DNA from: Pedobacter cryoconitis
Lineage (GTDB): Bacteria; Bacteroidota; Bacteroidia; Sphingobacteriales; Sphingobacteriaceae
Direction: 5' to 3'
Length of the DNA stretch: 64,000 nt
Assembly (NCBI GenBank): GCA_019352875.1
Contig: JAAAFW010000015.1
Span: 970,056 to 1,034,055 of the forward strand
Positions 1 through 64,000 of the stretch are shown here, piece after piece. How positions within the stretch are numbered: position 1 is the stretch's first letter; every line of letters begins with the position of its first letter. The notes below the pieces were generated by a model, which had not been told where the DNA came from, searched no databases, and saw only the letters and a program-made list of their open reading frames with translations. A program made the translations under genes and the position numbers.

Positions 1-537
1 GACGGTACCACTAACTTTATTCATGGTGTGCCTGTTTATTCGATAAGTATTGCGCTTTACGAGGGAGAGGAACCCGTACTTGGCGTGGTGTATGAAATTA
101 ACCGCGGGGAGATGTTTTATAGCTACAAAGGTGCGCCGGCTTTTTTAAATAATAAGGTGATCCATGTTTCTCAGCGTAACAAGCTAAGTGATACATTGCT
201 CGCGACTGGTTTTCCTTACTATCAGTTCGATCAGCAACAGGAATATATGAAGTTATTGGCTGAACTGATGCAGCAGACACATGGCTTAAGAAGAATGGGT
301 TCTGCAGCAGTAGACCTGGCTTATGTAGCATGCGGACGTTTTGATGCTTTTTTTGAATATAATCTGAATTCTTACGATGTGGCTGGTGGTGCTTTCCTGG
401 TTAAACAGGCCGGTGGGCAGGTTATGAATTTTAGTGGCGGACCTGAATTTATTCAGAAAAGGGAGATTCTCGCGACCAACGGTTTAATTGATCAGGAAAT
501 TTTATCGGCAATAGGCAAGCATTTTAATAAACTTTAA
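1..537 (+). CDS. Inositol monophosphatase family protein (5'-truncated)
   Basis: The frame is open from base 1, so the N-terminal third (family length about 260 aa) lies outside the window and 178 residues remain. They begin with DGTTNFIHG, the second half of the DPxDGT metal-binding signature of the SuhB/IMPase superfamily. SYDVAGGAFLVKQAGG matches the C-terminal WDxAAG metal motif, with Tyr in place of Trp. The family hydrolyses sugar or inositol phosphates using Mg2+ in the cytoplasm. The exact substrate cannot be read from the sequence. A GTG at 28 is an internal codon, not a start. A strong hairpin terminator follows. Confidence 0.88.
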   Translation, partial: DGTTNFIHGVPVYSISIALYEGEEPVLGVVYEINRGEMFYSYKGAPAFLNNKVIHVSQRNKLSDTLLATGFPYYQFDQQQEYMKLLAELMQQTHGLRRMGSAAVDLAYVACGRFDAFFEYNLNSYDVAGGAFLVKQAGGQVMNFSGGPEFIQKREILATNGLIDQEILSAIGKHFNKL

Positions 538-570
538 GCTGTTATTACAAAGCTTTAAATCAGACTAAAA

Positions 571-618
571 GACATAAAAAAAGCGTATTATCCTCCGATA
601 ATACGCTTTTTTTATGTC
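571..618. terminator. Bidirectional intrinsic terminator, perfect 22-bp stem
   Basis: Arms 571-592 and 597-618 are exact reverse complements around a 4-nt loop, with A and T runs at the flanks. It lies between the convergent phosphatase gene and the Nfu gene, so it can stop transcription from both sides. Confidence 0.9.
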
Positions 619-629
619 TTAAGATGTTT

Positions 630-1181
630 TTACATTGCGTTTGATACCACTTCTTTTACTTCAGGCACCATGCGTTGTAATAAGTTCTGGATGCCAGATT
701 TTAAGGTGATTGTGGAAGATGGACATCCACTGCATGATCCACGTAGTTCTACTGTAACTACGCCTTCATCAAAAGATTTATAGCTGATCGCACCGCCATC
801 CTGCTCTACAGCCGGACGGACATAATCAAATAAAATTTGCTGAATTTTCTTTTCCAGGTCAGTTCCTTCAAATTCAGGCGCTTCGTCAGCTGTAACCTCT
901 TTGATTTTATATTCTGATTCCACAGCACCTTTTACAAATTCTTTAAGAATTGGTTCGATATCTGCCCATTCTGCATCTTCAGTTTTGGTAATCGTCACGA
1001 AATTACTTGCGAAAAATACCCCGTTAACGAAATTAAACTTGAATAATTCAGAAGCAAATGGAGAGGTTGCTGCACTTTCCTTTGTTGCGAAATCCTCACT
1101 GCCGTTAATTAAAAGCTTATTTACCATGAACTTCATGGTGGCAGGATTTGGTGTTTGTTCTGTATATACGTTAATAGTCAT
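630..1181 (-). CDS. Nfu-type iron-sulfur cluster scaffold protein
   Basis: This 183-aa protein has two recognisable parts. Residues about 4-90 form an Nfu N-terminal domain (TPNPATMKF near the start). Residues about 108-180 form a NifU C-terminal domain with the cluster-binding CxxC at Cys150 and Cys153 (GSCSGCPSS). Proteins of this architecture carry a 4Fe-4S cluster between subunits and deliver it to client apoproteins in the cytoplasm. The length is normal for the family and the ATG start is unambiguous. It is transcribed alone, convergent with the phosphatase gene and separated from purB by about 90 nt. Confidence 0.93.
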   Translation of the reverse strand: MTINVYTEQTPNPATMKFMVNKLLINGSEDFATKESAATSPFASELFKFNFVNGVFFASNFVTITKTEDAEWADIEPILKEFVKGAVESEYKIKEVTADEAPEFEGTDLEKKIQQILFDYVRPAVEQDGGAISYKSFDEGVVTVELRGSCSGCPSSTITLKSGIQNLLQRMVPEVKEVVSNAM

Positions 1182-1268
1182 GGTCTCTTTTTTCTTACAA
1201 AAATATATAATTCGTCATTCAAACGCAGATATCGGTGTCTGTTTTAGGTCATTATCTTTAAAATGATT

Positions 1269-2615
1269 CTAAAAAACTCCGGTATAGTTAAATGGCGTGA
1301 TCTGTTTAAGTTCTGCTTTCAGATCCTCATTGATTTGAAGCCCGTCAATAAATTCAGCCATGGTATGCGCTGTGATCTTCTGATTGGTACGTGTAAGGTC
1401 TTTTAAAGCCTCATAAGGATTTGGATAAGCTTCTCTGCGTAATACAGTTTGAATAGCTTCTGCTACCACTGCCCAGTTGTTTTCCAGGTCGGCTGCAATG
1501 GCTTCTTCATTCAGTAATAACTTATTCAATCCTTTAATTGTGGACGCTATGGTAATCATAGTATGCGCTACAGGAACACCTACGTTTCGTAAAACTGTAG
1601 AGTCCGTCAGATCTCTTTGTAATCTGGAAACAGGAAGTTTAGCAGCAAAGAATTCAAAAAGAGCATTCGCCAGTCCGGCATTACCTTCTGCATTTTCAAA
1701 GTCAATCGGGTTAACTTTATGCGGCATTGCCGAGGATCCAACTTCTCCCTCTTTAATCTTCTGCTTGAAATAGTTTTTGGAGATATATGCCCAGATATCG
1801 CGGTCCATATCTACAATAATTGTATTAATTCTTTTCAGTGCATCACATTGTGCAGCAAACTGATCGTAATGTTCAATTTGTGTAGTATGTTGTGCACGGC
1901 TCAGTCCCAGCGTCTCATTCACGAACTGGTTACTGAATTCTACCCAGCTGATTTGTGGATACGCAATGTGGTGCGCATTGAAATTTCCAGTAGCACCGCC
2001 AAATTTTGCACTGTTTGGAATCTGCTTAAGGCTTGCTAATTGTATTTCAAGTCTCTCTGCAAAAACCAGGAACTCCTTACCCAATTTAGTTGGGGAAGCA
2101 GGTTGCCCGTGAGTATGTGCTAAAAGTGGTACGTCTTTCCAGTCTGCAGCGAGTTCTTTGATCCTTTCGATCAGTTTAGTGATCTGCGGATAATATACTT
2201 CAGTTAAAGCAAGTTTAAAGGTATAAGGGATCGCAGTATTATTGATATCCTGAGATGTCAGGCCAAAATGAATAAATTCTTTGAATTCCTGAAGACCCAG
2301 GTTATCAAAACGTTTTTTTATAAAATATTCTACTGCCTTAACATCATGATTTGTTACTTTTTCAGTATCCTTTACTTCCTGCGCATCTGCGTCGCTGAAT
2401 CCTGTGAAGATTTCACGAAGTTTACCATAGTTCGAACGGTCAAAACTGCTTAAACCAGCAAGTCCTGTTTCACACAGAGCGATGAAATATTCAATCTCTA
2501 CATAAATTCTGTATTTGATCAGTGCAGACTCTGAAAAGTACTTTGCCAGATCCTGAGTGGTGCTTCTATAGCGTCCGTCGACCGGGGAGATGGCCTGAAG
2601 TGAAGATAAATTCAT
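1269..2615 (-). CDS. purB: Adenylosuccinate lyase
   Basis: At 448 aa this is full length. It starts with the typical LQAISPVDGRY of the long bacterial PurB type and contains the fumarase/aspartase-superfamily signature GSSAMPHKVNP on the flexible catalytic loop. The HTHGQPASPTKLGKE segment supplies a catalytic His. The enzyme acts twice in purine synthesis, cleaving SAICAR to AICAR and adenylosuccinate to AMP, each time releasing fumarate. No other pur genes are nearby, which is common in Bacteroidota. A terminator separates it from the lipoprotein gene upstream. Confidence 0.97.
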   Translation of the reverse strand: MNLSSLQAISPVDGRYRSTTQDLAKYFSESALIKYRIYVEIEYFIALCETGLAGLSSFDRSNYGKLREIFTGFSDADAQEVKDTEKVTNHDVKAVEYFIKKRFDNLGLQEFKEFIHFGLTSQDINNTAIPYTFKLALTEVYYPQITKLIERIKELAADWKDVPLLAHTHGQPASPTKLGKEFLVFAERLEIQLASLKQIPNSAKFGGATGNFNAHHIAYPQISWVEFSNQFVNETLGLSRAQHTTQIEHYDQFAAQCDALKRINTIIVDMDRDIWAYISKNYFKQKIKEGEVGSSAMPHKVNPIDFENAEGNAGLANALFEFFAAKLPVSRLQRDLTDSTVLRNVGVPVAHTMITIASTIKGLNKLLLNEEAIAADLENNWAVVAEAIQTVLRREAYPNPYEALKDLTRTNQKITAHTMAEFIDGLQINEDLKAELKQITPFNYTGVF

Positions 2616-2664
2616 GAATGGGTTTGTTTTTTACTGCCCAAAGATACCCAAATCTATGGCAAAA

Positions 2665-2696
2665 AAAAAGGCTTTGGATTGATCCAAAGCCTTTTT
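2665..2696. terminator. Intrinsic terminator between small lipoprotein and purB
   Basis: Arms GGCTTTGGA (2670-2678) and TCCAAAGCC (2683-2691) flank a 4-nt loop, with A-rich and T-rich flanks. It ends the minus-strand lipoprotein transcript before purB. Confidence 0.85.
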
Positions 2697-2713
2697 ATAA
2701 GGGTAATTCTAGC

Positions 2714-2923
2714 TTAGTGAGCTGGTTTAACTTCAGTAGTAGTAGTTTTAACAGCAGTATCTTGAACTGTAGAATCTTTAACTGTAGTATCAACGTCAGT
2801 AACGATAGTTGAAGAATCAGTTACAGTTGTATCTACTGCTTCAGCTTTGTTTTCTGAGTTACATGCTGCTACTGATAAAGAGATTGCTAAAGCTAAAAAG
2901 CCGAATTTAAATAAGTTTTTCAT
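2714..2923 (-). CDS. Small Thr/Val-rich lipoprotein of unknown function
   Basis: This 69-aa product has a lipoprotein signal (MKNLFKFGFLALAISL, then lipobox VAAC with the acylated Cys at about residue 21). The mature part is low complexity, rich in Thr, Val, Asp and Ser with repeated DTTV/DSTV-like units, and has no recognisable domain. Small lipoproteins of this kind are common in Sphingobacteriaceae. It is divergent from the ECF sigma gene across about 110 nt that contains an inverted repeat, so the two could share regulation. That link is inference only. Confidence 0.75.
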   Translation of the reverse strand: MKNLFKFGFLALAISLSVAACNSENKAEAVDTTVTDSSTIVTDVDTTVKDSTVQDTAVKTTTTEVKPAH

Positions 2924-2977
2924 TTGAATACTGTTTAAAATAATTAATTAATTTTACAGATTAATACCCCAAAGGCC

Positions 2978-3044
2978 AAAAGGTAACCCAGCTTTTTAAA
3001 AAAAAGATTAAAGTTTTTTTTTGTCTAATATTGGGTTACCATTT
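2978..3044. promoter_or_regulatory. Inverted repeat in the sigma/lipoprotein divergent promoter region
   Basis: GGTAACCCA at 2982-2990 recurs as its reverse complement TGGGTTACC at 3032-3040. The match extends to about 13 nt with one mismatch. The arms are 41 nt apart and flank A/T tracts. TAATATTG at 3027-3034 resembles the Bacteroidota -7 element TAnnTTTG, so the right arm would overlap the start of transcription of the sigma gene. The binding protein is unknown. Confidence 0.4.
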
Positions 3045-3063
3045 ACATATAAATGTATTAATA

Positions 3064-3639
3064 GTGAGTAATAAGTTAAGCAGTTCAGTTCCAACAGATA
3101 GAGAGGTAGTTTTAGGTATACTGAATAACTCGGAAGATGTGCTCAACAGGTTGTATATTGGATATTTTCCGATGATTTTACAACTAATCTTGAATAATAA
3201 TGGGGACGAAGACGACGCGAAGGATGTGTATCAGGAAGCTATTATTATATTATATAACAAGATAAAGAGCGGAGATTTTGAATTAAGCAGTAAACTGAAA
3301 ACATATATTTATTCCGTATGCAGAAGAATCTGGTTGAAAAAACTTGCACAGCAAAGTAAAACAACCGGTAATGTTTCGGATTTTGAAGATGTAATCGCAG
3401 TTGATGTTGATGTAGAGGAGCACGAAGAGAAAGATCTTCAATTTGAAAAAATGGGTTCAGCATTGAAAAATCTGGGCGAACCCTGCAAAACAATTATTCA
3501 GGATTTTTATATTAACAATCTCAGCATGCAGGATATTTGCGAGAAATTTGGTTATACCAATACGGATAATGCCAAGACTCAAAAATATAAATGCCTGCAA
3601 AGATTAAAGAAGTTATTTTTCAAACCTGACACGGCATGA
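3064..3639 (+). CDS. ECF-family RNA polymerase sigma factor
   Basis: Sigma region 2 is visible around DAKDVYQEAIIILYNKI and the following LKTYIYSVCRRIWLKKL. A region 4 helix-turn-helix lies near the C-terminus (MQDICEKFGYTNTDNAKTQK). The frame can begin at TTG 3031 (202 aa) or GTG 3064 (191 aa). I chose GTG because a possible -7 element overlaps 3031; there is no earlier in-frame ATG. The last codons overlap the next ATG (ATGA at 3636-3639), so the two genes are translationally coupled. The acidic linker between regions 2 and 4 is typical of Bacteroidota ECF factors. Its target promoters are unknown. Confidence 0.85.
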   Translation: MSNKLSSSVPTDREVVLGILNNSEDVLNRLYIGYFPMILQLILNNNGDEDDAKDVYQEAIIILYNKIKSGDFELSSKLKTYIYSVCRRIWLKKLAQQSKTTGNVSDFEDVIAVDVDVEEHEEKDLQFEKMGSALKNLGEPCKTIIQDFYINNLSMQDICEKFGYTNTDNAKTQKYKCLQRLKKLFFKPDTA

Positions 3640-4730
3640 GGAACGAGATAAAATTAGAAGCAATTATTGAAGACTACCTGATGGGTAAATTATCTCCTGA
3701 GGAAAAGGAGGCCTTTGAGCTGCTGCGGGTCAATGATCCTGCTGTGGATCATAAGGTAGTTGCGCATAAATTCTTTTTAGATTCTTTGAAGCAATATGGC
3801 AATGTGCATAGCTTAATCCAGCAAATGGATAAGGCACATGCAGAAATGGATATGGAAAGCCTTGTAGAGGAATACAAACCACATCCTTCATATATTGTGA
3901 ATATGTGGCGCAAAAATAAATCTGCGTTTGCTATTGCAGCTTCTTTTCTGCTTATCAGTATCTTTTCAATTTATTCTATACAACATAATACCAAACAGAA
4001 CGGTACTTATGAAGTCATGCGCAGAGAGATTACAAATATTAAAAACAGTCAAAATAAACTTGTCCGTTCATTAAATGCTCCTGCTAAACAGGAAAAAGGT
4101 CATTTGAATGCGGCAAAGTTTGGCGGTACCGGTTTTGCTTTAACTGCAAATGGTTATTTATGTACTAATTTTCATGTGATCAGGGATGCTGATTCAATCT
4201 ATGTACAAAATAATAAGGGCGACTCTTATAAAGTAAAGGTTGTTTATCGTGATCCGCAGTACGATATTGCCATTCTTAAAATTATTGATGAATCATTCAG
4301 CCCGCTTGCAACTTTGCCTTATAAACTTAAAAAGAATGCAATTGGTATGGGAGAAAATGTATATACATTAGGATTCCCTAAAGATGATGCTGTTCTTGGT
4401 GAAGGGTATGTAAGTTCCAGAACCGGACATGGCGGAGATACTACACAATATCAGGTTTCTATTCCTATTAATCCTGGAAACAGCGGAGGCCCTCTGCTTG
4501 ATAACCAGGGTAATATCATTGGTGTAATTACAGCCAAAGAGAATCAGGTTGAAGGTGCCGCTTTTGCGATCAAATCTAAATATATTCTGGAAGCATTAAA
4601 TGCGATTCCGCAAGACTCCTTGGGTAAAAAGGTGGCTTACTCTAAAAAGAATCCTTTACAGGGGCTTAATAGAACCAGACAGATTGAAAAGATCGAAGAC
4701 TATGTTTATATGATTAAGGTCTATAATTAA
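3636..4730 (+). CDS. Membrane-anchored trypsin-like serine protease with cytoplasmic anti-sigma-like N-domain
   Basis: This is a 364-aa single-pass protein. Residues 1-90 are cytoplasmic and helical; they resemble the N-terminal part of Bacteroidota anti-sigma proteins (IEDYLMGKLSPEEKEAFE) but lack a zinc-binding HxxxCxxC. Residues about 97-114 form a transmembrane helix. Residues about 155-325 form a trypsin/DegP-like (S1C) protease with a complete triad: His180 (TNFHV), Asp210 (QYDIAIL) and Ser283 (GNSGGP). There is no PDZ domain. The gene overlaps the sigma gene by 4 nt, which suggests that it holds or senses for that sigma factor. The protease side would face the periplasm. Confidence 0.85.
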   Translation: MRNEIKLEAIIEDYLMGKLSPEEKEAFELLRVNDPAVDHKVVAHKFFLDSLKQYGNVHSLIQQMDKAHAEMDMESLVEEYKPHPSYIVNMWRKNKSAFAIAASFLLISIFSIYSIQHNTKQNGTYEVMRREITNIKNSQNKLVRSLNAPAKQEKGHLNAAKFGGTGFALTANGYLCTNFHVIRDADSIYVQNNKGDSYKVKVVYRDPQYDIAILKIIDESFSPLATLPYKLKKNAIGMGENVYTLGFPKDDAVLGEGYVSSRTGHGGDTTQYQVSIPINPGNSGGPLLDNQGNIIGVITAKENQVEGAAFAIKSKYILEALNAIPQDSLGKKVAYSKKNPLQGLNRTRQIEKIEDYVYMIKVYN

Positions 4731-4750
4731 TTTTAATTTTTTTATTGGAA

Positions 4751-4782
4751 AGCCCGGTGCATTTGTGCCGGGCTTTTTTTTT
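4751..4782 (+). terminator. Intrinsic terminator after the protease gene
   Basis: A GC-rich stem (AGCCCGG paired with CCGGGCT, 4751-4774) is followed by an uninterrupted T run. It ends the sigma-protease operon. Confidence 0.88.
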
Positions 4783-4906
4783 GTCTTTTTATACGGGGTA
4801 AAGTCATAGTACAAATGTAAAATCCATTTGTATTTCTTTGTTTTCCATTCAATATCTACTACATTAGTAGTAATTAAAATGATCATATTCAATTAAATTA
4901 TATATT

Positions 4907-5542
4907 ATGAGTATCAGAATAGGAGATATAGCTCCCAATTTCAAAGCTAAGACATCAATTGGTGACATCGATTTTTACGAATTTCTAGGTGATAGCTGGG
5001 GTGTCATTTTTTCTCACCCTGCAGATTATACTCCGGTATGTACTACAGAACTGGGACGTACAGCTTCTTTAAAAGGAGAGTTTGAAAAAAGAGGGGTTAA
5101 GGTCATCGCACTGAGTGTAGATTCAGTTGAGTCGCATAAAGGCTGGATAAATGATATCAATGAAACGCAAAATACGGAGGTTGAATTCCCTATTATTGCG
5201 GATGAAGAGAAAAAGGTAGCTAATCTGTATGATATGATTCACCCAAATGCATCTGAGACGCTTACAGTGCGCTCTTTATTTATCATCTCACCAGATAAAA
5301 AGATAAAACTCATGTTAACTTATCCGGCGTCCACAGGTAGAAATTTTGATGAGGTATTAAGAGTAATCGACTCTCTGCAACTAACGGCAAAGTATAGCGT
5401 TGCTACACCTGCAGACTGGAAAGATGGCGAAGATGTAGTCGTGATGAACAGTATTAAAACTGAAGATATTCCTGCTAAATTCCCGAAAGGCCATAAGGTG
5501 ATTAAGCCTTACCTGCGTACTACTCCGCAACCTAATAAATAA
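4907..5542 (+). CDS. 1-Cys peroxiredoxin (Prx6 type)
   Basis: This 211-aa AhpC/TSA-family protein has the active-site signature HPADYTPVCTTELG, with peroxidatic Cys45 and Thr42. No second cysteine is present, so the resolving thiol must come from another molecule. The Prx6-type C-terminal extension (WKDGEDVVV ... AKFPKGHKVIKPYLR) is complete. The family reduces hydrogen peroxide and organic peroxides in the cytoplasm. It is monocistronic, between the protease terminator and the cold-shock gene. The ATG at 4907 fits the normal family start (IGDIAPNF). Confidence 0.95.
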   Translation: MSIRIGDIAPNFKAKTSIGDIDFYEFLGDSWGVIFSHPADYTPVCTTELGRTASLKGEFEKRGVKVIALSVDSVESHKGWINDINETQNTEVEFPIIADEEKKVANLYDMIHPNASETLTVRSLFIISPDKKIKLMLTYPASTGRNFDEVLRVIDSLQLTAKYSVATPADWKDGEDVVVMNSIKTEDIPAKFPKGHKVIKPYLRTTPQPNK

Positions 5543-5666
5543 TTTTTCAAAACTTATTGGTTTTCTTTAAGTTTGATATAGCGGAATTCTGAACGTTCAA
5601 AAGCATTTAGAATCCGTCTGATGAACAGGTTAAGCAAAGAAATTATTAATTTTTACAACTAGCATT

Positions 5667-5864
5667 ATGAGTACCGGAAGAGTAAAGTGGTTCAACACAC
5701 AAAAGGGTTATGGATTTATAGTTTATGAAGGTAATAAAGATATTTTCGTTCACTTCAAAGACGTTGCCGGAGGCATAGACAGTCTGAAAGAAAATGATGA
5801 AGTAGAATTTGAAGTTGCCGAAGGTAAAAAAGGACTGCAGGCAGTGGATGTTAAAAAAGTCTGA
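5667..5864 (+). CDS. Cold-shock domain protein (CspA family)
   Basis: This 65-aa single cold-shock domain carries both RNA-binding motifs, RNP1 (KGYGFI) and RNP2 (DIFVHF). It begins with the usual GRVKWFN after a short N-terminus. Such proteins bind single-stranded RNA and DNA and act as RNA chaperones. The 124-nt gap upstream (5543-5666) could be a long 5' leader of the kind that gives temperature control in other Csp genes. No specific structure was verified there. Confidence 0.95.
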   Translation: MSTGRVKWFNTQKGYGFIVYEGNKDIFVHFKDVAGGIDSLKENDEVEFEVAEGKKGLQAVDVKKV

Positions 5865-5875
5865 TCCATGTTCAT

Positions 5876-5920
5876 ACAAAAAAGCCTCTCCTTAATATAA
5901 ATAGGGAGAGGCTTTTTTGT
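5876..5920. terminator. Bidirectional terminator between csp and methyltransferase gene
   Basis: Arms 5876-5891 and 5905-5920 form a perfect 16-bp stem with A and T tracts at its base. It lies between convergent genes. Confidence 0.9.
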
Positions 5921-5931
5921 ATTTATCTTTT

Positions 5932-7113
5932 CTAGTAATGTTGAATGATCTGAGCTTTAATAATAATCTTTCCTTTTTTTGTGCTCTGTGTAAACAGATA
6001 GAAAATATGATCTTCCGGCTGAATACGATATTTAGTAACTAACGCAGCTGCCTTATCGGGATAATTTCTTACGATTACGTTTCCTTTTAATCCTTTTTCT
6101 TTCTTCAGTTCACCCGCGGTTTTGATAGAGTCGATCTGGAATATCCGACCTGGAAACTGAGATTGCAATTCAGCGGAATGGTAGAGTTGGGTTTGTGGAT
6201 GAATTCTATATAAACCGTATCGTTCTGCTATTAATTGAAATGCACCGCTTTTTAGCAACGCAACATCGGGTTCATAAAGATAGTTTCCCTGAATAGGCTC
6301 TTCTTCCGAAGCAATGATTTTTTCCTCACCTCTATGAAAGCTGAAGTGTTTAATCTGATCATTGATGGTATGTGCTATAATTTCCGGAACGCCCCGGAAA
6401 TCTCTTTTCAGGATCCAAATTAGTTCTTTGCATTCGTTTTTCACACTGATGATATGCACTTCGGCCACATTTTCCAACTCTTTAAGCCCGGCTGAAATAT
6501 CCAGAAGCGGCGCAGTTTTAATCATTACCTGGTTGCTTTTGCTCAGCAATAAACCGAGGTGCTCAACTACATCAGGACTGCAATCTTTTAACTGAAATAC
6601 TTTACTGCCTGCAGATCTTCTTGCAGGATCCAAATAGATACAATCGAATTGGGCATTTGATTTTTTTAGATATTCAATTCCATCTCCATTAATAAACTGA
6701 ATGTTTTTTTCCTGAAGCGGGTCTGCATTCGCTGCAGCGATAGCAGATAGATCGGCATTATATTCGCAATGTGTTACGGTATTGAATTTTTTAGCGAAGT
6801 AATAACAATCAACGCCAAATCCACCTGTAAGGTCTATTAAGCTTTCGCCTTCAACTAAGGTCGCTTTAAATTCGGCCGTAATCTGAGAGGAACATTGCTC
6901 CATAGATAGTAGCGGCGGATAATATACACCTTTGGTCTTAAACCAGTCAGGAAGCTTTTTTTCTGCCTTTTTACGAGAAGCCAGCTGCACTGATAGTTCT
7001 TGTCCGCTGATATCCGGAAAGGAACTTTTTGACAAAGCAACATGGTTGACATCCAGAGATGAATTCTCAAATAAAAAGTCTTGCACCTGCGGCTGAAGAA
7101 TGACTTTATTCAC
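5932..7113 (-). CDS. Class I SAM-dependent methyltransferase with THUMP-like C-terminal domain
   Basis: The 393-aa protein has a Rossmann methyltransferase core at residues about 85-215, with SAM motif I (DLTGGFGVDCYYFA) and motif IV (IYLDPARR). The DPARR form is typical of the Bacteroidota THUMP-like methyltransferase family, whose likely substrate is RNA. The C-terminal half (about 280-390) would be the THUMP-like RNA-binding part. The start is a GTG at 7113 that overlaps the end of lysC by 8 nt, so it is the last gene of the yggS-GNAT-lipoprotein-lysC operon. The target RNA is not known. Confidence 0.8.
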   Translation of the reverse strand: MNKVILQPQVQDFLFENSSLDVNHVALSKSSFPDISGQELSVQLASRKKAEKKLPDWFKTKGVYYPPLLSMEQCSSQITAEFKATLVEGESLIDLTGGFGVDCYYFAKKFNTVTHCEYNADLSAIAAANADPLQEKNIQFINGDGIEYLKKSNAQFDCIYLDPARRSAGSKVFQLKDCSPDVVEHLGLLLSKSNQVMIKTAPLLDISAGLKELENVAEVHIISVKNECKELIWILKRDFRGVPEIIAHTINDQIKHFSFHRGEEKIIASEEEPIQGNYLYEPDVALLKSGAFQLIAERYGLYRIHPQTQLYHSAELQSQFPGRIFQIDSIKTAGELKKEKGLKGNVIVRNYPDKAAALVTKYRIQPEDHIFYLFTQSTKKGKIIIKAQIIQHY

Positions 7114-8380
7114 TGGCTGATTTATCTTTCATTACCATCTGACAAGTGTTTCTGCTCTTCACTTCCAGCAAGATGTTCTTGTTTGTGCTAACGCGGTTTA
7201 TCGTATCCTGATTGTAATAGCGAATAGTTACGAGTTCAAGCCCTTCATTATATTTCACTTTATAATCTGCAGACAAAGCCTGGATCAGCTGACTTATTTT
7301 GTCTTTGTCCTGATCTACGCTTACCGAAAAACTTAAAGCGGAATTCAACATGGTATTTACTTTAACCTTATGCTGATGAAAGAGGTTAAATATATGACTC
7401 AGGTTTTCTTCTATAATAAACGAGAAATCTTTAGGCAGAATTGAGATCAAAACCTGATCGACTTTAAATATAAAAGATGGGACAGGCAAAGGACTGGTTT
7501 TCTGGTCAATTACAGTTCCTGCTCCTTCGGGCTGAATAAACGATCTGACGTATAATGGTATGTTCTTGTTTTGCAGAGGTTTAATAGTTTTTGGATGGAT
7601 TACTGTCGCGCCATAGTAGGTTAGCTCAATGGCATCATGATAGGAAAGCTGTGGGATCATCTGCGTCTGATCAAACCATTTCGGATCGGCATTCAGGACT
7701 CCTGGTACGTCTTTCCAGATAGTTAATGCCCGGGCGTCAAGGCAAGAACAAAAGATGGCTGCGGAATAATCTGAACCTTCTCTGCCCAGGGTAGTCGTGA
7801 AATTCTCACTGGTACCGCCGATGAAGCCCTGCGTAACCACAATGGACATCTGTAAAAGAGGGACCAGATTCTGTACAATTTCTGACTTGGTTTCTTCCCA
7901 GTCTACGATACCCTCTCTGTAATTATTATCAGTTTTTATATAGTTTCTTGCATCTGCCCATACTGCTTTAACACCATCTTCCTGAAGATAAGCTGCGATA
8001 ATCCTCGTTGATAAAAGCTCTCCTACGGATACAATCTGATCGTAAATATATTCCGGCGAATCACTGGCTTCTTCTTCCAGCAGCCATTCGATTTCTACGA
8101 AAGTATTGGCGACGTCGTTTATAACAGGGTGCGTCGGATTATCAAATAGCTCTGCTATAATTTGAAAATGTGCAGCTTTTATTTCTTCCAGAATTGTTGT
8201 TGCACGCTCTTCTCCATTGATATAGGCATAGGCAAGTTCTTCTAGTTTGTTTGTGGTTTTACCAATTGCAGAAACCACGACCAGTAATTTTTCGGGAGCC
8301 GAAGCCCTGATAATTCCTGCCATATTTTTTATTGCAGCGGCATTGACTACTGAGGCACCGCCGAATTTGTATACTTCCAT
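7106..8380 (-). CDS. lysC: Aspartate kinase (monofunctional)
   Basis: This enzyme phosphorylates aspartate, the first step toward lysine, threonine and methionine. The 424-aa protein begins with the kinase signature VYKFGGASV and contains GREGSDYSAAIF, which is part of the nucleotide/aspartate site. The C-terminal third (about 300-424) has the length of the paired ACT regulatory domains that mediate amino-acid feedback. There is no homoserine dehydrogenase part. Its ATG shares one base with the stop of the upstream lipoprotein gene, and its 3' end overlaps the methyltransferase gene. Confidence 0.94.
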   Translation of the reverse strand: MEVYKFGGASVVNAAAIKNMAGIIRASAPEKLLVVVSAIGKTTNKLEELAYAYINGEERATTILEEIKAAHFQIIAELFDNPTHPVINDVANTFVEIEWLLEEEASDSPEYIYDQIVSVGELLSTRIIAAYLQEDGVKAVWADARNYIKTDNNYREGIVDWEETKSEIVQNLVPLLQMSIVVTQGFIGGTSENFTTTLGREGSDYSAAIFCSCLDARALTIWKDVPGVLNADPKWFDQTQMIPQLSYHDAIELTYYGATVIHPKTIKPLQNKNIPLYVRSFIQPEGAGTVIDQKTSPLPVPSFIFKVDQVLISILPKDFSFIIEENLSHIFNLFHQHKVKVNTMLNSALSFSVSVDQDKDKISQLIQALSADYKVKYNEGLELVTIRYYNQDTINRVSTNKNILLEVKSRNTCQMVMKDKSASE

Positions 8381-9207
8381 TAGTGGATGAAATTGTTTAA
8401 GACTGAAGCAGGTTTTAGAAACTCTTTAATCTGCGAATAAGGGATAATTAACTCTGTAACACCGGCTGCATAAGGTTTGATCTCATACGGGTTATAAAGG
8501 AACATAAGGCCTTCAGGACTCAATGTAAATGTTTGTGCTAAAGCGAACTTTCCGCCATCAAAAAAATATCCATCAGACAGGCTGGCGTTTGCACTTAGCT
8601 TTTCATTTTTCCTGAATATCTTTTCTGCAACCGCAACCAACTGTGTTTTGGAATCCGTTTTAACCAATGAGTCCAGCGTGATGACATTGCCAGATTGCGG
8701 ATTATAATTTAAATAAGAGAATAAAGTATTAGGATGTGCTCCGCCTTTATATTCAGAATAAGTAAATTTCAAAGACAGATAATTCGGATAGTTCGCTGCA
8801 ACTTTCAGATCAATATATTCAAACCATGGGTTGCCATTTGGATTGTTGTCCTTGGTGTTAAAGACGTCGAATTCTTTGATAAAACCTGCTGTTAACTCTT
8901 TATAGGTCTTGAATTGCGATTTTTTTCCGCTTAAAGACAGGACTTCGTCAGTAACATACTGATTCACACTTTCCTTGTTGAATACCGGAAATATAACTTT
9001 TGCCGTTGTCGCTTCCTGATTTGCACCTTCGCCAAGTAGCTTACTGGTACTTACGACCTTCACCGAGTCAAATTTATATTTCAGCGTATCGGTAAGACTT
9101 ACAGTCTCAGAGGATTGATCAGCTGTATTTTGTTCCTTAGGTGTGTTGGATGTGCAGGCATATAAGCCCGTCAATAAGATTAATCCGGCAATGCTTTTAG
9201 TTTTCAT
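8380..9207 (-). CDS. Lipoprotein with DUF3298/DUF4163 (RsiV/PdaC-like) domain
   Basis: I start this at the ATG at 9207 (MKTKSIAGLILLTGLYAC), which gives a clean lipoprotein signal with Cys at about residue 18. The frame continues upstream to 9234 but without a signal sequence. The mature part (about 275 aa in total) reads as a DUF4163 then DUF3298 arrangement, recognisable from YKGGAHPNTLFSYLNY followed by TLDSLV. In other bacteria this fold is found in RsiV, which binds lysozyme, and in PdaC-type proteins. The role here is unproven. The first 11 nt overlap the GNAT gene end and the stop abuts lysC. Confidence 0.8.
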   Translation of the reverse strand: MKTKSIAGLILLTGLYACTSNTPKEQNTADQSSETVSLTDTLKYKFDSVKVVSTSKLLGEGANQEATTAKVIFPVFNKESVNQYVTDEVLSLSGKKSQFKTYKELTAGFIKEFDVFNTKDNNPNGNPWFEYIDLKVAANYPNYLSLKFTYSEYKGGAHPNTLFSYLNYNPQSGNVITLDSLVKTDSKTQLVAVAEKIFRKNEKLSANASLSDGYFFDGGKFALAQTFTLSPEGLMFLYNPYEIKPYAAGVTELIIPYSQIKEFLKPASVLNNFIH

Positions 9208-9664
9208 AGAGTTTGGATTTTGTAAATGAAGCATTTAACCAGTCTGCCTCAAGTTCAGCCTGATATTTTTTATAAAAACGGATTGCTGGTTCATTCCAGT
9301 CGAGTACCTGCCAGTTCATTCCGTTAAATTTTTGTGTTCTGGCTTCCTCAATTACCCGTTCAAACAATAATTTTCCAATTCCTGTGCCACGTTTGGATTC
9401 GGTAACTAAAAAATCTTCCAGATATAGTCTTTTACCTTTCCATGTCGAATACCTCACATAATATAAGGCCATACCATGGATGCCATCTTTATCTTCGGCA
9501 ACAAAAGCTTTCCAGACAGGGGCTTCACCAAATCCGGCATCTTCAAATTCTTCTAAAGTTACAGTCACTTCCTGAGGTGCTTTCTCAAATAGGGCAAGTT
9601 CATGTATTAATTCTAACAAACGCGGACAATCGGCTTTCTCTGCAAATCTTAAATTAATTTCCAT
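9197..9664 (-). CDS. GNAT-family N-acetyltransferase (diamine-acetyltransferase-like)
   Basis: The 155-aa protein is a single GNAT domain. The acetyl-CoA binding loop is RGTGIGK at about residue 91. Preceding it, YSTWKGKRLYLEDFLV closely resembles the corresponding part of spermidine/spermine acetyltransferases, and WNEPAIRFYKKY is the usual C-terminal helix. A polyamine or small amine substrate is possible but not established. The ATG shares one base with the stop of yggS upstream, so it is the second gene of the operon. Confidence 0.88.
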   Translation of the reverse strand: MEINLRFAEKADCPRLLELIHELALFEKAPQEVTVTLEEFEDAGFGEAPVWKAFVAEDKDGIHGMALYYVRYSTWKGKRLYLEDFLVTESKRGTGIGKLLFERVIEEARTQKFNGMNWQVLDWNEPAIRFYKKYQAELEADWLNASFTKSKLYEN

Positions 9665-10350
9665 TAGGCTTTAGGGGCTTTAATTTTACGTGTTCCGAAA
9701 ATGCTGCTTCCCACACGGATCATGGTTGTACCTTCTTCTACGGCCAGCTTATAATCGCCTGACATACCCATAGATAATTCTTTAAAAGTGTCGACCTTGC
9801 GGAAAAAGCTGACTTTGATACCGTCAAAAAGAACTTTTAATTCCTGAAACTCATCTTTGGTCTGTTTATCACTGGCCTGATTACTTGCAATACCCATTAG
9901 ACCTGTTATTCTTACATTCTTCATGGCGAGGTATTCTTCGCTCATCAATAATTCTACTGCCTCAGCATGATCCAGTCCGAATTTGGTTTCTTCATCTGCG
10001 ATATAGATTTGCAGAAGGCAGTCAATTACCCTTTTATTCTTTAATGCTTGTTTATTAATCTCGGTAAGTAATTTTAAGCTGTCTACGGATTGTATCAGAC
10101 TGATGAACGGCGCAATATATTTCACCTTATTGGTTTGCAAGTGACCTATCATATGCCATTGGATATCTTTCGGAAGTGTCTCTTGTTTTTCTACCAGCTC
10201 CTGAACGATATTTTCGCCGAAAATACGTTGTCCGGCATCATAGGCTTCTTGTACGGCTGTTGCATCATTGAATTTAGATACAGCTATTAATTCCACACCT
10301 TCACCTTCTAATTCTTTTTTATATTTCAATAAGTTGTCTGCTATGCTCAT
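9664..10350 (-). CDS. yggS: YggS-family pyridoxal phosphate homeostasis protein
   Basis: The 228-aa protein has the YggS/PROSC TIM-barrel sequence, with the PLP-binding lysine in AVSKF (Lys26), the GENIVQEL and WHMIGHLQTNK motifs, and the C-terminal SMGMSGDY ... GTTMIRVGSSIFG. The family binds PLP and keeps the free cofactor pool balanced; it has no known catalytic activity. It is the first gene of a five-gene minus-strand operon in which neighbours overlap by 1 to 11 nt. The first in-frame ATG at 10350 gives the normal length. Confidence 0.95.
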   Translation of the reverse strand: MSIADNLLKYKKELEGEGVELIAVSKFNDATAVQEAYDAGQRIFGENIVQELVEKQETLPKDIQWHMIGHLQTNKVKYIAPFISLIQSVDSLKLLTEINKQALKNKRVIDCLLQIYIADEETKFGLDHAEAVELLMSEEYLAMKNVRITGLMGIASNQASDKQTKDEFQELKVLFDGIKVSFFRKVDTFKELSMGMSGDYKLAVEEGTTMIRVGSSIFGTRKIKAPKA

Positions 10351-10477
10351 TTATCAGTATTTTTGGTAAAATTAACAACCTTAGCCCAAATAGCTAAGAA
10401 AAATTAATGTTTTACCTGAGCGTACGTATGCTTCCCGGCCCGCTGCTCCGCAATTTTTATAGAAAATAAGCCATAAC

Positions 10478-10933
10478 ATGAAATATTTGTGCTACGCCTG
10501 TTTGATGGCTGTCATTCTGGCCGCCTGTGAATCTTCCAAGGTTCCTAAGGAACTTATTCAACCCGACCAGATGTCTGATATATTATATGATATGCATCTT
10601 GCTGACGGTTATATTTCTTCTGTTCCAGGACAGGATTCTGCAAGAAAAGTCAGTGCTGCGTGGTATAACGGAATTTACAAACGTTACCATGTAGATTCTG
10701 CGTTGTATTCCAAAAGTCTGGATTACTACTATAAGGAGCCTGAGTTACTGAGCGGTGTATATAATAAGATTACCGAGAGGCTCAAAAAGGTAAAGGAAGT
10801 AGAAGATAAAGCTGAGGAAAAACGAAAAAAGATTCGTGAAGACAAGGTTAAAAAATTAAAACAAGACAGCCTGGACAGAGTTAAAAAAGGATTGAAACCT
10901 TTGAAAACCGACAGTGCTAAAAAGGTACGATAA
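10478..10933 (+). CDS. DUF4296-containing lipoprotein
   Basis: The 151-aa product begins with a lipoprotein signal (lipobox LAAC, Cys at about residue 17). It then has the DUF4296 pattern typical of Bacteroidota (PDQMSDILYDMHLADGY ... YKRYHVDSALYSKSLDYY). The last 45 residues are a Lys-rich charged helix, likely a coiled coil. The function is unknown. Its stop lies only 2 nt before the mutS2 start, so the two genes are probably cotranscribed. Confidence 0.85.
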   Translation: MKYLCYACLMAVILAACESSKVPKELIQPDQMSDILYDMHLADGYISSVPGQDSARKVSAAWYNGIYKRYHVDSALYSKSLDYYYKEPELLSGVYNKITERLKKVKEVEDKAEEKRKKIREDKVKKLKQDSLDRVKKGLKPLKTDSAKKVR

Positions 10934-10935
10934 AG

Positions 10936-13311
10936 ATGATATATCCCGAGAATTGTTTAGACAGATTAGGATTTAGTGAAGTCCGGGAGTTGCTGTATAA
11001 GCATTGCCTGAGCCCTATGGGCCAATATATGGTTAGCAAAATGCAGGTCATGACCAAATATGACCAGATCAATAAATTTTTAAGGCAAACCAAAGAATTT
11101 AAAAGTATCCTGGAAAATCAGGAACCATTACAGATCAGTTCTTTTTATGATATTAAATCACTCGCCGATAAGATACGTGTAGAGGGGAGTTATTTAATGG
11201 AGGAAGAATTGTTTCAAATCTACCTCTCGTTGCAGACGGTTTTCTCTGTATTGCGTTTTTTTGAAGAAAGAAAAGAAGTATATCCAAATCTGGAAGCACT
11301 TTTCGAACATCTTCCTGTAGAAAAAACTATACTCAGGAAAATCGAAGCTGTACTAGATCCAAAAGGAAAGATTAAACCTAATGCATCTGCAAAGCTGCAG
11401 GAGATTACTGCTGAAATAGCTAAAGCTGAACAGGAGGTCCGTAAAAGGATGGATAGTATTTACAAGCAGGCCGTGTCGAGCAACTGGGTGGCTGATGGGA
11501 GTCTGACACTACGCGACGGCAGAATATGTATCCCTATTCTTGCCGAAAACAAAAGGAAACTTAAAGGCTTTATTCACGATGAATCTGCCAGTGGCCAGAC
11601 AGTTTATCTGGAACCTGAAGAGGTCTTTACACTGAATAACAAGATCAGAGATCTGGAGTTTGACAAGAGGAGAGAGATTATACGTATCCTGATTGCGCTG
11701 ACAGATGAGCTCAGACCTTATCAACCACTGCTGATCTCATACCACGGCTTCCTGACCAAACTGGATTTTGTAAGGGCAAAAGCTTTATTTGCGATTGAGG
11801 TGGAAGCGGATATGCCGGTATTAGTTAATGAACCGAGAATTAAGCTGATTAATGCCAGACATCCATTACTTTACCTTTCTTTTAAAGAAGACAAAAAGAC
11901 GGTAGTTCCACTCAATATCCATATGAATGCAGATATGCGTATCATTCTGGTTTCGGGACCAAATGCCGGTGGAAAGTCGGTCTGTATGAAAACAGTTGGC
12001 CTGCTGCAGCTTATGGTCCAGACAGGGTTGTTAATTCCTGTACACGAGTCTAGTGAAGTGGGGGTATTTGAAAATATTTTTGCGGATATCGGTGATGATC
12101 AAAGTATTGAGAGTGATTTGAGTACTTACAGTGCCCACCTGACCAAAATGCGCTACTTCGTTGCACATGCTACGCCGAAAACGTTGGTAATGATCGATGA
12201 ATTCGGTACAGGAACTGATCCGCAATTTGGTGGTCCGATGGCCGAAGCAGTTCTGGAAGTTCTGAATAAAAGAAAAGTGAGAGGAGTAATTACAACCCAC
12301 TATTCCAATCTGAAACTCTTTGCAGGTAATACACCGGGGCTGGAAAATGCATCGATGTTATTTGATAATGACAGAATGAAGCCGATGTATGTTCTGGAGA
12401 TCGGTAAGCCAGGCAGTTCATATGCATTTGAAATAGCACAGAATATTGGTTTACAACCCGAAGTACTTGCGTTGGCCCGGGAGAAAACCGGAACGAATCA
12501 AAATAGAATTGACAGTTTACTGGTCGACCTGGAGCGGGAGAAAAAGCAGATCTACGATACTAAAATACAGCTCTCTACCCAGCAGAATAAGGTAAAAAAC
12601 CTAGTCTCAGAGAATGAAAAACTACAAGAGTTCCTGGAAGAAAACCGTAGAACCCTGATCCGGGAGGCGAAACTTGAAGCGCAGGCAATCATTAAGAATG
12701 CCAATAAACTCGTTGAAAATACAATTGCGGGTATTAAGGAGAATCAGGCCGATAAAGAAGTGACCCGCCAACTGCGTCAGAATCTGCACAAAGAACTTGT
12801 TCAGCATCAGGTAAAGGAGGAAAAGAAGGTAGTGAAGGTGGCCGAACCTTTAAATACTCCGATTGAAGTAGGAGACTGGGTACAATTGCTTAATAGTGAT
12901 ACCACTGGCCAGGTTCTGGAGATTAACCGGGGAAATCTTGTTCTTGCTTTAGGAGATTTGCGTTCAGTAGTTAAGAAAGACAGGGTTCAGAAAATCAGTA
13001 ATAAGCAAATTAAAAAGCTCGTACAGTCAAATTCTTTCTCAGGCAGAATCTCAGAGGCGATAGGTAATTTCAGTGCGGAATTAGATCTGCGGGGAATGCG
13101 TGCAGAGCAGGCAGTTCAAGAGGTAGAAAAGTATATGGATAAGTCGATTATGATGGGGTTTCCATTTATTAAACTGATTCATGGAAAAGGAGATGGAATC
13201 TTGCGTAAGATGATTCGGGAATACTTGCGTAAGTACAAGCAAGTCAATCGAATGGAAGATGAACATGCCGATCGTGGCGGTGACGGAATCACCTACGTAT
13301 ATTTTAATTAA
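10936..13311 (+). CDS. mutS2: MutS2 family protein (endonuclease/ribosome-associated ATPase)
   Basis: This full-length 791-aa protein has an N-terminal MutS core and lever region, then the ABC-type ATPase with Walker A GPNAGGKS at about residue 340, a Q-loop/signature region DIGDDQSIESDLSTYSAHL and Walker B MIDEFGTGTD. A coiled coil follows (about 510-620), and the protein ends in a Smr nuclease domain with LDLRG and HGKGDG. MutS2 proteins suppress recombination and, in Firmicutes, rescue collided ribosomes. It lacks the mismatch-recognition domain of MutS. It is the second gene after the DUF4296 lipoprotein. Confidence 0.96.
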   Translation: MIYPENCLDRLGFSEVRELLYKHCLSPMGQYMVSKMQVMTKYDQINKFLRQTKEFKSILENQEPLQISSFYDIKSLADKIRVEGSYLMEEELFQIYLSLQTVFSVLRFFEERKEVYPNLEALFEHLPVEKTILRKIEAVLDPKGKIKPNASAKLQEITAEIAKAEQEVRKRMDSIYKQAVSSNWVADGSLTLRDGRICIPILAENKRKLKGFIHDESASGQTVYLEPEEVFTLNNKIRDLEFDKRREIIRILIALTDELRPYQPLLISYHGFLTKLDFVRAKALFAIEVEADMPVLVNEPRIKLINARHPLLYLSFKEDKKTVVPLNIHMNADMRIILVSGPNAGGKSVCMKTVGLLQLMVQTGLLIPVHESSEVGVFENIFADIGDDQSIESDLSTYSAHLTKMRYFVAHATPKTLVMIDEFGTGTDPQFGGPMAEAVLEVLNKRKVRGVITTHYSNLKLFAGNTPGLENASMLFDNDRMKPMYVLEIGKPGSSYAFEIAQNIGLQPEVLALAREKTGTNQNRIDSLLVDLEREKKQIYDTKIQLSTQQNKVKNLVSENEKLQEFLEENRRTLIREAKLEAQAIIKNANKLVENTIAGIKENQADKEVTRQLRQNLHKELVQHQVKEEKKVVKVAEPLNTPIEVGDWVQLLNSDTTGQVLEINRGNLVLALGDLRSVVKKDRVQKISNKQIKKLVQSNSFSGRISEAIGNFSAELDLRGMRAEQAVQEVEKYMDKSIMMGFPFIKLIHGKGDGILRKMIREYLRKYKQVNRMEDEHADRGGDGITYVYFN

Positions 13312-13332
13312 TTGTTTTAAACATAATTTCAT

Positions 13333-13361
13333 TGCAGGTGTTTAAGACACAAACACCTGCA
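13333..13361. promoter_or_regulatory. 11-bp perfect inverted repeat just before the sugar dehydrogenase start
   Basis: TGCAGGTGTTT at 13333-13343 pairs exactly with AAACACCTGCA at 13351-13361 across a 7-nt loop. The hairpin ends 3 nt before the ATG at 13365. No T run follows, so it is a poor terminator. It could shield the start codon, act as an operator, or end the mutS2 transcript. Confidence 0.45.
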
Positions 13362-13364
13362 TAA

Positions 13365-14462
13365 ATGAAAATTAATTTTACTTTTCTGTTCTTGTTCTTT
13401 TTGCTACAATCCTGCGAAAAGAGTAAAGACAACGAAAGTCTCCCTACACCACCTGCCCTGGAACTCCAGTCTGAGATCCTGGCCCAATCTTTACAACACC
13501 CCTGGGAAATTGTATACGGACCGGATGAAATGATCTGGTTAACAGAAAGGGCGGGAAAAATCAGCCGGCTAAACCCCAACAATGGTGTCATAAGCCTGCT
13601 GCATACAATTCCTGAAGTAAATAGTATTGGCGAAGGTGGGTTGTTGGGTATGGTATTGCATCCGCATTTTGACAGCAATCCATACGTTTACGTAGTTTAT
13701 GATTATGGCTCGGGAAATAACTATCAGGGGAGAGTTGTCCGTTTCACCTATAAAAATGCGACACTGAGTGCTCCGAAAATTTTATTAGATCATATCCCTG
13801 CAGCGGCGAATCATAATGGCTCAAGATTACTGATCACTGCTGACGAAAAATTGCTGGTTACTACAGGTGATGCAGGTGTACCTTCAAATGCTCAGCAAAA
13901 CAATAGTCTTTCTGGCAAAATTCTTCGTATTAATCTTGATGGCTCTATACCTGCTGACAATCCTTTCCCTGGCAATGCAGTGTGGTCTACCGGGCACAGA
14001 AATGCTCAGGGGCTAGCTTTAACCAACGATAAATTATATTCTTCTGAACACGGTCCGGATACTGATGACGAGATTAACCTGATTCGAAAAGGAATGAACT
14101 ATGGCTGGCCAGACGTTACAGGGTTTTGTAATACATCACAGGAAAAAGTATTCTGTACTAGTAAAGCCGTTGTGGAACCATTGTATACCTGGACACCAAC
14201 CATAGCGCCTTCCGGTTTAATTTACTATCATCACGATCTAATTCCTCAATGGAAGAATTCTTTGTTGGTAGTGGCTTTGAAAGGCACCTCTATGTTGCAG
14301 TTACAACTCGACGAAACGGGAACACGTATAGAATCTGTTAAATCATATTTTCAGGGCGAATTTGGAAGATTGCGGGCCATTTGCCAATCTCCGGATGGAA
14401 AGGTCTACCTGGCAACTAGCAACGGTGACAGAGATATGGTTATTCGTGTTTCCCCACTTTAA
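13365..14462 (+). CDS. PQQ-dependent sugar dehydrogenase-like lipoprotein (GSDH family)
   Basis: The 365-aa protein has a lipoprotein signal (FLFFLLQSC, Cys17) followed by a six-bladed beta-propeller of the glucose/sorbosone dehydrogenase family. Landmarks are PWEIVYGPDEMIWLTERAG, the GGLLGMVLHPHF region, NHNGSRL with a probable catalytic His, STGHRNAQGLA and SEHGPDTDDEINLI. The family oxidises aldose sugars in the periplasm using PQQ. PQQ synthesis genes are not in the window. It lies 53 nt after mutS2 behind a hairpin that ends next to its ATG. Confidence 0.9.
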   Translation: MKINFTFLFLFFLLQSCEKSKDNESLPTPPALELQSEILAQSLQHPWEIVYGPDEMIWLTERAGKISRLNPNNGVISLLHTIPEVNSIGEGGLLGMVLHPHFDSNPYVYVVYDYGSGNNYQGRVVRFTYKNATLSAPKILLDHIPAAANHNGSRLLITADEKLLVTTGDAGVPSNAQQNNSLSGKILRINLDGSIPADNPFPGNAVWSTGHRNAQGLALTNDKLYSSEHGPDTDDEINLIRKGMNYGWPDVTGFCNTSQEKVFCTSKAVVEPLYTWTPTIAPSGLIYYHHDLIPQWKNSLLVVALKGTSMLQLQLDETGTRIESVKSYFQGEFGRLRAICQSPDGKVYLATSNGDRDMVIRVSPL

Positions 14463-14490
14463 TAGGCCTATTTATTTGTTCTGCCTATTA
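14460..14490 (+). terminator. Possible weak terminator after the sugar dehydrogenase gene
   Basis: TAATAGGC (14460-14467) and GCCTATTA (14483-14490) form a perfect 8-bp stem that starts inside the stop codon. The T run after it is poor, so the assignment is tentative. Confidence 0.3.
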
Positions 14491-14522
14491 ATTATCTATA
14501 TTTTAGCGATTAAACCAAATAT

Positions 14523-15242
14523 ATGATCAATAAGCAAGTGTCGGATGCTGATGAAGCAATCCGTGATATTAAAGATGGGAATACACTGATGCTGGGTGGA
14601 TTTGGATTATGTGGTATTCCTGAAAATTGTATTGCTGCACTGGTACGTAAAGGAACCAGTCAGCTGACCTGTATTTCCAATAATGCTGGTGTCGATGACT
14701 TTGGTATCGGATTATTATTAAAATCCAGACAGGTAAAAAAGATGATATCCTCCTATGTCGGCGAAAATGCAGAGTTTGAGCGTCAGCTGTTAAGTGGTGA
14801 ACTCGAGGTTGAGCTGATTCCGCAGGGAACACTGGCCACACGTTGTATGGCAGCTGGTTATGGTATGCCGGCCATTTATACTCCAGCCGGAGTAGGTACC
14901 GAAGTGGCTGAAGGAAAAGAAACCAGGAATTTTAATGGTAAAGATTACTTGATGGAATATGCTTTTGAAGCTGATTTTGCACTGGTAAAGGCATGGAAGG
15001 GTGACACTGCAGGTAACCTTATTTTCCGGTCTACAAGCCGTAATTTTAATCCTGTTATGGCTATGGCGGGCAAGATAACGATTGCGGAAGTCGAAGAACT
15101 TGTGCAACCCGGAGAACTGGATCCTGACCATATTCATACGCCCGGTGTATATGTACACCGCATCTTTCAGGGAAAGGAATATGAAAAGAGAATTGAACAG
15201 CGGACCGTAAGATCAAAAAGCGAAACAAACTATGTTGGATAA
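14523..15242 (+). CDS. 3-oxoacid CoA-transferase, subunit A
   Basis: The 239-aa protein belongs to the family I CoA-transferase alpha subunits (SCOT/AtoD type). The N-terminal nucleotide-CoA loop GGFGLCGIPEN and the later AGYGMPAIYTPAGVGTEVAEGKE are characteristic. With subunit B it moves CoA between succinyl-CoA (or acetyl-CoA) and acetoacetate, linking ketone-body or leucine breakdown to the TCA cycle. Its end overlaps the start of subunit B by 11 nt, so the two are translationally coupled. A thiolase gene at 31,393 could complete the pathway. Confidence 0.93.
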   Translation: MINKQVSDADEAIRDIKDGNTLMLGGFGLCGIPENCIAALVRKGTSQLTCISNNAGVDDFGIGLLLKSRQVKKMISSYVGENAEFERQLLSGELEVELIPQGTLATRCMAAGYGMPAIYTPAGVGTEVAEGKETRNFNGKDYLMEYAFEADFALVKAWKGDTAGNLIFRSTSRNFNPVMAMAGKITIAEVEELVQPGELDPDHIHTPGVYVHRIFQGKEYEKRIEQRTVRSKSETNYVG

Positions 15243-15891
15243 AAATGGAATAGCGAGAAGAATCGCTAAAGAAATCAGGGACGGTTATTACGTAAACCTG
15301 GGAATTGGAATTCCGACCCTTGTTGCCAATTACATTCCTGAAGGGATGAATATTGTTTTGCAGTCTGAGAACGGTTTACTGGGAATGGGGCCTTTTCCAT
15401 ATGAGGGTGAAGAAGATCCGGATCTGATCAATGCAGGAAAGCAAACAATTACAACACTACCGGGATCTTCCATTTTTGACTCCGCCATGAGTTTTGGAAT
15501 GATCCGCAGTCAGAAAATAGATCTGACTATACTCGGAGCAATGGAAGTTTCTGAACAGGGTGATATAGCAAACTGGAAAATACCGGGGAAAATGGTGAAG
15601 GGCATGGGCGGTGCGATGGATCTGGTTGCATCAGCTAAGAATATTATCGTTGCGATGCAGCATATTAATAAAGCAGGGGAAAGCAAACTCCTTCCTAAAT
15701 GTACCCTGCCATTAACTGGAGTGAAGTGTATCCGTAAGATTGTAACTGAACTCGCGGTACTTGATGTACTGGATGGAGGTGGTTTCCGGCTCATTGAGAG
15801 AGCGCCTGGTGTGAGTGTAGATTTTATAAAGCAATCCACCTCAGGAAAATTATTCGCTGAGGCGGATGTTAAAGAGATGGATCTGAATTAG
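15232..15891 (+). CDS. 3-oxoacid CoA-transferase, subunit B
   Basis: The 219-aa beta subunit contains the catalytic glutamate in QSENGLLGMGP, where a CoA thioester forms during turnover. The typical GKMVKGMGGAMDLV segment lies further on, and the protein has the expected length. It overlaps subunit A by 11 nt. Its stop codon overlaps the stop of the convergent udk gene (15888-15891), leaving no room for a separate terminator. Confidence 0.94.
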   Translation: MLDKNGIARRIAKEIRDGYYVNLGIGIPTLVANYIPEGMNIVLQSENGLLGMGPFPYEGEEDPDLINAGKQTITTLPGSSIFDSAMSFGMIRSQKIDLTILGAMEVSEQGDIANWKIPGKMVKGMGGAMDLVASAKNIIVAMQHINKAGESKLLPKCTLPLTGVKCIRKIVTELAVLDVLDGGGFRLIERAPGVSVDFIKQSTSGKLFAEADVKEMDLN

Positions 15892-16535
15892 ATCTGATCT
15901 TTTAATACTGTTTCCTTGAGTTCTATAGAGATTTCCCTGGAGATCTCTATAATATCATCTGCTACATGGGAGTTATTGATAATTACCTTATTACACGATC
16001 CTTTATAAGGCAGCAGGTATTTATTATAAGCAGGTACAACATGATTAGCCCATTGATACATAATCATATCTCTGGAGTAACCTCTTTCCAATTCGTCTCT
16101 TGTTATTCTTCTGTTCAATGTGATCTCTTCATCTGCATCCAGGAAGATTTTCATATCAAAAAGTTCGGCAAGTTCCTTGTAATGGAAGACAAATAATCCT
16201 TCTACAATAATAATAGGCGCGCTGCAGATATTAAGCATGCGCGCATTTTCTTTATTAATGTTAAATGTATATTCTTTTTTTGTAATGGCCTCTCCTGAAA
16301 TCAGCGTTTTAAGATCGTTTAGCAACTTCTTGTCATCAATTCCCTCTGGTAAATCGAAGTTAATCCATCCGTTTTCATCCACCGCCTGCTCCTCCATTGG
16401 GTGGTAATAATCATCCTGAGAAATTAAAGAAACTTCTCCTGCCGCAAAGTGATGAAGAAAACATTTAAGAAAAAAAGTTTTACCTGATCCACTACCTCCA
16501 GCAACACCTATGATATAGGGTTTATTGTTGTTCAT
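15888..16535 (-). CDS. udk: Uridine kinase
   Basis: The 215-aa P-loop kinase begins with GVAGGSGSGKT (Walker A) and continues with the uridine kinase pattern ISQDDYYHP, where Asp and Tyr contact the nucleoside, and IIVEGLFVFHY. It converts uridine and cytidine to their monophosphates in pyrimidine salvage. I start it at the ATG at 16535; the frame can be extended to a GTG at 16547 but that is less likely. The start overlaps the end of the upstream LysM gene, and the stop overlaps the convergent CoA-transferase stop. Confidence 0.9.
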   Translation of the reverse strand: MNNNKPYIIGVAGGSGSGKTFFLKCFLHHFAAGEVSLISQDDYYHPMEEQAVDENGWINFDLPEGIDDKKLLNDLKTLISGEAITKKEYTFNINKENARMLNICSAPIIIVEGLFVFHYKELAELFDMKIFLDADEEITLNRRITRDELERGYSRDMIMYQWANHVVPAYNKYLLPYKGSCNKVIINNSHVADDIIEISREISIELKETVLKDQI

Positions 16536-17724
16536 TCGCTTGTCCACTGTATGTTAAATTGCACAAAAATCTCTTGTCTAACGCTCCTAAAGCGTCAGCA
16601 ACAGCTTTTGTCATTACAATGATAACATCTTTTGTCGACTCATTCTCTGTAAATTTACCAACAACCTTTGCGAATGTTGAGCGGTTACTCATCGGATTAG
16701 TGATTTTTATAACCGTTCCAATAGGTGCTGTACGGTGTAAAACCAGCATTTTCGAAGAGTCCAGATCAGGATCCTGAATCCAGGCAGCAGTTCCTTTTTC
16801 CTCCATTTGACTTAAGCCGTAACGGCTTGCTGGCAGGCGTAACGAAGGGTCTTTAACTGACTCCAGTGTATCTGTATTTACGTTGTCTCGTTCGCTAACC
16901 ATTTCATTTCCAGTTGGATATTGTCCATTTACTAATAATTTCTGGCCAACGTAAAGTGAGTTGGTAGTCAGATTATTTTTAGCTTTCAGCTGATCCAGCG
17001 TCAGATTATATTTTGTTGCAATGGAATACATGGTCTCATTGGATGCAACAGTATGAACAATCAGTTGGTTTTTAGCAGGAATCTCTTTTCTGTCTTGTGC
17101 CGGTGGTTGTTGGCCAGGATTAGCCACTTCTGCTTTTTTTACAGTTTCCTGTCTTTTCGAGGTGTCCTGTCTTTTAAAAATAGGATCAATATTAGGCTTT
17201 GGATCTGTTTGCACAGTTGTCCTTACAGGTACTTCGGGATAAGCAGTAGTCTTTTCGTTATCTGCCGATTCCTGCTGCGGGATAATTAATACCTGTCCGA
17301 TTTTCAAGTTTATAGTATGCAGATCATTCAGACGTTTTAATTCGTTAACAGTAGTACCGTATTTTCTGGCCAGCATATTTAAATTGTCTTTCGGCTCAAC
17401 GGTATGAGTCGTTGTCTCGCCGGGACCAGCGTTATTACTAATGCTGGAAGGTTGCTGTGCTTCAATAAATGGGATTTGTGTCGGAATTTTAATGATAGCA
17501 CCCAAGGAAAGGTATTTGTTATCGTTAAAAGTCATGATTTCTTTTGGAGCCACATTATACCTTCTGGATATCGAATAATAAGTATCCTTGGCTACGACCT
17601 GGTGTACAATCAGTTTTTTGCCTTTAAGGTTCTCAACCCCGATTGAATCTCTCAGGGTATCAGCTTTTGTTTCCGAAACGCCAAGAATACCGGCGAATAA
17701 AAAAACTATATAATATTTTTGCAT
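16522..17724 (-). CDS. LysM-repeat protein with C-terminal RlpA-like (DPBB) domain
   Basis: The 400-aa exported protein has a signal sequence (residues 1 to about 21) and three LysM repeats at about 38-83, 107-150 and 224-268, each with the YSIAxKY/LxxLN pattern that binds peptidoglycan. A Pro/Lys/Thr-rich linker separates repeats two and three. The C-terminal region (about 325-395: RTAPIGTVIKITNP, VVGKFTENES) matches a double-psi beta-barrel as in RlpA. It is probably a cell-wall-binding periplasmic or outer-membrane-linked protein. Its end overlaps the start of udk, so the two share a transcript. Confidence 0.87.
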   Translation of the reverse strand: MQKYYIVFLFAGILGVSETKADTLRDSIGVENLKGKKLIVHQVVAKDTYYSISRRYNVAPKEIMTFNDNKYLSLGAIIKIPTQIPFIEAQQPSSISNNAGPGETTTHTVEPKDNLNMLARKYGTTVNELKRLNDLHTINLKIGQVLIIPQQESADNEKTTAYPEVPVRTTVQTDPKPNIDPIFKRQDTSKRQETVKKAEVANPGQQPPAQDRKEIPAKNQLIVHTVASNETMYSIATKYNLTLDQLKAKNNLTTNSLYVGQKLLVNGQYPTGNEMVSERDNVNTDTLESVKDPSLRLPASRYGLSQMEEKGTAAWIQDPDLDSSKMLVLHRTAPIGTVIKITNPMSNRSTFAKVVGKFTENESTKDVIIVMTKAVADALGALDKRFLCNLTYSGQANEQQ

Positions 17725-17834
17725 TAATGTTTTTTTTCAAATTAGAGAGAGGCAATAATACGAATAATAAATAAAAGCCTCAATGTTGTCTAGTAAACGG
17801 AAATTAAGCATTGCTATTGTATTATGGATCATTT

Positions 17835-17862
17835 TTTGGAAAACATAAGCTTTTTATATTTG
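17835..17862 (+). promoter_or_regulatory. Candidate dps promoter
   Basis: TATATTTG at 17855-17862 fits the Bacteroidota -7 element TAnnTTTG exactly. TTTG at 17835-17838 lies 16 nt upstream as a -33 element, slightly close to the usual spacing. It sits 40 nt before the dps ATG. Confidence 0.45.
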
Positions 17863-17902
17863 TTATAATAATAGTTGTTTTAAACAATCAATTTTAATTA
17901 AT

Positions 17903-18382
17903 ATGGACGCTAAAGAAATCAGTTTAAAAGAAAAAGAAGTCAAAGCAGTTGTTGATCTGTTGAATGAATATCTTGCTAATTATCATGTGCATTATCAAAA
18001 GTTAAGAGGGTGTCACTGGAATATTAAAGGACAGAACTTTTTTACACTTCATCTAAAGTTTGAAGAACTATATACTAATGCTCAATTGACGATTGATGAA
18101 ATTGCCGAGCGTGTACTTACACTAGGAAAACCACCGCATAGTCGTTTTTCAGATTATATCGAAGAATCCGAAATTAAAGAGATCAATACTATAGGTTTGC
18201 AGGATTTGGCTATGGTTGATGCAATTTTGCAGGATATGGCGCAATTAATCGACTTGGAACGTGGCCTGTTGGAAGCATCAGCAAATGCAGGTGACGATGG
18301 CACCAATGACATGGTTAATCGCTTTATGCAATTCAAAGAGAAGAACACATGGATGCTGCGCTCTTTTGCAGGTAAGAAATAA
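17903..18382 (+). CDS. dps: Dps-family ferritin-like DNA-protection protein
   Basis: The 159-aa four-helix protein carries the Dps ferroxidase residues at the subunit interface: CHWNIKG (His), then FEELYTNAQLTIDEIAERV with the acidic residues. Dps dodecamers oxidise and store iron using hydrogen peroxide and protect DNA in stationary phase. The N-terminal tail is short and only mildly basic, so direct DNA binding is uncertain. It is monocistronic, with its own promoter-like element and a good terminator. Confidence 0.94.
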   Translation: MDAKEISLKEKEVKAVVDLLNEYLANYHVHYQKLRGCHWNIKGQNFFTLHLKFEELYTNAQLTIDEIAERVLTLGKPPHSRFSDYIEESEIKEINTIGLQDLAMVDAILQDMAQLIDLERGLLEASANAGDDGTNDMVNRFMQFKEKNTWMLRSFAGKK

Positions 18383-18402
18383 TTGTCCTGACAGCTATAT
18401 AG

Positions 18403-18432
18403 AAGCCACCTTAACAAAGGTGGCTTTTTTTA
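18403..18432 (+). terminator. Intrinsic terminator after dps
   Basis: AAGCCACCTT (18403-18412) pairs with AAGGTGGCTT (18417-18426) around a 4-nt loop and is followed by a T run. Confidence 0.9.
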
Positions 18433-18528
18433 TGCATCAATATTCTGCCGATAGTGAAGTCTTCAATTAAAACCGCTTAAATCTGATTATAGCAGACTAA
18501 AGACGAAAAACTTGATAACTTTGAAGCG

Positions 18529-20340
18529 ATGGGATATACAAGTTTAGCAGCATGCGTAGAGGACCTGGAAAAACATGGTCATTTGTTGAGGATTAAAGAA
18601 GAAGTTGATCCTTATCTTGAAATGGCAGCAATTCACCTGAAGGTGTTTGAAGCCGGAGGGCCTGCAATTTATTTTGAGAAGGTCAAAGGAAGTCCTTTTC
18701 CTGCAGTCTCTAATTTATTCGGTACCCTGGAGCGCTCAAAATTTATGTTCCGCGATACGCTAAAAAAGGTCGGGCAGCTTGTTGATCTGAGATCTGATCC
18801 TATGAAAGCGCTTAAAAATCCATTACGCTATGCGGGAGCCGGATTAAATGCTGTATCTGCTTTGCCAATGCAGCAACGTCTGTTTAAATCAGTATTTCAA
18901 AAGACGACCATAAGCCAGCTGCCTCAGATTGTGAACTGGCCAATGGATGGTGGACCCTTTGTAACTATGCCTCAGGTTTATACAGAGGATGCGGATAAAC
19001 CAGGAATTATGAACTCCAATCTGGGTATGTACCGGATTCAGCTGGCAGGTAACGATTATATAAAAGATCAGGAAATTGGATTGCATTACCAGATACACAG
19101 AGGTATTGGAGTGCATCAATCTAAAGCCAATGCAGCAGGTAAACCTTTAAAGGTTAGCATATTTGTGGGAGGGCCACCGGCTCATCCGCTTTCGGCAGTT
19201 ATGCCACTCCCTGAAGGGCTTTCAGAATTGACATTTGCGGGTGTCCTTGGAGACAGAAGATTCCGTTATTTCTATGATGAAGAGGGGTTTTGCATTTCTG
19301 CAGACGCAGATTTCGTCATTACCGGAACAGTCTATCCCGATTCTAATAAACCGGAAGGTCCATTTGGTGACCATTTAGGCTATTATAGTCTTGCCCATCC
19401 TTTTCCTGTAATGAGAGTGCATAATGTATATCATAAGAAAGATGCGATATGGTCCTTTACTGTGGTGGGACGCCCTCCTCAGGAAGATACCAGTTTTGGC
19501 GCACTTATACATGAAATTACGGGGTCTGCGATTCCGCAGGAAATTCATGGTTTGAAAGAAGTAAATGCAGTAGATGCTGCAGGCGTGCACCCGCTGCTTT
19601 TTGCAATCGGTAGTGAACGTTATACACCCTATCTGAAGGAACGCCGGCCACAGGAGATATTGACTATTGCTAACCATATCTTGGGTAAGAATCAGTTGAG
19701 CTTGGCTAAGTACTTGTTTATTGCGGCCAGAGAAGACAACGAGAAATTAAACACCAATAATATTGAACAATTCCTGATTCACATGCTTTCGCGTTTAGAT
19801 CCCGCAAGAGATTTACATTTTCATACTAATACGACTATAGATACATTGGATTATAGTGGTACTGGATTAAATGCGGGTTCAAAAGTAGTTTTTGCGGCAG
19901 CAGGGGAGGAGAAACGTAAACTTAGGACAACCTTGCCGGAGATTTCCTTTCCGGAAGGATTTACAGGTGCCCAGTTGTCAATGCCAGGTGTTATTGTAGT
20001 AAATGCACCGGGTTATATAAATGAAAAGGAGACAGCAGAAACAGTAAAGATGTTTGAAGAGCATTTCAAGGACGAAAAGCTGGATGAAATTGCTTTGATT
20101 GTCTGGTGTGATGATGCAAGTTTTACAGCTGCTGATATTAACAACTTTGTTTGGGTGACTTTTACCCGTAGCAACCCAGCTGCTGATATATATGGTGTAA
20201 ATTCATTTATAAAAGATAAACATTGGGGTTGTAAAGGTCCGCTTATTATTGATGCGAGAAAGAAACCGCACCATGCACCGGAGTTAATACCGGATTGGCT
20301 TACCGAACAGAATATCCAGCGGTTTAACCTTAAACTGTAG
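18529..20340 (+). CDS. UbiD-family decarboxylase
   Basis: The 603-aa protein follows the UbiD fold throughout. Landmarks are NLFGTLERSKFMFRD near residue 65 and the active-site region EGPFGDHLGYYS near residue 276, whose glutamate works with prenylated FMN. The long form seen here is the type annotated as menaquinone-biosynthesis decarboxylase in Bacteroidota. It would decarboxylate an aromatic acid in quinone or aromatic metabolism. The prFMN-making partner UbiX is not in the window. TAACTTTG at 18516-18523, only 5 nt before the ATG, could give a nearly leaderless mRNA. Confidence 0.9.
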   Translation: MGYTSLAACVEDLEKHGHLLRIKEEVDPYLEMAAIHLKVFEAGGPAIYFEKVKGSPFPAVSNLFGTLERSKFMFRDTLKKVGQLVDLRSDPMKALKNPLRYAGAGLNAVSALPMQQRLFKSVFQKTTISQLPQIVNWPMDGGPFVTMPQVYTEDADKPGIMNSNLGMYRIQLAGNDYIKDQEIGLHYQIHRGIGVHQSKANAAGKPLKVSIFVGGPPAHPLSAVMPLPEGLSELTFAGVLGDRRFRYFYDEEGFCISADADFVITGTVYPDSNKPEGPFGDHLGYYSLAHPFPVMRVHNVYHKKDAIWSFTVVGRPPQEDTSFGALIHEITGSAIPQEIHGLKEVNAVDAAGVHPLLFAIGSERYTPYLKERRPQEILTIANHILGKNQLSLAKYLFIAAREDNEKLNTNNIEQFLIHMLSRLDPARDLHFHTNTTIDTLDYSGTGLNAGSKVVFAAAGEEKRKLRTTLPEISFPEGFTGAQLSMPGVIVVNAPGYINEKETAETVKMFEEHFKDEKLDEIALIVWCDDASFTAADINNFVWVTFTRSNPAADIYGVNSFIKDKHWGCKGPLIIDARKKPHHAPELIPDWLTEQNIQRFNLKL

Positions 20341-20391
20341 TACTGGTTGAAGTTTATAAGTTTTCGGCAATGTCGTCGATTTGACTGAAAT

Positions 20392-20431
20392 AAAAAATGC
20401 CCTGCTTTAATTTAAAAGCAGGGCATTTTTT
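20392..20431. terminator. Bidirectional terminator between ubiD-like and ompP1 genes
   Basis: Arms 20392-20407 and 20416-20431 form a perfect 16-bp stem with A/T tracts at the base, between convergent genes. Confidence 0.92.
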
Positions 20432-20451
20432 ATTTATTCGCGGTCTAAAGC

Positions 20452-22008
20452 TTAGAACCTTACACCTACAGTAAGAAATACATTGTTCTTAGATAATTTA
20501 GAAGTAGCAACAGGCTCAGAGAAATCGGCCAATTCATACGGGCTTAAAGTGTTATGAGTTTCTGTGCGTTGGTATGCAAGATCCACATAATATTCATTTA
20601 CCCTGTAACCAATACCACCTGAGTAATATTTAACATCAAATCTGTTTTTAGGATCCTCTTTATAAGGACTTCCATTGAGGCCGTAACCAGCTCTTAAACT
20701 AAATTGATCAATTCTATATTCACCACCGACACGGTAGTTAAAAGCATGAGTGTAATTTTCCTTGATAAATTGATTCTCAGACCTGATCAGATCTCTGTAG
20801 CCATCACTCACTGAAAGCTTTGTAGATGCATAATCAACATAATCGACGTCTGCAGTTAATAACGCATTCTGACCTATAATTACTGAAGCACCGAATGAAC
20901 CTTTATAAGGCGTTCTCAGGTTATAATTCATATTAGAATTGGCAACATCATTAAAGATATTGATTGTCGGTGCACCACCACCAGAAAAACGTGTGTCGAT
21001 CACCTCAGAAAAATCCTCTTCCATGTGCATCCACGTAGGTGTTTGGAAAGTAGCACCCAAACGGATAGTATTTATAGGTTTGTAGATCAAACCTATACGA
21101 CCATTAACTCCGGCACCTGTAGTGTTTTGGTTAGATCTGTAAGTTAAATCATAGTTCTGCCCAACATGCGGATTTGGTTTCTCATTCGGATTATCAGGAT
21201 CCGGTGCCGGATCATTCGGGCCCACTGTGTTAATAACAGTACCGCTTTCTGTATATAAGCGGTCTGTTACATAACGCACATTTACGAAACCGATACTTGC
21301 ACCCAGATAAAACTTATTAGAAAAGTTTAGTCCTGCAGCAAAGTTCATTTCAGAAGTTGAACCCTCACGAACTTCACTTTGATTCTGTACATTAGTTTGA
21401 GACGTCGCTGGGAAATAATTGCTTGGAGATCCAACTTGTTTGTCGATTAAATAGCTGTCAAAAGCCATTTTCTCAACTGAGCCACGCTGGAAATTAGCTG
21501 GAGTCTGTCCATTAGCACGCTGTGCCCATGAATCTGCAATTGAACTATTACTGTTTACTCCGCTGAAATTGTTTTCTACACTAAAGTCATTATTTCTATT
21601 GTAACCAACACCCCATACAATACTTATTAAACCCTTATTCAGATCAGCACCTGGCGCTTTTACAATTGGGTTGTACCATACTGCCGCTGCCTGATTCAGG
21701 TTCAGCATATTTTTTGTCGACTTGGTTTGCTGGCCCAGATAATTAATGTTAGCTCTTGTATTATTAAATTCCGGAGAGATGGTGAATTCCGAGCGTGTGA
21801 ACATTCCCAGACCTGCAGGGTTACCGCCGATAGAACTGATGTCACCACCTAAACTGATCTGTGCATTTCCCAAACCTTTAAAACGTGCCGAACTTCCGTA
21901 ATCAGTTCTTGAGAAACGTAGTGCATCGCCTGCGTAAATACCTTGCGCATAAATATTGCCTGTCGTAGCTACTGTAGCTACGATCAGGAGTTGTATGAAT
22001 TTTTTCAT
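20452..22008 (-). CDS. OmpP1/FadL family outer-membrane transport protein
   Basis: The 518-aa protein has a signal peptide ending near AQG (residue 22) and then the conserved FadL-type start (DALRFSRTDYGSSARFKGLGNAQISLGG shortened here as positions 27-54). This is followed by alternating amphipathic strands and a terminal aromatic residue (LTVGVRF), as expected for an outer-membrane beta-barrel. FadL-type channels pass hydrophobic molecules such as long-chain fatty acids. A Pro/Asn/Asp-rich stretch (PDPDNPNEKPNPH) near residue 265 is probably an external loop. It lies 15 nt downstream of the Gly-rich lipoprotein gene and is likely cotranscribed. Confidence 0.92.
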   Translation of the reverse strand: MKKFIQLLIVATVATTGNIYAQGIYAGDALRFSRTDYGSSARFKGLGNAQISLGGDISSIGGNPAGLGMFTRSEFTISPEFNNTRANINYLGQQTKSTKNMLNLNQAAAVWYNPIVKAPGADLNKGLISIVWGVGYNRNNDFSVENNFSGVNSNSSIADSWAQRANGQTPANFQRGSVEKMAFDSYLIDKQVGSPSNYFPATSQTNVQNQSEVREGSTSEMNFAAGLNFSNKFYLGASIGFVNVRYVTDRLYTESGTVINTVGPNDPAPDPDNPNEKPNPHVGQNYDLTYRSNQNTTGAGVNGRIGLIYKPINTIRLGATFQTPTWMHMEEDFSEVIDTRFSGGGAPTINIFNDVANSNMNYNLRTPYKGSFGASVIIGQNALLTADVDYVDYASTKLSVSDGYRDLIRSENQFIKENYTHAFNYRVGGEYRIDQFSLRAGYGLNGSPYKEDPKNRFDVKYYSGGIGYRVNEYYVDLAYQRTETHNTLSPYELADFSEPVATSKLSKNNVFLTVGVRF

Positions 22009-22023
22009 TTAGATTCTGGAATA

Positions 22024-22995
22024 TTAATTACCTCTGCCACCACGGCCACCACCGCCACCGCCTGATACTCTGCCACCGCTACCTCCGCTAAAACCACCGG
22101 AAGATCTGCCGCTATTGGCAGGAGGAGAATAAGACCTTTCGCTTCTTTGTGGAGTGTACGAAGAACGATCTGGTCTGCTTGAAGTATTATTTGAACGGTT
22201 ATAGTCAGATTGGGTTCTTGAATTTCCCTGGTATCTGTTACCCTGACCATAGTTTACATCAGAACCTCTTCCGCTGACTCTTCCGCCTGCAGAAACTCTG
22301 TTTCCAGAACGATCGTATGCTCTGGCACCAGTTCCGTTGTAATCACCTCTGCCGTTATAGTTGTTTGAACCACCACGGCCGTAACCGGTGTTCTCTAAGC
22401 CTCTTCCAGTTCTTGGACGGTATACACTGTTCGATCTGTAATTTCCATACAAACCGCCGTAGTATCCACCACCCCAGCCGCCGCCCCAGCCACCATAGTA
22501 GCCGCCACCCCAGCCCCAAGGAGAATAGAATGGAGAGTAAAGGCCGCCCCAGCCGTAGTTATTCCATCCAAAGCCTAAGCCCCATCCAGAACCCCATCCG
22601 CCGAAACCACCACCAAATCCAAATCCGAGGCCAAAACCGCCACCATAAAATCCGGAATAATACGGAGAGTAGCCTCCATAAAAACCATCATAATAAAAAG
22701 GATCAAAATAACTTCTGTATGGGCTTCCGTAATAGAATCTGTTGATACGTGAAGAATAGTTCATGTCAGCGTATTGGTCGCTACTGCCATAATACTCATC
22801 ATCGTCATAATAATCGTCTCCGACTGTCTGTGAAGACTGTGCTCTGACAGGCTGGCTGTATTCAACTGCTTTTGCAGTAGAACCATACACGTCGTCCTGA
22901 TGACGCGATTGCTGAGCCATTTGCGGAGCAGAACAGGAAGTAACTGCAAGCGCAGCTAAAACCAGCATGCTGGAAAATAAATGGTTAGGTTTCAT
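22024..22995 (-). CDS. Gly/Tyr/Trp-rich low-complexity lipoprotein, unknown function
   Basis: The 323-aa protein starts with a lipoprotein signal (LAALAVTSC, Cys21). It then has an acidic Asp/Tyr patch (DDYYDDDEYYG), a roughly 110-residue block of Gly, Tyr, Phe and Trp (repeats such as GGWGGGYYGG), an Arg/Asn/Ser/Gly half with RGG-like units, and a Gly-Arg tail (GGGGGRGGRGN). No enzyme domain is visible. The aromatic-glycine composition suggests an unstructured, possibly sticky or self-associating surface protein. It is directly upstream of the FadL-like gene. Antisense frames here are open only because of the biased composition. Confidence 0.8.
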   Translation of the reverse strand: MKPNHLFSSMLVLAALAVTSCSAPQMAQQSRHQDDVYGSTAKAVEYSQPVRAQSSQTVGDDYYDDDEYYGSSDQYADMNYSSRINRFYYGSPYRSYFDPFYYDGFYGGYSPYYSGFYGGGFGLGFGFGGGFGGWGSGWGLGFGWNNYGWGGLYSPFYSPWGWGGGYYGGWGGGWGGGYYGGLYGNYRSNSVYRPRTGRGLENTGYGRGGSNNYNGRGDYNGTGARAYDRSGNRVSAGGRVSGRGSDVNYGQGNRYQGNSRTQSDYNRSNNTSSRPDRSSYTPQRSERSYSPPANSGRSSGGFSGGSGGRVSGGGGGGRGGRGN

Positions 22996-23101
22996 ATGTG
23001 TGAATTCTTTGTGTGTGTAAACAATTTTTTTGTAGGCATAAATTTATAAATTTGTAGCCTATCATGCAAGTTATTTAACACAAAAAACGTTCCAAACAGT
23101 T

Positions 23102-24574
23102 ATGAGCAAAGGTATTACAAGTAAAAACGAAGACTATTCCCAATGGTATAATGATATCGTCATTAAAGCAGATCTCGCTGAGCACTCAGCGGTAAAGGGT
23201 TGCATGGTGATAAAGCCCTATGGCTATTCAATTTGGGAAAAAATGCAGGCTGTTTTGGATCAGAAATTCAAAGATACAGGGCACAGTAACGCCTATTTTC
23301 CATTATTCATTCCGAAGTCATTTTTTTCTAAGGAGGCTGCGCACGTAGAAGGATTTGCGACAGAATGTGCTGTTGTAACACATTACCGCCTTAAAAATGA
23401 CGGCGAAGGAAATATAATAGTAGACCCGGATGCAAAATTGGAGGAAGAATTGATCGTAAGACCAACTTCTGAAACGATCATCTGGAATACTTTCAGAGGA
23501 TGGGTGCAGTCTTACCGCGACTTACCTTTGCTAATTAATCAATGGGCAAACGTTGTACGCTGGGAAATGAGAACAAGACTTTTCCTGAGAACTGCAGAAT
23601 TCCTGTGGCAGGAAGGGCATACCGCTCATGCAACCTCGGCGGAAGCAATCGAAGAAACTGAAAAAATGCTTAACGTTTATGCAGACTTTGCTGAGAACTG
23701 GATGGCATTGCCGGTTGTTAAAGGTAAGAAAACAGCTAATGAAAGATTTGCAGGAGCGTTAGATACTTATTGTATAGAGGCATTAATGCAGGATGGTAAA
23801 GCATTGCAAGCTGGTACTTCACATTTTCTGGGACAAAATTTCGCAAAAGCATTTGATGTGAAATTCACCAGTAAAGAAGGTAAACAAGAGCATGTATGGG
23901 CAAGTTCATGGGGTGTTTCGACCCGGATGATTGGAGCGTTAATTATGGCGCATAGTGATGATCAGGGGTTAGTATTGCCTCCTAAACTGGCTCCGATCCA
24001 GGTTGTCATTGTACCTATCTATAAGAATGACGAAGAGCTTAAAAAAATCAGCGATTTTGCCGATGATCTGATGCCAAAACTAAAAGCGTTAGGTATTTCT
24101 GTTAAATATGATGACAGAGATTCGCAACGTCCTGGATTTAAGTTTGCAGAATACGAACTTAAGGGTGTACCAGTAAGATTGGCAATAGGTGGACGTGACA
24201 TGGAGAACGGAACAGTAGAACTGGCACGCAGAGATACCCGTGAAAAGTCAACTGTAAGTCAGCAGGGACTGGATGCTTATTTGTCAGGATTATTAGATGA
24301 TATTCAAGCTAATATCTATAAAAAAGCTGCAGATTTCCGTGCTACACATATTACTCCGGCGAATTCTTACGAAGAGTTTCAGCAATTGCTGGAGGATAAA
24401 GGTGGATTTATTTCAGCGCACTGGGATGGCACACCAGAAACGGAACAAAAGATCAAAGAAGAAACAAAAGCGACTATCAGATGTATACCTTTAGATAATG
24501 AGCTGGAAGACGGTATCTGTATCTATTCCGGTAAACCATCTGTACAAAGAGTTTTATTTGCCCGTGCTTACTAA
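23102..24574 (+). CDS. proS: Prolyl-tRNA synthetase (archaeal/eukaryotic type)
   Basis: The 490-aa class II synthetase charges tRNA-Pro. It is of the short type without the bacterial editing insertion, shown by the start [20 protein letters not shown] and the C-terminal extension ending in ARAY. Motif 2 is visible in [21 protein letters not shown] and motif 3 in [17 protein letters not shown]. Bacteroidota usually carry this type. It is followed 35 nt later by a cystathionine gamma-synthase-type gene. The cognate tRNA-Pro(UGG) lies elsewhere in this window at 62.8 kb. Confidence 0.97.
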
Positions 24575-24609
24575 TTAAGCAGGCTTAACCAAAAAATTAT
24601 AACACAGCG

Positions 24610-25749
24610 ATGAAATTTGCAACTAAAGCGATACACGCAGGTCAGGAACCTGATCCTTCAACAGGAGCGGTAATGACTCCTATATACCAGACTTCAACTT
24701 ATTGGCAGAAATCTCCTGGTGAGCACCAGGGATTTGAATACTCAAGGGGAACTAATCCGACTAGATTAGCGCTTGAAAACTGTCTGGCGGCATTGGAGAA
24801 TGCAAAATATGGATTAGCTTTTTCTTCCGGGATGGGCGCAACCGATACCGTTTTACGTATACTGAAGCCTGGGGATGAAGTTATCACTGGTAATGATTTA
24901 TATGGTGGTTCTTACCGTATTTTCACTAAAGTATACGAGAAATATGGTATTAAATTCCATTTTCTGGACCTGTCTAAACCAGAGAATATTTTACCATATG
25001 TTAACGATAAAACCAGGATGGTATGGATTGAAACTCCGACAAATCCAACGATGCAGATTATCGATATCGAAGGTGTAGCAAAACTGACCAAAGAAAAAGG
25101 ACTGATCTTAACTGTAGATAATACATTCGCTTCACCATACCTGCAAAATCCGTTAGATCTGGGAGCAGATATCGTTATGCATTCTGTAACCAAATATATC
25201 GGAGGACACTCAGATGTTGTCATGGGCGCATTATTGTTAAATGATGATGTCTTGTACAAAGAGCTATGGTTTATTTACAATGCATGTGGGGCTACACCAG
25301 GTCCTCAGGACGCATTTTTAGTGCTTAGAGGAATTAAGACCTTGCATTTGCGGATGAAAGCACATTGTGAAAATGGCGAGAAGGTAGCGCGTTACTTGAA
25401 GAATCATCCAAAGATTGATAAGATCTACTGGCCTGGTTTTGAAGATCACCCTAACCACGATATTGCTAAAAAGCAGATGCGCGGATTCGGAGGTATGGTT
25501 TCAATTACACTTAAAGATGCAGATCTGGCGGAGACATTCCGGGTAGCTTCTTCATTTAAAGTATTTACACTTGCAGAATCTTTGGGAGGTGTAGAATCGC
25601 TAATTAATCATCCTACTTCAATGACTCACGGATCTATTCCGAAAGCTGAACGTGAAAAAGTTGGTGTTACTGATAATTTGCTGCGACTGAGCGTAGGTGT
25701 AGAAGATATAGATGATTTACTGGCAGATTTAGAACAAGCACTTAAATAA
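24610..25749 (+). CDS. Cystathionine gamma-synthase/lyase family PLP enzyme
   Basis: The 379-aa protein is a complete Cys/Met-metabolism PLP enzyme. It has the N-terminal FATKAIHAGQEPDPSTGA, the SSGMGATDT phosphate-binding loop, the ETPTNPTMQI segment and the PLP lysine at Lys195 (HSVTKYIGGHSD). It could join O-acyl-homoserine with cysteine (MetB role) or cleave cystathionine (gamma-lyase role). Sequence alone does not separate the two. It is 35 nt after proS and may share its transcript. Confidence 0.93.
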   Translation: MKFATKAIHAGQEPDPSTGAVMTPIYQTSTYWQKSPGEHQGFEYSRGTNPTRLALENCLAALENAKYGLAFSSGMGATDTVLRILKPGDEVITGNDLYGGSYRIFTKVYEKYGIKFHFLDLSKPENILPYVNDKTRMVWIETPTNPTMQIIDIEGVAKLTKEKGLILTVDNTFASPYLQNPLDLGADIVMHSVTKYIGGHSDVVMGALLLNDDVLYKELWFIYNACGATPGPQDAFLVLRGIKTLHLRMKAHCENGEKVARYLKNHPKIDKIYWPGFEDHPNHDIAKKQMRGFGGMVSITLKDADLAETFRVASSFKVFTLAESLGGVESLINHPTSMTHGSIPKAEREKVGVTDNLLRLSVGVEDIDDLLADLEQALK

Positions 25750-25755
25750 ATACGA

Positions 25756-26532
25756 TTGGAATTTTTAGCATTAAAGGATTTCCTGGAGGTAAAGGTTGCG
25801 CAGTATAACCGGCCCGACTTTATAACCAGTGACCCGATCTGTATACCCCATCGTTTTACTAAAAAACAAGATATCGAAATTGCCGCATTTTTTGCGGCAA
25901 TTTTGGCTTGGGGCCAGAGGAAGACTATTATAAATAAATGCACAGAGCTGATGGCCAGGATGGATAATTCGCCACATCAGTTTATGCTTGGGCATTCAGA
26001 CCAGGATTTGAAAGGTTTACTCGGATTTAAGCACCGTACTTTCAATGATACAGATCTCTTGTATTTTGTTGCCTTTTTTCAGCAACATTATATGCAGTCA
26101 GACTCTTTAGAAACTGCTTTTCTTCCCGCATCAGCGGGTCAGTTTGACGCCGAGACTGCATTGAATCATTTCAGAATTTATTTTTTTAGTTTGCCAGATT
26201 CACCACGCCGGACTGTAAAGCATATTTCGTCGCCTTCTCAAAAGTCTACCTGTAAAAGGCTAAATATGTTTTTACGCTGGATGGTCCGGAATGATCAGGC
26301 TGGTGTAGATTTTGGAATCTGGTCACGAATTTCTACGGCTTCGCTGATTTGCCCGTGTGACGTGCATGTGGACAGGGTAGGAAGGAACCTGGGTTTGATT
26401 ACCCGTAAACAAACGGATTGGAAAACAGCCATAGAGCTTACTGCAGAATTAAGTAAATTTGACCCTAACGATCCAGTAAAGTATGATTTCGCCTTATTTG
26501 GTATGGGAGTTGAAGAAAAACTTAAACTATGA
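25756..26532 (+). CDS. TIGR02757 (DUF2400) family protein
   Basis: The 258-aa product matches the TIGR02757 family of Bacteroidota and other bacteria (RPDFITSDPICIPHRF, FFAAILAWGQRKTI, and CPCDVHVDRVGRNLGL with conserved Cys and His). Family function is unknown. The only reasonable start is TTG at 25756, 6 nt after the preceding stop; the next in-frame ATG is about 65 codons in and would remove conserved sequence. Its stop overlaps the ATG of the YdeI-like gene (ATGA), so translation is coupled. Confidence 0.88.
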   Translation: MEFLALKDFLEVKVAQYNRPDFITSDPICIPHRFTKKQDIEIAAFFAAILAWGQRKTIINKCTELMARMDNSPHQFMLGHSDQDLKGLLGFKHRTFNDTDLLYFVAFFQQHYMQSDSLETAFLPASAGQFDAETALNHFRIYFFSLPDSPRRTVKHISSPSQKSTCKRLNMFLRWMVRNDQAGVDFGIWSRISTASLICPCDVHVDRVGRNLGLITRKQTDWKTAIELTAELSKFDPNDPVKYDFALFGMGVEEKLKL

Positions 26533-27044
26533 TCAAATTCAATGCAGTTATAGCGCGTTTTGACCAGAAAGGAGAAAAGACCGGCTGGACCTACATACCG
26601 GTTCCAGCTGCTGTCGCGAGCCTGATTAAGCCAGGGACTAAAAAAAGCTTTCGCGTACGGGGACTGCTGGATCAGCATAGCATATCCGGACTGGCATTAT
26701 TGCCTATAGGAGACGGTGATTTTATTCTGACCCTGAAAAGCAGTCTGAAAAAAGCCCTTGAAAAGAAAGAAGGCGATCCATTGTATCTGGAGCTGGAAGA
26801 GGATACTGACTTTCAGATCTTAATGCCCGTGGACCTCGAATTATGCCTGTTAGAAGAAGAAAAGCTGATGGATTCCTTTTTACATCAGCCCAAGTCCCAT
26901 CAAAACTATTTTATCAATTGGCTTAATGCGGCGAAAACAGAACCAACGCGTGTTAAAAGATTAACATTAATTGTTGTAGCCATGGAAAAAGGAATGAATT
27001 ATGGCGAAATGATCCGTGCGCAATCGGCTCAGGAACGTTTATAA
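26529..27044 (+). CDS. YdeI/OmdA-type protein with DUF1905 domain
   Basis: The 171-aa protein has a DUF1905 domain in the first about 90 residues (GWTYIPVPAAVASLI, RVRGLLDQHSI). A short OmdA-type helical tail follows (FINWLNAAKTEPTRVKRL), as in proteins annotated as bacteriocin-protection YdeI/OmpD-associated. The biochemical role is unknown. It overlaps the TIGR02757 gene by 4 nt. Its 3' end overlaps the convergent glycosyltransferase gene by 16 nt (27029-27044). Confidence 0.85.
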   Translation: MIKFNAVIARFDQKGEKTGWTYIPVPAAVASLIKPGTKKSFRVRGLLDQHSISGLALLPIGDGDFILTLKSSLKKALEKKEGDPLYLELEEDTDFQILMPVDLELCLLEEEKLMDSFLHQPKSHQNYFINWLNAAKTEPTRVKRLTLIVVAMEKGMNYGEMIRAQSAQERL

Positions 27045-27757
27045 CTTCTGAACCAACTATTAATTTTCATTTGAATTACACCCAGGAATGCTTCCCTGAA
27101 TATACGTGTACTCATCTTTGAGGTACCTTCAGTACGATCTGTGAATATAATCGGAACTTCTACGACGCTAAAGCCGTATTTAATAGCTGTGAATTTCATT
27201 TCTATCTGAAATGCATAACCAACAAACTTTATCTTATCCAGAGGGATAGTTTCCAGCACAATTCTTTGATAGCATTTAAATCCTGCTGTTGCATCCTGAA
27301 TATTTATTCTTGTAATCAGCCGGACGTACATCGAAGCAAAATAAGACATCAATACCCTGCTCATCGGCCAGTTTACAACATTTACCCCACGAACGTAACG
27401 TGAGCCAATTGCAACTTCGGCACCCTTAACACAGGCATTCCGCAGTTTAATCAGATCGTCGGGATTATGAGAGAAATCGGCATCCATTTCAAAAATATAT
27501 TCATATGGACGCTCAAGAGCCCATTTGAAACCATGAATATATGCTGTACCCAATCCAAGTTTCCCCGTCCTTTGTACCATGTGTAGTCCAGGAAACTCTG
27601 TCTGCAGTAATTTCACAATGTCTGCTGTGCCATCTGGTGAGCCGTCGTCTATAATCAATACCTCAAAAGGAAAACTGAGGCTGAAAACTTTGCGGATAAT
27701 CCTTTCAATGTTTTCTTTTTCATTATAAGTAGGGATGATTACTAAACTGTCTGACAC
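27029..27757 (-). CDS. Polyprenol-phosphate mannosyltransferase-like GT2 glycosyltransferase
   Basis: This is a GT-A fold family 2 transferase with VIIPTYNEKENI, IIDDGSPDGTAD and the metal-binding EMDADFSHNP (DxD-like), in the arrangement of DPM1. It would move a sugar from a nucleotide to a polyprenyl phosphate at the inner membrane. There is no C-terminal membrane domain. I start at GTG 27757 (242 aa, the normal length). The frame extends to a TTG at 27838, but the extra 27 residues are unlike the family. It converges on and overlaps the YdeI-like gene. Confidence 0.86.
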   Translation of the reverse strand: MSDSLVIIPTYNEKENIERIIRKVFSLSFPFEVLIIDDGSPDGTADIVKLLQTEFPGLHMVQRTGKLGLGTAYIHGFKWALERPYEYIFEMDADFSHNPDDLIKLRNACVKGAEVAIGSRYVRGVNVVNWPMSRVLMSYFASMYVRLITRINIQDATAGFKCYQRIVLETIPLDKIKFVGYAFQIEMKFTAIKYGFSVVEVPIIFTDRTEGTSKMSTRIFREAFLGVIQMKINSWFRSYKRS

Positions 27758-27856
27758 AATAATGGGGGATAATATAAAACTTTGGCGAAAATATGGTTTA
27801 AAACTGAGAAGATGCAGCGAATTAAGAAATTTTAACAATCAGTAGACCTGCCTCTG

Positions 27857-27916
27857 CAGACCATAAATATAAAATCCCGCCTTCTTTAGAAAGCGGGATT
27901 TTATATTTATGGTCTG
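27857..27916. terminator. Very long perfect hairpin terminator (24-bp stem)
   Basis: Arms 27857-27880 and 27893-27916 are exact reverse complements. The loop can pair further (TTCT with AGAA). A CCCGC/GCGGG core and A/T-rich outer arms fit a terminator that works in both directions. It separates the POT transporter gene (27945, minus) from the glycosyltransferase gene. Confidence 0.85.
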
Positions 27917-27944
27917 AAAATGAATTTAAACAATCAAATTGAGA

Positions 27945-29480
27945 TTAAGAAGTTGCCGTCATTGTTTTCTGTAACCATTTGGTTAGTACGAACAAGATGA
28001 TAGAAGCAACACCTGCCATACCCACAAATAACATGAAGAATTCATTTAGATTATTCATTTCATAACCGGCAAAATTAGTAGAATGCCCGCCATCCGGATA
28101 TAGGGAACTGAGCTTTCCGCTTAATACATTTGCACCTGCGTTCGCAAGGAACCATACAGCCATTAATAACGAAGCAAATTTAAGAGGAGCTAGTTTATTG
28201 ACCAATGATAATCCGATCGGAGACAGACAAAGTTCACCCCAGGTGTGGAATGCATACATACCGATCAGCCACATCATACTCACCTTTATACCAGCGCCAA
28301 CATCTTTTACACCAACTGCGATTACAAAATAACCAACAGCCAGCAGCATTAGACCGATAGCCATTTTTGTAGGTGCAGAAGGTTCTCTTCTACCTAATTT
28401 AATCCATAACCATGCAAAGATAGGAGCGAAGGTTACAACAAATACAGAGTTTAAAGATTGGAACCAGCTGGCCGGTATGGTGAAAAATCCAAGGTCACGC
28501 TGAGTCGTTTCTTCAGCAAAGAAGGTTAGAGAAGCACCAGCTTGCTCAAAAGCACTCCAGAAGAATACTACGAAGAAGGCAAGGATGAAAATTACGGAGA
28601 TTTTCTTTTTCTCAACCAGGGTTAATTTTTTATCACTGAAGATCATATAAGCGATACCCAGTACAGCAGCTGCCAGAAGATAACTCAGGTAACTGTAAAC
28701 GTTGGCATCTATATAAAGCAGCCCCACACATACAGCAGAAAAAAGTAATAAAGACAAGTAAACTAATACCGGGTTCATTTCTTTTCCTTCCTGAACAGGT
28801 TTCATGCCCAATGGTGCTCCTTCTGGCCCGCGGACATATTTGTCTTTTAAATTGACAAAGACAACTACGCCGATCATCATTGCGACAGCGGCAGCAAGGA
28901 AAGCCCATTTGTAATCAGCAGGGTTTCCGGTATCCCCAAAATAACCGCAGATAAATGGCCCTAAAGCACCACCTACGTTAATACCCATATAGAAGATAGT
29001 GTAGGCAGAATCCAGACGACGGTCACCAGGTTTGTAAAGCTGGCCAACCATAGATGAAATGTTTGGTTTAAAGAAACCGTTACCGGCTATCATAAATCCA
29101 AGCCCGGAGAAAAACAGGAATGAAGAGACATCAAGGTTAGTTTGGTAGAGCGAGGCACAAGCGAACATTAACAATTCACCAAGAGCCATGAGTATACCGC
29201 CCGTGATAATAGAGCGGCGGTTTCCCCAATAACGATCGGCAACAAAACCACCAATTAATGGTGTCAGATAGACAAGTCCGGTATAACTTCCGTAAAGATT
29301 GGAGGCGAAAGCTTTATCAAAAAGTAGTGCTTTAGTCATGAAAAGCACCAGTATAGCCCGCATACCATAGTAATTGAAACGTTCCCACATTTCGGTAGCG
29401 AACAGGACATATAATCCTTTTGGATGGCCTTTCGACACATCGTCCAGTTGTTCTGGCTTAAGGATTTCAGATTGATCCAT
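27945..29480 (-). CDS. POT-family proton-coupled peptide transporter
   Basis: The 511-aa MFS protein has the POT signature near the N-terminus (EMWERFNYYGMRAILVLFM, containing the ExxERxxYY proton-coupling motif) and the family motif GNGFFKPNISSMVGQLY. About 12-14 hydrophobic segments are visible. The family imports di- and tripeptides with protons at the inner membrane. It is the downstream member of a tandem pair on the minus strand, 59 nt from its paralogue, and is closed by a long hairpin. Confidence 0.95.
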   Translation of the reverse strand: MDQSEILKPEQLDDVSKGHPKGLYVLFATEMWERFNYYGMRAILVLFMTKALLFDKAFASNLYGSYTGLVYLTPLIGGFVADRYWGNRRSIITGGILMALGELLMFACASLYQTNLDVSSFLFFSGLGFMIAGNGFFKPNISSMVGQLYKPGDRRLDSAYTIFYMGINVGGALGPFICGYFGDTGNPADYKWAFLAAAVAMMIGVVVFVNLKDKYVRGPEGAPLGMKPVQEGKEMNPVLVYLSLLLFSAVCVGLLYIDANVYSYLSYLLAAAVLGIAYMIFSDKKLTLVEKKKISVIFILAFFVVFFWSAFEQAGASLTFFAEETTQRDLGFFTIPASWFQSLNSVFVVTFAPIFAWLWIKLGRREPSAPTKMAIGLMLLAVGYFVIAVGVKDVGAGIKVSMMWLIGMYAFHTWGELCLSPIGLSLVNKLAPLKFASLLMAVWFLANAGANVLSGKLSSLYPDGGHSTNFAGYEMNNLNEFFMLFVGMAGVASIILFVLTKWLQKTMTATS

Positions 29481-29539
29481 AATGAATATTAAATTTATAT
29501 AAAGTTTGCAAATTACAGATTTAGCAGGTTTCTACCCGA

Positions 29540-31201
29540 CTATTTTATTCCTTTTTCCTTCATGATGCCATTAAGCCATTTTAACAACATAAATGCTACC
29601 AGAGCCGAGAATAATAATAAGAAGAAGTTAATCCAGAAGAAGTTGGCCTTATTTTCATAAGTATCCCAAAGGGTTGCCAATACACCAGATAGTTTATTTC
29701 CAATTGAAGTGGCGAGGAACCAGCCACCCATCATCAGGGAGGTAATTCTTACCGGACTCAGTTTCGAAACAAGAGAAAGACCCATAGGACTCAGGAATAA
29801 TTCGCCTATTGTGATGACACCATAACTTGCCATTAACCAAAATACCGAAACTTTTTCAGCTCCGTTTCCGCCTGAGTATACTGCCCCGATCATGACCAGT
29901 ACAGATAAAGCCGAAATCAGTAAACCAAATGCAATTTTTGTAGCTGTAGTTGGTTCCTGGTTTCTTTTACGCAGCCAGGTAAAGAAAGCTACTACCAGTG
30001 GCGTAAGCAGGATTACCCAGCCTGGATTGATCGACTGACTTATATTTGTTGCCCAGACCTCTATCTGCGTACCTTCAGCAGGACGTTTTTCCGGAGCAAC
30101 GTTTTTGAAATATGCAGGGTAATTATATTCCTGTAATACTTTACCGTCAGCTTTCTGTAACCGGAAAGCTTCGTCATACAAGGGCACCGAATCTTTGGCC
30201 ATTGTAATCTGTTGCGATAAGCTCAGACCGGAAAATGTTTTAGCTGCTATAGGGTTTTCCACATGACGATCGGTGTAGCGGTCTGCCCAGGTATTTAATG
30301 CCGAACCATTCTGCTTGAAAACTGCCCAAAACAGAATTACAACGGCAAATATGGTGAGTAGCGCAGCAATAGGTCTCTTTTCAGACTTATCGGCTTTAGC
30401 TAGTAATGAACCGTAAAAATAAATAACCGGAATACAGGCAAATATAAATGCATCCGTAGATGGAGATCCAATTAAGGCATGACCAAGAACCTGTGTAGGC
30501 ACAACCCATCCGATTACACCTGCAATTACAGCAGGGAAAAGTATAACCATTACAATTTTAAGGAATGACATGTCTCCCTCCTGCATTCCTTTTTTTACGT
30601 CAAAAGCACGATAATGCTTCATTCCATAAAGAAAGATGCCTACACCCAGGAACATCCCGATACCTGCGGCAAGAAATGCATAACCCCAGCCAAGAAGAAT
30701 GTATAATGCTGCACCAAAGAAATTACAGATAAAAGCCCCAACATTGATACCCATGTAAAAAATATTATATCCTTCATCTTTTTTATCTTCATATTGTGGT
30801 GTAGAATAAATATTTCCGAGTAAGGTTGAAATATTTGGTTTGAAAAAACCATTACCAATGATAACGAGTGTCATAGAAAGATACAGAATTGGCAGGCTGT
30901 GAATTGCCATCATACAGTAGCCAACTCCCATCATCAGGCCGCCTATAATAATTGATTTGGTATAGCCGAAGTATCTGTCGGCAATTAAACCACCCAGAAA
31001 GGGGGTTAAGAACACTAGTGCAATAAAAGTACCGTATAAATCAGCAGCTTCTGCTTCTGTCATGGCAAATCCGGCTTTCACATCTTTGAGGTATAATGTG
31101 AAAATACCGATCATCAGGTAGTATCCGAAACGTTCCCACATCTCGGATAAAAAAAGAAAAGTCAGGCCCTTCGGGTGCTTTACCTTATTGTTTTGATTCA
31201 T
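29540..31201 (-). CDS. POT-family peptide transporter with periplasmic insertion
   Basis: The 553-aa paralogue of the next gene has the same motifs (EMWERFGYYLMIGIFTLYL and GNGFFKPNISTLLGNIY). It differs by an insertion of roughly 80 residues (about 305-385: ADRYTDRHVENPI through EGTQIEVWATNI) between two membrane segments, which is likely exposed outside the membrane. This insertion occurs in some Bacteroidota POT proteins; its role is unknown. The two copies probably arose by duplication and may differ in peptide preference. Confidence 0.94.
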   Translation of the reverse strand: MNQNNKVKHPKGLTFLFLSEMWERFGYYLMIGIFTLYLKDVKAGFAMTEAEAADLYGTFIALVFLTPFLGGLIADRYFGYTKSIIIGGLMMGVGYCMMAIHSLPILYLSMTLVIIGNGFFKPNISTLLGNIYSTPQYEDKKDEGYNIFYMGINVGAFICNFFGAALYILLGWGYAFLAAGIGMFLGVGIFLYGMKHYRAFDVKKGMQEGDMSFLKIVMVILFPAVIAGVIGWVVPTQVLGHALIGSPSTDAFIFACIPVIYFYGSLLAKADKSEKRPIAALLTIFAVVILFWAVFKQNGSALNTWADRYTDRHVENPIAAKTFSGLSLSQQITMAKDSVPLYDEAFRLQKADGKVLQEYNYPAYFKNVAPEKRPAEGTQIEVWATNISQSINPGWVILLTPLVVAFFTWLRKRNQEPTTATKIAFGLLISALSVLVMIGAVYSGGNGAEKVSVFWLMASYGVITIGELFLSPMGLSLVSKLSPVRITSLMMGGWFLATSIGNKLSGVLATLWDTYENKANFFWINFFLLLFSALVAFMLLKWLNGIMKEKGIK

Positions 31202-31392
31202 TAATTTCAGATATTATTTGTGTGTGTAGCGAACAAACGCATCGCGCAATATAGGCACATGAGCGCATACTCGCAAATCCGGACCTGTTTAGCACCACCC
31301 GGTTTTGGGGTTTTCCGCTTGCCTGAATATCTTTTTTTTACGGATCTTTATAGAAATTTTCATCCTGCTTCAAATCAAAAAAACGCAGTAAT

Positions 31393-32568
31393 TTAAATAG
31401 CTTCGATAACCAGTGCACTGGCGCCGCCGCCGCCATTACATATCCCCGCCACACCTATTTTACCGTTGTTTTGTGCTAACACTGTCAGTAGCGTCACAAC
31501 GATTCTTGCTCCGGATGCACCTAGTGGATGTCCTAAGGCTACCGCGCCACCATTAATATTTACCTGGGATGATTCGATATTGAGTTTTTGATTATTTGCC
31601 AGAGAAACGACAGAGAAAGCCTCGTTGATTTCAAAGAAATCTACATCGTTAATAGTTTTTCCAGCATTTTCTAATGCCAGTGGAATAGCCTTCGCCGGAG
31701 CGGTTGTAAACCATTCCGGAGCTTGTTGAGCATCGGCGAAAGCCAGTATACGTGCCAATGGTTTCAGACCCATTGCTACTGCTTTCTCAGCACTCATTAA
31801 AACCAGTGCAGCTGCACCATCATTTAACGTAGATGCATTGGCAGCTGTAACTGTGCCGTCCTTTTTAAAAACTGGTTTTAAACCAGGTATTTTGTCAAAC
31901 TGGACCAGTTGAGGCTCCTCGTCCGTATCAATAATTGTTTGTTTACCTTTTTTGTCCGTTATGATCACCGGGACAATTTCATTCTTGAATTTTCCGGCAG
32001 CCTGTGCGGCTTGTGCACGCTGATAAGAACTGATTGCAAAAGCATCCTGATCTTCACGGCTTATATTGCAGGTGTCTGCGCATAGTTCAGCAGCAGAACC
32101 CATATGATAGTCATTATAAACATCCCAGAGACCATCTTTCATCAATCCATCTGTCAGCTGACCGTGTCCAAGTCTGTAACCTGTTCTGGCTTTTTCCAGA
32201 TAGTATGGAACGTTGCTCATGCTTTCCATGCCACCGGCAATTACAATGTCATGTGCACCAGAAGCTATACTTTGGGCAGCGAGCATGATAGCCTTAGTGC
32301 CTGAGGCACAAACCTTATTGATTGTTGTTGCGGGAACATCAGGGAGACCGGCAAATTTAGCTGCCTGAGTGGCTGGTGCCTGACCTAAATTTGCAGAAAG
32401 AACATTGCCCATATAAACCTCTTGTACATCTTCAGGACTAATTCCCGCTCTTTCCACTGCAGCCTGAATAGCGAATCCGCCAAGCTGGGTTGCAGAAAAA
32501 GAAGATAATGAACCTGTGAAACTTCCTATAGGTGTTCTGACTGCGGATACAATAACTACTTCTCTCAT
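31393..32568 (-). CDS. Acetyl-CoA C-acyltransferase (thiolase)
   Basis: The 391-aa thiolase has all three catalytic regions: the nucleophilic Cys in INKVCASGTKA (about residue 88), the His in GGAVALGHPLGASGARI and the second Cys in GICNGGGGASALV. EINEAFSVV is also present. It joins two acetyl-CoA to acetoacetyl-CoA or cleaves 3-ketoacyl-CoA. It stands alone, but with the CoA-transferase pair at 14.5 kb it could form a route for acetoacetate use. Confidence 0.95.
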   Translation of the reverse strand: MREVVIVSAVRTPIGSFTGSLSSFSATQLGGFAIQAAVERAGISPEDVQEVYMGNVLSANLGQAPATQAAKFAGLPDVPATTINKVCASGTKAIMLAAQSIASGAHDIVIAGGMESMSNVPYYLEKARTGYRLGHGQLTDGLMKDGLWDVYNDYHMGSAAELCADTCNISREDQDAFAISSYQRAQAAQAAGKFKNEIVPVIITDKKGKQTIIDTDEEPQLVQFDKIPGLKPVFKKDGTVTAANASTLNDGAAALVLMSAEKAVAMGLKPLARILAFADAQQAPEWFTTAPAKAIPLALENAGKTINDVDFFEINEAFSVVSLANNQKLNIESSQVNINGGAVALGHPLGASGARIVVTLLTVLAQNNGKIGVAGICNGGGGASALVIEAI

Positions 32569-32608
32569 CTGTTTATATTAAATTTGGTTATGGGCAAATC
32601 TAATAATT

Positions 32609-32803
32609 TTAAATTTGCCCATCGCGATCTTTTTTGCTTGTTTTGGGAAGTTTCTTCCTTTTGCTGGCCTGAAGAGCCTGGTGCAGTAAGAATTCTATCT
32701 GACCATTGGTACTGCGAAATTCATCCTGGGCCCAGTGTTCCAGCTCTGTGAGTAACTGCGGATTAATCCGCAGTACAAATGCCTTTTTATCCTGAGCACT
32801 CAT
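32609..32803 (-). CDS. Small ribbon-helix-helix (Arc-like) DNA-binding protein
   Basis: This 64-aa protein has a ribbon-helix-helix pattern: a beta-strand (KAFVLRINPQLLTELEHWA) followed by helices through NGQIEFLLHQALQ, then a Lys/Arg-rich tail. Arc/MetJ-type proteins bind DNA as dimers. It starts 2 nt after the SPFH gene ends and so is cotranscribed with it. The palindrome at 33665-33685 before the SPFH gene is a possible target, which is inference. No toxin partner is visible, so an antitoxin role is not supported. Confidence 0.75.
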   Translation of the reverse strand: MSAQDKKAFVLRINPQLLTELEHWAQDEFRSTNGQIEFLLHQALQASKRKKLPKTSKKDRDGQI

Positions 32804-32805
32804 GT

Positions 32806-33663
32806 TTAACTATATAAAGTACCTGTGTTTACAACTGGCTGGACATTCCTGTCGCCGCACAGTACCACAAGGAGATTGCTGACCATTGCGGCTTTGCGTT
32901 CTTCGTCCAGCTCTACGATATTTTTAGCCGACAGACGTTCCAGTGCCATTTCAACCATACCAACAGCTCCTTCTACAATTAATTTCCTAGCCGCAATTAC
33001 AGCCGTTGCCTGCTGACGTTGCAGCATTGCACTCGCAATTTCCTGCGCGTACGCTAAATGTGAGATACGCGCTTCAATAACCTCAATACCTGCTCTGGAG
33101 AGACGCTCACTCAGTTCACCCTCTAGCAGTGAGCTTACTTTTTCGGCACCGTCTTTAAGTGTTATCGTAGCTTCTTCGTCTTCAAAGTTATCATATGGGA
33201 AAATATTAGCCAGATGTCGCACTGCGGCTTCACTCTGGATAGTCACATATTGCAAATAGTCCTCAACTGCGAACATGGCCATTGCAGTTTCCTTAATCTG
33301 CCAGACGACAACAGCAGCAATCTCAATTGGATTACCCAATTTGTCATTCACTTTAATCTGGTGCCCGTTAAGGTTTCTGGCTTTTAGAGATACCTTTTTT
33401 TTGGTGGTTAATGGATTTACCCAAAAGAAGCCGTCCGTTTTAACCGTACCAACATATTTACCGAATAAAGTCAGGACTTTGGCCTCATTTGGATTGTTGA
33501 TAATCAGCCCCGGAAGGACCAAAAACAGGTTAACCAGCATAACGATACCGGCTGCTATAAAATTTTCTGTAGCAAAGCCATAAAAACTACCGCCTAATAA
33601 TGCTAGAAAAAGGACGAGAGTCAGATAGCCTGATGGGGGAGTGATAATTTTTTCCTGATACAT
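32806..33663 (-). CDS. SPFH/Band 7 domain membrane protein
   Basis: The 285-aa protein has two hydrophobic segments near the N-terminus (about 12-55, with GYLTLVLFLALLGGSFYGFA) and an SPFH domain from about 65 to 230 (KTDGFFWVNPLTTKKKVSLKA begins it at positions 76-96). A helical part follows (AYAQEIASAMLQRQQA). SPFH proteins assemble into large membrane microdomain scaffolds and often modulate proteases. It is the first gene of a two-gene operon with the ribbon-helix-helix protein. Confidence 0.88.
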   Translation of the reverse strand: MYQEKIITPPSGYLTLVLFLALLGGSFYGFATENFIAAGIVMLVNLFLVLPGLIINNPNEAKVLTLFGKYVGTVKTDGFFWVNPLTTKKKVSLKARNLNGHQIKVNDKLGNPIEIAAVVVWQIKETAMAMFAVEDYLQYVTIQSEAAVRHLANIFPYDNFEDEEATITLKDGAEKVSSLLEGELSERLSRAGIEVIEARISHLAYAQEIASAMLQRQQATAVIAARKLIVEGAVGMVEMALERLSAKNIVELDEERKAAMVSNLLVVLCGDRNVQPVVNTGTLYS

Positions 33664-33664
33664 A

Positions 33665-33685
33665 ATGATATTAATTTGATATCAT
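33665..33685. promoter_or_regulatory. Palindrome directly upstream of the SPFH gene
   Basis: ATGATAT (33665-33671) and ATATCAT (33679-33685) are perfect reverse complements with a 7-nt spacer, 1 nt from the SPFH start codon. It is a candidate operator for the cotranscribed ribbon-helix-helix protein. AT-rich palindromes also arise by chance, so confidence is limited. Confidence 0.35.
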
Positions 33686-33961
33686 CAATTAACGAAAAAA
33701 AAAGAATAAATCAAAACTAAATATCAGGTTGAAGAAATTTACTGCTGCTGTAAATCAGTCTATTTCGATACTCAATTTGAAAATTCAGCATTTATTTTAA
33801 AAAAAAATAAGCTTTATTTTTTTTTAAAAACGTTTTTGCAGTTCGAGATGTTTATGTGATGCCTGGAGAGTCTTGATTGCCAAAAATATACTGGTTATTA
33901 TTGACCTCGTTTTACCGTCAGCATAATCGCCGACGGTATGTTTAGGTAATAATAGTTAATG
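33686..33961. other. AT-rich intergenic stretch without genes
   Basis: No convincing ORF is seen here. It contains poly-A/T tracts (about 33,795-33,830) and a small hairpin, TACCGTC/GACGGTA (33913-33938). It probably includes the promoter of the SPFH operon and the downstream region of the M56 gene. Confidence 0.5.
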
Positions 33962-33996
33962 AAAAACCGGCGACTGTGGATGCATCTCCGGTTTTT
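33962..33996 (-). terminator. Terminator of the blaI-M56 operon
   Basis: AAAAACCGG (33962-33970) pairs with CCGGTTTTT (33988-33996) over a 17-nt loop, directly after the stop of the minus-strand M56 gene. On that strand it ends in a T run. Confidence 0.65.
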
Positions 33997-35064
33997 TTAT
34001 AGCTGCTTTTTTAAGGTAACTGCAATTACCCCGTATTTACCTTTTTCGCCAAAGCGGGCGATCGCAGTTTCGCCTTTAAAGACATTGATCGATTCAATTT
34101 CGTTTGTGTCCAGATTTTCAATAGAGCTCATCTCTATGCCGTTAACCATGTAAATAGGCGGTAAAGTTTTTACTTTAGCCGCCTGACCGGAGGTGACGTT
34201 ATTCCTGAGAGTCTGGTAATTTGGTTTTGCAAATGCGAAGAATATCAAAGCGAAACAAGGAGCCAATAATACTACACTCCACTTTTTTGTTTCTCCTGAT
34301 GCCCGTTTCTTCATCATATCAATTCTGCTAAGTGGATTGTCACCTGCAAAAGAACTGCTGAGGTTGAATACCTGGTTTTGCAGACTATGGTTTAATAGTG
34401 TTGCGCGGTAGACTGCTCCAGGGTTTCCAGCTTCAAGTACGGTTTGGTCTGCCAGATACTCATGATTTTGTCTTATTGCTTTTAAGTACAGCCATGCAAT
34501 TGGATTAAACCATTGGAAAATTCTCATTAATTGCGCGATTTGCATATCAAGCCAGTGCTTTTGAATTACATGCGCTTTCTCATGTTCAAGGATAAGGCGC
34601 TGTTCTAATGTAGAACCAGTAATTTCAGTATCCAGGAAGATATAGCTGAAGATGGAGAAAGAAGTTTTAAACTGATCAGTGTAGGTGATTTTACAATTAT
34701 TTACTACTTCAAAATCATGCTGGGAAACCAGTTGTCTGGCCTTTTTCAATGACAGTAGGTAATTAAGTATAAAACTAAAAGCGACAACAAAATAAATGAG
34801 CAGACCAATCTGCAGGGAACTGAGTATAGTATTGTTTCCTTTTGCCGGATTAAGAATTGAACTTCCGTTAAATATCGGACTGACTGTGTGCACCGTGTAA
34901 CTGAAGTTGAGCAAAGGAAGGATAACAGAAAGAAAGATGCCTGTTAGCAGAAAATATCTGTTGAATTTAAAGAAGGTTTCCTTTTTCAGGAACATGTAAT
35001 AAATTCCGTAGCACAGAGACAGGAACAGACTTGATTTAAGCAGATATAAAACGATTTCCTCCAT
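33997..35064 (-). CDS. M56-family (BlaR1-like) membrane metallopeptidase with plug-like tail
   Basis: This 355-aa protein has four probable membrane helices (about 5-25, 35-55, 80-105 and 260-278) and a gluzincin site, HEKAH at about residue 162 (HExxH) with the downstream NHEYLAD. In BlaR1-type systems the peptidase leads to removal of the BlaI repressor after a signal. The C-terminal 70 residues (IYMVNGIEM, ESINVFKGETAIARFGEKG) resemble a TonB-dependent receptor plug rather than a penicillin-binding sensor. This occurs in other Bacteroidota M56 proteins. It follows blaI by 3 nt. Confidence 0.87.
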   Translation of the reverse strand: MEEIVLYLLKSSLFLSLCYGIYYMFLKKETFFKFNRYFLLTGIFLSVILPLLNFSYTVHTVSPIFNGSSILNPAKGNNTILSSLQIGLLIYFVVAFSFILNYLLSLKKARQLVSQHDFEVVNNCKITYTDQFKTSFSIFSYIFLDTEITGSTLEQRLILEHEKAHVIQKHWLDMQIAQLMRIFQWFNPIAWLYLKAIRQNHEYLADQTVLEAGNPGAVYRATLLNHSLQNQVFNLSSSFAGDNPLSRIDMMKKRASGETKKWSVVLLAPCFALIFFAFAKPNYQTLRNNVTSGQAAKVKTLPPIYMVNGIEMSSIENLDTNEIESINVFKGETAIARFGEKGKYGVIAVTLKKQL

Positions 35065-35067
35065 ATC

Positions 35068-35463
35068 TTATTTTTTTTGTTCTTCAGTTAGCTCTCTTCG
35101 TGTTTGCTCAATCATCTGATCCAGCTCCTCTATGGAATAATTGTTTTCTTTAGCGAAAAATGATGCCATTGTTGCGAACGAACCGTTGAAGTAGTTATGG
35201 AGCAATCCAGAGAGCATGGATCGGGAATACTGTTCCTTTTTGATTAAAGGCACATAGGTGTTTACACGACCGGCTGTTGTATGACTAACAAAACCTTTGT
35301 TTTCGAGAATCGTTAACACTGTTGATACTGTGGTCCTGGCCGGTTTTGGTACTTCCAATACTTCCAAAATATCCTGAACAGTAGCTTGCTTAAGATTCCA
35401 CAGCGCTTGCATGATCTGCTCTTCAGCTTTGGTCAGTTGTACAGGTGTGGGAGATTTCTTCAT
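35068..35463 (-). CDS. BlaI/MecI/CopY-family transcriptional repressor
   Basis: This 131-aa winged-helix protein has the family start LTKAEEQIMQALWNLKQATV, a recognition segment (PARTTVSTVLTILENKGFV) and a C-terminal dimerisation helix. Such repressors are inactivated through a partner M56 peptidase, here the next gene. The putative operator GACTAATTTTATAGAC lies between its -33 and -7 promoter elements, which suggests autoregulation. Similar sites precede the adjacent GLPGLI gene. No beta-lactamase gene is present in the window. Confidence 0.92.
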   Translation of the reverse strand: MKKSPTPVQLTKAEEQIMQALWNLKQATVQDILEVLEVPKPARTTVSTVLTILENKGFVSHTTAGRVNTYVPLIKKEQYSRSMLSGLLHNYFNGSFATMASFFAKENNYSIEELDQMIEQTRRELTEEQKK

Positions 35464-35467
35464 ACCT

Positions 35468-35499
35468 TAAAGTTAGGACTAATTTTATAGACAATCAAA
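35468..35499 (-). promoter_or_regulatory. blaI promoter with embedded operator
   Basis: On the minus strand TTTG (35496-35499) is followed after 20 nt by TAACTTTA (35468-35475), one mismatch from TAnnTTTG. Between them is GTCTATAAAATTAGTC (35477-35492), a near-perfect GTCTA-N6-TAGAC palindrome. A repressor bound here would block RNA polymerase. Confidence 0.65.
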
Positions 35500-35510
35500 T
35501 GGTTTTCGGG

Positions 35511-38156
35511 TTATTCATTGCTGCGGGTTTTGCCGCGCAGATTAAATTTTACCTTCAGCATAAGCTGAGCCGGTCTTAACATATAATTAGCTATACGGTA
35601 ACCAACAGCATCATAGTTCGCCGTTACATAGTCTTTGGTGTTAAATAAATTAGTGTAGTCCATACTGAAGTCAACAGATTTAAACCTGTAACGTATTCCC
35701 GCATTAGCGAAATGCACAGTTTTGCTTCCTGTATAGGTGTTTTGAACGTAATATCTCTCCTGTGAAATATTAATTGTCATCTTTTTGGATGGGAAGAAAT
35801 TCAGCCGGGAGGATTGTATTTGCGTGCGAACAGGTTTGAAGATATCTGGTATCCCATAAATTTTATTTCTACTGCTGCTGAATAAGAGACTTCCTGCCAC
35901 ACTAATCCAGGGGCTCAGACGGGTAGTAAAAGAGGGTTTGAAGCTAATGGTTTCGTAAATGGACTTATAGAATTCCTGCTGACTGATTTGCTCACCCTTG
36001 TCCGAGCCATAACTCCCTTCGAGTGTGAAAGTGCCCTTAATTGCATCGATACCCTTACTTATTCGCGCAGAAAGCCGGTTAGAAAAACTTTGGTTTGGCA
36101 GAATATAAGCAGTCAGTACCTGAAACTGGCCATTAAAGGTATAACTGTAAATCAGGTTACTCATTTTCCAGTTTGCAGTATTGTTGAGGTTTATGAAAAG
36201 AGATTTTACAGGATTGTTGTAGTTCCAACCCCCTGAGATTCCTTTCAGTTCAATTTCCTGCAGTTCGTTGCTATTGCGCGTCAGCATGCGATAATTCTGC
36301 ATAATAATTCCAGGAATAATCTGGTCTGCTTCCCCCAGAGTGCTGTTCCGATATAAATTGATATTTAAATTCATCATCGGGCTAATCTCATAGTTTACAT
36401 AAATTGAAGGGTTAATAAACAGGCGGTTTTTAACTTGATCCAGGTGGTTATATCTTTCCCTGATCTGCAGGCTGGCTACCTTTAACGGGAGGCTGAAGCT
36501 GAGCCTGAACTTACCTGTAAGAAAGATTAAATCCGGATTGAAATATACTTCAGCACCATTCCATTTTAAATGATTTTTTAAAGAATCACCCGAATTGGAG
36601 CCCTTGTTATATTCCTGCAGATCTGAATAGATACGACGCTCCTTCAATTCCATACCTGCAGTATAATTATGTTTGAATTTATTTCGGTTCCATCCGAAGC
36701 TAATTTTATTCTTCGTGCTCCATTGCTGATCGGTTAAATCCTGATTCCATTGGCCTGAACCCGGAAGAGCCGACAGAAAGGGAAAGCTCACCGGCGAAAC
36801 CATTAATTCCTGTGGCGAGCGTTCAAATCTTGAAGCCGAGGACAGTTTAAGTAAACCTTTACCATATTGTTTAACGAGATCGAATTTGTTTTCGAATACA
36901 TAATTTGGTTGACTCAGATTTTGAATAACACTATCCTGCTGCAGTGCAATGCCGTTTGAGCTACCCCAGTCTCCCAGAAAACTAAGTTCCTGATTCAGGT
37001 AGTATTTTTTATTATTGATATTGTACTTTAGTGCACCCTCAAACTGATTAATCCGCCTGGTAGAGCTGAGTTGTTCGCTAATTTCCAATAGTTTTTCCTG
37101 TGTCAGATAATAACCGGTATTTGCTAAGCTGCTTCGCTGTTGTACGTCCTGCAGATAGCTTAAATTCAGATTAAGTTGCTTGTCATTTTCAAATGCCCAT
37201 AAATTATTTACCGAAATTGCATGAGCCCGATTGAACAGATATCTATTCTGATTAACCGGTGGATCTCCAGGTTCCTGTATGCTCAGTTTCAAATCCTGTT
37301 GATTTTGGTTTCCAGGATAGAAATGTCGAAATTCAGCTCCCGGATCCTGACCGGTATTATTTCCTTTATAAGTATTTATCATTTGTCTCCCGGATTTGAA
37401 ATACATTCCGAATAATTCATTGTCCCATAAAAATGGTTTTATACCACTCCCTAATTGGGCATTGGCCACTAGTACCCCTTTTGCAGCATCCTTTAATTTT
37501 ATATTTATGGCAGCTTCATTGGTAAATTCACTGTTTATCAGTGCTTTTACAGGCTGGTGATTTTCCATAACCTGTACGGTAGCTACATCTGCAGCAGTAA
37601 TATTATTCGTTGCGATTCCATACCGTCCCTGTAGCAGGTCTTTCTGTTCGATATAGAATTTATTAATTGGCTTATTATTATACAGTATACTCCCGTTTTC
37701 TTTCACTTCAATACCGGGCATTTTTTTGAGTACATCTCCAATTGTGCGGTCATTCTGATCCGTAAATTCGTCTACCAGATAGTTTAATGTATCTTTTCTC
37801 CGGCTTATTCTTGGAGGCTTAACTTTTAGTTCTTTTAGCTGAATGGCATTTGGCTTTAGTGTGATATTGGCTAGTTGGCTATGGTTAGCCAGATACACTA
37901 CTTTACTTTCCATGCCGATTCCGTTTATGAAAATTCCCAGGGTATCAGCAGTGGATGTAAATTGAACTTGATATGCTCCCGAAGGTTTAGTACGTGAATA
38001 GGTAAGAATAGAATCAGTAGCTTTAGTTCTAACAGTTATCTGGATTCCTGCAACCCCCTTCATATCGGGTGCAGCGATAATGGTACCGCTCCATATAGTT
38101 TGACTTTTGATTTGCTGCAGTTGAAAAAACAGAAGAAAAAAGTATAAATACCTCAT
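35511..38156 (-). CDS. TonB-dependent-receptor-like outer-membrane beta-barrel protein
   Basis: The 881-aa protein has a signal peptide, then a carboxypeptidase-like regulatory (Ig-like) domain at about 20-110, a plug-like domain (TIGDVLKKMPGIEV at about 137, then NNKPINKFYIEQKDLLQGR) and a long C-terminal barrel with many alternating aromatic strands. Proteins of this group are TonB-receptor relatives at the outer membrane; no classical TonB box was recognised. Its ATG shares one base with the stop of the GLPGLI gene, so the two form an operon. Two BlaI-type palindromes precede that operon. Confidence 0.88.
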   Translation of the reverse strand: MRYLYFFLLFFQLQQIKSQTIWSGTIIAAPDMKGVAGIQITVRTKATDSILTYSRTKPSGAYQVQFTSTADTLGIFINGIGMESKVVYLANHSQLANITLKPNAIQLKELKVKPPRISRRKDTLNYLVDEFTDQNDRTIGDVLKKMPGIEVKENGSILYNNKPINKFYIEQKDLLQGRYGIATNNITAADVATVQVMENHQPVKALINSEFTNEAAINIKLKDAAKGVLVANAQLGSGIKPFLWDNELFGMYFKSGRQMINTYKGNNTGQDPGAEFRHFYPGNQNQQDLKLSIQEPGDPPVNQNRYLFNRAHAISVNNLWAFENDKQLNLNLSYLQDVQQRSSLANTGYYLTQEKLLEISEQLSSTRRINQFEGALKYNINNKKYYLNQELSFLGDWGSSNGIALQQDSVIQNLSQPNYVFENKFDLVKQYGKGLLKLSSASRFERSPQELMVSPVSFPFLSALPGSGQWNQDLTDQQWSTKNKISFGWNRNKFKHNYTAGMELKERRIYSDLQEYNKGSNSGDSLKNHLKWNGAEVYFNPDLIFLTGKFRLSFSLPLKVASLQIRERYNHLDQVKNRLFINPSIYVNYEISPMMNLNINLYRNSTLGEADQIIPGIIMQNYRMLTRNSNELQEIELKGISGGWNYNNPVKSLFINLNNTANWKMSNLIYSYTFNGQFQVLTAYILPNQSFSNRLSARISKGIDAIKGTFTLEGSYGSDKGEQISQQEFYKSIYETISFKPSFTTRLSPWISVAGSLLFSSSRNKIYGIPDIFKPVRTQIQSSRLNFFPSKKMTINISQERYYVQNTYTGSKTVHFANAGIRYRFKSVDFSMDYTNLFNTKDYVTANYDAVGYRIANYMLRPAQLMLKVKFNLRGKTRSNE

Positions 38157-39049
38157 TATTTCAACTCCATAGGGACATAATTGATCTCACCTGGAAATTC
38201 TGCAAGGATCAGATTGCCAAAACTGAAATTAACCTGCATACCGGATGGTTGTTTAGCCTTCATTTTTTCGAAATCGGCCCTGCTACATTTTATGCTGCCG
38301 GCAGGAATCTGAATCGGAACCGGTATTTTAGTTTGTTCAAGCCCAATCAGGGAGAAGCTAAATAGCTGAAGACTGTCTTCCACTTTGACAATCAGGCCAG
38401 GCAATCCCATAAATTTCCATGGTCCGTCATTTATTGGAACTTCAGGGCTGAACCATGCGGTGTATTCCCGTCCCCGAAAGTTTAATCTGGCTTGTTTACA
38501 GCTATATGAATTGATGATTGTATCTGGTATTTGCTGTATTTTCCAATCCATCGGACCTACCTGATCTTCATATTCAAAAGACTTACCATTAACAGAAGTA
38601 TAGTCTACAACTTTAATTTTACCAGTATTCAGGTCTTTAAATATCTGATAGCTTTCGCCTTCATCTGCCCTGGAACTCACTGTACCCTGCATAGTGGAGA
38701 GGTCCTTTCCATTTTCGCTTCTAAAGACGGAGATGGATTTTATAGTTTCCGTATTCGGAATATTCATGCTTGCACGAACCATAGAATCTCTGTGCTGTCT
38801 GGAGGGATCATAAAACCTGGATTTCTCTGGCCCGGTTTCCAATACCAGCGTATCGCGGCGGGAAGAAGAGGATGCACCAGACCGGGTAAATTCATAATAA
38901 CATTTGATATTGGATTCTCCAAACCGGGCTGTTTGTTTTGTGTTTCCCTCTGCCTGTCTTTGCTCTTCTATTGTTTTAACTTTTTGCTGCGCGGAAGCTG
39001 ATATAAAAACGGTGCAGACTAAAACCGTGATGACACTGAATTTGATCAT
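38156..39049 (-). CDS. GLPGLI family protein
   Basis: The 297-aa protein has a signal peptide (cleavage after SASA) and the diagnostic motif GLPGLIVKVED at about residue 220. It has the length and the C-terminal pattern expected of this Bacteroidota family of exported proteins. GLPGLI proteins are usually paired with TonB-receptor-like barrels, as here. The pair may act together in the periplasm or outer membrane, but the substrate is unknown. It is the first gene of the operon and is preceded by two copies of the palindrome found before blaI. Confidence 0.92.
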   Translation of the reverse strand: MIKFSVITVLVCTVFISASAQQKVKTIEEQRQAEGNTKQTARFGESNIKCYYEFTRSGASSSSRRDTLVLETGPEKSRFYDPSRQHRDSMVRASMNIPNTETIKSISVFRSENGKDLSTMQGTVSSRADEGESYQIFKDLNTGKIKVVDYTSVNGKSFEYEDQVGPMDWKIQQIPDTIINSYSCKQARLNFRGREYTAWFSPEVPINDGPWKFMGLPGLIVKVEDSLQLFSFSLIGLEQTKIPVPIQIPAGSIKCSRADFEKMKAKQPSGMQVNFSFGNLILAEFPGEINYVPMELK

Positions 39050-39090
39050 AAAGATTGATGTTAGGGTTAGAAATCTATATACAATCTTAC

Positions 39091-39106
39091 GTCTATAAAT
39101 TTAGAC
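39091..39106. promoter_or_regulatory. BlaI-type operator 1 (GLPGLI/DoxX intergenic)
   Basis: GTCTATAAATTTAGAC, with perfect 5-bp arms GTCTA/TAGAC around 6 nt. It starts 42 nt upstream of the GLPGLI ATG. Minus-strand TAAGATTG lies next to it and may be the -7 element. Confidence 0.6.
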
Positions 39107-39128
39107 AAACAAGTTATTTTCGAATTTA

Positions 39129-39144
39129 GTCTAAAAGTATAGAC
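39129..39144. promoter_or_regulatory. BlaI-type operator 2 (GLPGLI/DoxX intergenic)
   Basis: GTCTAAAAGTATAGAC has the same arms and spacing, and lies 38 nt (centre to centre) from operator 1. It is preceded by TTT on the minus strand, as is operator 1 (TTTGTCTA in both). Confidence 0.6.
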
Positions 39145-39255
39145 AAATAAATTTTTAAAAGGAATACCGGGATATCTGGGCCAGTGGATTTGGTTAAACT
39201 GGGGTAGTAAATGCAATTAGAATGCAGGTAGATTTGTGCCGCAAAAAACATATTT

Positions 39256-39702
39256 ATGGAAGATTCATTTAAAATGCCGCAACTGCTTTTAAGATGTGCG
39301 TTAGGTATCACATTTCTCGTTCCTGTTTCAGACAGGATGGGGGTGCTGGGACCAATCGGAACTGGAAATGTAGAATGGGGTAATTGGGTAAACTTTATAA
39401 ACTATACATCTACTTTAATGCCTTTTTTAGACAGACCCATGGTTAATCTAATGGGCGGCATAGCTACCATTGCAGAGTTCGTGATAGGAGTTTTATTAAT
39501 TGTCGGTTATAAGACCAAATATGCCGCAGTCGCGAGTTGCATTCTTACGCTTTTATTCATTTTATCGATGACAGTTTTCGTCGGTATACAACAACCTATA
39601 AATTTCGGTGTGTTTACGGCCTGTACCGCTAGTCTGCTACTTTCCGCTATTCCGAACTATAAATGGAGTATTGATAATTTGATTAAATTTAAAAGGGCTT
39701 AG
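39256..39702 (+). CDS. DoxX-like small membrane protein
   Basis: The 148-aa protein has four hydrophobic segments in the DoxX/DoxD arrangement (LLRCALGITFLVPVSDRMG, then GGIATIAEFVIGVLLIVGY, then two more). The molecular role of the family is poorly known; members associate with redox or thiol-stress proteins. It is divergent from the GLPGLI gene. TAGATTTG at 39229-39236 matches a -7 element about 20 nt before the ATG. It lies 76 nt before an AhpD-like gene, which suggests one unit. Confidence 0.82.
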   Translation: MEDSFKMPQLLLRCALGITFLVPVSDRMGVLGPIGTGNVEWGNWVNFINYTSTLMPFLDRPMVNLMGGIATIAEFVIGVLLIVGYKTKYAAVASCILTLLFILSMTVFVGIQQPINFGVFTACTASLLLSAIPNYKWSIDNLIKFKRA

Positions 39703-39778
39703 CCTGCATCAGCCATTCTAAAATAGAAGTTGTTATTAACAATCAGCAGATCATAAATAATTATAATAAGATAATAAA

Positions 39779-40213
39779 ATGGAAACACGTATTAAAATTG
39801 ACCAGGTCGAACAAGCTGGTTACAAAGCAATTCTGGGCCTTGAAAAATTTATTGAAAGTACCCCGTTAACCAGAATTCATAAAGATTTAATAAAAATCAG
39901 AGCATCACAGGTGAATGGATGTGCTTTTTGTATTGATATGCACACCAGGGATGCACGTAATTCAGGAGAAACGGAACAACGTATATATAGCCTTAATGCC
40001 TGGCGTGATACCCCTTTTTTTACTGACGAAGAACGTGCTATTCTGGCTTTGACTGAGGAAGTTACTTTGATAAGTGACCATGTTAAAGACAAAACTTACC
40101 AGAATGCATTGGATCTGTTGGGAGAAAGTTATCTGGCTCAGGTTATCCTTGCCATAATTACTATAAACGCCTGGAATAGAATTGGAATAGCTACACAGCT
40201 TATGCCGAAGTAG
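39779..40213 (+). CDS. Carboxymuconolactone decarboxylase/AhpD-like protein
   Basis: The 144-aa helical protein has the AhpD active-site motif CAFCIDMH (CxxC followed by His). This supports thiol-based peroxidase or hydroperoxidase-reductase chemistry rather than true decarboxylation. The preceding RASQVNG and later EERAILALTEEVT are also typical. It sits between DoxX and a MocR-type regulator, a common neighbourhood. A terminator follows. Confidence 0.92.
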   Translation: METRIKIDQVEQAGYKAILGLEKFIESTPLTRIHKDLIKIRASQVNGCAFCIDMHTRDARNSGETEQRIYSLNAWRDTPFFTDEERAILALTEEVTLISDHVKDKTYQNALDLLGESYLAQVILAIITINAWNRIGIATQLMPK

Positions 40214-40241
40214 TATTGTATTTCTCTTGGTATCGGCAAGG

Positions 40242-40272
40242 AAGCTGTTTCAGAATTGAAACAGCTTTTTTG
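40242..40272 (+). terminator. Intrinsic terminator after the AhpD-like gene
   Basis: AAGCTGTTTCA (40242-40252) pairs with TGAAACAGCTT (40257-40267) across GAAT, then a T run. Confidence 0.9.
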
Positions 40273-40339
40273 TTTTTGATTTTTACAGTGAGAACCTTGC
40301 TTTATAAGTTATATTGTAAATGAGAAAAGTATACTTAAT

Positions 40340-41800
40340 ATGTTGCCATATAAATCATTAATTCAGCTCAAACGGGATTCTTCCATAGCGCTTCACATTC
40401 AGATATGTAATAATTTCATCACACTGATTACGAACGGTACGCTGCAGCCGGCAGGTATCCTTCCAAGCTCCCGCGTTCTCGCGGACTTAATTAGTGTAAA
40501 CAGGAACACGGTTAAATTAGCCTATGAGGAGTTGATTAGTCAGGGTTGGGCAGAATCCATTGTTCGTAAAGGCATTTTTGTATTTCCTAATCTGCCTGTG
40601 CTCTCTGAAATCGAGTCCAGGCCTGCTACAGGGGGTTCTGAACCGAATGAATCATTCCTATGGACTAATCATTTTAAGGATACACGCAGAAGCGAAAGTT
40701 ATCAAAAATCGATACTAACTCTTGACGATGGTTTTCCGGATGTACGCTTGACTCCCGTAGATCAGTTAATGCGTGAATACAGAAGTATATCAAAAAGATT
40801 TTATGGAAAAAACTTTTTAAAATATGGCGACTCTAAAGGTTCCGAACATCTTCGGACGGCCCTGGCCCGTTATCTTGGTAACACCAGAGGTTTAGTCGTT
40901 AGTCCGGAAAATATACTCATTACAAAAGGCAGTCAGATGGGAATTTATTTGTCGGCACAACTTTTACTTCAATCATCAGATTATATCGCTGTGGGTGTTT
41001 CAAACTATCCCTCAGCAGATGAAATTTTTAAATATACAGGTGCTAAGCTGATAAGAATTCCTATAGATGACAGCGGAATGGATATTGATTATCTGGAACA
41101 AATGCTGGAGCAGAAGACAATTAAAGCTGTATATATTATTCCGCATCATCATTTTCCGACAACCGTAACCATGAGTATGGAAAGGCGGTTAAAGTTACTC
41201 AAACTTGCCAGAGAATATCGTTTCGCAATCATCGAGGACGACTACGATTTTGACTTTCACTATAATAATAAGCCATATGTTCCGCTGGCGAGTATTGATC
41301 ATAATCATAATGTTATTTATATCGGCTCTATCACAAAAACATTTGCTCCGGCTTTGCGGATAGGATTTATGATCGGGCCATCTGCCTTCGTGGAAGCGGC
41401 TTCATCGTTGCGGCAGTTGATCGACAGACAGGGAGACTCTCTGCTTGAAGAGGCCTTTGCCTGTTTATTTGAAAATGGAGAAATGGAAAGGCATTTTCGC
41501 AAATCATTGAAAATTTATGAACAGCGAAGAAATTTACTTTGTGAAATCTTGCAATCAAATTTTAGTGATGTTATAGCATTCAAGGTTCCTGAAGGTGGGT
41601 TCGCAGTCTGGTCTGTATATGATGACAAAATTAATTTGGCACAGGTGTCCGAAAATGCGGCAAAACACGGATTGCATATTTCAGACGGATCATTTTATAA
41701 AAATGAATTGTTCAGTCCAAATGCGTTGAGAATGGGATTCGCCTCTCTCAACGAATCCGAGATACAGCAGGCGTTGGAGGTTTTGAGAAGAAATCTTTAG
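40340..41800 (+). CDS. MocR-family regulator (GntR HTH fused to aminotransferase)
   Basis: The 486-aa protein has an N-terminal GntR winged helix (about 12-80: ALHIQICNNFITLI, LPSSRVLADLISVNRNTVKLAYEEL) and a fold-type I aminotransferase domain (about 130-486) with the PLP lysine at Lys333 (GSITKTFAP) and DDYDFDF. MocR proteins use PLP or a PLP adduct as signal and often regulate adjacent genes. Candidates here are the AhpD-like and DoxX genes upstream on the same strand. A terminator lies between them. Confidence 0.92.
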   Translation: MLPYKSLIQLKRDSSIALHIQICNNFITLITNGTLQPAGILPSSRVLADLISVNRNTVKLAYEELISQGWAESIVRKGIFVFPNLPVLSEIESRPATGGSEPNESFLWTNHFKDTRRSESYQKSILTLDDGFPDVRLTPVDQLMREYRSISKRFYGKNFLKYGDSKGSEHLRTALARYLGNTRGLVVSPENILITKGSQMGIYLSAQLLLQSSDYIAVGVSNYPSADEIFKYTGAKLIRIPIDDSGMDIDYLEQMLEQKTIKAVYIIPHHHFPTTVTMSMERRLKLLKLAREYRFAIIEDDYDFDFHYNNKPYVPLASIDHNHNVIYIGSITKTFAPALRIGFMIGPSAFVEAASSLRQLIDRQGDSLLEEAFACLFENGEMERHFRKSLKIYEQRRNLLCEILQSNFSDVIAFKVPEGGFAVWSVYDDKINLAQVSENAAKHGLHISDGSFYKNELFSPNALRMGFASLNESEIQQALEVLRRNL

Positions 41801-42002
41801 TCATCTTCTGATCAGGTATTGCTTTCGTTCAATATGGATTTGAGTCCATTATCTTTTTCGACGATCATATCACATTCAGATAACGACTATAATTAGGTTA
41901 ACGATAGACTAATGATATCATAAACCCCTGAAAAAATTAGGGTAACTACGAACAACACTCTAACATGGCCCGACCAAACCCCGGATAAAGGAAGCATTTG
42001 AA

Positions 42003-43106
42003 TTATTCAGTTAACTCAAAAGCTTCTCTGGTTTGTTCCTGGCCGTTAATGATAACCGCAATGTGATGCGTACCTGCGTTGAAGTTTCTGGTGGTAATTA
42101 GAATAAACTTCTGTTTTCTGACAATCTGGGCAGTTTGATTAGAGTGGTAACTCTTCTCACTGATCTTGTATACCTTTCTGGAGAGTTTTCCATTTTTTAG
42201 TTTGTAGTAGATAGCATATTCCAGCCGGACGGTCTGGCTTGCCGTGTGCCTGTTGCTTATTGAAAACGCAAATTCAAGGCTTTCACCTATCCTTACCGCC
42301 GAATTAATGATCTTAAAGGAGTTGAACTCCATGTCCTTTGCGGTCAAGCCATAATGGACTAATATTTCAGGGTGTCCCTGTTTTAGCAAGGTTCTACTGC
42401 CGTGTTTAATTATTGCATCTGTTTCTTTACTCAATCCGGCCCACTTCGCTGCGATTTTCAGCACTGTTTCAGGATGATCTTTTGCAATGTCATTAAGACT
42501 ATTCGCTACACTCCGTCTGACCCATTCAGAAGGATCCGATTTGAGATTTTCAAGAATAGGGAGAATGAGTGCCGGTTCTTTTTTTAGTATCGGAACTGCC
42601 ATTGCCCAAGGTAGGCGGGGCCTGCTGCCCTCACTCGCAAGGCGTCTGACTTTATAGTTTTTATGAGTTGACCAAACGAGCATCTGATTGATCATTTTTT
42701 CACCATAGATCAGTAAAAAAGGCCTGACTGCAAATTCACAACTTACAAATTGAGTAATAAATTCGAGTGCAGCAATCGAGGTTTCATAATCCTCTTTTCC
42801 ATAAACTTCTATATAGTCAGCAAGAAAAATAAAAGGTAGTCCGTCTTCCTGAATACCATTTTTTCTGAAAAGCTCAATCGCCTCCCTGATCATCGGTATG
42901 GCCTCTGTATAAGCCGCGGGCAGAAAATGATTTAAGGTTACGGAAGTATGCCGCATTCTTTCTTTTAGTTCTTTGACCTCAAAGTCAGTAGTATAGATCA
43001 TTTTTATAAAAAGATCTGTATCGAATTCAGGAATAGTCTGCCGGAATACATCTGCAATACGCTGATAGAAATTAGGGGAATAAAGATCTTTTAATAAACT
43101 GGCCAT
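42003..43106 (-). CDS. alkC: AlkC-type DNA alkylation repair glycosylase with Ig-like C-terminal domain
   Basis: The protein has HEAT-like repeats through about residue 260, with the AlkC hallmarks ELKERMRHTSV and RRLASEGSRPRLPWA, then VRRSVANSLNDIAKD. A beta-rich tail (about 262-367) fits the Ig-like domain found in AlkC. AlkC enzymes excise N3-methylcytosine, N1-methyladenine and 3-methyladenine. The start is the ATG at 43106 (367 aa); the frame runs on to a TTG at 43130. It is the last gene downstream of an efflux operon, 39 nt from the small protein gene. Confidence 0.86.
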   Translation of the reverse strand: MASLLKDLYSPNFYQRIADVFRQTIPEFDTDLFIKMIYTTDFEVKELKERMRHTSVTLNHFLPAAYTEAIPMIREAIELFRKNGIQEDGLPFIFLADYIEVYGKEDYETSIAALEFITQFVSCEFAVRPFLLIYGEKMINQMLVWSTHKNYKVRRLASEGSRPRLPWAMAVPILKKEPALILPILENLKSDPSEWVRRSVANSLNDIAKDHPETVLKIAAKWAGLSKETDAIIKHGSRTLLKQGHPEILVHYGLTAKDMEFNSFKIINSAVRIGESLEFAFSISNRHTASQTVRLEYAIYYKLKNGKLSRKVYKISEKSYHSNQTAQIVRKQKFILITTRNFNAGTHHIAVIINGQEQTREAFELTE

Positions 43107-43145
43107 CGAGTAAAGGTTAGGTATCTGCAAATATCGCGGAAAATT

Positions 43146-43361
43146 TTACCATTCCATCTGACGACAGTCAAATCCAATATCCCTAACCAGGCGGATCACA
43201 TCTTTGCATTTAAGTTCTGCGGTAACGACCCGCAGAACTTTTTCATCATCAGATAGATCTATGGTCCATTTTAATACTTCCCGGTAGGGTTTCAGCTGAA
43301 TTTCAACCTGTTTTGCATCTTCCCGGGTATTTATGTTAGAAACTAAAATATAGATGGACAT
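43146..43361 (-). CDS. Small ferredoxin-fold-like protein of unknown function
   Basis: This 71-aa protein reads as beta-alpha-beta-beta-alpha-beta (IYILVSNINT, EIQLKP, VLKWTIDL, VLRVVTAELKCKDVIRLVRDIGFDC), like a heavy-metal-associated domain. It lacks the N-terminal CxxC, so ordinary copper binding is unlikely. It sits 12 nt after the TolC-like gene and 39 nt before the AlkC gene, on the same strand. I cannot assign a function. Confidence 0.65.
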   Translation of the reverse strand: MSIYILVSNINTREDAKQVEIQLKPYREVLKWTIDLSDDEKVLRVVTAELKCKDVIRLVRDIGFDCRQMEW

Positions 43362-43373
43362 AATCTTTTTTTA

Positions 43374-44663
43374 TTACCAGTATGTAATACCAGTTAATCT
43401 GGCCATTTCAATCTGAGCGGTGCAAAGCTGATATTCATATTGTAATCTTGTCAACTCTGCCCTCTGTACATTTGTACTGGCATTGATCAGTTCCAGATTT
43501 GTTCCAATGCCATTTTTATAACGACTTTGTGCCAATTTTTGAGCTTCCTTTGCCTGATTTATCTGGCCCAATGCATTCACCAGGCTGGAGCGGTTACTGG
43601 CTATGTCTGCAAGCGTTTGTCGTATATTTCTATCGAAGGTATTGTTTAGAGTCTGTGTCCCAAGTTTAGCCTGGTCTAACTGACTTTTTGAGATATGGTT
43701 CTGTTTTTTTATCTGCCCGCCCCGGTAAATGGGGATAGAGAGTGTCGCACCTGCGGTATAATTGTATCTGAATTGATCAATATCCGGTGCATAACCATTT
43801 GAATATCCCGTTCCTGCAGTTAAAGTGAGGGATGGTTTACCACCGGTTTTACTGATGGCAAGTTCCATTTCTGCTTCTTTAATTTTAGATTTCAATAATT
43901 TGTATTCTGGATTATATTGTTGTGCAATCTCCAGCGCATGAGATGCATCAGCTGCGGTTTCCAGACCAGGGAGCAGAAAACTCCGGACACTTACCTCAAC
44001 CTTTTTGCCAGTTGCGTATTCCATTAAGATGTACTGTTTATTCAAGGTATTCTGAAGGTCAATTTTCCGGTTGTTTTCCTGATCAATACTGGATTGGATA
44101 GACAAGACATCATACTTTAAGGCATCCCCATTTTTGTATTTAATTTCAGTATCCTTACGGTTTGTCTCTAGAAAAGCGATTACACTATTTTGAATTTCAA
44201 TAGCCGATTTAAGATAAATGACCTGATAATAAATGTTGGCTACCTGTGCCGCCATTTGATTTTTATTATAGTCCAGATTGTCTTTTGCAGACTGAAGAGC
44301 AGCTTTGGCCCTGTCAACCTTTGCTTTTACCACACCAAAATCCAACAGCGTGTAACTTCCGTTTAATGCAGCTTTATAATTATTTTTAGGGATGGTCTGG
44401 AAACTGATCTGCTGTTCGCCGGGTACGACGATTTCGGAGACGGGATTAATATAATTATAGCTGCCATTTATATCTAAGACCGGCAGTCCTGCGGTTTTTG
44501 CCAGGCCAATTTTCTGCTGTTCTATATCGATACCCTGTTCCATTTCCCTGAATTGGGGGAAATAAGAAAAAGATTCATTGATCAATTTGGAGAGCTCACC
44601 CGTTTTTTGCTGTGCGTAAAGAGAAGGGGAGCATATAAATAATAATAAAAATAGACGTTTCAT
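43374..44663 (-). CDS. TolC-family outer-membrane efflux protein
   Basis: This outer-membrane factor has a signal peptide (MKRLFLLLFICSPSLYAQ) followed by two similar helical-hairpin halves typical of TolC. Landmarks are LLDFGVVKAKVDRAKAAL and, in the second half, PIYRGGQIKKQNHISKSQL. I start it at ATG 44663 (429 aa); the longer frame to 44720 overlaps the transporter gene and has no signal. It forms the exit duct for the HlyD/EmrB-type pump encoded just upstream. Confidence 0.92.
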   Translation of the reverse strand: MKRLFLLLFICSPSLYAQQKTGELSKLINESFSYFPQFREMEQGIDIEQQKIGLAKTAGLPVLDINGSYNYINPVSEIVVPGEQQISFQTIPKNNYKAALNGSYTLLDFGVVKAKVDRAKAALQSAKDNLDYNKNQMAAQVANIYYQVIYLKSAIEIQNSVIAFLETNRKDTEIKYKNGDALKYDVLSIQSSIDQENNRKIDLQNTLNKQYILMEYATGKKVEVSVRSFLLPGLETAADASHALEIAQQYNPEYKLLKSKIKEAEMELAISKTGGKPSLTLTAGTGYSNGYAPDIDQFRYNYTAGATLSIPIYRGGQIKKQNHISKSQLDQAKLGTQTLNNTFDRNIRQTLADIASNRSSLVNALGQINQAKEAQKLAQSRYKNGIGTNLELINASTNVQRAELTRLQYEYQLCTAQIEMARLTGITYW

Positions 44664-44679
44664 GTGATTGATGTTTTGA

Positions 44680-46266
44680 TTAATGTGCTTCCGCAGCAAT
44701 TTTAGCTCTGGTTTCAGCATCCATAGTTTGATTTTTCAGAAGCAGCATAAAAGGAATGGTGCAGGCAAAAAATATGGAGATGAGAAGGAATCCATCCAGA
44801 TAAGCCTGCATTTGTGCCTGATTAGATAAGGCATGATCCAAAACTCCGTGTGCGGCCTGCCTTGCAGCTATCGGATTAACACCTTTTGCAATTAATCCAT
44901 GGCTGATTCCTTCAATTCGCTCCGTTAGAAGCGGGTTGTTTTCCTGCAGGTTGGAGACCAGGTCAGAGCGGTGTGTTGCAAAGCGATTGGTTGCATAAGT
45001 GTTCATAATCGCAATACCAAATGCACCACCCAGCTGACGGAACATATTATTCAGGGAAATTCCATAAGCCATATCCTGCACTTTTAAGCCTACCACTGCC
45101 TGACTAAGTAAGGGTACCGTCAGACAACCGGTACCGACTCCTCTAAATATCTGTGTCATGGCGAACCATCCTCTACTTGCATCGGGGGAAGCGAGCGAAC
45201 TGGTGTAGCCGTGGAGTATAAAGAGGGTAAATCCCAGAATCACAAAATAAATCGGCTTAACACCCTTTCCCAGAGCAGTTCCGATGAACGGCATCGCAAA
45301 TATTGTAACCAGGGCTCCCGGAACCATAGCCAGGCCGGATTCGGTCGGAGTATAGCCCATTACCCGCTGTACCATAACAGGAAACAAGTAGACGGAGCCA
45401 AACAGTCCGAACCCACATACGAAAGTAAGGACGTTACTTCCAACGAGATTACGATTTTTAAGTACGCGAAGGTTGATAGCAGGCGTTTTGGTGTGTAGTT
45501 CCCACCAGATAAAAAACGCAAGGCTCACTACTGCCAGAGCGGTCAGGTATCTGATGTGTTCGGTTTGAAACCAGTCTTCAGATTGTCCTTTTTCCAAGAT
45601 ATATTGTAGTGCACCTATACCAATAGCCAGGGATAGAATACCCATATAATCTATTGGGATAGCTTTCCTGTCGATATTATATTCGTCCTCTTTTCTGTCT
45701 ATAAATTTCCAGGTTAACAACGCTGCAACAATTCCGATTGGAATATTAATGTCGAAGATGAGTGCCCAATGATAATTATCTATGATATACCCGCCTAATA
45801 TAGGGCCGATGGTCGGACCTATGACGATACCCATTCCAAAAATACCACCGGCAATACCTTTTTCCTCAGGTTTAAACTGGTCGAATAAAATGCCCTGAGA
45901 TACTGAAAGCAATGCTCCGCCACCTATACCCTGAACAAATCGCCAGAACACAAGCATCCATAACGAGGATGAGGCTCCGCACATATAAGAAGCGATGGTG
46001 AAAATGATAATAGAAGTCAGATAGTAGTTTTTTCGCCCAAAGTAGCGGCTTAAAAAACCTGTCAGCGGGATAATGATTACGTTGGCGATAGCATAAGAGG
46101 TCACAACCCAGGATGCATCTTCCAGTGTTGCACCTAAAGTGCCGCTAATATTATTTAATGCGACATTGATGATGGACATATCGATCAGTTCCATGATTGC
46201 CGCAGTAATTGTGGTAATGATGATAATGATCTTTATGAATTTATTTCTTTCAGCAGCCATTTTCAT
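44680..46266 (-). CDS. DHA2-family (EmrB/QacA) drug efflux permease
   Basis: The 528-aa MFS transporter has 14 predicted membrane helices. DHA2 motifs include MELIDMSIINVAL in helix 1 (motif D1) and GRFxGRK-like LSRYFGRKNYY (motif A), with GGIFGMGIVIGPTIGPILGG as motif C. Such proteins expel drugs with protons and work with an HlyD adaptor and TolC in Gram-negative cells. The ATG at 46266 lies 5 nt after the adaptor gene; a second Met at codon 3 could also serve. The TolC gene follows 16 nt later. Confidence 0.95.
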   Translation of the reverse strand: MKMAAERNKFIKIIIIITTITAAIMELIDMSIINVALNNISGTLGATLEDASWVVTSYAIANVIIIPLTGFLSRYFGRKNYYLTSIIIFTIASYMCGASSSLWMLVFWRFVQGIGGGALLSVSQGILFDQFKPEEKGIAGGIFGMGIVIGPTIGPILGGYIIDNYHWALIFDINIPIGIVAALLTWKFIDRKEDEYNIDRKAIPIDYMGILSLAIGIGALQYILEKGQSEDWFQTEHIRYLTALAVVSLAFFIWWELHTKTPAINLRVLKNRNLVGSNVLTFVCGFGLFGSVYLFPVMVQRVMGYTPTESGLAMVPGALVTIFAMPFIGTALGKGVKPIYFVILGFTLFILHGYTSSLASPDASRGWFAMTQIFRGVGTGCLTVPLLSQAVVGLKVQDMAYGISLNNMFRQLGGAFGIAIMNTYATNRFATHRSDLVSNLQENNPLLTERIEGISHGLIAKGVNPIAARQAAHGVLDHALSNQAQMQAYLDGFLLISIFFACTIPFMLLLKNQTMDAETRAKIAAEAH

Positions 46267-46271
46267 ATTGA

Positions 46272-47321
46272 TTAATGAATTTTAACATCAGCTTCTACGC
46301 TCAAACCAGCTTTTAAAATGGTTTGAAGTGAGGAGAGGTCATCGATATCAATAATCACAGGAACGCGCTGTGTTACTTTTACGAAATTTCCGGTGGAATT
46401 ATCAGGTGGCAGGAGCGAGAATTTTGCTCCGGTTGCATCACTGAAACCAGATATTTTTCCTGAGATCGTGTGGTTTGGATAGCCGTCTACTTTGATGTGC
46501 ACAGGTTGTCCCACCCTCATATGTTCGATCTGAGTTTCCTTGAAATTCGCTACCACCCAATATTTTTCATTACTGACCAAACTGAAAAGTTGTTGTCCGC
46601 CCTGAACGTACTGGCCCTTTCTTAGATTTGTTTTACCAACCTTCCCAGTAGATGGTGCAATAATTCTGGTATAAGAAAGATTAAGTCTTGCGCTTTGCAG
46701 GGCAGTCTCTTTAGCAGCAATATTGGCTTTAGCTTTAGCTATCTGTGCTTCTGCCGTACCGGTCTGTGTACCAGCCTGTGTAAGCCGGCTGCGGCTGGAA
46801 AGTAGCATTTTTTGTGCAGTTTCATAGGCAGACTGGCTGTTTTCAAATTGTCTCTGTGTAATAGATCCTTCTTTAAATAAAGCCTCATCACGGACAACGT
46901 CTCTTTTGGCCTTTTGAAGTGCGACCTCTTCTACGTTGATTCCCGCAGAAGCGACTTGTTTATTAGAGCCGATTGTTGGTAACTGGGATTCGGCACTGCT
47001 CAAGTCTGCTTTTGCGCCCAAAAGGTCGGCTTCAGCTTGTTGAACGGCCAGGGTGTATTCATGATCGTCGATTACCGCGATAGTATCGCCTTCTTTGACT
47101 ACCTGATAATCCAGTAATGAAAATTCACTGATGTACCCAGGGATACGGCTTAAAACCGGAACTGAATTCGTTTCGATCTGCGCATTATCTGTGTTCTCGT
47201 AGTTTAAGGCATGATTTATTTTGTTGAATACAAAATAACATATAAGAATAGAGACCACTCCGGCCAGACCTATCTTTAATGATTTTTTAGACGACGATTG
47301 ATTTTTTTCTTCTGTTTCCAT
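46272..47321 (-). CDS. HlyD/EmrA-family membrane fusion adaptor
   Basis: The 349-aa protein has one N-terminal membrane helix (about 17-33), the adaptor signature NYENTDNAQIETNSVPV, a biotinyl-lipoyl-like domain split by a long coiled-coil hairpin (about 75-190) and a beta-barrel (RKGQYVQGGQQLFSLV). It bridges the EmrB-like permease and the TolC-like channel. It is the first gene of the operon. Its promoter region is covered by a perfect inverted repeat and is divergent from a MarR gene. Confidence 0.94.
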   Translation of the reverse strand: METEEKNQSSSKKSLKIGLAGVVSILICYFVFNKINHALNYENTDNAQIETNSVPVLSRIPGYISEFSLLDYQVVKEGDTIAVIDDHEYTLAVQQAEADLLGAKADLSSAESQLPTIGSNKQVASAGINVEEVALQKAKRDVVRDEALFKEGSITQRQFENSQSAYETAQKMLLSSRSRLTQAGTQTGTAEAQIAKAKANIAAKETALQSARLNLSYTRIIAPSTGKVGKTNLRKGQYVQGGQQLFSLVSNEKYWVVANFKETQIEHMRVGQPVHIKVDGYPNHTISGKISGFSDATGAKFSLLPPDNSTGNFVKVTQRVPVIIDIDDLSSLQTILKAGLSVEADVKIH

Positions 47322-47337
47322 GACATTAATTATTGTA

Positions 47338-47380
47338 CAAAAGTAAACTTAGTTGACTATATAAGTCAACTAAGTTTACT
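47338..47380. promoter_or_regulatory. MarR-type operator over the efflux promoter
   Basis: Arms 47342-47358 and 47364-47380 form a perfect 17-bp inverted repeat with a 5-nt spacer; the core reads TTGACTATATAAGTCAA. On the minus strand TACTTTTG (47338-47345) is an exact TAnnTTTG -7 element. A GTTG about 21 nt upstream of it lies inside the repeat. Binding would block the efflux operon. Confidence 0.8.
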
Positions 47381-47456
47381 AAAAATAATTACTCCAACCA
47401 GAAAAAGACAATTTGATGACAATAAGGTGTACTGAAAAAAGTCCTACTTTTACGGG

Positions 47457-47930
47457 ATGGAACAACAGGATATCAATACGCGGATAATTTTCAGAATTAT
47501 GTATCTTTTAAAGAGACTAACCGATAAATGGGTGTCTAATAATTTGTCAAAAGTCAGCTCATCTGATTTCAATGTTACGCATTTACCATATTTCATGAAT
47601 ATTGGTGATAACGGGATTTCCAATCATGATCTGGTTCAGTTGATTAAGGTTACTAAACAGGGTGTAAGTAAAATGATTAAAGAACTGGAAAGTCTCGGAC
47701 TTACTTATACAGTAAAAAGTGAGTCAGATGCCAGGTCAATTATGATCTATCTTACTGACGAGGGAAAGACCTTATTTGGTTTATTAAAGGCAGAAACATC
47801 CCAGTTACATGACGAGTATAGAAAGGTTGCCGGAGCTAAAAATTTCGAGATAACTATTGACACACTGCTCAAATTGATCGATTTGCACGAGAAGAAGGAA
47901 ATTGATTCAGCTGCCGAAAATAATAGATAA
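47457..47930 (+). CDS. MarR-family transcriptional regulator
   Basis: The 157-aa winged-helix protein has the recognition region GISNHDLVQLIKVTKQGVSK and the wing VKSESDARSIMIYLTDEG, with the conserved Asp-Ala-Arg. MarR proteins bind short palindromes as dimers and release on ligand binding. It is divergent from the HlyD-EmrB-TolC operon, and the perfect repeat between them is its probable operator. TACTTTTA just upstream of the ATG may be a -7 element for a nearly leaderless transcript. Confidence 0.9.
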   Translation: MEQQDINTRIIFRIMYLLKRLTDKWVSNNLSKVSSSDFNVTHLPYFMNIGDNGISNHDLVQLIKVTKQGVSKMIKELESLGLTYTVKSESDARSIMIYLTDEGKTLFGLLKAETSQLHDEYRKVAGAKNFEITIDTLLKLIDLHEKKEIDSAAENNR

Positions 47931-47961
47931 TCCTGAGCCATTTCAGACCCAGGATTTATAT

Positions 47962-48603
47962 TTAAATATTAGAAATAAAGGGCGATTTCCGGTAAAATTG
48001 CGTGTCTGGCAACTGTTCAGTGAGGAACGATGCGATATTGCATGCAGTAATTTGCTGACCCAGGCAATCTGCCAGGTCGATGGCAAAATCCGTTTTTTGC
48101 GCACTAAATTCAATCATTGGTACTCTAACCATGGTCCAGTCTGCCTCGCTTTGTGTGAGTAGCGTGTAGGCATTTTGCCGGTCTGTCTGAATTTCCGGAT
48201 AATTCTCTTTCATCCAGTTTGTTGCCAATAGCGTACTTTGTCCTTTTTGGTCCGACGGGGTATCTATATTGATCCCTGCAACCAGGATATAACGTTTTAT
48301 TCCTTCCGCGTGCATAGTTTTCAAAATATTTTCCGTAGCCTGCCTGGCTATTAATTGTTCGCCCGGACGCTGCCCAATTGTACTGATAACAGCATTGCAG
48401 TCTTTTAATAAATTTTCAATGGAATGAAAATCGGCTGCATCACCTTTGATGATTTCTATAAAAGGACTCTTAAATTGAAAATGTTCTGGGTGCCGTAATA
48501 AAATTCTAAGCTTAAGTCCCTGATCAAGGAGTTGCTGAATGAGGTATTGACCTGTTCTTCCGCCGCCACCAAGGACAGCTACGGTCTGTATATTAGTTTT
48601 CAT
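47962..48603 (-). CDS. NAD(P)-binding atypical SDR (NmrA/BVR-B-like)
   Basis: The 213-aa Rossmann protein starts with VAVLGGGGRTGQYLIQQLL (dinucleotide loop), then IIKGDAADFHSIENLL and AVISTIGQRPG. The usual SDR Tyr-xxx-Lys pair is not in the normal place, which fits the atypical NAD(P)H-binding group. Members act as redox sensors or small-molecule reductases; the substrate here is unknown. It converges with the MarR gene. A palindrome, CAAAGGT-N4-ACCTTTG (48663-48680), lies 60 nt upstream. Confidence 0.84.
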   Translation of the reverse strand: MKTNIQTVAVLGGGGRTGQYLIQQLLDQGLKLRILLRHPEHFQFKSPFIEIIKGDAADFHSIENLLKDCNAVISTIGQRPGEQLIARQATENILKTMHAEGIKRYILVAGINIDTPSDQKGQSTLLATNWMKENYPEIQTDRQNAYTLLTQSEADWTMVRVPMIEFSAQKTDFAIDLADCLGQQITACNIASFLTEQLPDTQFYRKSPFISNI

Positions 48604-48662
48604 TGTATCTTATAAAATTTGACATAAATAATTCATGCCCGTACAATTAGTCCGGGCAAATT

Positions 48663-48680
48663 CAAAGGTTATGACCTTTG
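48663..48680. promoter_or_regulatory. Palindrome upstream of the NAD(P)-binding protein gene
   Basis: CAAAGGT (48663-48669) and ACCTTTG (48674-48680) are perfect arms with a 4-nt spacer, 60 nt before the minus-strand ATG. The size and symmetry fit an operator. The regulator is unknown and not obviously encoded next to it. Confidence 0.4.
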
Positions 48681-48965
48681 TTTTGAGTCAGTATTTTATA
48701 AAGAGATTCTAATAACACAAATATATGTAAAAACATAGAGGAAATTCTGGTTCGGATAATAAACACTCACCGTCTTATTTGAATTAGGTTGTGTTCGATA
48801 CTAATTCTTAAGACTTATCCTATCTCAAAAGAGTAAATTTAGGCGTGTGATTAATTCTCTATGAGGTTACCCTGTGGTCTGTTGTCAGGTGTGTTTTTAT
48901 TGTTGACCAGTGTTACTTATCGAAACAACAGGTTAGCTGGACAAAACGGGTCACAGGGTATTTCC
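48681..48965. other. Intergenic stretch without recognisable genes
   Basis: No convincing ORF or RNA gene is seen. The region is AT-rich up to about 48,840 and has no strong hairpin. Confidence 0.45.
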
Positions 48966-49244
48966 TTATATGGAGATATACAGATAAACCCTGTCTTTTG
49001 CTAAACCGAAATCTTCGGCCCTTTGGAGGCTTGGGTATTTTTTTATTACATCCTGGATAGTTTTCTCTGAATCAGTAGTGCTCCTGCAGTGAAAGTTGTA
49101 TTTCCCCTCGACCTCATGATCACTCAGGCCGATAGAGCCATTATAGTTTATGTTTGCCCCGGATTCTATGCAGATTATCAATAATGTTGTGTCGATAAGC
49201 TTACACATTTCTGCATGTCCGGGTAAAAGATTATTATTTGCCAT
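48966..49244 (-). CDS. Hypothetical 92-aa protein
   Basis: I do not recognise this protein. It has no signal peptide, though its middle (MCKLIDTTLLIICIESG) is moderately hydrophobic. The C-terminal half (TTDSEKTIQDVIKKYPSLQRAED, residues 55-77, through VYLYISI) could be a helix and strand. Its first 11 nt overlap the end of the histidine-kinase-like gene upstream, which supports its being a real, coupled gene. Confidence 0.55.
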   Translation of the reverse strand: MANNNLLPGHAEMCKLIDTTLLIICIESGANINYNGSIGLSDHEVEGKYNFHCRSTTDSEKTIQDVIKKYPSLQRAEDFGLAKDRVYLYISI

Positions 49245-49734
49245 TGCGTTCAGACTGTGTAAATTGATTTAATTTTCTTGCAGTCTGACAGACTACCAAA
49301 TCCAGTTCCTTAATACAATCGGAGATCATCAGGTAGTATTCTCCTTTTTCTATTGGATCAGAGGTCGTATTGGTGAGTTCTGACAGACTTAGTATCGATG
49401 CTACAGGTTTACGGATGGCGTGTGCGTTTACCCAGGCCATTTCTCTTAACAGGTTGTCTTGTTTACTGATTCTGCTCTGTTTTTCTTTATTATCTTCCAT
49501 ACAGCTGACCAGCGAAAGATGATTTCTTTTTTTTCTTTTATTATAAATACCGAGTACATAATTCAGAAATAAAGCATTCGACAAAATGAAGAGAAAGCCT
49601 TTAATCGTGTGGACTACCGTTCTGCCGTCAGGAGTCAGATTGGGTGTTAATATATAAATCAGCTGGTCACTGGTAATGATCCATACGCAGCTTAGTAAAA
49701 GATAGCTGATAACAATTCTGTTCTTATTTTTCAT
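49234..49734 (-). CDS. Membrane protein with a histidine-kinase DHp-like helix but no ATPase domain
   Basis: The 166-aa protein has two membrane helices (about 7-27 and 40-62), a short charged linker and a segment resembling a histidine-kinase H-box (NAHAIRKPVASILSLSEL, His105), followed by a second helix. The normal catalytic ATPase domain (N, G1, G2 boxes) is absent and the frame ends at residue 166. It may be a phosphotransfer or dimerisation partner, or a kinase remnant. It overlaps the 92-aa gene by 11 nt. Confidence 0.6.
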   Translation of the reverse strand: MKNKNRIVISYLLLSCVWIITSDQLIYILTPNLTPDGRTVVHTIKGFLFILSNALFLNYVLGIYNKRKKRNHLSLVSCMEDNKEKQSRISKQDNLLREMAWVNAHAIRKPVASILSLSELTNTTSDPIEKGEYYLMISDCIKELDLVVCQTARKLNQFTQSERNGK

Positions 49735-49849
49735 TTTATTGATTTTAGGTAAAGAATAAGTATTTGTTGTTTATCTTACCTTACAAAGGTACTTCGGTCA
49801 TAAATGTGCTGAGGATCAAATCTTATTTTTAAATAACAGATGAAGACTA

Positions 49850-50830
49850 ATGATGAAAATTGTTACCCATCGTTTTGGAGTTGAAACTGCCTGGATAGCA
49901 GAAATGGCCGAGGCAATGGGTGGGGAGCTCGATGGGAATTTTACATTGGTGCCGGAAGTCCATACCGGAACACGCTATACATTATCCATTAATGAAGATA
50001 TCACTGTTTTACTGGCAGATGTAAAGTATCATCAGGATGTGCTGTTTAAACTCAGGAATAAGGAAAGTGATTTTGCCGGTATCTTTTTTAATCTCACAGA
50101 GGGAGAGTCAGTTCATATTATAGATGACATTAGCCGTTCTGTAGGCAGGTGGGATTATAACCTGGCTATAGTTGACGCGCAACTTGATCTTGACTATCTG
50201 ATAAAAGCAGGTAGTAAATCGTATAATATCTCAATTTTCGTGAAAAAGAAGATGCTTAGACTTTATCTGGAGCGGGCAGGAATTCTGAAAGATGTACTTA
50301 GCCGTATTTTTGACGGAAAACAAAATACAATAATTCATTACGATCATATGAGCAGCAATAGCTGGCATATTATTAATGAATTCAGGCAACTAACTCCCGG
50401 AGGTGTAGCTTACGACCTGTTTCTAACCAGTACTGTATATTACCTTTTAAGTGACTACCTGGGTTTTTTATTGTCCAGGGAAATTATAATCGGTAAAATC
50501 GAGAGTGGGGATATTTTCAGAATCCTGGCGTCACAATCCACGCTTGTTAAACATCTTGGTGATGCATTTCCCGGCATTGCAGAACTTGCTGCAGAGGCTT
50601 TAATGTCGGAAACAAAATACAAAACGCTGTATAAAAAGATAACCGGATTTACGCCTCATGCTTTCTTTATGCATAACAAACTGGAACTCGGAAAGGAGCT
50701 TCTAGCCTGTAAGCAGTATACTGTTGCTGAAATTGCTTTTAAGCTGAGTTTCACTACAGCCTCTCATTTCACAGAGTTATTTAAAAATCAATTTGGCATG
50801 TTGCCAAAAGTGTATGTAAATTCTTTATAA
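49850..50830 (+). CDS. AraC-family transcriptional regulator (first of a tandem pair)
   Basis: The 326-aa protein has a C-terminal AraC/XylS double helix-turn-helix (about 245-326), ending in the typical FKLSFTTASHFTELFKNQFG. The 220-residue N-terminal part lacks clear similarity to known ligand domains but matches the layout of its neighbour (FDGKQNTI, then a repeated helical region). Its stop and the next ATG share one base (TAATG), so the two are translationally coupled. It is divergent from the histidine-kinase-like gene. Confidence 0.9.
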   Translation: MMKIVTHRFGVETAWIAEMAEAMGGELDGNFTLVPEVHTGTRYTLSINEDITVLLADVKYHQDVLFKLRNKESDFAGIFFNLTEGESVHIIDDISRSVGRWDYNLAIVDAQLDLDYLIKAGSKSYNISIFVKKKMLRLYLERAGILKDVLSRIFDGKQNTIIHYDHMSSNSWHIINEFRQLTPGGVAYDLFLTSTVYYLLSDYLGFLLSREIIIGKIESGDIFRILASQSTLVKHLGDAFPGIAELAAEALMSETKYKTLYKKITGFTPHAFFMHNKLELGKELLACKQYTVAEIAFKLSFTTASHFTELFKNQFGMLPKVYVNSL

Positions 50831-51846
50831 TGGGATCAGCAGAGGAGCAGCCAGTATTAAAAATTGCGCATCAAATGTCAATGGATTCAGGGTGGAGAAC
50901 CGATTTTGTAAATCAGTTAGGCGCCCGCATCCTCAATTCCCGGCAAATGCGTCTGCCGGATGATATGGCAGATGGATGTTCTTACTTTATGGAAGTCATG
51001 CCGGGTTTAATGGTGCTTATTGTCGACTTTACTTTTCATACCAGCATCGAGTTTACAAAATTGGCCAGTCAAGATGAATTTTGCATTGTTTATTTCGATC
51101 TGAGTGACAAGATCAGCCTGCATCAGGTAAATGGCACCGGACATCAGGTTGGCTACAAGTCTAAGCTTGGTGTGGGAATCGTAGATGCAGCTTTAAAAAG
51201 TACTTATATTCCGGCTGTTGGAGAAAGGATGTATTCTTTTCGCTTACTGGTATCTAAAGCTTTGCTGAAAAAATATTTTCTTGGGAATATGTCTGCGCTG
51301 ATGGTCGAGAGGACATTTGACGGCCGAAAAAATACTATTTTTTTCTATAGTCACATTAAGAGTCCGACCTGGCTGGCTTTAAACCAGTTGAAAGATACCA
51401 GTTATGATAGTCCCTCTTTTGAGCTGATGCTCAGAGGGGTCACGTTCAAAGTTTTTGGTCATCTCATAGAACAGATGAGTGAAACAGGACCGGTCATCGT
51501 AAGGCAAATAACCGAAGTTGATGCTGGACAGGTTCTGAAAACCCAGTCTTATCTAATGGAACAGTTGCAGGATAACTTTCCTGGAGTTGATTTTTTGGCG
51601 GAAATGGCGGGAATGTCGGTGTCAAAGTACAGTGATATCTTTAAAAAACTTTTTAAGTACAGCCCCAAACAGTTCTTTCTGAGAGAGAAAATGTTGTTGG
51701 CGCAAGTACTCCTGGGCAGTGGTGATTTTGGGAGTATCAGTGAAATTGCTTATGAATTAGGATTTGGAAAACCCGGATATTTCTCGAGGCTGTATAAAAA
51801 TATGTTTGATGAGTTTCCCTCCGCCGCGTTTAAGATTCGGGAATAA
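50830..51846 (+). CDS. AraC-family transcriptional regulator (second of a tandem pair)
   Basis: The 338-aa paralogue of the preceding gene shares its layout: an N-terminal sensor-like half (FDGRKNTIFFYSHI parallels FDGKQNTIIHYDHM) and a C-terminal HTH (about 255-338: FLAEMAGMSVSKYSDIFKKL, then ELGFGKPGYFSRLYKNMF). The pair probably arose by duplication. Coupled translation suggests they act together, perhaps as a heterodimer, which is inference. About 140 nt separate it from the isomerase gene downstream. Confidence 0.9.
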   Translation: MGSAEEQPVLKIAHQMSMDSGWRTDFVNQLGARILNSRQMRLPDDMADGCSYFMEVMPGLMVLIVDFTFHTSIEFTKLASQDEFCIVYFDLSDKISLHQVNGTGHQVGYKSKLGVGIVDAALKSTYIPAVGERMYSFRLLVSKALLKKYFLGNMSALMVERTFDGRKNTIFFYSHIKSPTWLALNQLKDTSYDSPSFELMLRGVTFKVFGHLIEQMSETGPVIVRQITEVDAGQVLKTQSYLMEQLQDNFPGVDFLAEMAGMSVSKYSDIFKKLFKYSPKQFFLREKMLLAQVLLGSGDFGSISEIAYELGFGKPGYFSRLYKNMFDEFPSAAFKIRE

Positions 51847-51986
51847 GTGTTGGAGATATTAATCTGTCCACTATCATAAATATTTCATCTGAATAGCCTG
51901 AAAATCAAATCCTGCTGCTTATTTTTAAGCTGACCAAATAGCGTTCCTGCAGATGCTAGTAATGGCTAAAGCATTAAAATCCAAAT

Positions 51987-52889
51987 ATGAACCGTAGAAA
52001 TTTTATTAGAAATTCAGGTGTAGCCGCAAGTGCTGCGCTGCTTACAAACTCACTTCCTGGATTCAGTATGAATGCGAAGTCCAAATTTAAACTTGGACTA
52101 CAGGTGTTTACTATCCGAAAAGCCATGGAAAAAGATCCCAAATTGACCCTGCAACGGGTTGCAAAGATGGGGTATGAAGATCTGGAAACTTATGGAATGG
52201 GTGAGAATGGACTCTCTTACTATAATTTGCCTATCGGCGATTTTAAAAGTTTATTAAAAGATTTGGGTTTGACAACCTCCAGCGGTCATTACGACTTAAA
52301 TAAATATATGAATAGCCCCGAAAAGGATATGCTCAATTATGTGGATAGCTGTATAGCAGGCGCATCTTCACTCGGACAGGATTATATTACATGGCCGTGG
52401 CTGGCTCCCGAAGACAGAACTTTAGATAAGTTTACTTCTTTAGCCAAGAAATTGAACTTAATCGGCGAACACGTTAAAAAAGCAGGACTAAGGCTGGCCT
52501 ATCATAATCATGATTTTGATTTTGCAGATCTGGGAGGGAGGTCTGGTTATGATATCATCATGGATGAGACAGACCCTGAATTAGTAAAACTTCAAATTGA
52601 TTTATATTGGGCGGTGAGAGCATCAAAGCATGATCCGGCCTACTATTTTAATAAACAACCGGGACGATTTGAAATGTGGCATATAAAAGATATGGATCGC
52701 GTAACTCAAGACTATACTGAATTAGGCAACGGTACGATTGATTATAAACCGATTCTTAAGTATGTGAAATTGTCAGGAATGAAATATTATTATTTAGAAC
52801 AGGGTGGTAATTTCAGTACCGGTGACGCTATGGACAGTATTGCGCAAAGTATTCAGTTTTTCAAGAACAATCTTCAAAATTTAGTTTAA
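51987..52889 (+). CDS. Tat-exported sugar phosphate isomerase/epimerase-like TIM barrel
   Basis: The 300-aa protein has a twin-arginine signal (NRRNFIRNSGVAASAALL), then an AP-endonuclease-2/xylose-isomerase-like TIM barrel from about residue 35. Metal-binding candidates are YHNHDFDF, QIDLYW and MWHIKDMD. Exported members of this group are common in Bacteroidota and are linked to sugar breakdown; the exact substrate is unknown. No sugar-uptake genes are next to it; the neighbours are AraC regulators and DinB. Confidence 0.88.
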   Translation: MNRRNFIRNSGVAASAALLTNSLPGFSMNAKSKFKLGLQVFTIRKAMEKDPKLTLQRVAKMGYEDLETYGMGENGLSYYNLPIGDFKSLLKDLGLTTSSGHYDLNKYMNSPEKDMLNYVDSCIAGASSLGQDYITWPWLAPEDRTLDKFTSLAKKLNLIGEHVKKAGLRLAYHNHDFDFADLGGRSGYDIIMDETDPELVKLQIDLYWAVRASKHDPAYYFNKQPGRFEMWHIKDMDRVTQDYTELGNGTIDYKPILKYVKLSGMKYYYLEQGGNFSTGDAMDSIAQSIQFFKNNLQNLV

Positions 52890-52916
52890 CAAAGAATAGA
52901 ATTCATTTTAAGTAGA

Positions 52917-53390
52917 TTACTTCCAGGCATTCATTAAACGTCTTAGTATAATAATTTCAGCTACGTGATAGGCATTGTGATCCGCTATCTGCAGGGCTTC
53001 ACGGAGTATAGTCTGTCCATCGCCACCTGGAATTTTCTGATATAAATTTTCGCTCTTAACCAGATTTATAAACTCTTGTAGGTCATTTTTGATTTGTGCA
53101 ACTGAATTATTCCAGGTTTCTTCGTCAGCAGGTTCAGCCTCTTTCGGCCAGAACCCTTCCGGCCAGTCGGGTGATTGATGCTTTACGTTTTTGGAGAACT
53201 GCAGCATATCCCATTGTGCTATTCTGATGTGTTCTACCAACTGCCATACGCTGTATGGTAAATTATGAGGCTGAACACCGCGCAGGTTTTTAGGAAGACC
53301 AGCGATTGCATCGCTCAGTCCGACATGGGCAGTACCGCCGTTTAATAGTTTTTCAAGTTCTGAGACTAAAAGTTGTTGCTGATCATTCAT
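52917..53390 (-). CDS. DinB-family protein
   Basis: The 157-aa four-helix protein has the DinB/YfiT metal-site pattern with His residues in LVEHIRIAQWDML and ADHNAYHVAEIIILRR. The family includes metal-dependent thiol transferases and many uncharacterised members. It converges with the isomerase gene, with 27 nt between and no terminator visible. Confidence 0.87.
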   Translation of the reverse strand: MNDQQQLLVSELEKLLNGGTAHVGLSDAIAGLPKNLRGVQPHNLPYSVWQLVEHIRIAQWDMLQFSKNVKHQSPDWPEGFWPKEAEPADEETWNNSVAQIKNDLQEFINLVKSENLYQKIPGGDGQTILREALQIADHNAYHVAEIIILRRLMNAWK

Positions 53391-53747
53391 TTTATGTAAT
53401 TATTTGCACTAACTAAGACATTAACACAAATCACCAGCTACTGTTTGATAACATTTATAATATCACTATAAGATAGAACTTTGACAATAAAATTGGTGTA
53501 GAGATTTATACTCTTTCTTTTGTTCTGTATAGGTGCTCGCTGCGCCGAACTTAAACCCTGAGATGAAAATAAATTAAAACTAAGATGATGTATGTTATCT
53601 TCTTGTAATGTTTTGGTTTGTTATTAATACTTTGCAGTTAAAAATATTATTTAGATATTGCCTTACCAATTTCTAACGACTGCTCTCAACAATCTTTATT
53701 TTCTTGGTGAATAAGTGCATTCCAAAACAAAAATAAATCAAACTTAT
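53391..53747. other. AT-rich intergenic stretch before the fimbrial-type lipoprotein
   Basis: No credible gene is seen. It probably contains the promoters of DinB (minus) and the lipoprotein (plus). A TTTG/TACTTTG-like cluster near 53,615-53,635 is suggestive but poorly spaced. Confidence 0.4.
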
Positions 53748-54671
53748 ATGCGTAAAGCTATACTCTTTATTCTGGTGACAATTATGATTACTCAAGCTTC
53801 CTGCAGCAAAAAGGGAGATGTTATTGAAAATAATAAAAATGAAAAATTATATGACGTTAAGTTGTCGGTAAGTACATTTAGTACTGAGATCGTAGGGATG
53901 AATTCTTCGGCTTCAAGCTCAGCCAGGTCAAGTACCAGTCTTGCCGCTGATGCAATTGGCGACCAGATAAGTGTGTTAGAATATTTAATATATAATTCTG
54001 GCGGAGTATTGGTGAAAAATACAGTACAGGAAAAGACATTATCTACATTCGGAAGTATTAGTGAGCAACTGCCTGCTGGCGATTATAAGGTTTATATTTT
54101 CGGCTCTACTGAACAATTTTCTGTTTTAGATAAGGAGATTAGTACCAAGGCTTTTGCCAGCCCGTCGATATATAACATTGGCGATTGGTTTATGAAATCT
54201 GTTGACCTGAAAGTTTCAGACAAGACACAAGCTCAAAACGTTATTCTTGAAAGAGCTGTTGGTAAAATAGAGGTGAATATTACGGATGCAATACCGGTTA
54301 ATACAGCTAAAATTACTATTTCAAGTGTAACTGCGTCATGGATATATTTAAATAACTCTTCAAAACCTGCTAACGAAATGAAAACGATAGAAATCAACGT
54401 AGCAGCAACAGATATTGGCAAGAGTAATTTTGTCGTGGGTAAATACGTTGTACCAGAAAATGGAGGTTCAATTGTTTCAGATATCAGTATCCGGGCTTAT
54501 AATGCATCCGGAGCGCTAATAGCCGATAAAATAGTTAAGGATGTAAAAGTAGAAAAGAATAAAAAGACGATTATGACCGGAAAGTTATTTATAGCGCCGG
54601 CTATTAATACTGGGTTTTCAGTCAGGGTCAATGCTGATTGGAATACGCAGAATAATGAAGTTAAATTTTAA
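53748..54671 (+). CDS. Fimbrillin/FimB-Mfa2-like surface lipoprotein
   Basis: The 307-aa protein starts at ATG 53748 (MRKAILFILVTIMITQASC, Cys19 lipidated); the frame runs upstream to a GTG at 53715 but without a signal. The mature part reads as two beta-sandwich units. The first (VLEYLIYNSGGVLVKN, LPAGDYKVYIFGS) resembles Bacteroidota fimbrial anchor/minor subunits. I do not see a complete fimbrial operon, so a stand-alone surface protein is equally possible. A strong hairpin ends it. Confidence 0.65.
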   Translation: MRKAILFILVTIMITQASCSKKGDVIENNKNEKLYDVKLSVSTFSTEIVGMNSSASSSARSSTSLAADAIGDQISVLEYLIYNSGGVLVKNTVQEKTLSTFGSISEQLPAGDYKVYIFGSTEQFSVLDKEISTKAFASPSIYNIGDWFMKSVDLKVSDKTQAQNVILERAVGKIEVNITDAIPVNTAKITISSVTASWIYLNNSSKPANEMKTIEINVAATDIGKSNFVVGKYVVPENGGSIVSDISIRAYNASGALIADKIVKDVKVEKNKKTIMTGKLFIAPAINTGFSVRVNADWNTQNNEVKF

Positions 54672-54687
54672 TTATCCGAAAATATAT

Positions 54688-54727
54688 TACCCAGAGTAGA
54701 GCAGTTTCAACTGCTCTACTCTGGGTA
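54688..54727. terminator. Bidirectional terminator with 19-bp perfect stem
   Basis: Arms 54688-54706 and 54709-54727 are exact reverse complements around only 2 nt, so the true loop must open a little. It lies between convergent genes. Confidence 0.85.
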
Positions 54728-54742
54728 TCTTTTATAATGAAC

Positions 54743-55486
54743 CTACATAGGTTGCAAAGTAGGTCTGATAATGATCTCACTGGTGTCTACTTCTTCAGTT
54801 TGAGAAATAGCATAAGCAATTGCATTGGCAATACTTACTGCAGGGATTGACATTTTTCTAAGTTCGTCTATCGATGTTTTTACTTCCTCCACGGATATGG
54901 TTTGAGACAGTTCACTTTCAGTTAGCCCGGGAGAAATGATAGTTGTACGAATATTATAAGGTTTTACTTCCTGTCTGAAGCCTTCACTAATTGCACGTAC
55001 CGCATATTTAGTTGCAGAATATACAGCTGAGGTTGGAGATACCAGATGCCCGGCTACAGAAGATACATTAATAACCTGACCGGACTTTTGTGCCTTGAAA
55101 TAAGGTAAAACTGCGGCAATTCCGTTTAAAACCCCTTTTATATTGACGTCAATCATTTGATCCCATTCGTCGTACTTCAGACTTTCGATTAGTGACAAAG
55201 GCATTACGCCTGCATTATTCACTATGACATCTACTTTACCGAATTCCTTTATAGTATCTGCTACTAAGTTTTCCAGATCTTCCCTTTTAGTGACATCTGT
55301 AGTACGGGCATACGCGCGTCCGCCGTTAGATGTGATTTCCTCCACCAGAGACTTAAGTCGGTCAAGACGTCTTGCACCCAAACTCACTATAGCACCCTGT
55401 TCACTCAGTTTTTTAGCAGTAGCCCAACCAATTCCGCTACTCGCTCCAGTAATCACGATTACTTTTCCTAAAATGTTATTATTCAT
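54743..55486 (-). CDS. Short-chain dehydrogenase/reductase (SDR)
   Basis: The 247-aa classical SDR has the dinucleotide loop TGASSGIG, the structural NNAG and the active-site triad segment (Ser in NVSSVAG, Tyr-xxx-Lys in YSATKYAV). The substrate is unknown. I start at ATG 55486 ([16 protein letters not shown]); the frame continues to 55552 but the extra residues do not fit the family. It is divergent from another SDR gene across about 220 nt. Confidence 0.93.
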
Positions 55487-55704
55487 ATGATTTGATTCTA
55501 TATCGACAAATGTCGAGAGAAAAAACATCGGCGAATTTTCTTCAAGGCTCAAATTTATGTTGTCACATAGCTCAGTATCTGGAGGGATTTTGAGTAAAAA
55601 TGTTCCGGCGGATGAGCTTCCTGGAAAATAGAAATTGAGCTGTAGAGAAAATTATAATATGGATAACCTGATGAAATTTGTTGTTAGAAAAAAAACACAA
55701 AAAA

Positions 55705-56520
55705 ATGAGCAAGACAATTTTAATAACAGGAAGTAGTAGTGGTATTGGAAAAGCTACCGCATTATTCTTTGCAGAGCAAGGATGGAAAGTTATCGCCACT
55801 ATGCGTAATCCAGAGAAAGAGGCCGAACTAAGTAAATTGAAAAATGTTTGGGTGACTAAATTGGATGTTCTTGACCCGGAAAGTATTCAGAAAACAGTTA
55901 ATGAGGGAATATTACGCTTTGGTAAAATAGATGTTCTAGTCAATAATGCTGGATATGGTGCGTATGGGCCGTTAGAGGTTTTTGAACGGGAGGATATTAT
56001 CAGACAGTTTAATACTAATGTCATTGGCCTTTTGGATGTTACAAAAGCTTTACTCCCACACTTCAGGGCAAATAAAGATGGTGTGATCGTCAATGTTTCG
56101 TCCATGGGAGGCCGGTTTACTTTTCCTTTCGGAGCCTTGTATCACGGAACAAAATTTGCAGTGGAAGGTATTTCGGAATCTCTAAGTTATGAAGTAGCTT
56201 CGTTTGGTGTAAAGGTCAAAATTATTGAACCTGGTGCCACTGCTACAGATTTTGCAGGGAGGTCATTTGATTTTAAAAATGATCAAAGTATTGAAGAATA
56301 CCAGGATCTGATGAAAACATTAATTAAGATGATGGATGAGATCGGAGGAGCGAGTGTGTCACCTAGCGTGGTTGCCCAAACAATTTATGAAGCTGCTACA
56401 GATGGTACAGATCAATTGCGCTATCCTGCTACGCCAGATGCTTTAGCATTATTGGAAAAACGTTCGAAAGAAGATGATGCCACATTTATTACTGAGTTTA
56501 AAAAACAGTTTGGATTATAG
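55705..56520 (+). CDS. Short-chain dehydrogenase/reductase (SDR)
   Basis: The 271-aa SDR has TGSSSGIG, NNAGYG and the active-site segment (NVSSMGG, YHGTKFAVEG). Its type (long C-terminal helix, EPGATATDF) is common in AraC-linked clusters. I start at ATG 55705; a TTG at 55678 would add nine Lys-rich residues. It is followed by a small membrane protein and an AraC regulator on the same strand with short or no gaps, so the three form an operon. Confidence 0.93.
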   Translation: MSKTILITGSSSGIGKATALFFAEQGWKVIATMRNPEKEAELSKLKNVWVTKLDVLDPESIQKTVNEGILRFGKIDVLVNNAGYGAYGPLEVFEREDIIRQFNTNVIGLLDVTKALLPHFRANKDGVIVNVSSMGGRFTFPFGALYHGTKFAVEGISESLSYEVASFGVKVKIIEPGATATDFAGRSFDFKNDQSIEEYQDLMKTLIKMMDEIGGASVSPSVVAQTIYEAATDGTDQLRYPATPDALALLEKRSKEDDATFITEFKKQFGL

Positions 56521-56544
56521 TTTTGATTTATTAATAGGGTGGTT

Positions 56545-57057
56545 ATGGAGATTCTAAAGTTAAGTATGGATTGGGCTAGGGCGGAAGTATTTTCCGCTAA
56601 AATAGTTTGGTTCTTCAGTGTGATGACATTATTAGTTGCATTTGGTTTTTGGTATTGGGGAAAATCGGCAATGTCAAAAGCTTTTGTTTGGCCGATGCTT
56701 GTTACAGGTGTCTTTTTAACGATCGTTGGAGCAGGGTTGTTTTTTGCTAATAAACCCAGAATTTTGCAATTTCAACAGGTGTACATGGAAGATCCTCAAA
56801 GTTTTGTACAGCAGGAACTCCAACGTACCAGCAAATCCCAACAGGACCTTGGATTGGTTTTTAAAGTGTTGCCTATATTATTAATTGTGGCGGGGTTGCT
56901 TATCTTATTCTTACCGGCACCAGTATGGCGGGCCGTTGGTATTACATTGGCATTGCTGGTTGCATTTCTGATGGTAGTGGATAGTAATACCAATGCACGT
57001 AACTCTTTTTATCACGAACAGTTAAAAACTTTCCGTAATGATTATGGACGAAAATAA
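56545..57057 (+). CDS. Small membrane protein of unknown function
   Basis: The 170-aa protein has about four hydrophobic segments (about 22-40, 48-68, 107-122 and 128-145), separated by a polar loop rich in Gln (QQELQRTSKSQQDLG). I do not recognise the family. It starts at ATG 56545 (or GTG 56539), 24 nt after the SDR gene. Its 3' end overlaps the AraC gene start by 20 nt, so it belongs to this operon. Confidence 0.7.
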   Translation: MEILKLSMDWARAEVFSAKIVWFFSVMTLLVAFGFWYWGKSAMSKAFVWPMLVTGVFLTIVGAGLFFANKPRILQFQQVYMEDPQSFVQQELQRTSKSQQDLGLVFKVLPILLIVAGLLILFLPAPVWRAVGITLALLVAFLMVVDSNTNARNSFYHEQLKTFRNDYGRK

Positions 57058-57877
57058 TTTCGGTAATGCTTTCCTTTATTCTTGTTTTTTCGACAAAGCT
57101 TTGGGGCACGAACAGTTTGTTCCGGAACATGTTATATCTTATCAGATTTCCGGAGAAACACATATTGATCACCAGAATGGAGTAATGATCCTGAAAGAAG
57201 GTCAAATAATGATTGCACATCGTCATCAATTGGCAAAAGCGTTCAAATATCCTGCTGAAGGGAAAGAATACCGATCTCTTTCAGTGATGTTGCATATCGA
57301 CCGGCTAAATCAATTTGGTATGGAAAATCATGTGTCTTTTGACAAAAAGTATATTGGAGAGCCGAATATTTTATTGGAACCTAATTCTTTTCTGGAAGGC
57401 TATTTTCAATCTTTAATCCCTTATGTAGAACAATCTAAAAGTGTAAGCAAACAGATGGAAACAATAAAGGTGAATGAAATTATCACCTTACTGCTGGAAA
57501 TACACCCCGAACTAAAAACCTTTTTATTCGATTTTTCGGAACCCTTTAAAATCGATCTGGAAGAATTTATGGTGAAGAATTATCAATATAATGTTCCAAT
57601 TGAAAACTTTGCGAAATTAACAGGCCGAAGTCTTGCTAGTTTTAAACGGGATTTTAACAAGATATTTCAAACCTCACCGCGTAAATGGTTAAAAGATAAG
57701 AGACTTTCAGAAGCCTATTATCTTATAAAACAAAAACAACGGAAACCTGTGGATATATACCTGGATCTGGGATTTGAAAACTTATCACACTTTTATTCTT
57801 CATTCAGGACGAAATTTGGAATAACTCCAGCCACTATAAGTACCCCATTTTCGACGTCCAAAGATAGGAGTGATTAA
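57038..57877 (+). CDS. AraC-family transcriptional regulator (ExsA-like layout)
   Basis: The 279-aa protein has an N-terminal cupin-like domain (about 15-110: EGQIMIAHRHQLAKA) and a C-terminal AraC HTH pair (about 185-270: FAKLTGRSLASFKRDFNKIF, DLGFENLSHFYSSFRTKFG). It is likely the regulator of its own SDR-membrane protein operon. The ATG at 57038 overlaps the membrane-protein gene by 20 nt. It converges on a degraded small gene. Confidence 0.9.
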   Translation: MIMDENNFGNAFLYSCFFDKALGHEQFVPEHVISYQISGETHIDHQNGVMILKEGQIMIAHRHQLAKAFKYPAEGKEYRSLSVMLHIDRLNQFGMENHVSFDKKYIGEPNILLEPNSFLEGYFQSLIPYVEQSKSVSKQMETIKVNEIITLLLEIHPELKTFLFDFSEPFKIDLEEFMVKNYQYNVPIENFAKLTGRSLASFKRDFNKIFQTSPRKWLKDKRLSEAYYLIKQKQRKPVDIYLDLGFENLSHFYSSFRTKFGITPATISTPFSTSKDRSD

Positions 57878-57916
57878 ATGAAAAAAAGGCTCAATCTGAG
57901 TCGGTACCTGTGTCAC

Positions 57917-58181
57917 TTAATCTTTCAAATATCCTTTGTTTTTAAGTTTATCGATTACTTGCTGGCCTATTTGACGACCCCATTCCTGACCTGCAATCAT
58001 TGACTACTGAGTAATAAGGGGAGTTTTTTCTGCGAATTTTTTACACTCCCCAGCCACTCATCATAATCGCCAATGATTTAAATGCCCAACTCACACCTGT
58101 AGCGGCGTAAACCGGTATCGAAGTTCTACTTGTTAAATCTTGCGAAGTAAGAGTTTGTTCTTTGACTGATTTTGGTTTCAT
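57917..58181 (-). pseudogene. Decayed small gene (frameshift plus nonsense)
   Basis: From ATG 58181 one frame reads 46 residues (starting MKPKSVKEQTLTSQDL, ending SGWGV) and stops at 58041. From about 58050 a second frame reads smoothly (KKFAEKTPLITQ), meets a TAG at 58004-58006 that looks like a mutated CAG, then continues SMIAGQEWGRQIGQQVIDKL to a stop at 57917. Joining the two gives a sensible helical protein of about 88 residues. One frameshift near 58041-58052 and one stop codon would explain the breakage. The family is unknown to me. It sits 5 nt upstream of the OmpA-type gene stop. Confidence 0.6.
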
Positions 58182-58186
58182 AACCA

Positions 58187-59182
58187 CTAGTTTATTTTGA
58201 CCAACTCGACTCTGCGATTTTTGGCTTTATTGTCTTCTGAATCATTTGCTACTAATGGTCGTTCTGCTCCGAAACCTTTTTCCGATAATCGAGATTTATC
58301 AATTCCATTTGTGGTCAATGCATTCAATACGGCATTAGCGCGATCGTTTGATAGTCTTTTGTTATGTGATGCCTCTCCTGTATTATCTGTATGACCTTCA
58401 ATTGCAATATTTAAAGCCGAATTTTTCTTTAATGCTTCGGCGATTTCATCCACCACGCTTTTTCCATCGGCGGAAATAGTAGATTTATCCAGGTTGAAGT
58501 TAATGTATAAAATGGATTTGCCTTTTTCCGTGAGGTCTTTTGCAATGTCGTCTGCCGTTACCTTTTTTATGGTTTGCTGAAATAGTTCCTCCTGAAGAAC
58601 ATTAAGCTTTCCTGCTGCATTATTTGCGGAAAATTGTACGTAAATATTTCCTTTATCTTTGGAACGGATAACATAGAATTTAATTTGTTCCCCTGTGTAA
58701 CCAATATCTCCTTCACCTCCCTTATTAGGATCTTGCTTATTGTAACGGTCATACTCTTCGTTGGTAATTTCACCATCGTATGTCTTAACAGCACCTACAG
58801 AAGTCAAATAATCTTCCATGCTTTTTTCGAAAAAACGCTGTGAAAATTCCTCTCCCGGTTTTGCGGTAACATTTGTTTTATACAGTCTGCCTTCAACTGG
58901 GGTCATAGTACCATTCATTGGAAAAAAGCATATATCAAACTTTTTCTGTAACGGTTTATTTTGTTCTTTTAATCCTTCTGGTAAGGTGAAAAATGGAAAA
59001 TCGCCCAAATCGGCAGTCGAAACTGGAATATCAGCAATATTAAAAGTTTTTGCCGTTTGTGATGCTTCTTGTTTCCTATCGGCGTGATCTGTTGTTGCCG
59101 CATTGTCCTGGATTTGTTTAGGTGTCTGGTTGCAAGAGAACATCATCGTTGCTGCAGCGAGCAAATGCATTACTTTTTTCAT
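58187..59182 (-). CDS. OmpA-family lipoprotein
   Basis: The 331-aa protein has a lipoprotein signal (AAATMMFSC) and a C-terminal OmpA-like peptidoglycan-binding domain (about 225-331). Motif residues are in IEGHTDNTGEASHNKRLSNDRA and RRVEL. The middle region (about 60-215) is unclassified. Such proteins link the outer membrane to the cell wall. I start at ATG 59182; the frame goes on to 59206. It is divergent from the ChaN/TraB-like gene. Confidence 0.88.
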   Translation of the reverse strand: MKKVMHLLAAATMMFSCNQTPKQIQDNAATTDHADRKQEASQTAKTFNIADIPVSTADLGDFPFFTLPEGLKEQNKPLQKKFDICFFPMNGTMTPVEGRLYKTNVTAKPGEEFSQRFFEKSMEDYLTSVGAVKTYDGEITNEEYDRYNKQDPNKGGEGDIGYTGEQIKFYVIRSKDKGNIYVQFSANNAAGKLNVLQEELFQQTIKKVTADDIAKDLTEKGKSILYINFNLDKSTISADGKSVVDEIAEALKKNSALNIAIEGHTDNTGEASHNKRLSNDRANAVLNALTTNGIDKSRLSEKGFGAERPLVANDSEDNKAKNRRVELVKIN

Positions 59183-59248
59183 TCTATAGGTTGAATTATA
59201 TGCCATTAAATATCTAACTAAATGTTATAAAAACAAATAGATCAACGC

Positions 59249-59267
59249 TATAATGATAATCATACAC
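59249..59267. promoter_or_regulatory. Fur-box-like site
   Basis: TATAATGATAATCATACAC matches 15 of 19 positions of the classic Fur consensus, with a perfect 11-bp core palindrome ATGATAATCAT. It lies between the OmpA gene (minus) and the secreted ChaN/TraB-like gene (plus). Confidence 0.4.
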
Positions 59268-59358
59268 TCTTTTTTTGTTATCAAATCTAATAGTTGCCAT
59301 TTTGCGATGAAGGAAATTTTGTACACCTTGCATTTCAATTTATTAGGTCACTTCTCTT

Positions 59359-60702
59359 ATGAAAATTGCACTTGTGTCTATTGTTAGCATATTGACATTC
59401 CTTATTGCCTCTCCAAACGGAATGACAGCCTCTGCGCAGTCGACTGGGGTTGTTCTACCGCTACCCATAAAGAAGATAAGCAATGACACACTTTTGGAAG
59501 CTTACAAGCAATCTATTAGTGATGTGTCACATGGGCTGTATCTGGAAGCCACATTTGGTTTGCTCAAAAGGTTAGGAGTTGAGAGTATAGAGCAGATTGA
59601 TGACGCCGATGTCGTAGATCAATGGGCTCAGGTCATGTCTACCATGACCGGGGTGCCAACATTCAACAAAGCGAAAGGTGCAGACTTCCATGTACCTAAA
59701 GAACAGCTAGCTCATCTGAAATTATCTAAAGCGGCTCCGGCCATCGAAGAAATTGTCAAACGTGCACGAAAAACACGTGTCGTCATTCTTAATGAAAATC
59801 ATCTGGACCCGCGTGGAAGAGCCTTTGGACTTGAGGTAGCTCGTGCTTTAAAACCATTAGGTTATACGATCCTGGCAGTTGAAGCGCTCAGGCCCTATGC
59901 TGATGACCAGGAAGAACACCGCAAAATGAAACAACTTTCAGCAGACGGCTTTGCCAGGGCCGCAGGTGACTTCTATAGTGGCTACTACTTTGACGATCCC
60001 GTTTTTGCCGATTTTATCAGGCAGTCGCTGGCAATGGGATATCATCCGGTATCTTATGAAACAGCCGGTCGCGGATACACAGATGAGCAGCGCGAAGAGG
60101 CACAAGCCGACAATCTTATGCGTCGCGGCATACAAATGTACCCTGAAGCCAAAATCCTTATTTATGTCGGCGAACGTCATGCAGCTGAACGGCCCATTGC
60201 ATCTGAAGAGAAGCCCTATCTAAAACTGGCAGCGATCCTCAAAGATAAAATTGGTATTGATCCGCTTACAATCGATCAGGCCGGGTTATCATACATTCCA
60301 ATGAACCGGCCTGATGCCGACCTATACCATGTCGCCGCATCTAAAGCTTCAAGTGAATCAGTCATATTATTTGAGCACGGCAAGCCTTTAACTGTCGGTC
60401 TTTTGGTCGGTGCAGTGGACTTGCAAGTGGTTCATCCTCCGCTTAAACTTGTCAAAGGGCGACCCGGTTGGATGTCGAAGATGAATCGATCTCCAAAATC
60501 TGTTCCTCTCTATCTCCTGCCGAAATCAGGTGTTCGGCTCGTTCAAGTGTTCGATGCGAATTCGGCTAAAGATGCCCGACCAATAGATCAGGTACTGGTT
60601 AAGGCTGGCGAAACGCCGCCGGTTTTAATGCTATCTGATATAAATGTTCGCTATGTTACACAGGATTTTCAGACTCAACCGATTGGAGTTTTAACGAAAT
60701 AG
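59359..60702 (+). CDS. Secreted protein with ChaN/TraB-like fold (putative)
   Basis: The 447-aa protein has a signal peptide (cleavage after SAQ at about 27). Its core resembles the ChaN/TraB/erythromycin-esterase-like group: VVILNENHLDPRGRAFG, TILAVEALRP, SYETAGRG, then AKILIYVGERHAAE. Members bind heme or hydrolyse esters; the function here is not proven. By eye the gene is richer in G and C and has different codon use from its neighbours, which suggests transfer from another phylum such as Alphaproteobacteria. The Fur-like site upstream fits an iron or heme role. Confidence 0.6.
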   Translation: MKIALVSIVSILTFLIASPNGMTASAQSTGVVLPLPIKKISNDTLLEAYKQSISDVSHGLYLEATFGLLKRLGVESIEQIDDADVVDQWAQVMSTMTGVPTFNKAKGADFHVPKEQLAHLKLSKAAPAIEEIVKRARKTRVVILNENHLDPRGRAFGLEVARALKPLGYTILAVEALRPYADDQEEHRKMKQLSADGFARAAGDFYSGYYFDDPVFADFIRQSLAMGYHPVSYETAGRGYTDEQREEAQADNLMRRGIQMYPEAKILIYVGERHAAERPIASEEKPYLKLAAILKDKIGIDPLTIDQAGLSYIPMNRPDADLYHVAASKASSESVILFEHGKPLTVGLLVGAVDLQVVHPPLKLVKGRPGWMSKMNRSPKSVPLYLLPKSGVRLVQVFDANSAKDARPIDQVLVKAGETPPVLMLSDINVRYVTQDFQTQPIGVLTK

Positions 60703-60744
60703 CTTTTACTCGGCTAACATATTCGCTCACCCATTGGGCGGGTA

Positions 60745-61584
60745 TTATCCGTTGTAGGCCATAGCTTTTGATAACTCTTCATTAAGTAAATAATCGTTTT
60801 TCAGTCTATCTAATTTGGTCATCGCACGATTGTAAGCATCCTCGCCAAGTAATAGGTAAAGTGGAGGGTTTTCCAAATGAGCTATCTCAATTATAGCTGC
60901 TGCTGCTTTTGCAGGATCACCAATTTGCTTGCCGTCTTTTTGCAGAAGCATCTTCTGCGCATTATGCACTTCAGTGTATTCGGGAATAGCATGTCGTGCG
61001 ATATTGATTGAATCGGCATTTAGAAAATTAGTGCGAAATGCACCAGGTGCAACCACTGTCACTTTAACTCCGAATTCTGCAACATCCATTGCAAGAACCT
61101 CGGACAATCCCACAATTGAAAACTTTGTAGCTGCATAAACTGACCAGCCGCTTGTACTCGTTATACCGGCTATCGAAGATATATTAATAATATGCCCTGA
61201 CATTTGACTGCGCATGTAAGGCATTACCATTCGGATAACGTTCAGCGTTCCAAAGACATTTATTTCAAAGCTATTGCGGGTTTCACGATCACTTAATTCT
61301 TCGATACTTCCCCCGATACCATAGCCTGCATTATTTATTACAACGTCGATGCTTTTAAATGCTGCGTTTGTCTGATAAATGGCGCAACTAACACTATCTT
61401 CATTACTAAGGTCTACCTGTAGCGGTAAAAAGTTTGGCGCGCTGACGCCAACAGCATCTACCAATGCCTTTAAATCGCGGGAAGTGGCTGCAACATTCTG
61501 ACCTGCCTGAAGTAATTGTTTTACCAGGTTTAATCCAAATCCTTTGGAAGCTCCTGTGATAAACCAAGTTCTGATTTTCTCCAT
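60745..61584 (-). CDS. Short-chain dehydrogenase/reductase (SDR)
   Basis: The 279-aa SDR has TGASKGFG, NNAGYGIGG and the active-site segment (NISSIAG, YAATKFSIVG), in the long subgroup common near AraC regulators. The substrate is unknown. I start at ATG 61584; the frame runs to a codon at 61608 that adds eight Arg/Asn-rich residues. It lies downstream of an AraC gene on the same strand, with about 80 nt between. Confidence 0.93.
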   Translation of the reverse strand: MEKIRTWFITGASKGFGLNLVKQLLQAGQNVAATSRDLKALVDAVGVSAPNFLPLQVDLSNEDSVSCAIYQTNAAFKSIDVVINNAGYGIGGSIEELSDRETRNSFEINVFGTLNVIRMVMPYMRSQMSGHIINISSIAGITSTSGWSVYAATKFSIVGLSEVLAMDVAEFGVKVTVVAPGAFRTNFLNADSINIARHAIPEYTEVHNAQKMLLQKDGKQIGDPAKAAAAIIEIAHLENPPLYLLLGEDAYNRAMTKLDRLKNDYLLNEELSKAMAYNG

Positions 61585-61665
61585 ATTTCGTCTATTTTTA
61601 CGATACAAAGATATAGGAGAATAACAGCTGGGCGTGTACGCAGATCAAACCGATCATTACGAAAT

Positions 61666-62568
61666 TCAAACAAGACGGAACGCTGAAGGAGTAGTGTTGG
61701 TTTGCTTTTTGAAAAAATTATTGAAATGTGTCGGTGCTTCGAAACCAAGACAATAGCTTATTTCAGAAACATTCCAGTTCGTGTGACGTAAAAGTGCCCT
61801 GGCCTCGCTGGCCAGTCGCTCCATAATATGATCCGTCGTTGTTTTTCCGGTCGTCTTACGGACAGCTCTGTTAAGGTGGTTAACGTGTACCGATAATTGA
61901 TCTGCAAAATCTTTAGCGGAGCGCAAAACAAATCTTTGTGATGGGGATTCGATGGGAAACTGCCGCTCAAGAAGCTCAGTAAATATGGCTGTGATACGTG
62001 AATTGGCATCTGGATGTTGGTAGAGGCGATTGGAAGGCTGTATCTTCAAAGCGTAGTGAATCAACTCAGTAACGTAATTTCTAAGTAAGTCATATTTAAA
62101 AATGTAATCGGAGTTAAGTTCTGCCAACATCTTATCAAATAATGCCAATACAGTTGTTTCCTGCTCAGCATCAAGTATATAAACTGGGTTCGCTCCAGGA
62201 GAAAACATAGGCAACTGACGGATATTAGTGCGTAGCATCTCGGTGAAAAAAGACTCCTTATAAATACAAAATCTACCCGAATGCTGGTCATTTAAGTTCT
62301 CAAAAGTATAAGGAACAAACGGGTTGAAGAAGATCAGTGCGGTTCCATCCATTTCTATACTTTTATCGGCATAGTGAATGACGGCTTTTCCTCTGAAAAG
62401 GCTGATCTTGTAGAAATCACGGCGACTGTACTGAACAGGCTTTGCACCTGGCATATGAAAGTCCTCGGATCTAAAGACATTAAAGTGCCCAATATCCTGA
62501 CTGAGATTATCTGGTAGCCAATTAAATTTTTTCTTGTAGAAATCCTCAAGTGTCTCTGTATTTGCCAT
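61666..62568 (-). CDS. AraC-family transcriptional regulator
   Basis: The 300-aa protein has an N-terminal AraC-type cupin (about 40-110: RDFYKISLFRGKAVIHYADK, FFNPFVPYTF) and a C-terminal HTH pair (about 205-300: FADQLSVHVNHLNRAVRKTT, YCLGFEAPTHFNNFFKKQTN). It precedes an SDR on the same strand and probably regulates it. Confidence 0.93.
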   Translation of the reverse strand: MANTETLEDFYKKKFNWLPDNLSQDIGHFNVFRSEDFHMPGAKPVQYSRRDFYKISLFRGKAVIHYADKSIEMDGTALIFFNPFVPYTFENLNDQHSGRFCIYKESFFTEMLRTNIRQLPMFSPGANPVYILDAEQETTVLALFDKMLAELNSDYIFKYDLLRNYVTELIHYALKIQPSNRLYQHPDANSRITAIFTELLERQFPIESPSQRFVLRSAKDFADQLSVHVNHLNRAVRKTTGKTTTDHIMERLASEARALLRHTNWNVSEISYCLGFEAPTHFNNFFKKQTNTTPSAFRLV

Positions 62569-62765
62569 GAAACAAAGTTACACTATTCAAACCAAAATCT
62601 ATAGCGGCGATAAAAGAAGCACTAATGAACAATGGATAAAGCAATTATCGGGACTTTCGCAGTCTTCTGGAAAATAAGGGAGATTACCAATTCATCAAAA
62701 ATACTATCAATTTAAACTGAGGGCAATAGCCATGTGGAAGGTAGGGTAAGCTTGTGCTTGTAAAC

Positions 62766-62800
62766 AAAAAAGCCTCAAATCATAGATTTAAGGCTTTTTT
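62766..62800. terminator. Hairpin terminator downstream of tRNA-Pro
   Basis: AAAAAAGCCT (62766-62775) and AGGCTTTTTT (62791-62800) pair, and an inner AAATC/GATTT helix extends the stem. It ends the minus-strand tRNA transcript. Confidence 0.8.
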
Positions 62801-62823
62801 TATAGAAATTGATTTTCTATTTG

Positions 62824-62897
62824 TCGGGGTGGCAGGATTCGAACCTACGACCTCCTGCTCCCAAAGCAGGCGCGATACCGGGCTACGCTACACCCCG
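62824..62897 (-). tRNA. tRNA-Pro (anticodon UGG)
   Basis: The minus strand reads a full cloverleaf. The acceptor arms CGGGGTG/CACCCCG pair perfectly, with discriminator A. The anticodon stem CCTGC/GCAGG encloses loop TTTGGGA, giving anticodon UGG. The T arm contains GGTTCGAATCC. CCA is not encoded. A -7/-33 promoter lies just upstream (62948-62977). Confidence 0.97.
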
Positions 62898-62947
62898 AAC
62901 ATGATCAACAATGAATTTCGTAATGTTCTTCGTTGTTGTTGGGATTG

Positions 62948-62977
62948 CAAAAGTACAACATAAATCAGGATTACAAA
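62948..62977 (-). promoter_or_regulatory. Promoter of tRNA-Pro
   Basis: On the minus strand TTTG (62974-62977) is followed after 18 nt by TACTTTTG (62948-62955), an exact TAnnTTTG. It is about 50 nt upstream of the mature tRNA. Confidence 0.65.
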
Positions 62978-63288
62978 ATTTATTTGCTGTTTTTTGATCT
63001 GTTTATTTATGTTTTTCAGTAACTATCTGTAATACAAATAGAAAAAATGTAATCTATATTGAGTTTTTTTTTGTGACGCTTGAGACTATTTCAATTCAGG
63101 CTTTCAAGCCATTTAAAATTAGCGTGCTGGTTTCTTTTTCATTCTTTCAAAATCTCTGGAGATGGTTTTGATTACGTTCCGTCGATATTTCAGAGTGCCG
63201 GCGGTTGGATCTATTTGCAGACGTTAATCCTTTTCCAGTCGGTTATGTCTATAACAGGAAGGTTCGTATTTATTTAAAACACACACAA
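62978..63288. other. Intergenic stretch between tRNA promoter and small lipoprotein
   Basis: No convincing gene is seen. Open frames through it are short and lack a plausible product. It probably contains the promoter and leader of the lipoprotein gene. Confidence 0.45.
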
Positions 63289-63453
63289 ATGAAAACAATC
63301 AGAAATCTAATGCTATTGCTGGTAGCGATATCATTTTTCAGCTCCTGTCTGGTACAGGACGGTCGGGGACGGGGTCGTCATTATCATGATAACTACAATC
63401 GTGGTCATCATAATGGATATTATAAACCTAACGGAAGACCGGGCTATTGGTAA
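63289..63453 (+). CDS. Tiny His/Gly/Arg-rich lipoprotein
   Basis: The 54-aa product starts at ATG 63289 with a lipoprotein signal (LLLVAISFFSSC, Cys20). The mature part is rich in Arg, Gly, His, Tyr and Asn (GRGRGRHYHDNYNRGHHNGY). The His density could bind metal; this is inference. It has no recognisable domain. The frame extends upstream to 63205, but only this start gives a signal sequence. A hairpin follows. Confidence 0.75.
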   Translation: MKTIRNLMLLLVAISFFSSCLVQDGRGRGRHYHDNYNRGHHNGYYKPNGRPGYW

Positions 63454-63458
63454 GCTGT

Positions 63459-63494
63459 CAAATAATCCTGATGCGGAAGTATCAGGATTATTTG
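63459..63494 (+). terminator. Hairpin after the small lipoprotein
   Basis: CAAATAATCCTGAT (63459-63472) pairs exactly with ATCAGGATTATTTG (63481-63494) over 8 nt. The T run is weak, so termination may be partial. Confidence 0.5.
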
Positions 63495-63552
63495 TAATCT
63501 GACTGTAACATTTTTTTCAAGATCTGCATCTTATGTGTATAAGATTCAGAAA

Positions 63553-64000
63553 ATGAAAACATTGGTACTACTTACTGCCGCACTGTTATTGAATATGATG
63601 CTGCCGCAAAATTCACCGGCACAGGATCAACCGTTGTCGGGAAAAATATCAGGAAAAGTGTTAGACGAAAAAAAGGAGGGTTTTCCTTATGTTTCGGTAA
63701 GTATACTTCAGGCGAAAGATTCTATTGTTCTTAAGGGAACAATCACAGATGATCAGGGGGGATTTAGTTTTCCAAAACTTGTAGCCGGTACCTATCTGGT
63801 GAAGTACCAGGTGGTTGGTTATTCAGATCTGATAAAGGGTCCATTTAGCATATCCAAGGAAAGGCTAACTATTGATGCGCCGGCGGTAGGGATGACGACT
63901 GCAGTTAAACAGTTGAATAATGTAAATGTTACTGCAAGAAAACCACTAATCGAGAGGCAGGTAGATAAGACTGTCCTCAATATAGAAAACAGCGCGCTTG
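63553..64000 (+). CDS. Outer-membrane beta-barrel protein with CarboxypepD-reg-like domain (3'-truncated)
   Basis: The ATG at 63553 opens a frame that runs to the end of the window (149 codons). It has a signal peptide (MKTLVLLTAALLL, cleavage near PAQ at residue 24). An Ig-like carboxypeptidase-regulatory domain follows (about 30-115: GKVLDEKKEGFPYVSVSI, GTITDDQGGFSF, YLVKYQVVGY). Then comes the start of a plug-like region (LNNVNVTARKPLIERQVDKT). This matches TonB-receptor-like barrels of Bacteroidota; the barrel itself lies outside the window. Confidence 0.87.
   Translation, partial: MKTLVLLTAALLLNMMLPQNSPAQDQPLSGKISGKVLDEKKEGFPYVSVSILQAKDSIVLKGTITDDQGGFSFPKLVAGTYLVKYQVVGYSDLIKGPFSISKERLTIDAPAVGMTTAVKQLNNVNVTARKPLIERQVDKTVLNIENSAL

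Follow-up and report, generated by a model that had tools for sequence, protein, structure and literature searches.

The window analyzed here, a 64,000-nucleotide stretch of Pedobacter cryoconitis DNA (assembly GCA_019352875.1, contig JAAAFW010000015.1), carries four minus-strand genes encoding an M56 protease, a BlaI repressor, an outer-membrane barrel and a GLPGLI family protein, in the layout implied by a preliminary description of the locus. The barrel and GLPGLI genes overlap by 1 bp. The genes, candidate operators and putative promoter cores are as follows.

33997-35064, minus strand: gene for an M56 (BlaR1-type) membrane metalloprotease, 355 aa (Peptidase_M56 profile)
35068-35463, minus strand: blaI repressor gene, 131 aa (Penicillinase_R, E 1.3e-29)
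35511-38156, minus strand: outer-membrane barrel gene, TonB-dependent-receptor-like by predicted fold, 881 aa
38156-39049, minus strand: GLPGLI family gene, first gene of the putative target operon, 297 aa (TIGR01200, Pfam Porph_ging)
39091-39106: proximal GLPGLI operator, exact GTCTA-N6-TAGAC, filling the promoter spacer, at the same place in relatives
39129-39144: distal GLPGLI operator, exact GTCTA-N6-TAGAC, its start 38 bp from that of the proximal site
35477-35492: blaI-M56 operator, half-altered, GTCTA-N6-TAGTC on the minus strand, in the blaI promoter spacer
39082-39108, minus strand: putative GLPGLI promoter core, TTG, the operator, then TAAGATTG, its end 32 nt from the ATG
35468-35494, minus strand: putative blaI promoter core, TTG, the operator, then TAACTTTA, its end 4 nt from the ATG

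A genome-wide motif scan, as the preliminary description had proposed, identified the two GLPGLI sites as the sole exact copies of GTCTA-N6-TAGAC in the 4.93-Mb genome, and dinucleotide shuffles of the window contain 0.05 exact matches on average, with none of 100 reaching two. Three sites of this form had been claimed, which holds for both GLPGLI sites, whereas the blaI site has one mismatch. Matches with up to two mismatches number 12 in the window versus 19.9 by chance, such that the blaI site is unremarkable by mismatch count; it is made credible by its position and its conservation, this half-altered form preceding blaI in 11/11 Sphingobacteriales modules, the window included. Its location between -33 and -7 elements was described correctly, since the minus strand reads TTG-TCTA-N6-TAG(A/T)C-N-TA at both 35494-35468 and 39108-39082. 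The Bacteroidetes promoter consensus is TTTG / TAnnTTTG, and in the relatives lined up, with promoters aligned by eye, the operators abut a -7-like box. The proximal site alone lies inside the GLPGLI promoter, 39129-39144 sitting upstream of it, while the blaI promoter core ends so close to the ATG that the leader would be very short or absent. A combined sigma-70 and terminator scan returned nothing above chance. Five one-mismatch sites of the form GWCTA-N6-TAGWC occur in the genome; four of them, all but C10:1832515, were inspected and rejected as other chromosomal targets, one being the blaI site itself, two being intragenic (L003, L012) and one lying between convergent genes (L010).

The window BlaI matches PF03965 over its whole length (103.3 bits, cut-off 22.6) and aligns with MecI (1okr), which places R43-T44 in the recognition helix and F102-F103 at the BlaI cleavage position, F103 corresponding to MecI F102. 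This phenylalanine is present in 21/21 proteins of the same recognition class (RT, defined below) and in 147 of 204 BlaI proteins overall. The M56 protein, whose identification also drew on hydropathy, contains a metalloprotease domain with HExxH (HEKAH at 161, NHE at 200). Its C-terminal part, which starts near residue 303, corresponds to a half-domain of the SusC/RagA plug. Residues 303-353 match OMP_RagA_SusC and SusC_RagA_signa, both under the model cut-offs; in related M56 proteins the Plug profile scores above its cut-off in two loci (L084, L091) and under it in a third (L096). Two M56 paralogs of the window genome have different tails, a TonB C-terminal domain and an amidase. No penicillin-binding sensor domain was matched in the window protein at 0.01 in Pfam or NCBIfam, and the BlaR1 equivalog model gives 30 bits versus a cut-off of 400. 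Together with a scan of 16 window proteins that turned up no beta-lactamase, this supports the view that the pair governs something other than a beta-lactamase; neither a beta-lactamase nor PBP2a lies in the regulated unit, whose predicted targets are GLPGLI and the barrel. That resistance genes are absent is true close by, but an efflux operon of TolC-MFS-HlyD type, accompanied by a MarR gene, occupies 43374-47930, where no exact operator site was found.

The barrel protein comprises an N-terminal carboxypeptidase-regulatory-like domain, a plug-like region and the barrel itself. The window protein has zero Pfam matches at 0.01; related barrels match CarboxypepD_reg, and one of three (L041) also shows a weak Plug match under the cut-off. 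Its AlphaFold2 model (pLDDT 86.5) has a plug-plus-barrel fold with FhuA, OprC and BtuB matches at Z 14-15 (FhuA 15.0) and resembles the SusC N-terminal domain at Z 12.2, which suggests a TonB-dependent-receptor fold, typical of uptake; a role of the operon in transport is thus predicted from fold. The GLPGLI protein scores 160.2 bits against TIGR01200 (cut-off 50), and its signal peptide was recognized by eye. The closest folds to its predicted model (pLDDT 79.6) are the PNGF-II N-domain (Z 16.1), LolA (Z 9.2) and RseB (Z 8.2). PNGase_F-II_N lies above the Pfam cut-off in 3/3 GLPGLI relatives scanned from a Dysgonomonas family, while the window protein gives no match to this profile at 0.01. 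The likeness to the periplasmic proteins LolA, RseB and DUF1329 (PDB 4z48) is one of predicted fold, at Z 6.5 to 9.2 and 4-14% identity, and Z values of this size may reflect a common arrangement. GLPGLI proteins and partner barrels recur across the genomes read; those of the window, judging from the models, would likely form an outer-membrane carrier or transporter pair.

Comparison across 399 genomes of the family supports the proposal that BlaI/M56 controls the GLPGLI-barrel operon. The exact double site occurs in nine genomes, once in each and always before GLPGLI-barrel-BlaI-M56, so that the pair, a BlaI of the RT class and the operon stand together in 9/9. A related barrel is found in 11 genomes, which include all nine with the double site, all nine with BlaI and M56; the remaining two barrels have neither an adjoining BlaI/M56 nor a site, and a search of the two genomes yielded no BlaI of the RT class. 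One of the genomes, G676, lacks regulator and sites jointly. The co-occurrence p-value of 8.5e-17 ignores shared ancestry, and all 11 barrel genomes belong to one genus; since a tree of 16 barrels places its five site-bearing members and the barrel of G676 in one clade, the link between BlaI and the operon may have a single origin and have been passed on by descent. Nor is a reversed control pattern rare in the family, with 18 places in 11 of the 399 genomes, and the argument therefore rests on site location rather than frequency. In 77 of 80 BlaI loci (1.1 Mb), 27 exact sites were counted, 16 before blaI, 11 before GLPGLI and none elsewhere. The two GLPGLI operators are 29, 38 or 39 bp apart in the 11 Sphingobacteriales modules; L096, a counter-case to the general pattern, has a single site before GLPGLI and zero before blaI. 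Twelve other GLPGLI loci were read in the family, and BlaI/M56 adjoins that of G170 alone. The 13 BlaI-less loci, two in the window genome and 11 of these 12 (L046 having no barrel beside GLPGLI), were rejected as targets of other BlaI classes, having yielded a single asymmetric CTA-N6-TAG match.

In 101 genomes of the Dysgonomonas family, 21 double sites were found, 12 before BlaI-M56, eight before GLPGLI with no BlaI within the stretch read, and one at a contig end. In genome G687, BlaI-M56 lies in L087, and the sole double site precedes an unlinked GLPGLI-barrel operon. The link between BlaI and GLPGLI thus appears to hold for separated genes too. These unlinked copies also speak against the idea that blaI-M56 autoregulation and read-through are the sole functions of the palindromes, the GLPGLI sites being chance occurrences or relics. 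The genes are indeed collinear, and the terminator scan detected none between the barrel and blaI; nonetheless, it is the GLPGLI promoters that hold the better sites (two exact), and these have been kept while the barrels diverged to 36-44% identity and the flanks came to differ, such that we give this idea hardly any credence.

Among 204 BlaI proteins, residues 43-44 track the outer operator bases, in four classes: YN with AACTA, YT with TACTA, RN with GACTA and RT with GTCTA. No CTA-N6-TAG site was present in the stretch counted for 34 of the 204, and 24 of the other 170 fall into no single one of the four classes. The residue pair predicts 141 of 146 labelled operators, versus 127 for the best single column, although by mutual information columns 51 and 83 exceed residues 43 and 44 taken singly. 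Exceptions to the code are four YN proteins with His42 that have TACTA sites and one RT protein whose only symmetric site is GCCTA, and the sites of RN proteins are often a mixture of GACTA and GTCTA. A tree built without the helix columns leaves just 1, 2 and 1 pairs that are independent; most of them are concordant, and they are too few for significance. We put forward residues 43-44 as a candidate DNA-recognition code, based on about four independent switches. Such a two-residue rule would explain how several BlaI proteins, five in the window genome, can coexist without cross-talk, and it is testable in these repressors, a family familiar chiefly through antibiotic resistance.

This correspondence is pertinent to the possibility that a different transcription factor binds the palindromes, with BlaI-M56 a mere neighbor. 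Adjacency alone is no proof, and BlaI binding at the palindromes is itself proposed from sequence. However, the sites track the RT class, are missing from both genomes in which the barrel has no RT-class BlaI, precede blaI itself as well as GLPGLI operons apart from BlaI, and have an operator register that fits the BlaI/CopY family; binding by another factor is accordingly quite improbable. Only slightly less improbable is control of the divergent DoxX gene (39256-39702), which the preliminary description had thought possibly affected. The gene diverges from the shared intergenic region, but the sole TAnnTTTG box found on its side starts some 85 bp past the sites, at 39229. In the nearest relative, P. 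antarcticus (L081), DoxX has been lost while both sites remain, and tblastn found no DoxX match at E up to 1 in the 14 stretches holding the 11 other modules, such that DoxX was rejected as a target or member of the unit.

The best explanation overall, to which we assign a probability of about 0.8, is that GLPGLI-barrel-blaI-M56 forms a self-contained regulatory module repressed by BlaI and relieved by M56. It is anchored in the sites, their placement and conservation, their joint absence with the regulator and their unlinked occurrence, as read from the genomes compared. From these we infer BlaI binding, repression, M56 cleavage, a signal and a cargo. BlaI, which belongs to the MecI/BlaI/CopY type of repressor and to the RT class, would bind the 16-bp GTCTA-N6-TAGAC as a dimer; two sites, mostly 38-39 bp apart, would shut the GLPGLI-barrel promoter, while the single half-altered site of the blaI promoter, a weaker one, would tune blaI-M56. 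The periplasmic tail of M56, apparently derived from a SusC/RagA TonB-receptor plug, would meet the signal, upon which the cytoplasmic protease domain would cut BlaI near F102-F103 and both promoters would open. Two products would result: a GLPGLI protein in the periplasm, its fold similar to those of LolA, RseB and PNGase F-II-N, and an outer-membrane barrel that resembles a TonB receptor.

Alternatively, the circuit may be real and its output one of envelope defense or repair instead of transport. GLPGLI would then work in the periplasm as an RseB/LolA-like chaperone or as a sensor of damage, the barrel would be an exporter or a client, and injury to the outer membrane would be the inducer. 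The proximity of the GLPGLI fold to LolA and RseB points this way, as do LTXXQ (Spy/CpxP-like) genes, recognized by eye beside blaI in 5 of 12 Dysgonomonas-family BlaI loci (three of the five were scanned, two scoring above the Pfam cut-off and one just under). Yet fold likeness shows no function, BlaI/M56 accompanies only one of the 12 other GLPGLI loci of the family, and the barrel has a fold typical of uptake; we consider a defense output possible, though the less probable course. For the module as we read it, a broader and doubtful extension is that Bacteroidota BlaI/M56 pairs make up a general set of circuits, insulated from one another, that keep watch over the outer membrane, each with a borrowed tail and its own operator code. 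Each M56 tail would be borrowed from the machinery being watched, here the TonB-receptor plug, which would report on the GLPGLI-barrel carrier system under its own control; with each BlaI reading its own operator through the two-residue code, several circuits could run side by side.

Searches of an open library turned up no study of a BlaI/M56 regulon in Bacteroidota and none of what GLPGLI does; only three papers there name GLPGLI, and its model names retrieved none. A defined switch would offer a handle on the function of GLPGLI and the barrel. GLPGLI genes appear among the PhoP-affected genes of Riemerella in passages of PMC9603813, and PMC10470040 lists, for a hemin experiment, an expression change of log2 -1.74 in a BlaI/MecI/CopY gene of P. 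gingivalis that lies close to an M56 gene.

With S. aureus BlaI/BlaR1 and MecI/MecR1, the module shares the repressor family, an M56 protease with HExxH, the adjoining genes, a 16-bp palindromic operator in target and regulator promoters, and the phenylalanine at the cleavage position. It differs in the M56 tail, a SusC/RagA plug half in place of a matched penicillin-binding sensor, in the absence of beta-lactamase or PBP2a from the unit, and in the operator, GTCTA-N6-TAGAC, the mec operator being TACTACATATGTAGTA. BlaR1 cuts BlaI at N101/F102, as a passage of PMC9834060 states. For CopY/CopR, the part of PMC7253601 consulted describes the 16-bp operator RNYKACANNYGTMRNY in paired sites, the same register and pairing as here, although its inner CA..TG bases are not kept in GTCTA-N6-TAGAC, and release by copper through a Cys-X-Cys tail. 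Unlike CopY, the window BlaI has zero Cys and adjoins a protease gene. In FecIR-type regulation, ECF sigma/anti-sigma pairs control TonB-dependent receptors; common to both would be a signaling step in the periplasm that is linked to the operon of a TonB receptor-like barrel, whereas here BlaI and M56 would act and it is the protease, rather than the receptor alone, that bears the plug-like piece. A repressor-protease pair best known for switching on penicillin resistance appears, from the sequence comparisons, to govern in these bacteria an outer-membrane transporter unit of two genes.

The module occupies the minus strand of the window, with putative operators (GTCTA-N6-TAGAC) upstream of blaI and of the GLPGLI gene:

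33997-35064, minus strand, M56 gene, matching Peptidase_M56 (Pfam/NCBIfam)
35068-35463, minus strand, blaI, matching Penicillinase_R (Pfam/NCBIfam)
35477-35492, blaI operator, one mismatch to GTCTA-N6-TAGAC
35511-38156, minus strand, barrel gene, 881 residues, no Pfam/NCBIfam match at 0.01
38156-39049, minus strand, GLPGLI gene, Pfam and NCBIfam matches
39091-39106, GLPGLI proximal operator, exact GTCTA-N6-TAGAC
39129-39144, GLPGLI distal operator, exact GTCTA-N6-TAGAC

The preliminary description had placed two exact palindromes before the GLPGLI/barrel operon and a third at blaI; the first two stand, while the third is present, although not exact. The window should contain 0.05 exact copies, two were reached in 0 of 100 shuffles, and the genome scan proposed at that stage (4,934,032 bases, 22 contigs) returned the GLPGLI pair only. 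Read along the minus strand, the GLPGLI site nearer the gene has a TTG on one side and a TA-box on the other (TTGTCTAAATTTATAGACGTAAGATTG, ending 32 nt before the ATG), and the blaI site is flanked in the same way (TTGTCTATAAAATTAGTCCTAACTTTA, ending 4 nt before the ATG), in agreement with its earlier placement between promoter elements; these putative elements were read against the Bacteroidetes promoter consensus. The blaI ATG follows the putative -7 box by 4 nt (35464-35475), with short distances again in relatives, and its messenger may be nearly leaderless.

The support for BlaI/M56 control of this operon is comparative throughout. A protein search of 201 genomes of the window organism's family revealed the whole unit clearly in one other genome, G170, with the four genes and three sites as in the window, BlaI being 71-73% and the barrels 41-42% identical. 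When 84,980 species were scanned with these two BlaI proteins, six of the 80 best-ranked loci, out of 467 confirmed, carried the module (L081-L085, L096) in differing flanks, L096 having two GLPGLI genes and a single site, before GLPGLI only. In the 77 of these best 80 loci with a called BlaI gene (three dropped; 1.1 Mb), all 27 exact sites precede either blaI (16, counted between 250 bp upstream and 20 bp inside the called gene) or the GLPGLI operon (11), and no site with a spacer of 4, 5, 7 or 8 in place of 6 was found upstream of blaI. With G497, G509, G539 and G569, there are at least 12 distinct linked modules, window included. All 11 from Sphingobacteriales, again counting the window, have the exact pair before GLPGLI (29, 38 or 39 bp start to start) and a half-altered GTCTA-N6-TAGTC before blaI. 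The GLPGLI gene of G539 (L278 6502-7353) contains an in-frame stop, its operators, barrel, BlaI and M56 being kept.

Of 399 genomes searched in the family, nine carry the exact pair, at a single place in each, and 11 carry the barrel (E below 1e-100); all nine are among these 11, and BlaI and M56 follow the barrel in 9/9 (hypergeometric 8.5e-17, a value that ignores relatedness). Since a control pattern is not rare in the same scan (18 places in 11 genomes), location rather than frequency carries the motif argument. Around the two remaining barrels, in G676 and G593, the 10-kb stretches read contain neither BlaI nor M56, no operator precedes GLPGLI, and the BlaI-like genes found in these genomes (four and two) include none with the Arg43-Thr44 recognition helix (RT class) of the window BlaI. 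G676 is the telling case, because its barrel falls within the site-bearing clade in a tree of 16 barrels (five site-bearing), yet it stands without either the regulator or the sites. The genomes compared show the sites, where they lie, and that they are present or absent jointly with the regulator; the link may have a single origin in a common ancestor.

The scan was extended to nine genomes from beyond Sphingobacteriales that encode an RT-class BlaI. In one of them, Dysgonomonas UBA7710 (G687), which has BlaI-M56 in L087, the only exact pair lies elsewhere, before a GLPGLI-barrel operon (L319). Among 101 genomes of its family, 21 carry one exact pair each (control, 0). Of these pairs, 12 precede BlaI-M56 and eight precede GLPGLI, the roughly 3 kb read around these eight containing no BlaI; the last lies at a contig end, and its neighbour on the other side resembles that of GLPGLI locus L328. 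All eight GLPGLI cases share TAnnTTTG directly after the site and 29-bp spacing. A further possible target is another outer-membrane barrel gene, OMP_b-brl_3, of D. hofstadii (G693; L321, gene 1928-4477), with a pair (4678-4721) of one exact site and one GACTA/TAGAC about 200 bp upstream.

In an unbiased count, the palindromes upstream of blaI shared the core CTA-N6-TAG and differed in their outer pairs. Comparing 204 distinct BlaI proteins (204 loci) by residues 43-44 and the outer pair of symmetric sites, we found AA in 66/70 of the Tyr-Asn (YN) class, the other four being TA and all with His42, TA in 53/53 of YT, GT in 13/14 of RT and GA in 6/6 of RN; 15 YN, 17 YT, 7 RT and 11 RN proteins had no symmetric site. 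Among 146 single-label proteins, position 1 is G in 19/19 with Arg43, and A or T in 125/125 with Tyr43. By sequence comparison, residues 43-44 track the outer pair, a candidate recognition rule, although neither residue alone ranks highest in mutual information, and a tree built without the helix gives about four pairable independent switches, mostly concordant and too few for a test. A YN-type paralog in the window genome (L016) has two AACTA-N6-TAGTT sites, matching the rule; paralogs L017, L019 and L020 have none. For R-class proteins, the sites before blaI lie 28-30 or 38-41 bp from each other (one outlier, 141). The two spacings differ by one helical turn, suggesting that dimers may bind cooperatively along one DNA face.

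The divergent DoxX gene (39256-39702), earlier thought possibly affected, is excluded as a conserved module part: P. antarcticus ATCC 51969 (L081), the nearest relative, lacks it, and the 14 stretches read around the 11 other modules give no match to it. In L081 (3755-4207, against window 39256-40213), the next gene starts with the first residues of DoxX, MEDSFKM then ETRIKIDQ, as if by clean deletion. At 43374-47930, 4 kb from the module, a TolC-MFS-HlyD efflux operon and a MarR gene diverge from each other; this region has no exact operator.

The window M56 has HEKAH at 161, NHE at 200 and hydrophobic stretches with midpoints at about residues 12, 46, 92 and 271, with no penicillin-binding domain among its Pfam/NCBIfam matches. 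Its tail of about 70 residues matches the SusC/RagA plug below the models' own cut-offs; the corresponding tails of L084 and L091 score above the cut-off of Pfam Plug, and that of L096 below it. In the window genome, two further BlaI-M56 pairs (L016 228-1866 and L017 1492-3320) have M56 proteins that end in TonB_C and Amidase_3, respectively, resembling varied sensor tails on one signalling chassis. From the BlaR1 precedent we infer repression, cleavage and a signal: BlaI dimers would shut both promoters, the target via two good sites and blaI via one weaker site; a periplasmic event sensed by the plug-like tail would activate the protease, and BlaI cleavage would let GLPGLI, barrel, blaI and M56 rise together until newly made BlaI reset the switch. 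Our literature search found no publication that describes such control.

As to output, in several genomes of the Dysgonomonas family blaI has an LTXXQ (Spy/CpxP-like) gene as its neighbour (L302 750-1304, L303 1814-2428, L336 1751-2305), a hint of envelope defence or stress rather than transport, whereas the predicted barrel fold leans to uptake; a BlaI-type gene of P. gingivalis that a hemin experiment lists (PMC10470040) offers a loose lead. The predicted barrel structure (pLDDT 86.5) shows the fold of TonB receptors (Foldseek, E about 3e-16), resembling FhuA (Z 15.0), OprC (Z 14.1) and a SusC N-terminal domain (Z 12.2). The GLPGLI model (pLDDT 79.6) is nearest the PNGase F-II N-domain (Z 16.1) and, less surely, LolA (Z 9.2), RseB (Z 8.2) and similar carriers; Pfam PNGase_F-II_N passes its cut-off in 3/3 Dysgonomonas-family relatives scanned, with no match in the window protein. 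These likenesses make a carrier-plus-transporter pair plausible. Four BlaI-less GLPGLI-barrel operons are preceded by a gene for a small protein that looks exported, has about 90-110 residues and carries cysteines towards its end (L041 4059-4358, L047 7059-7334, L048 6672-6986, L023 281-610), possibly a substrate; the window operon has no room for one at 39050-39255.

The window BlaI aligns with MecI (1okr) over residues 9-117, and MecI N101-F102, the position at which BlaI is cut (PMC9834060), corresponds in this alignment to F102-F103, with F103 in 21/21 RT-class proteins. The operator itself has the same 16-bp frame as the CopY operator RNYKACANNYGTMRNY given in PMC7253601.
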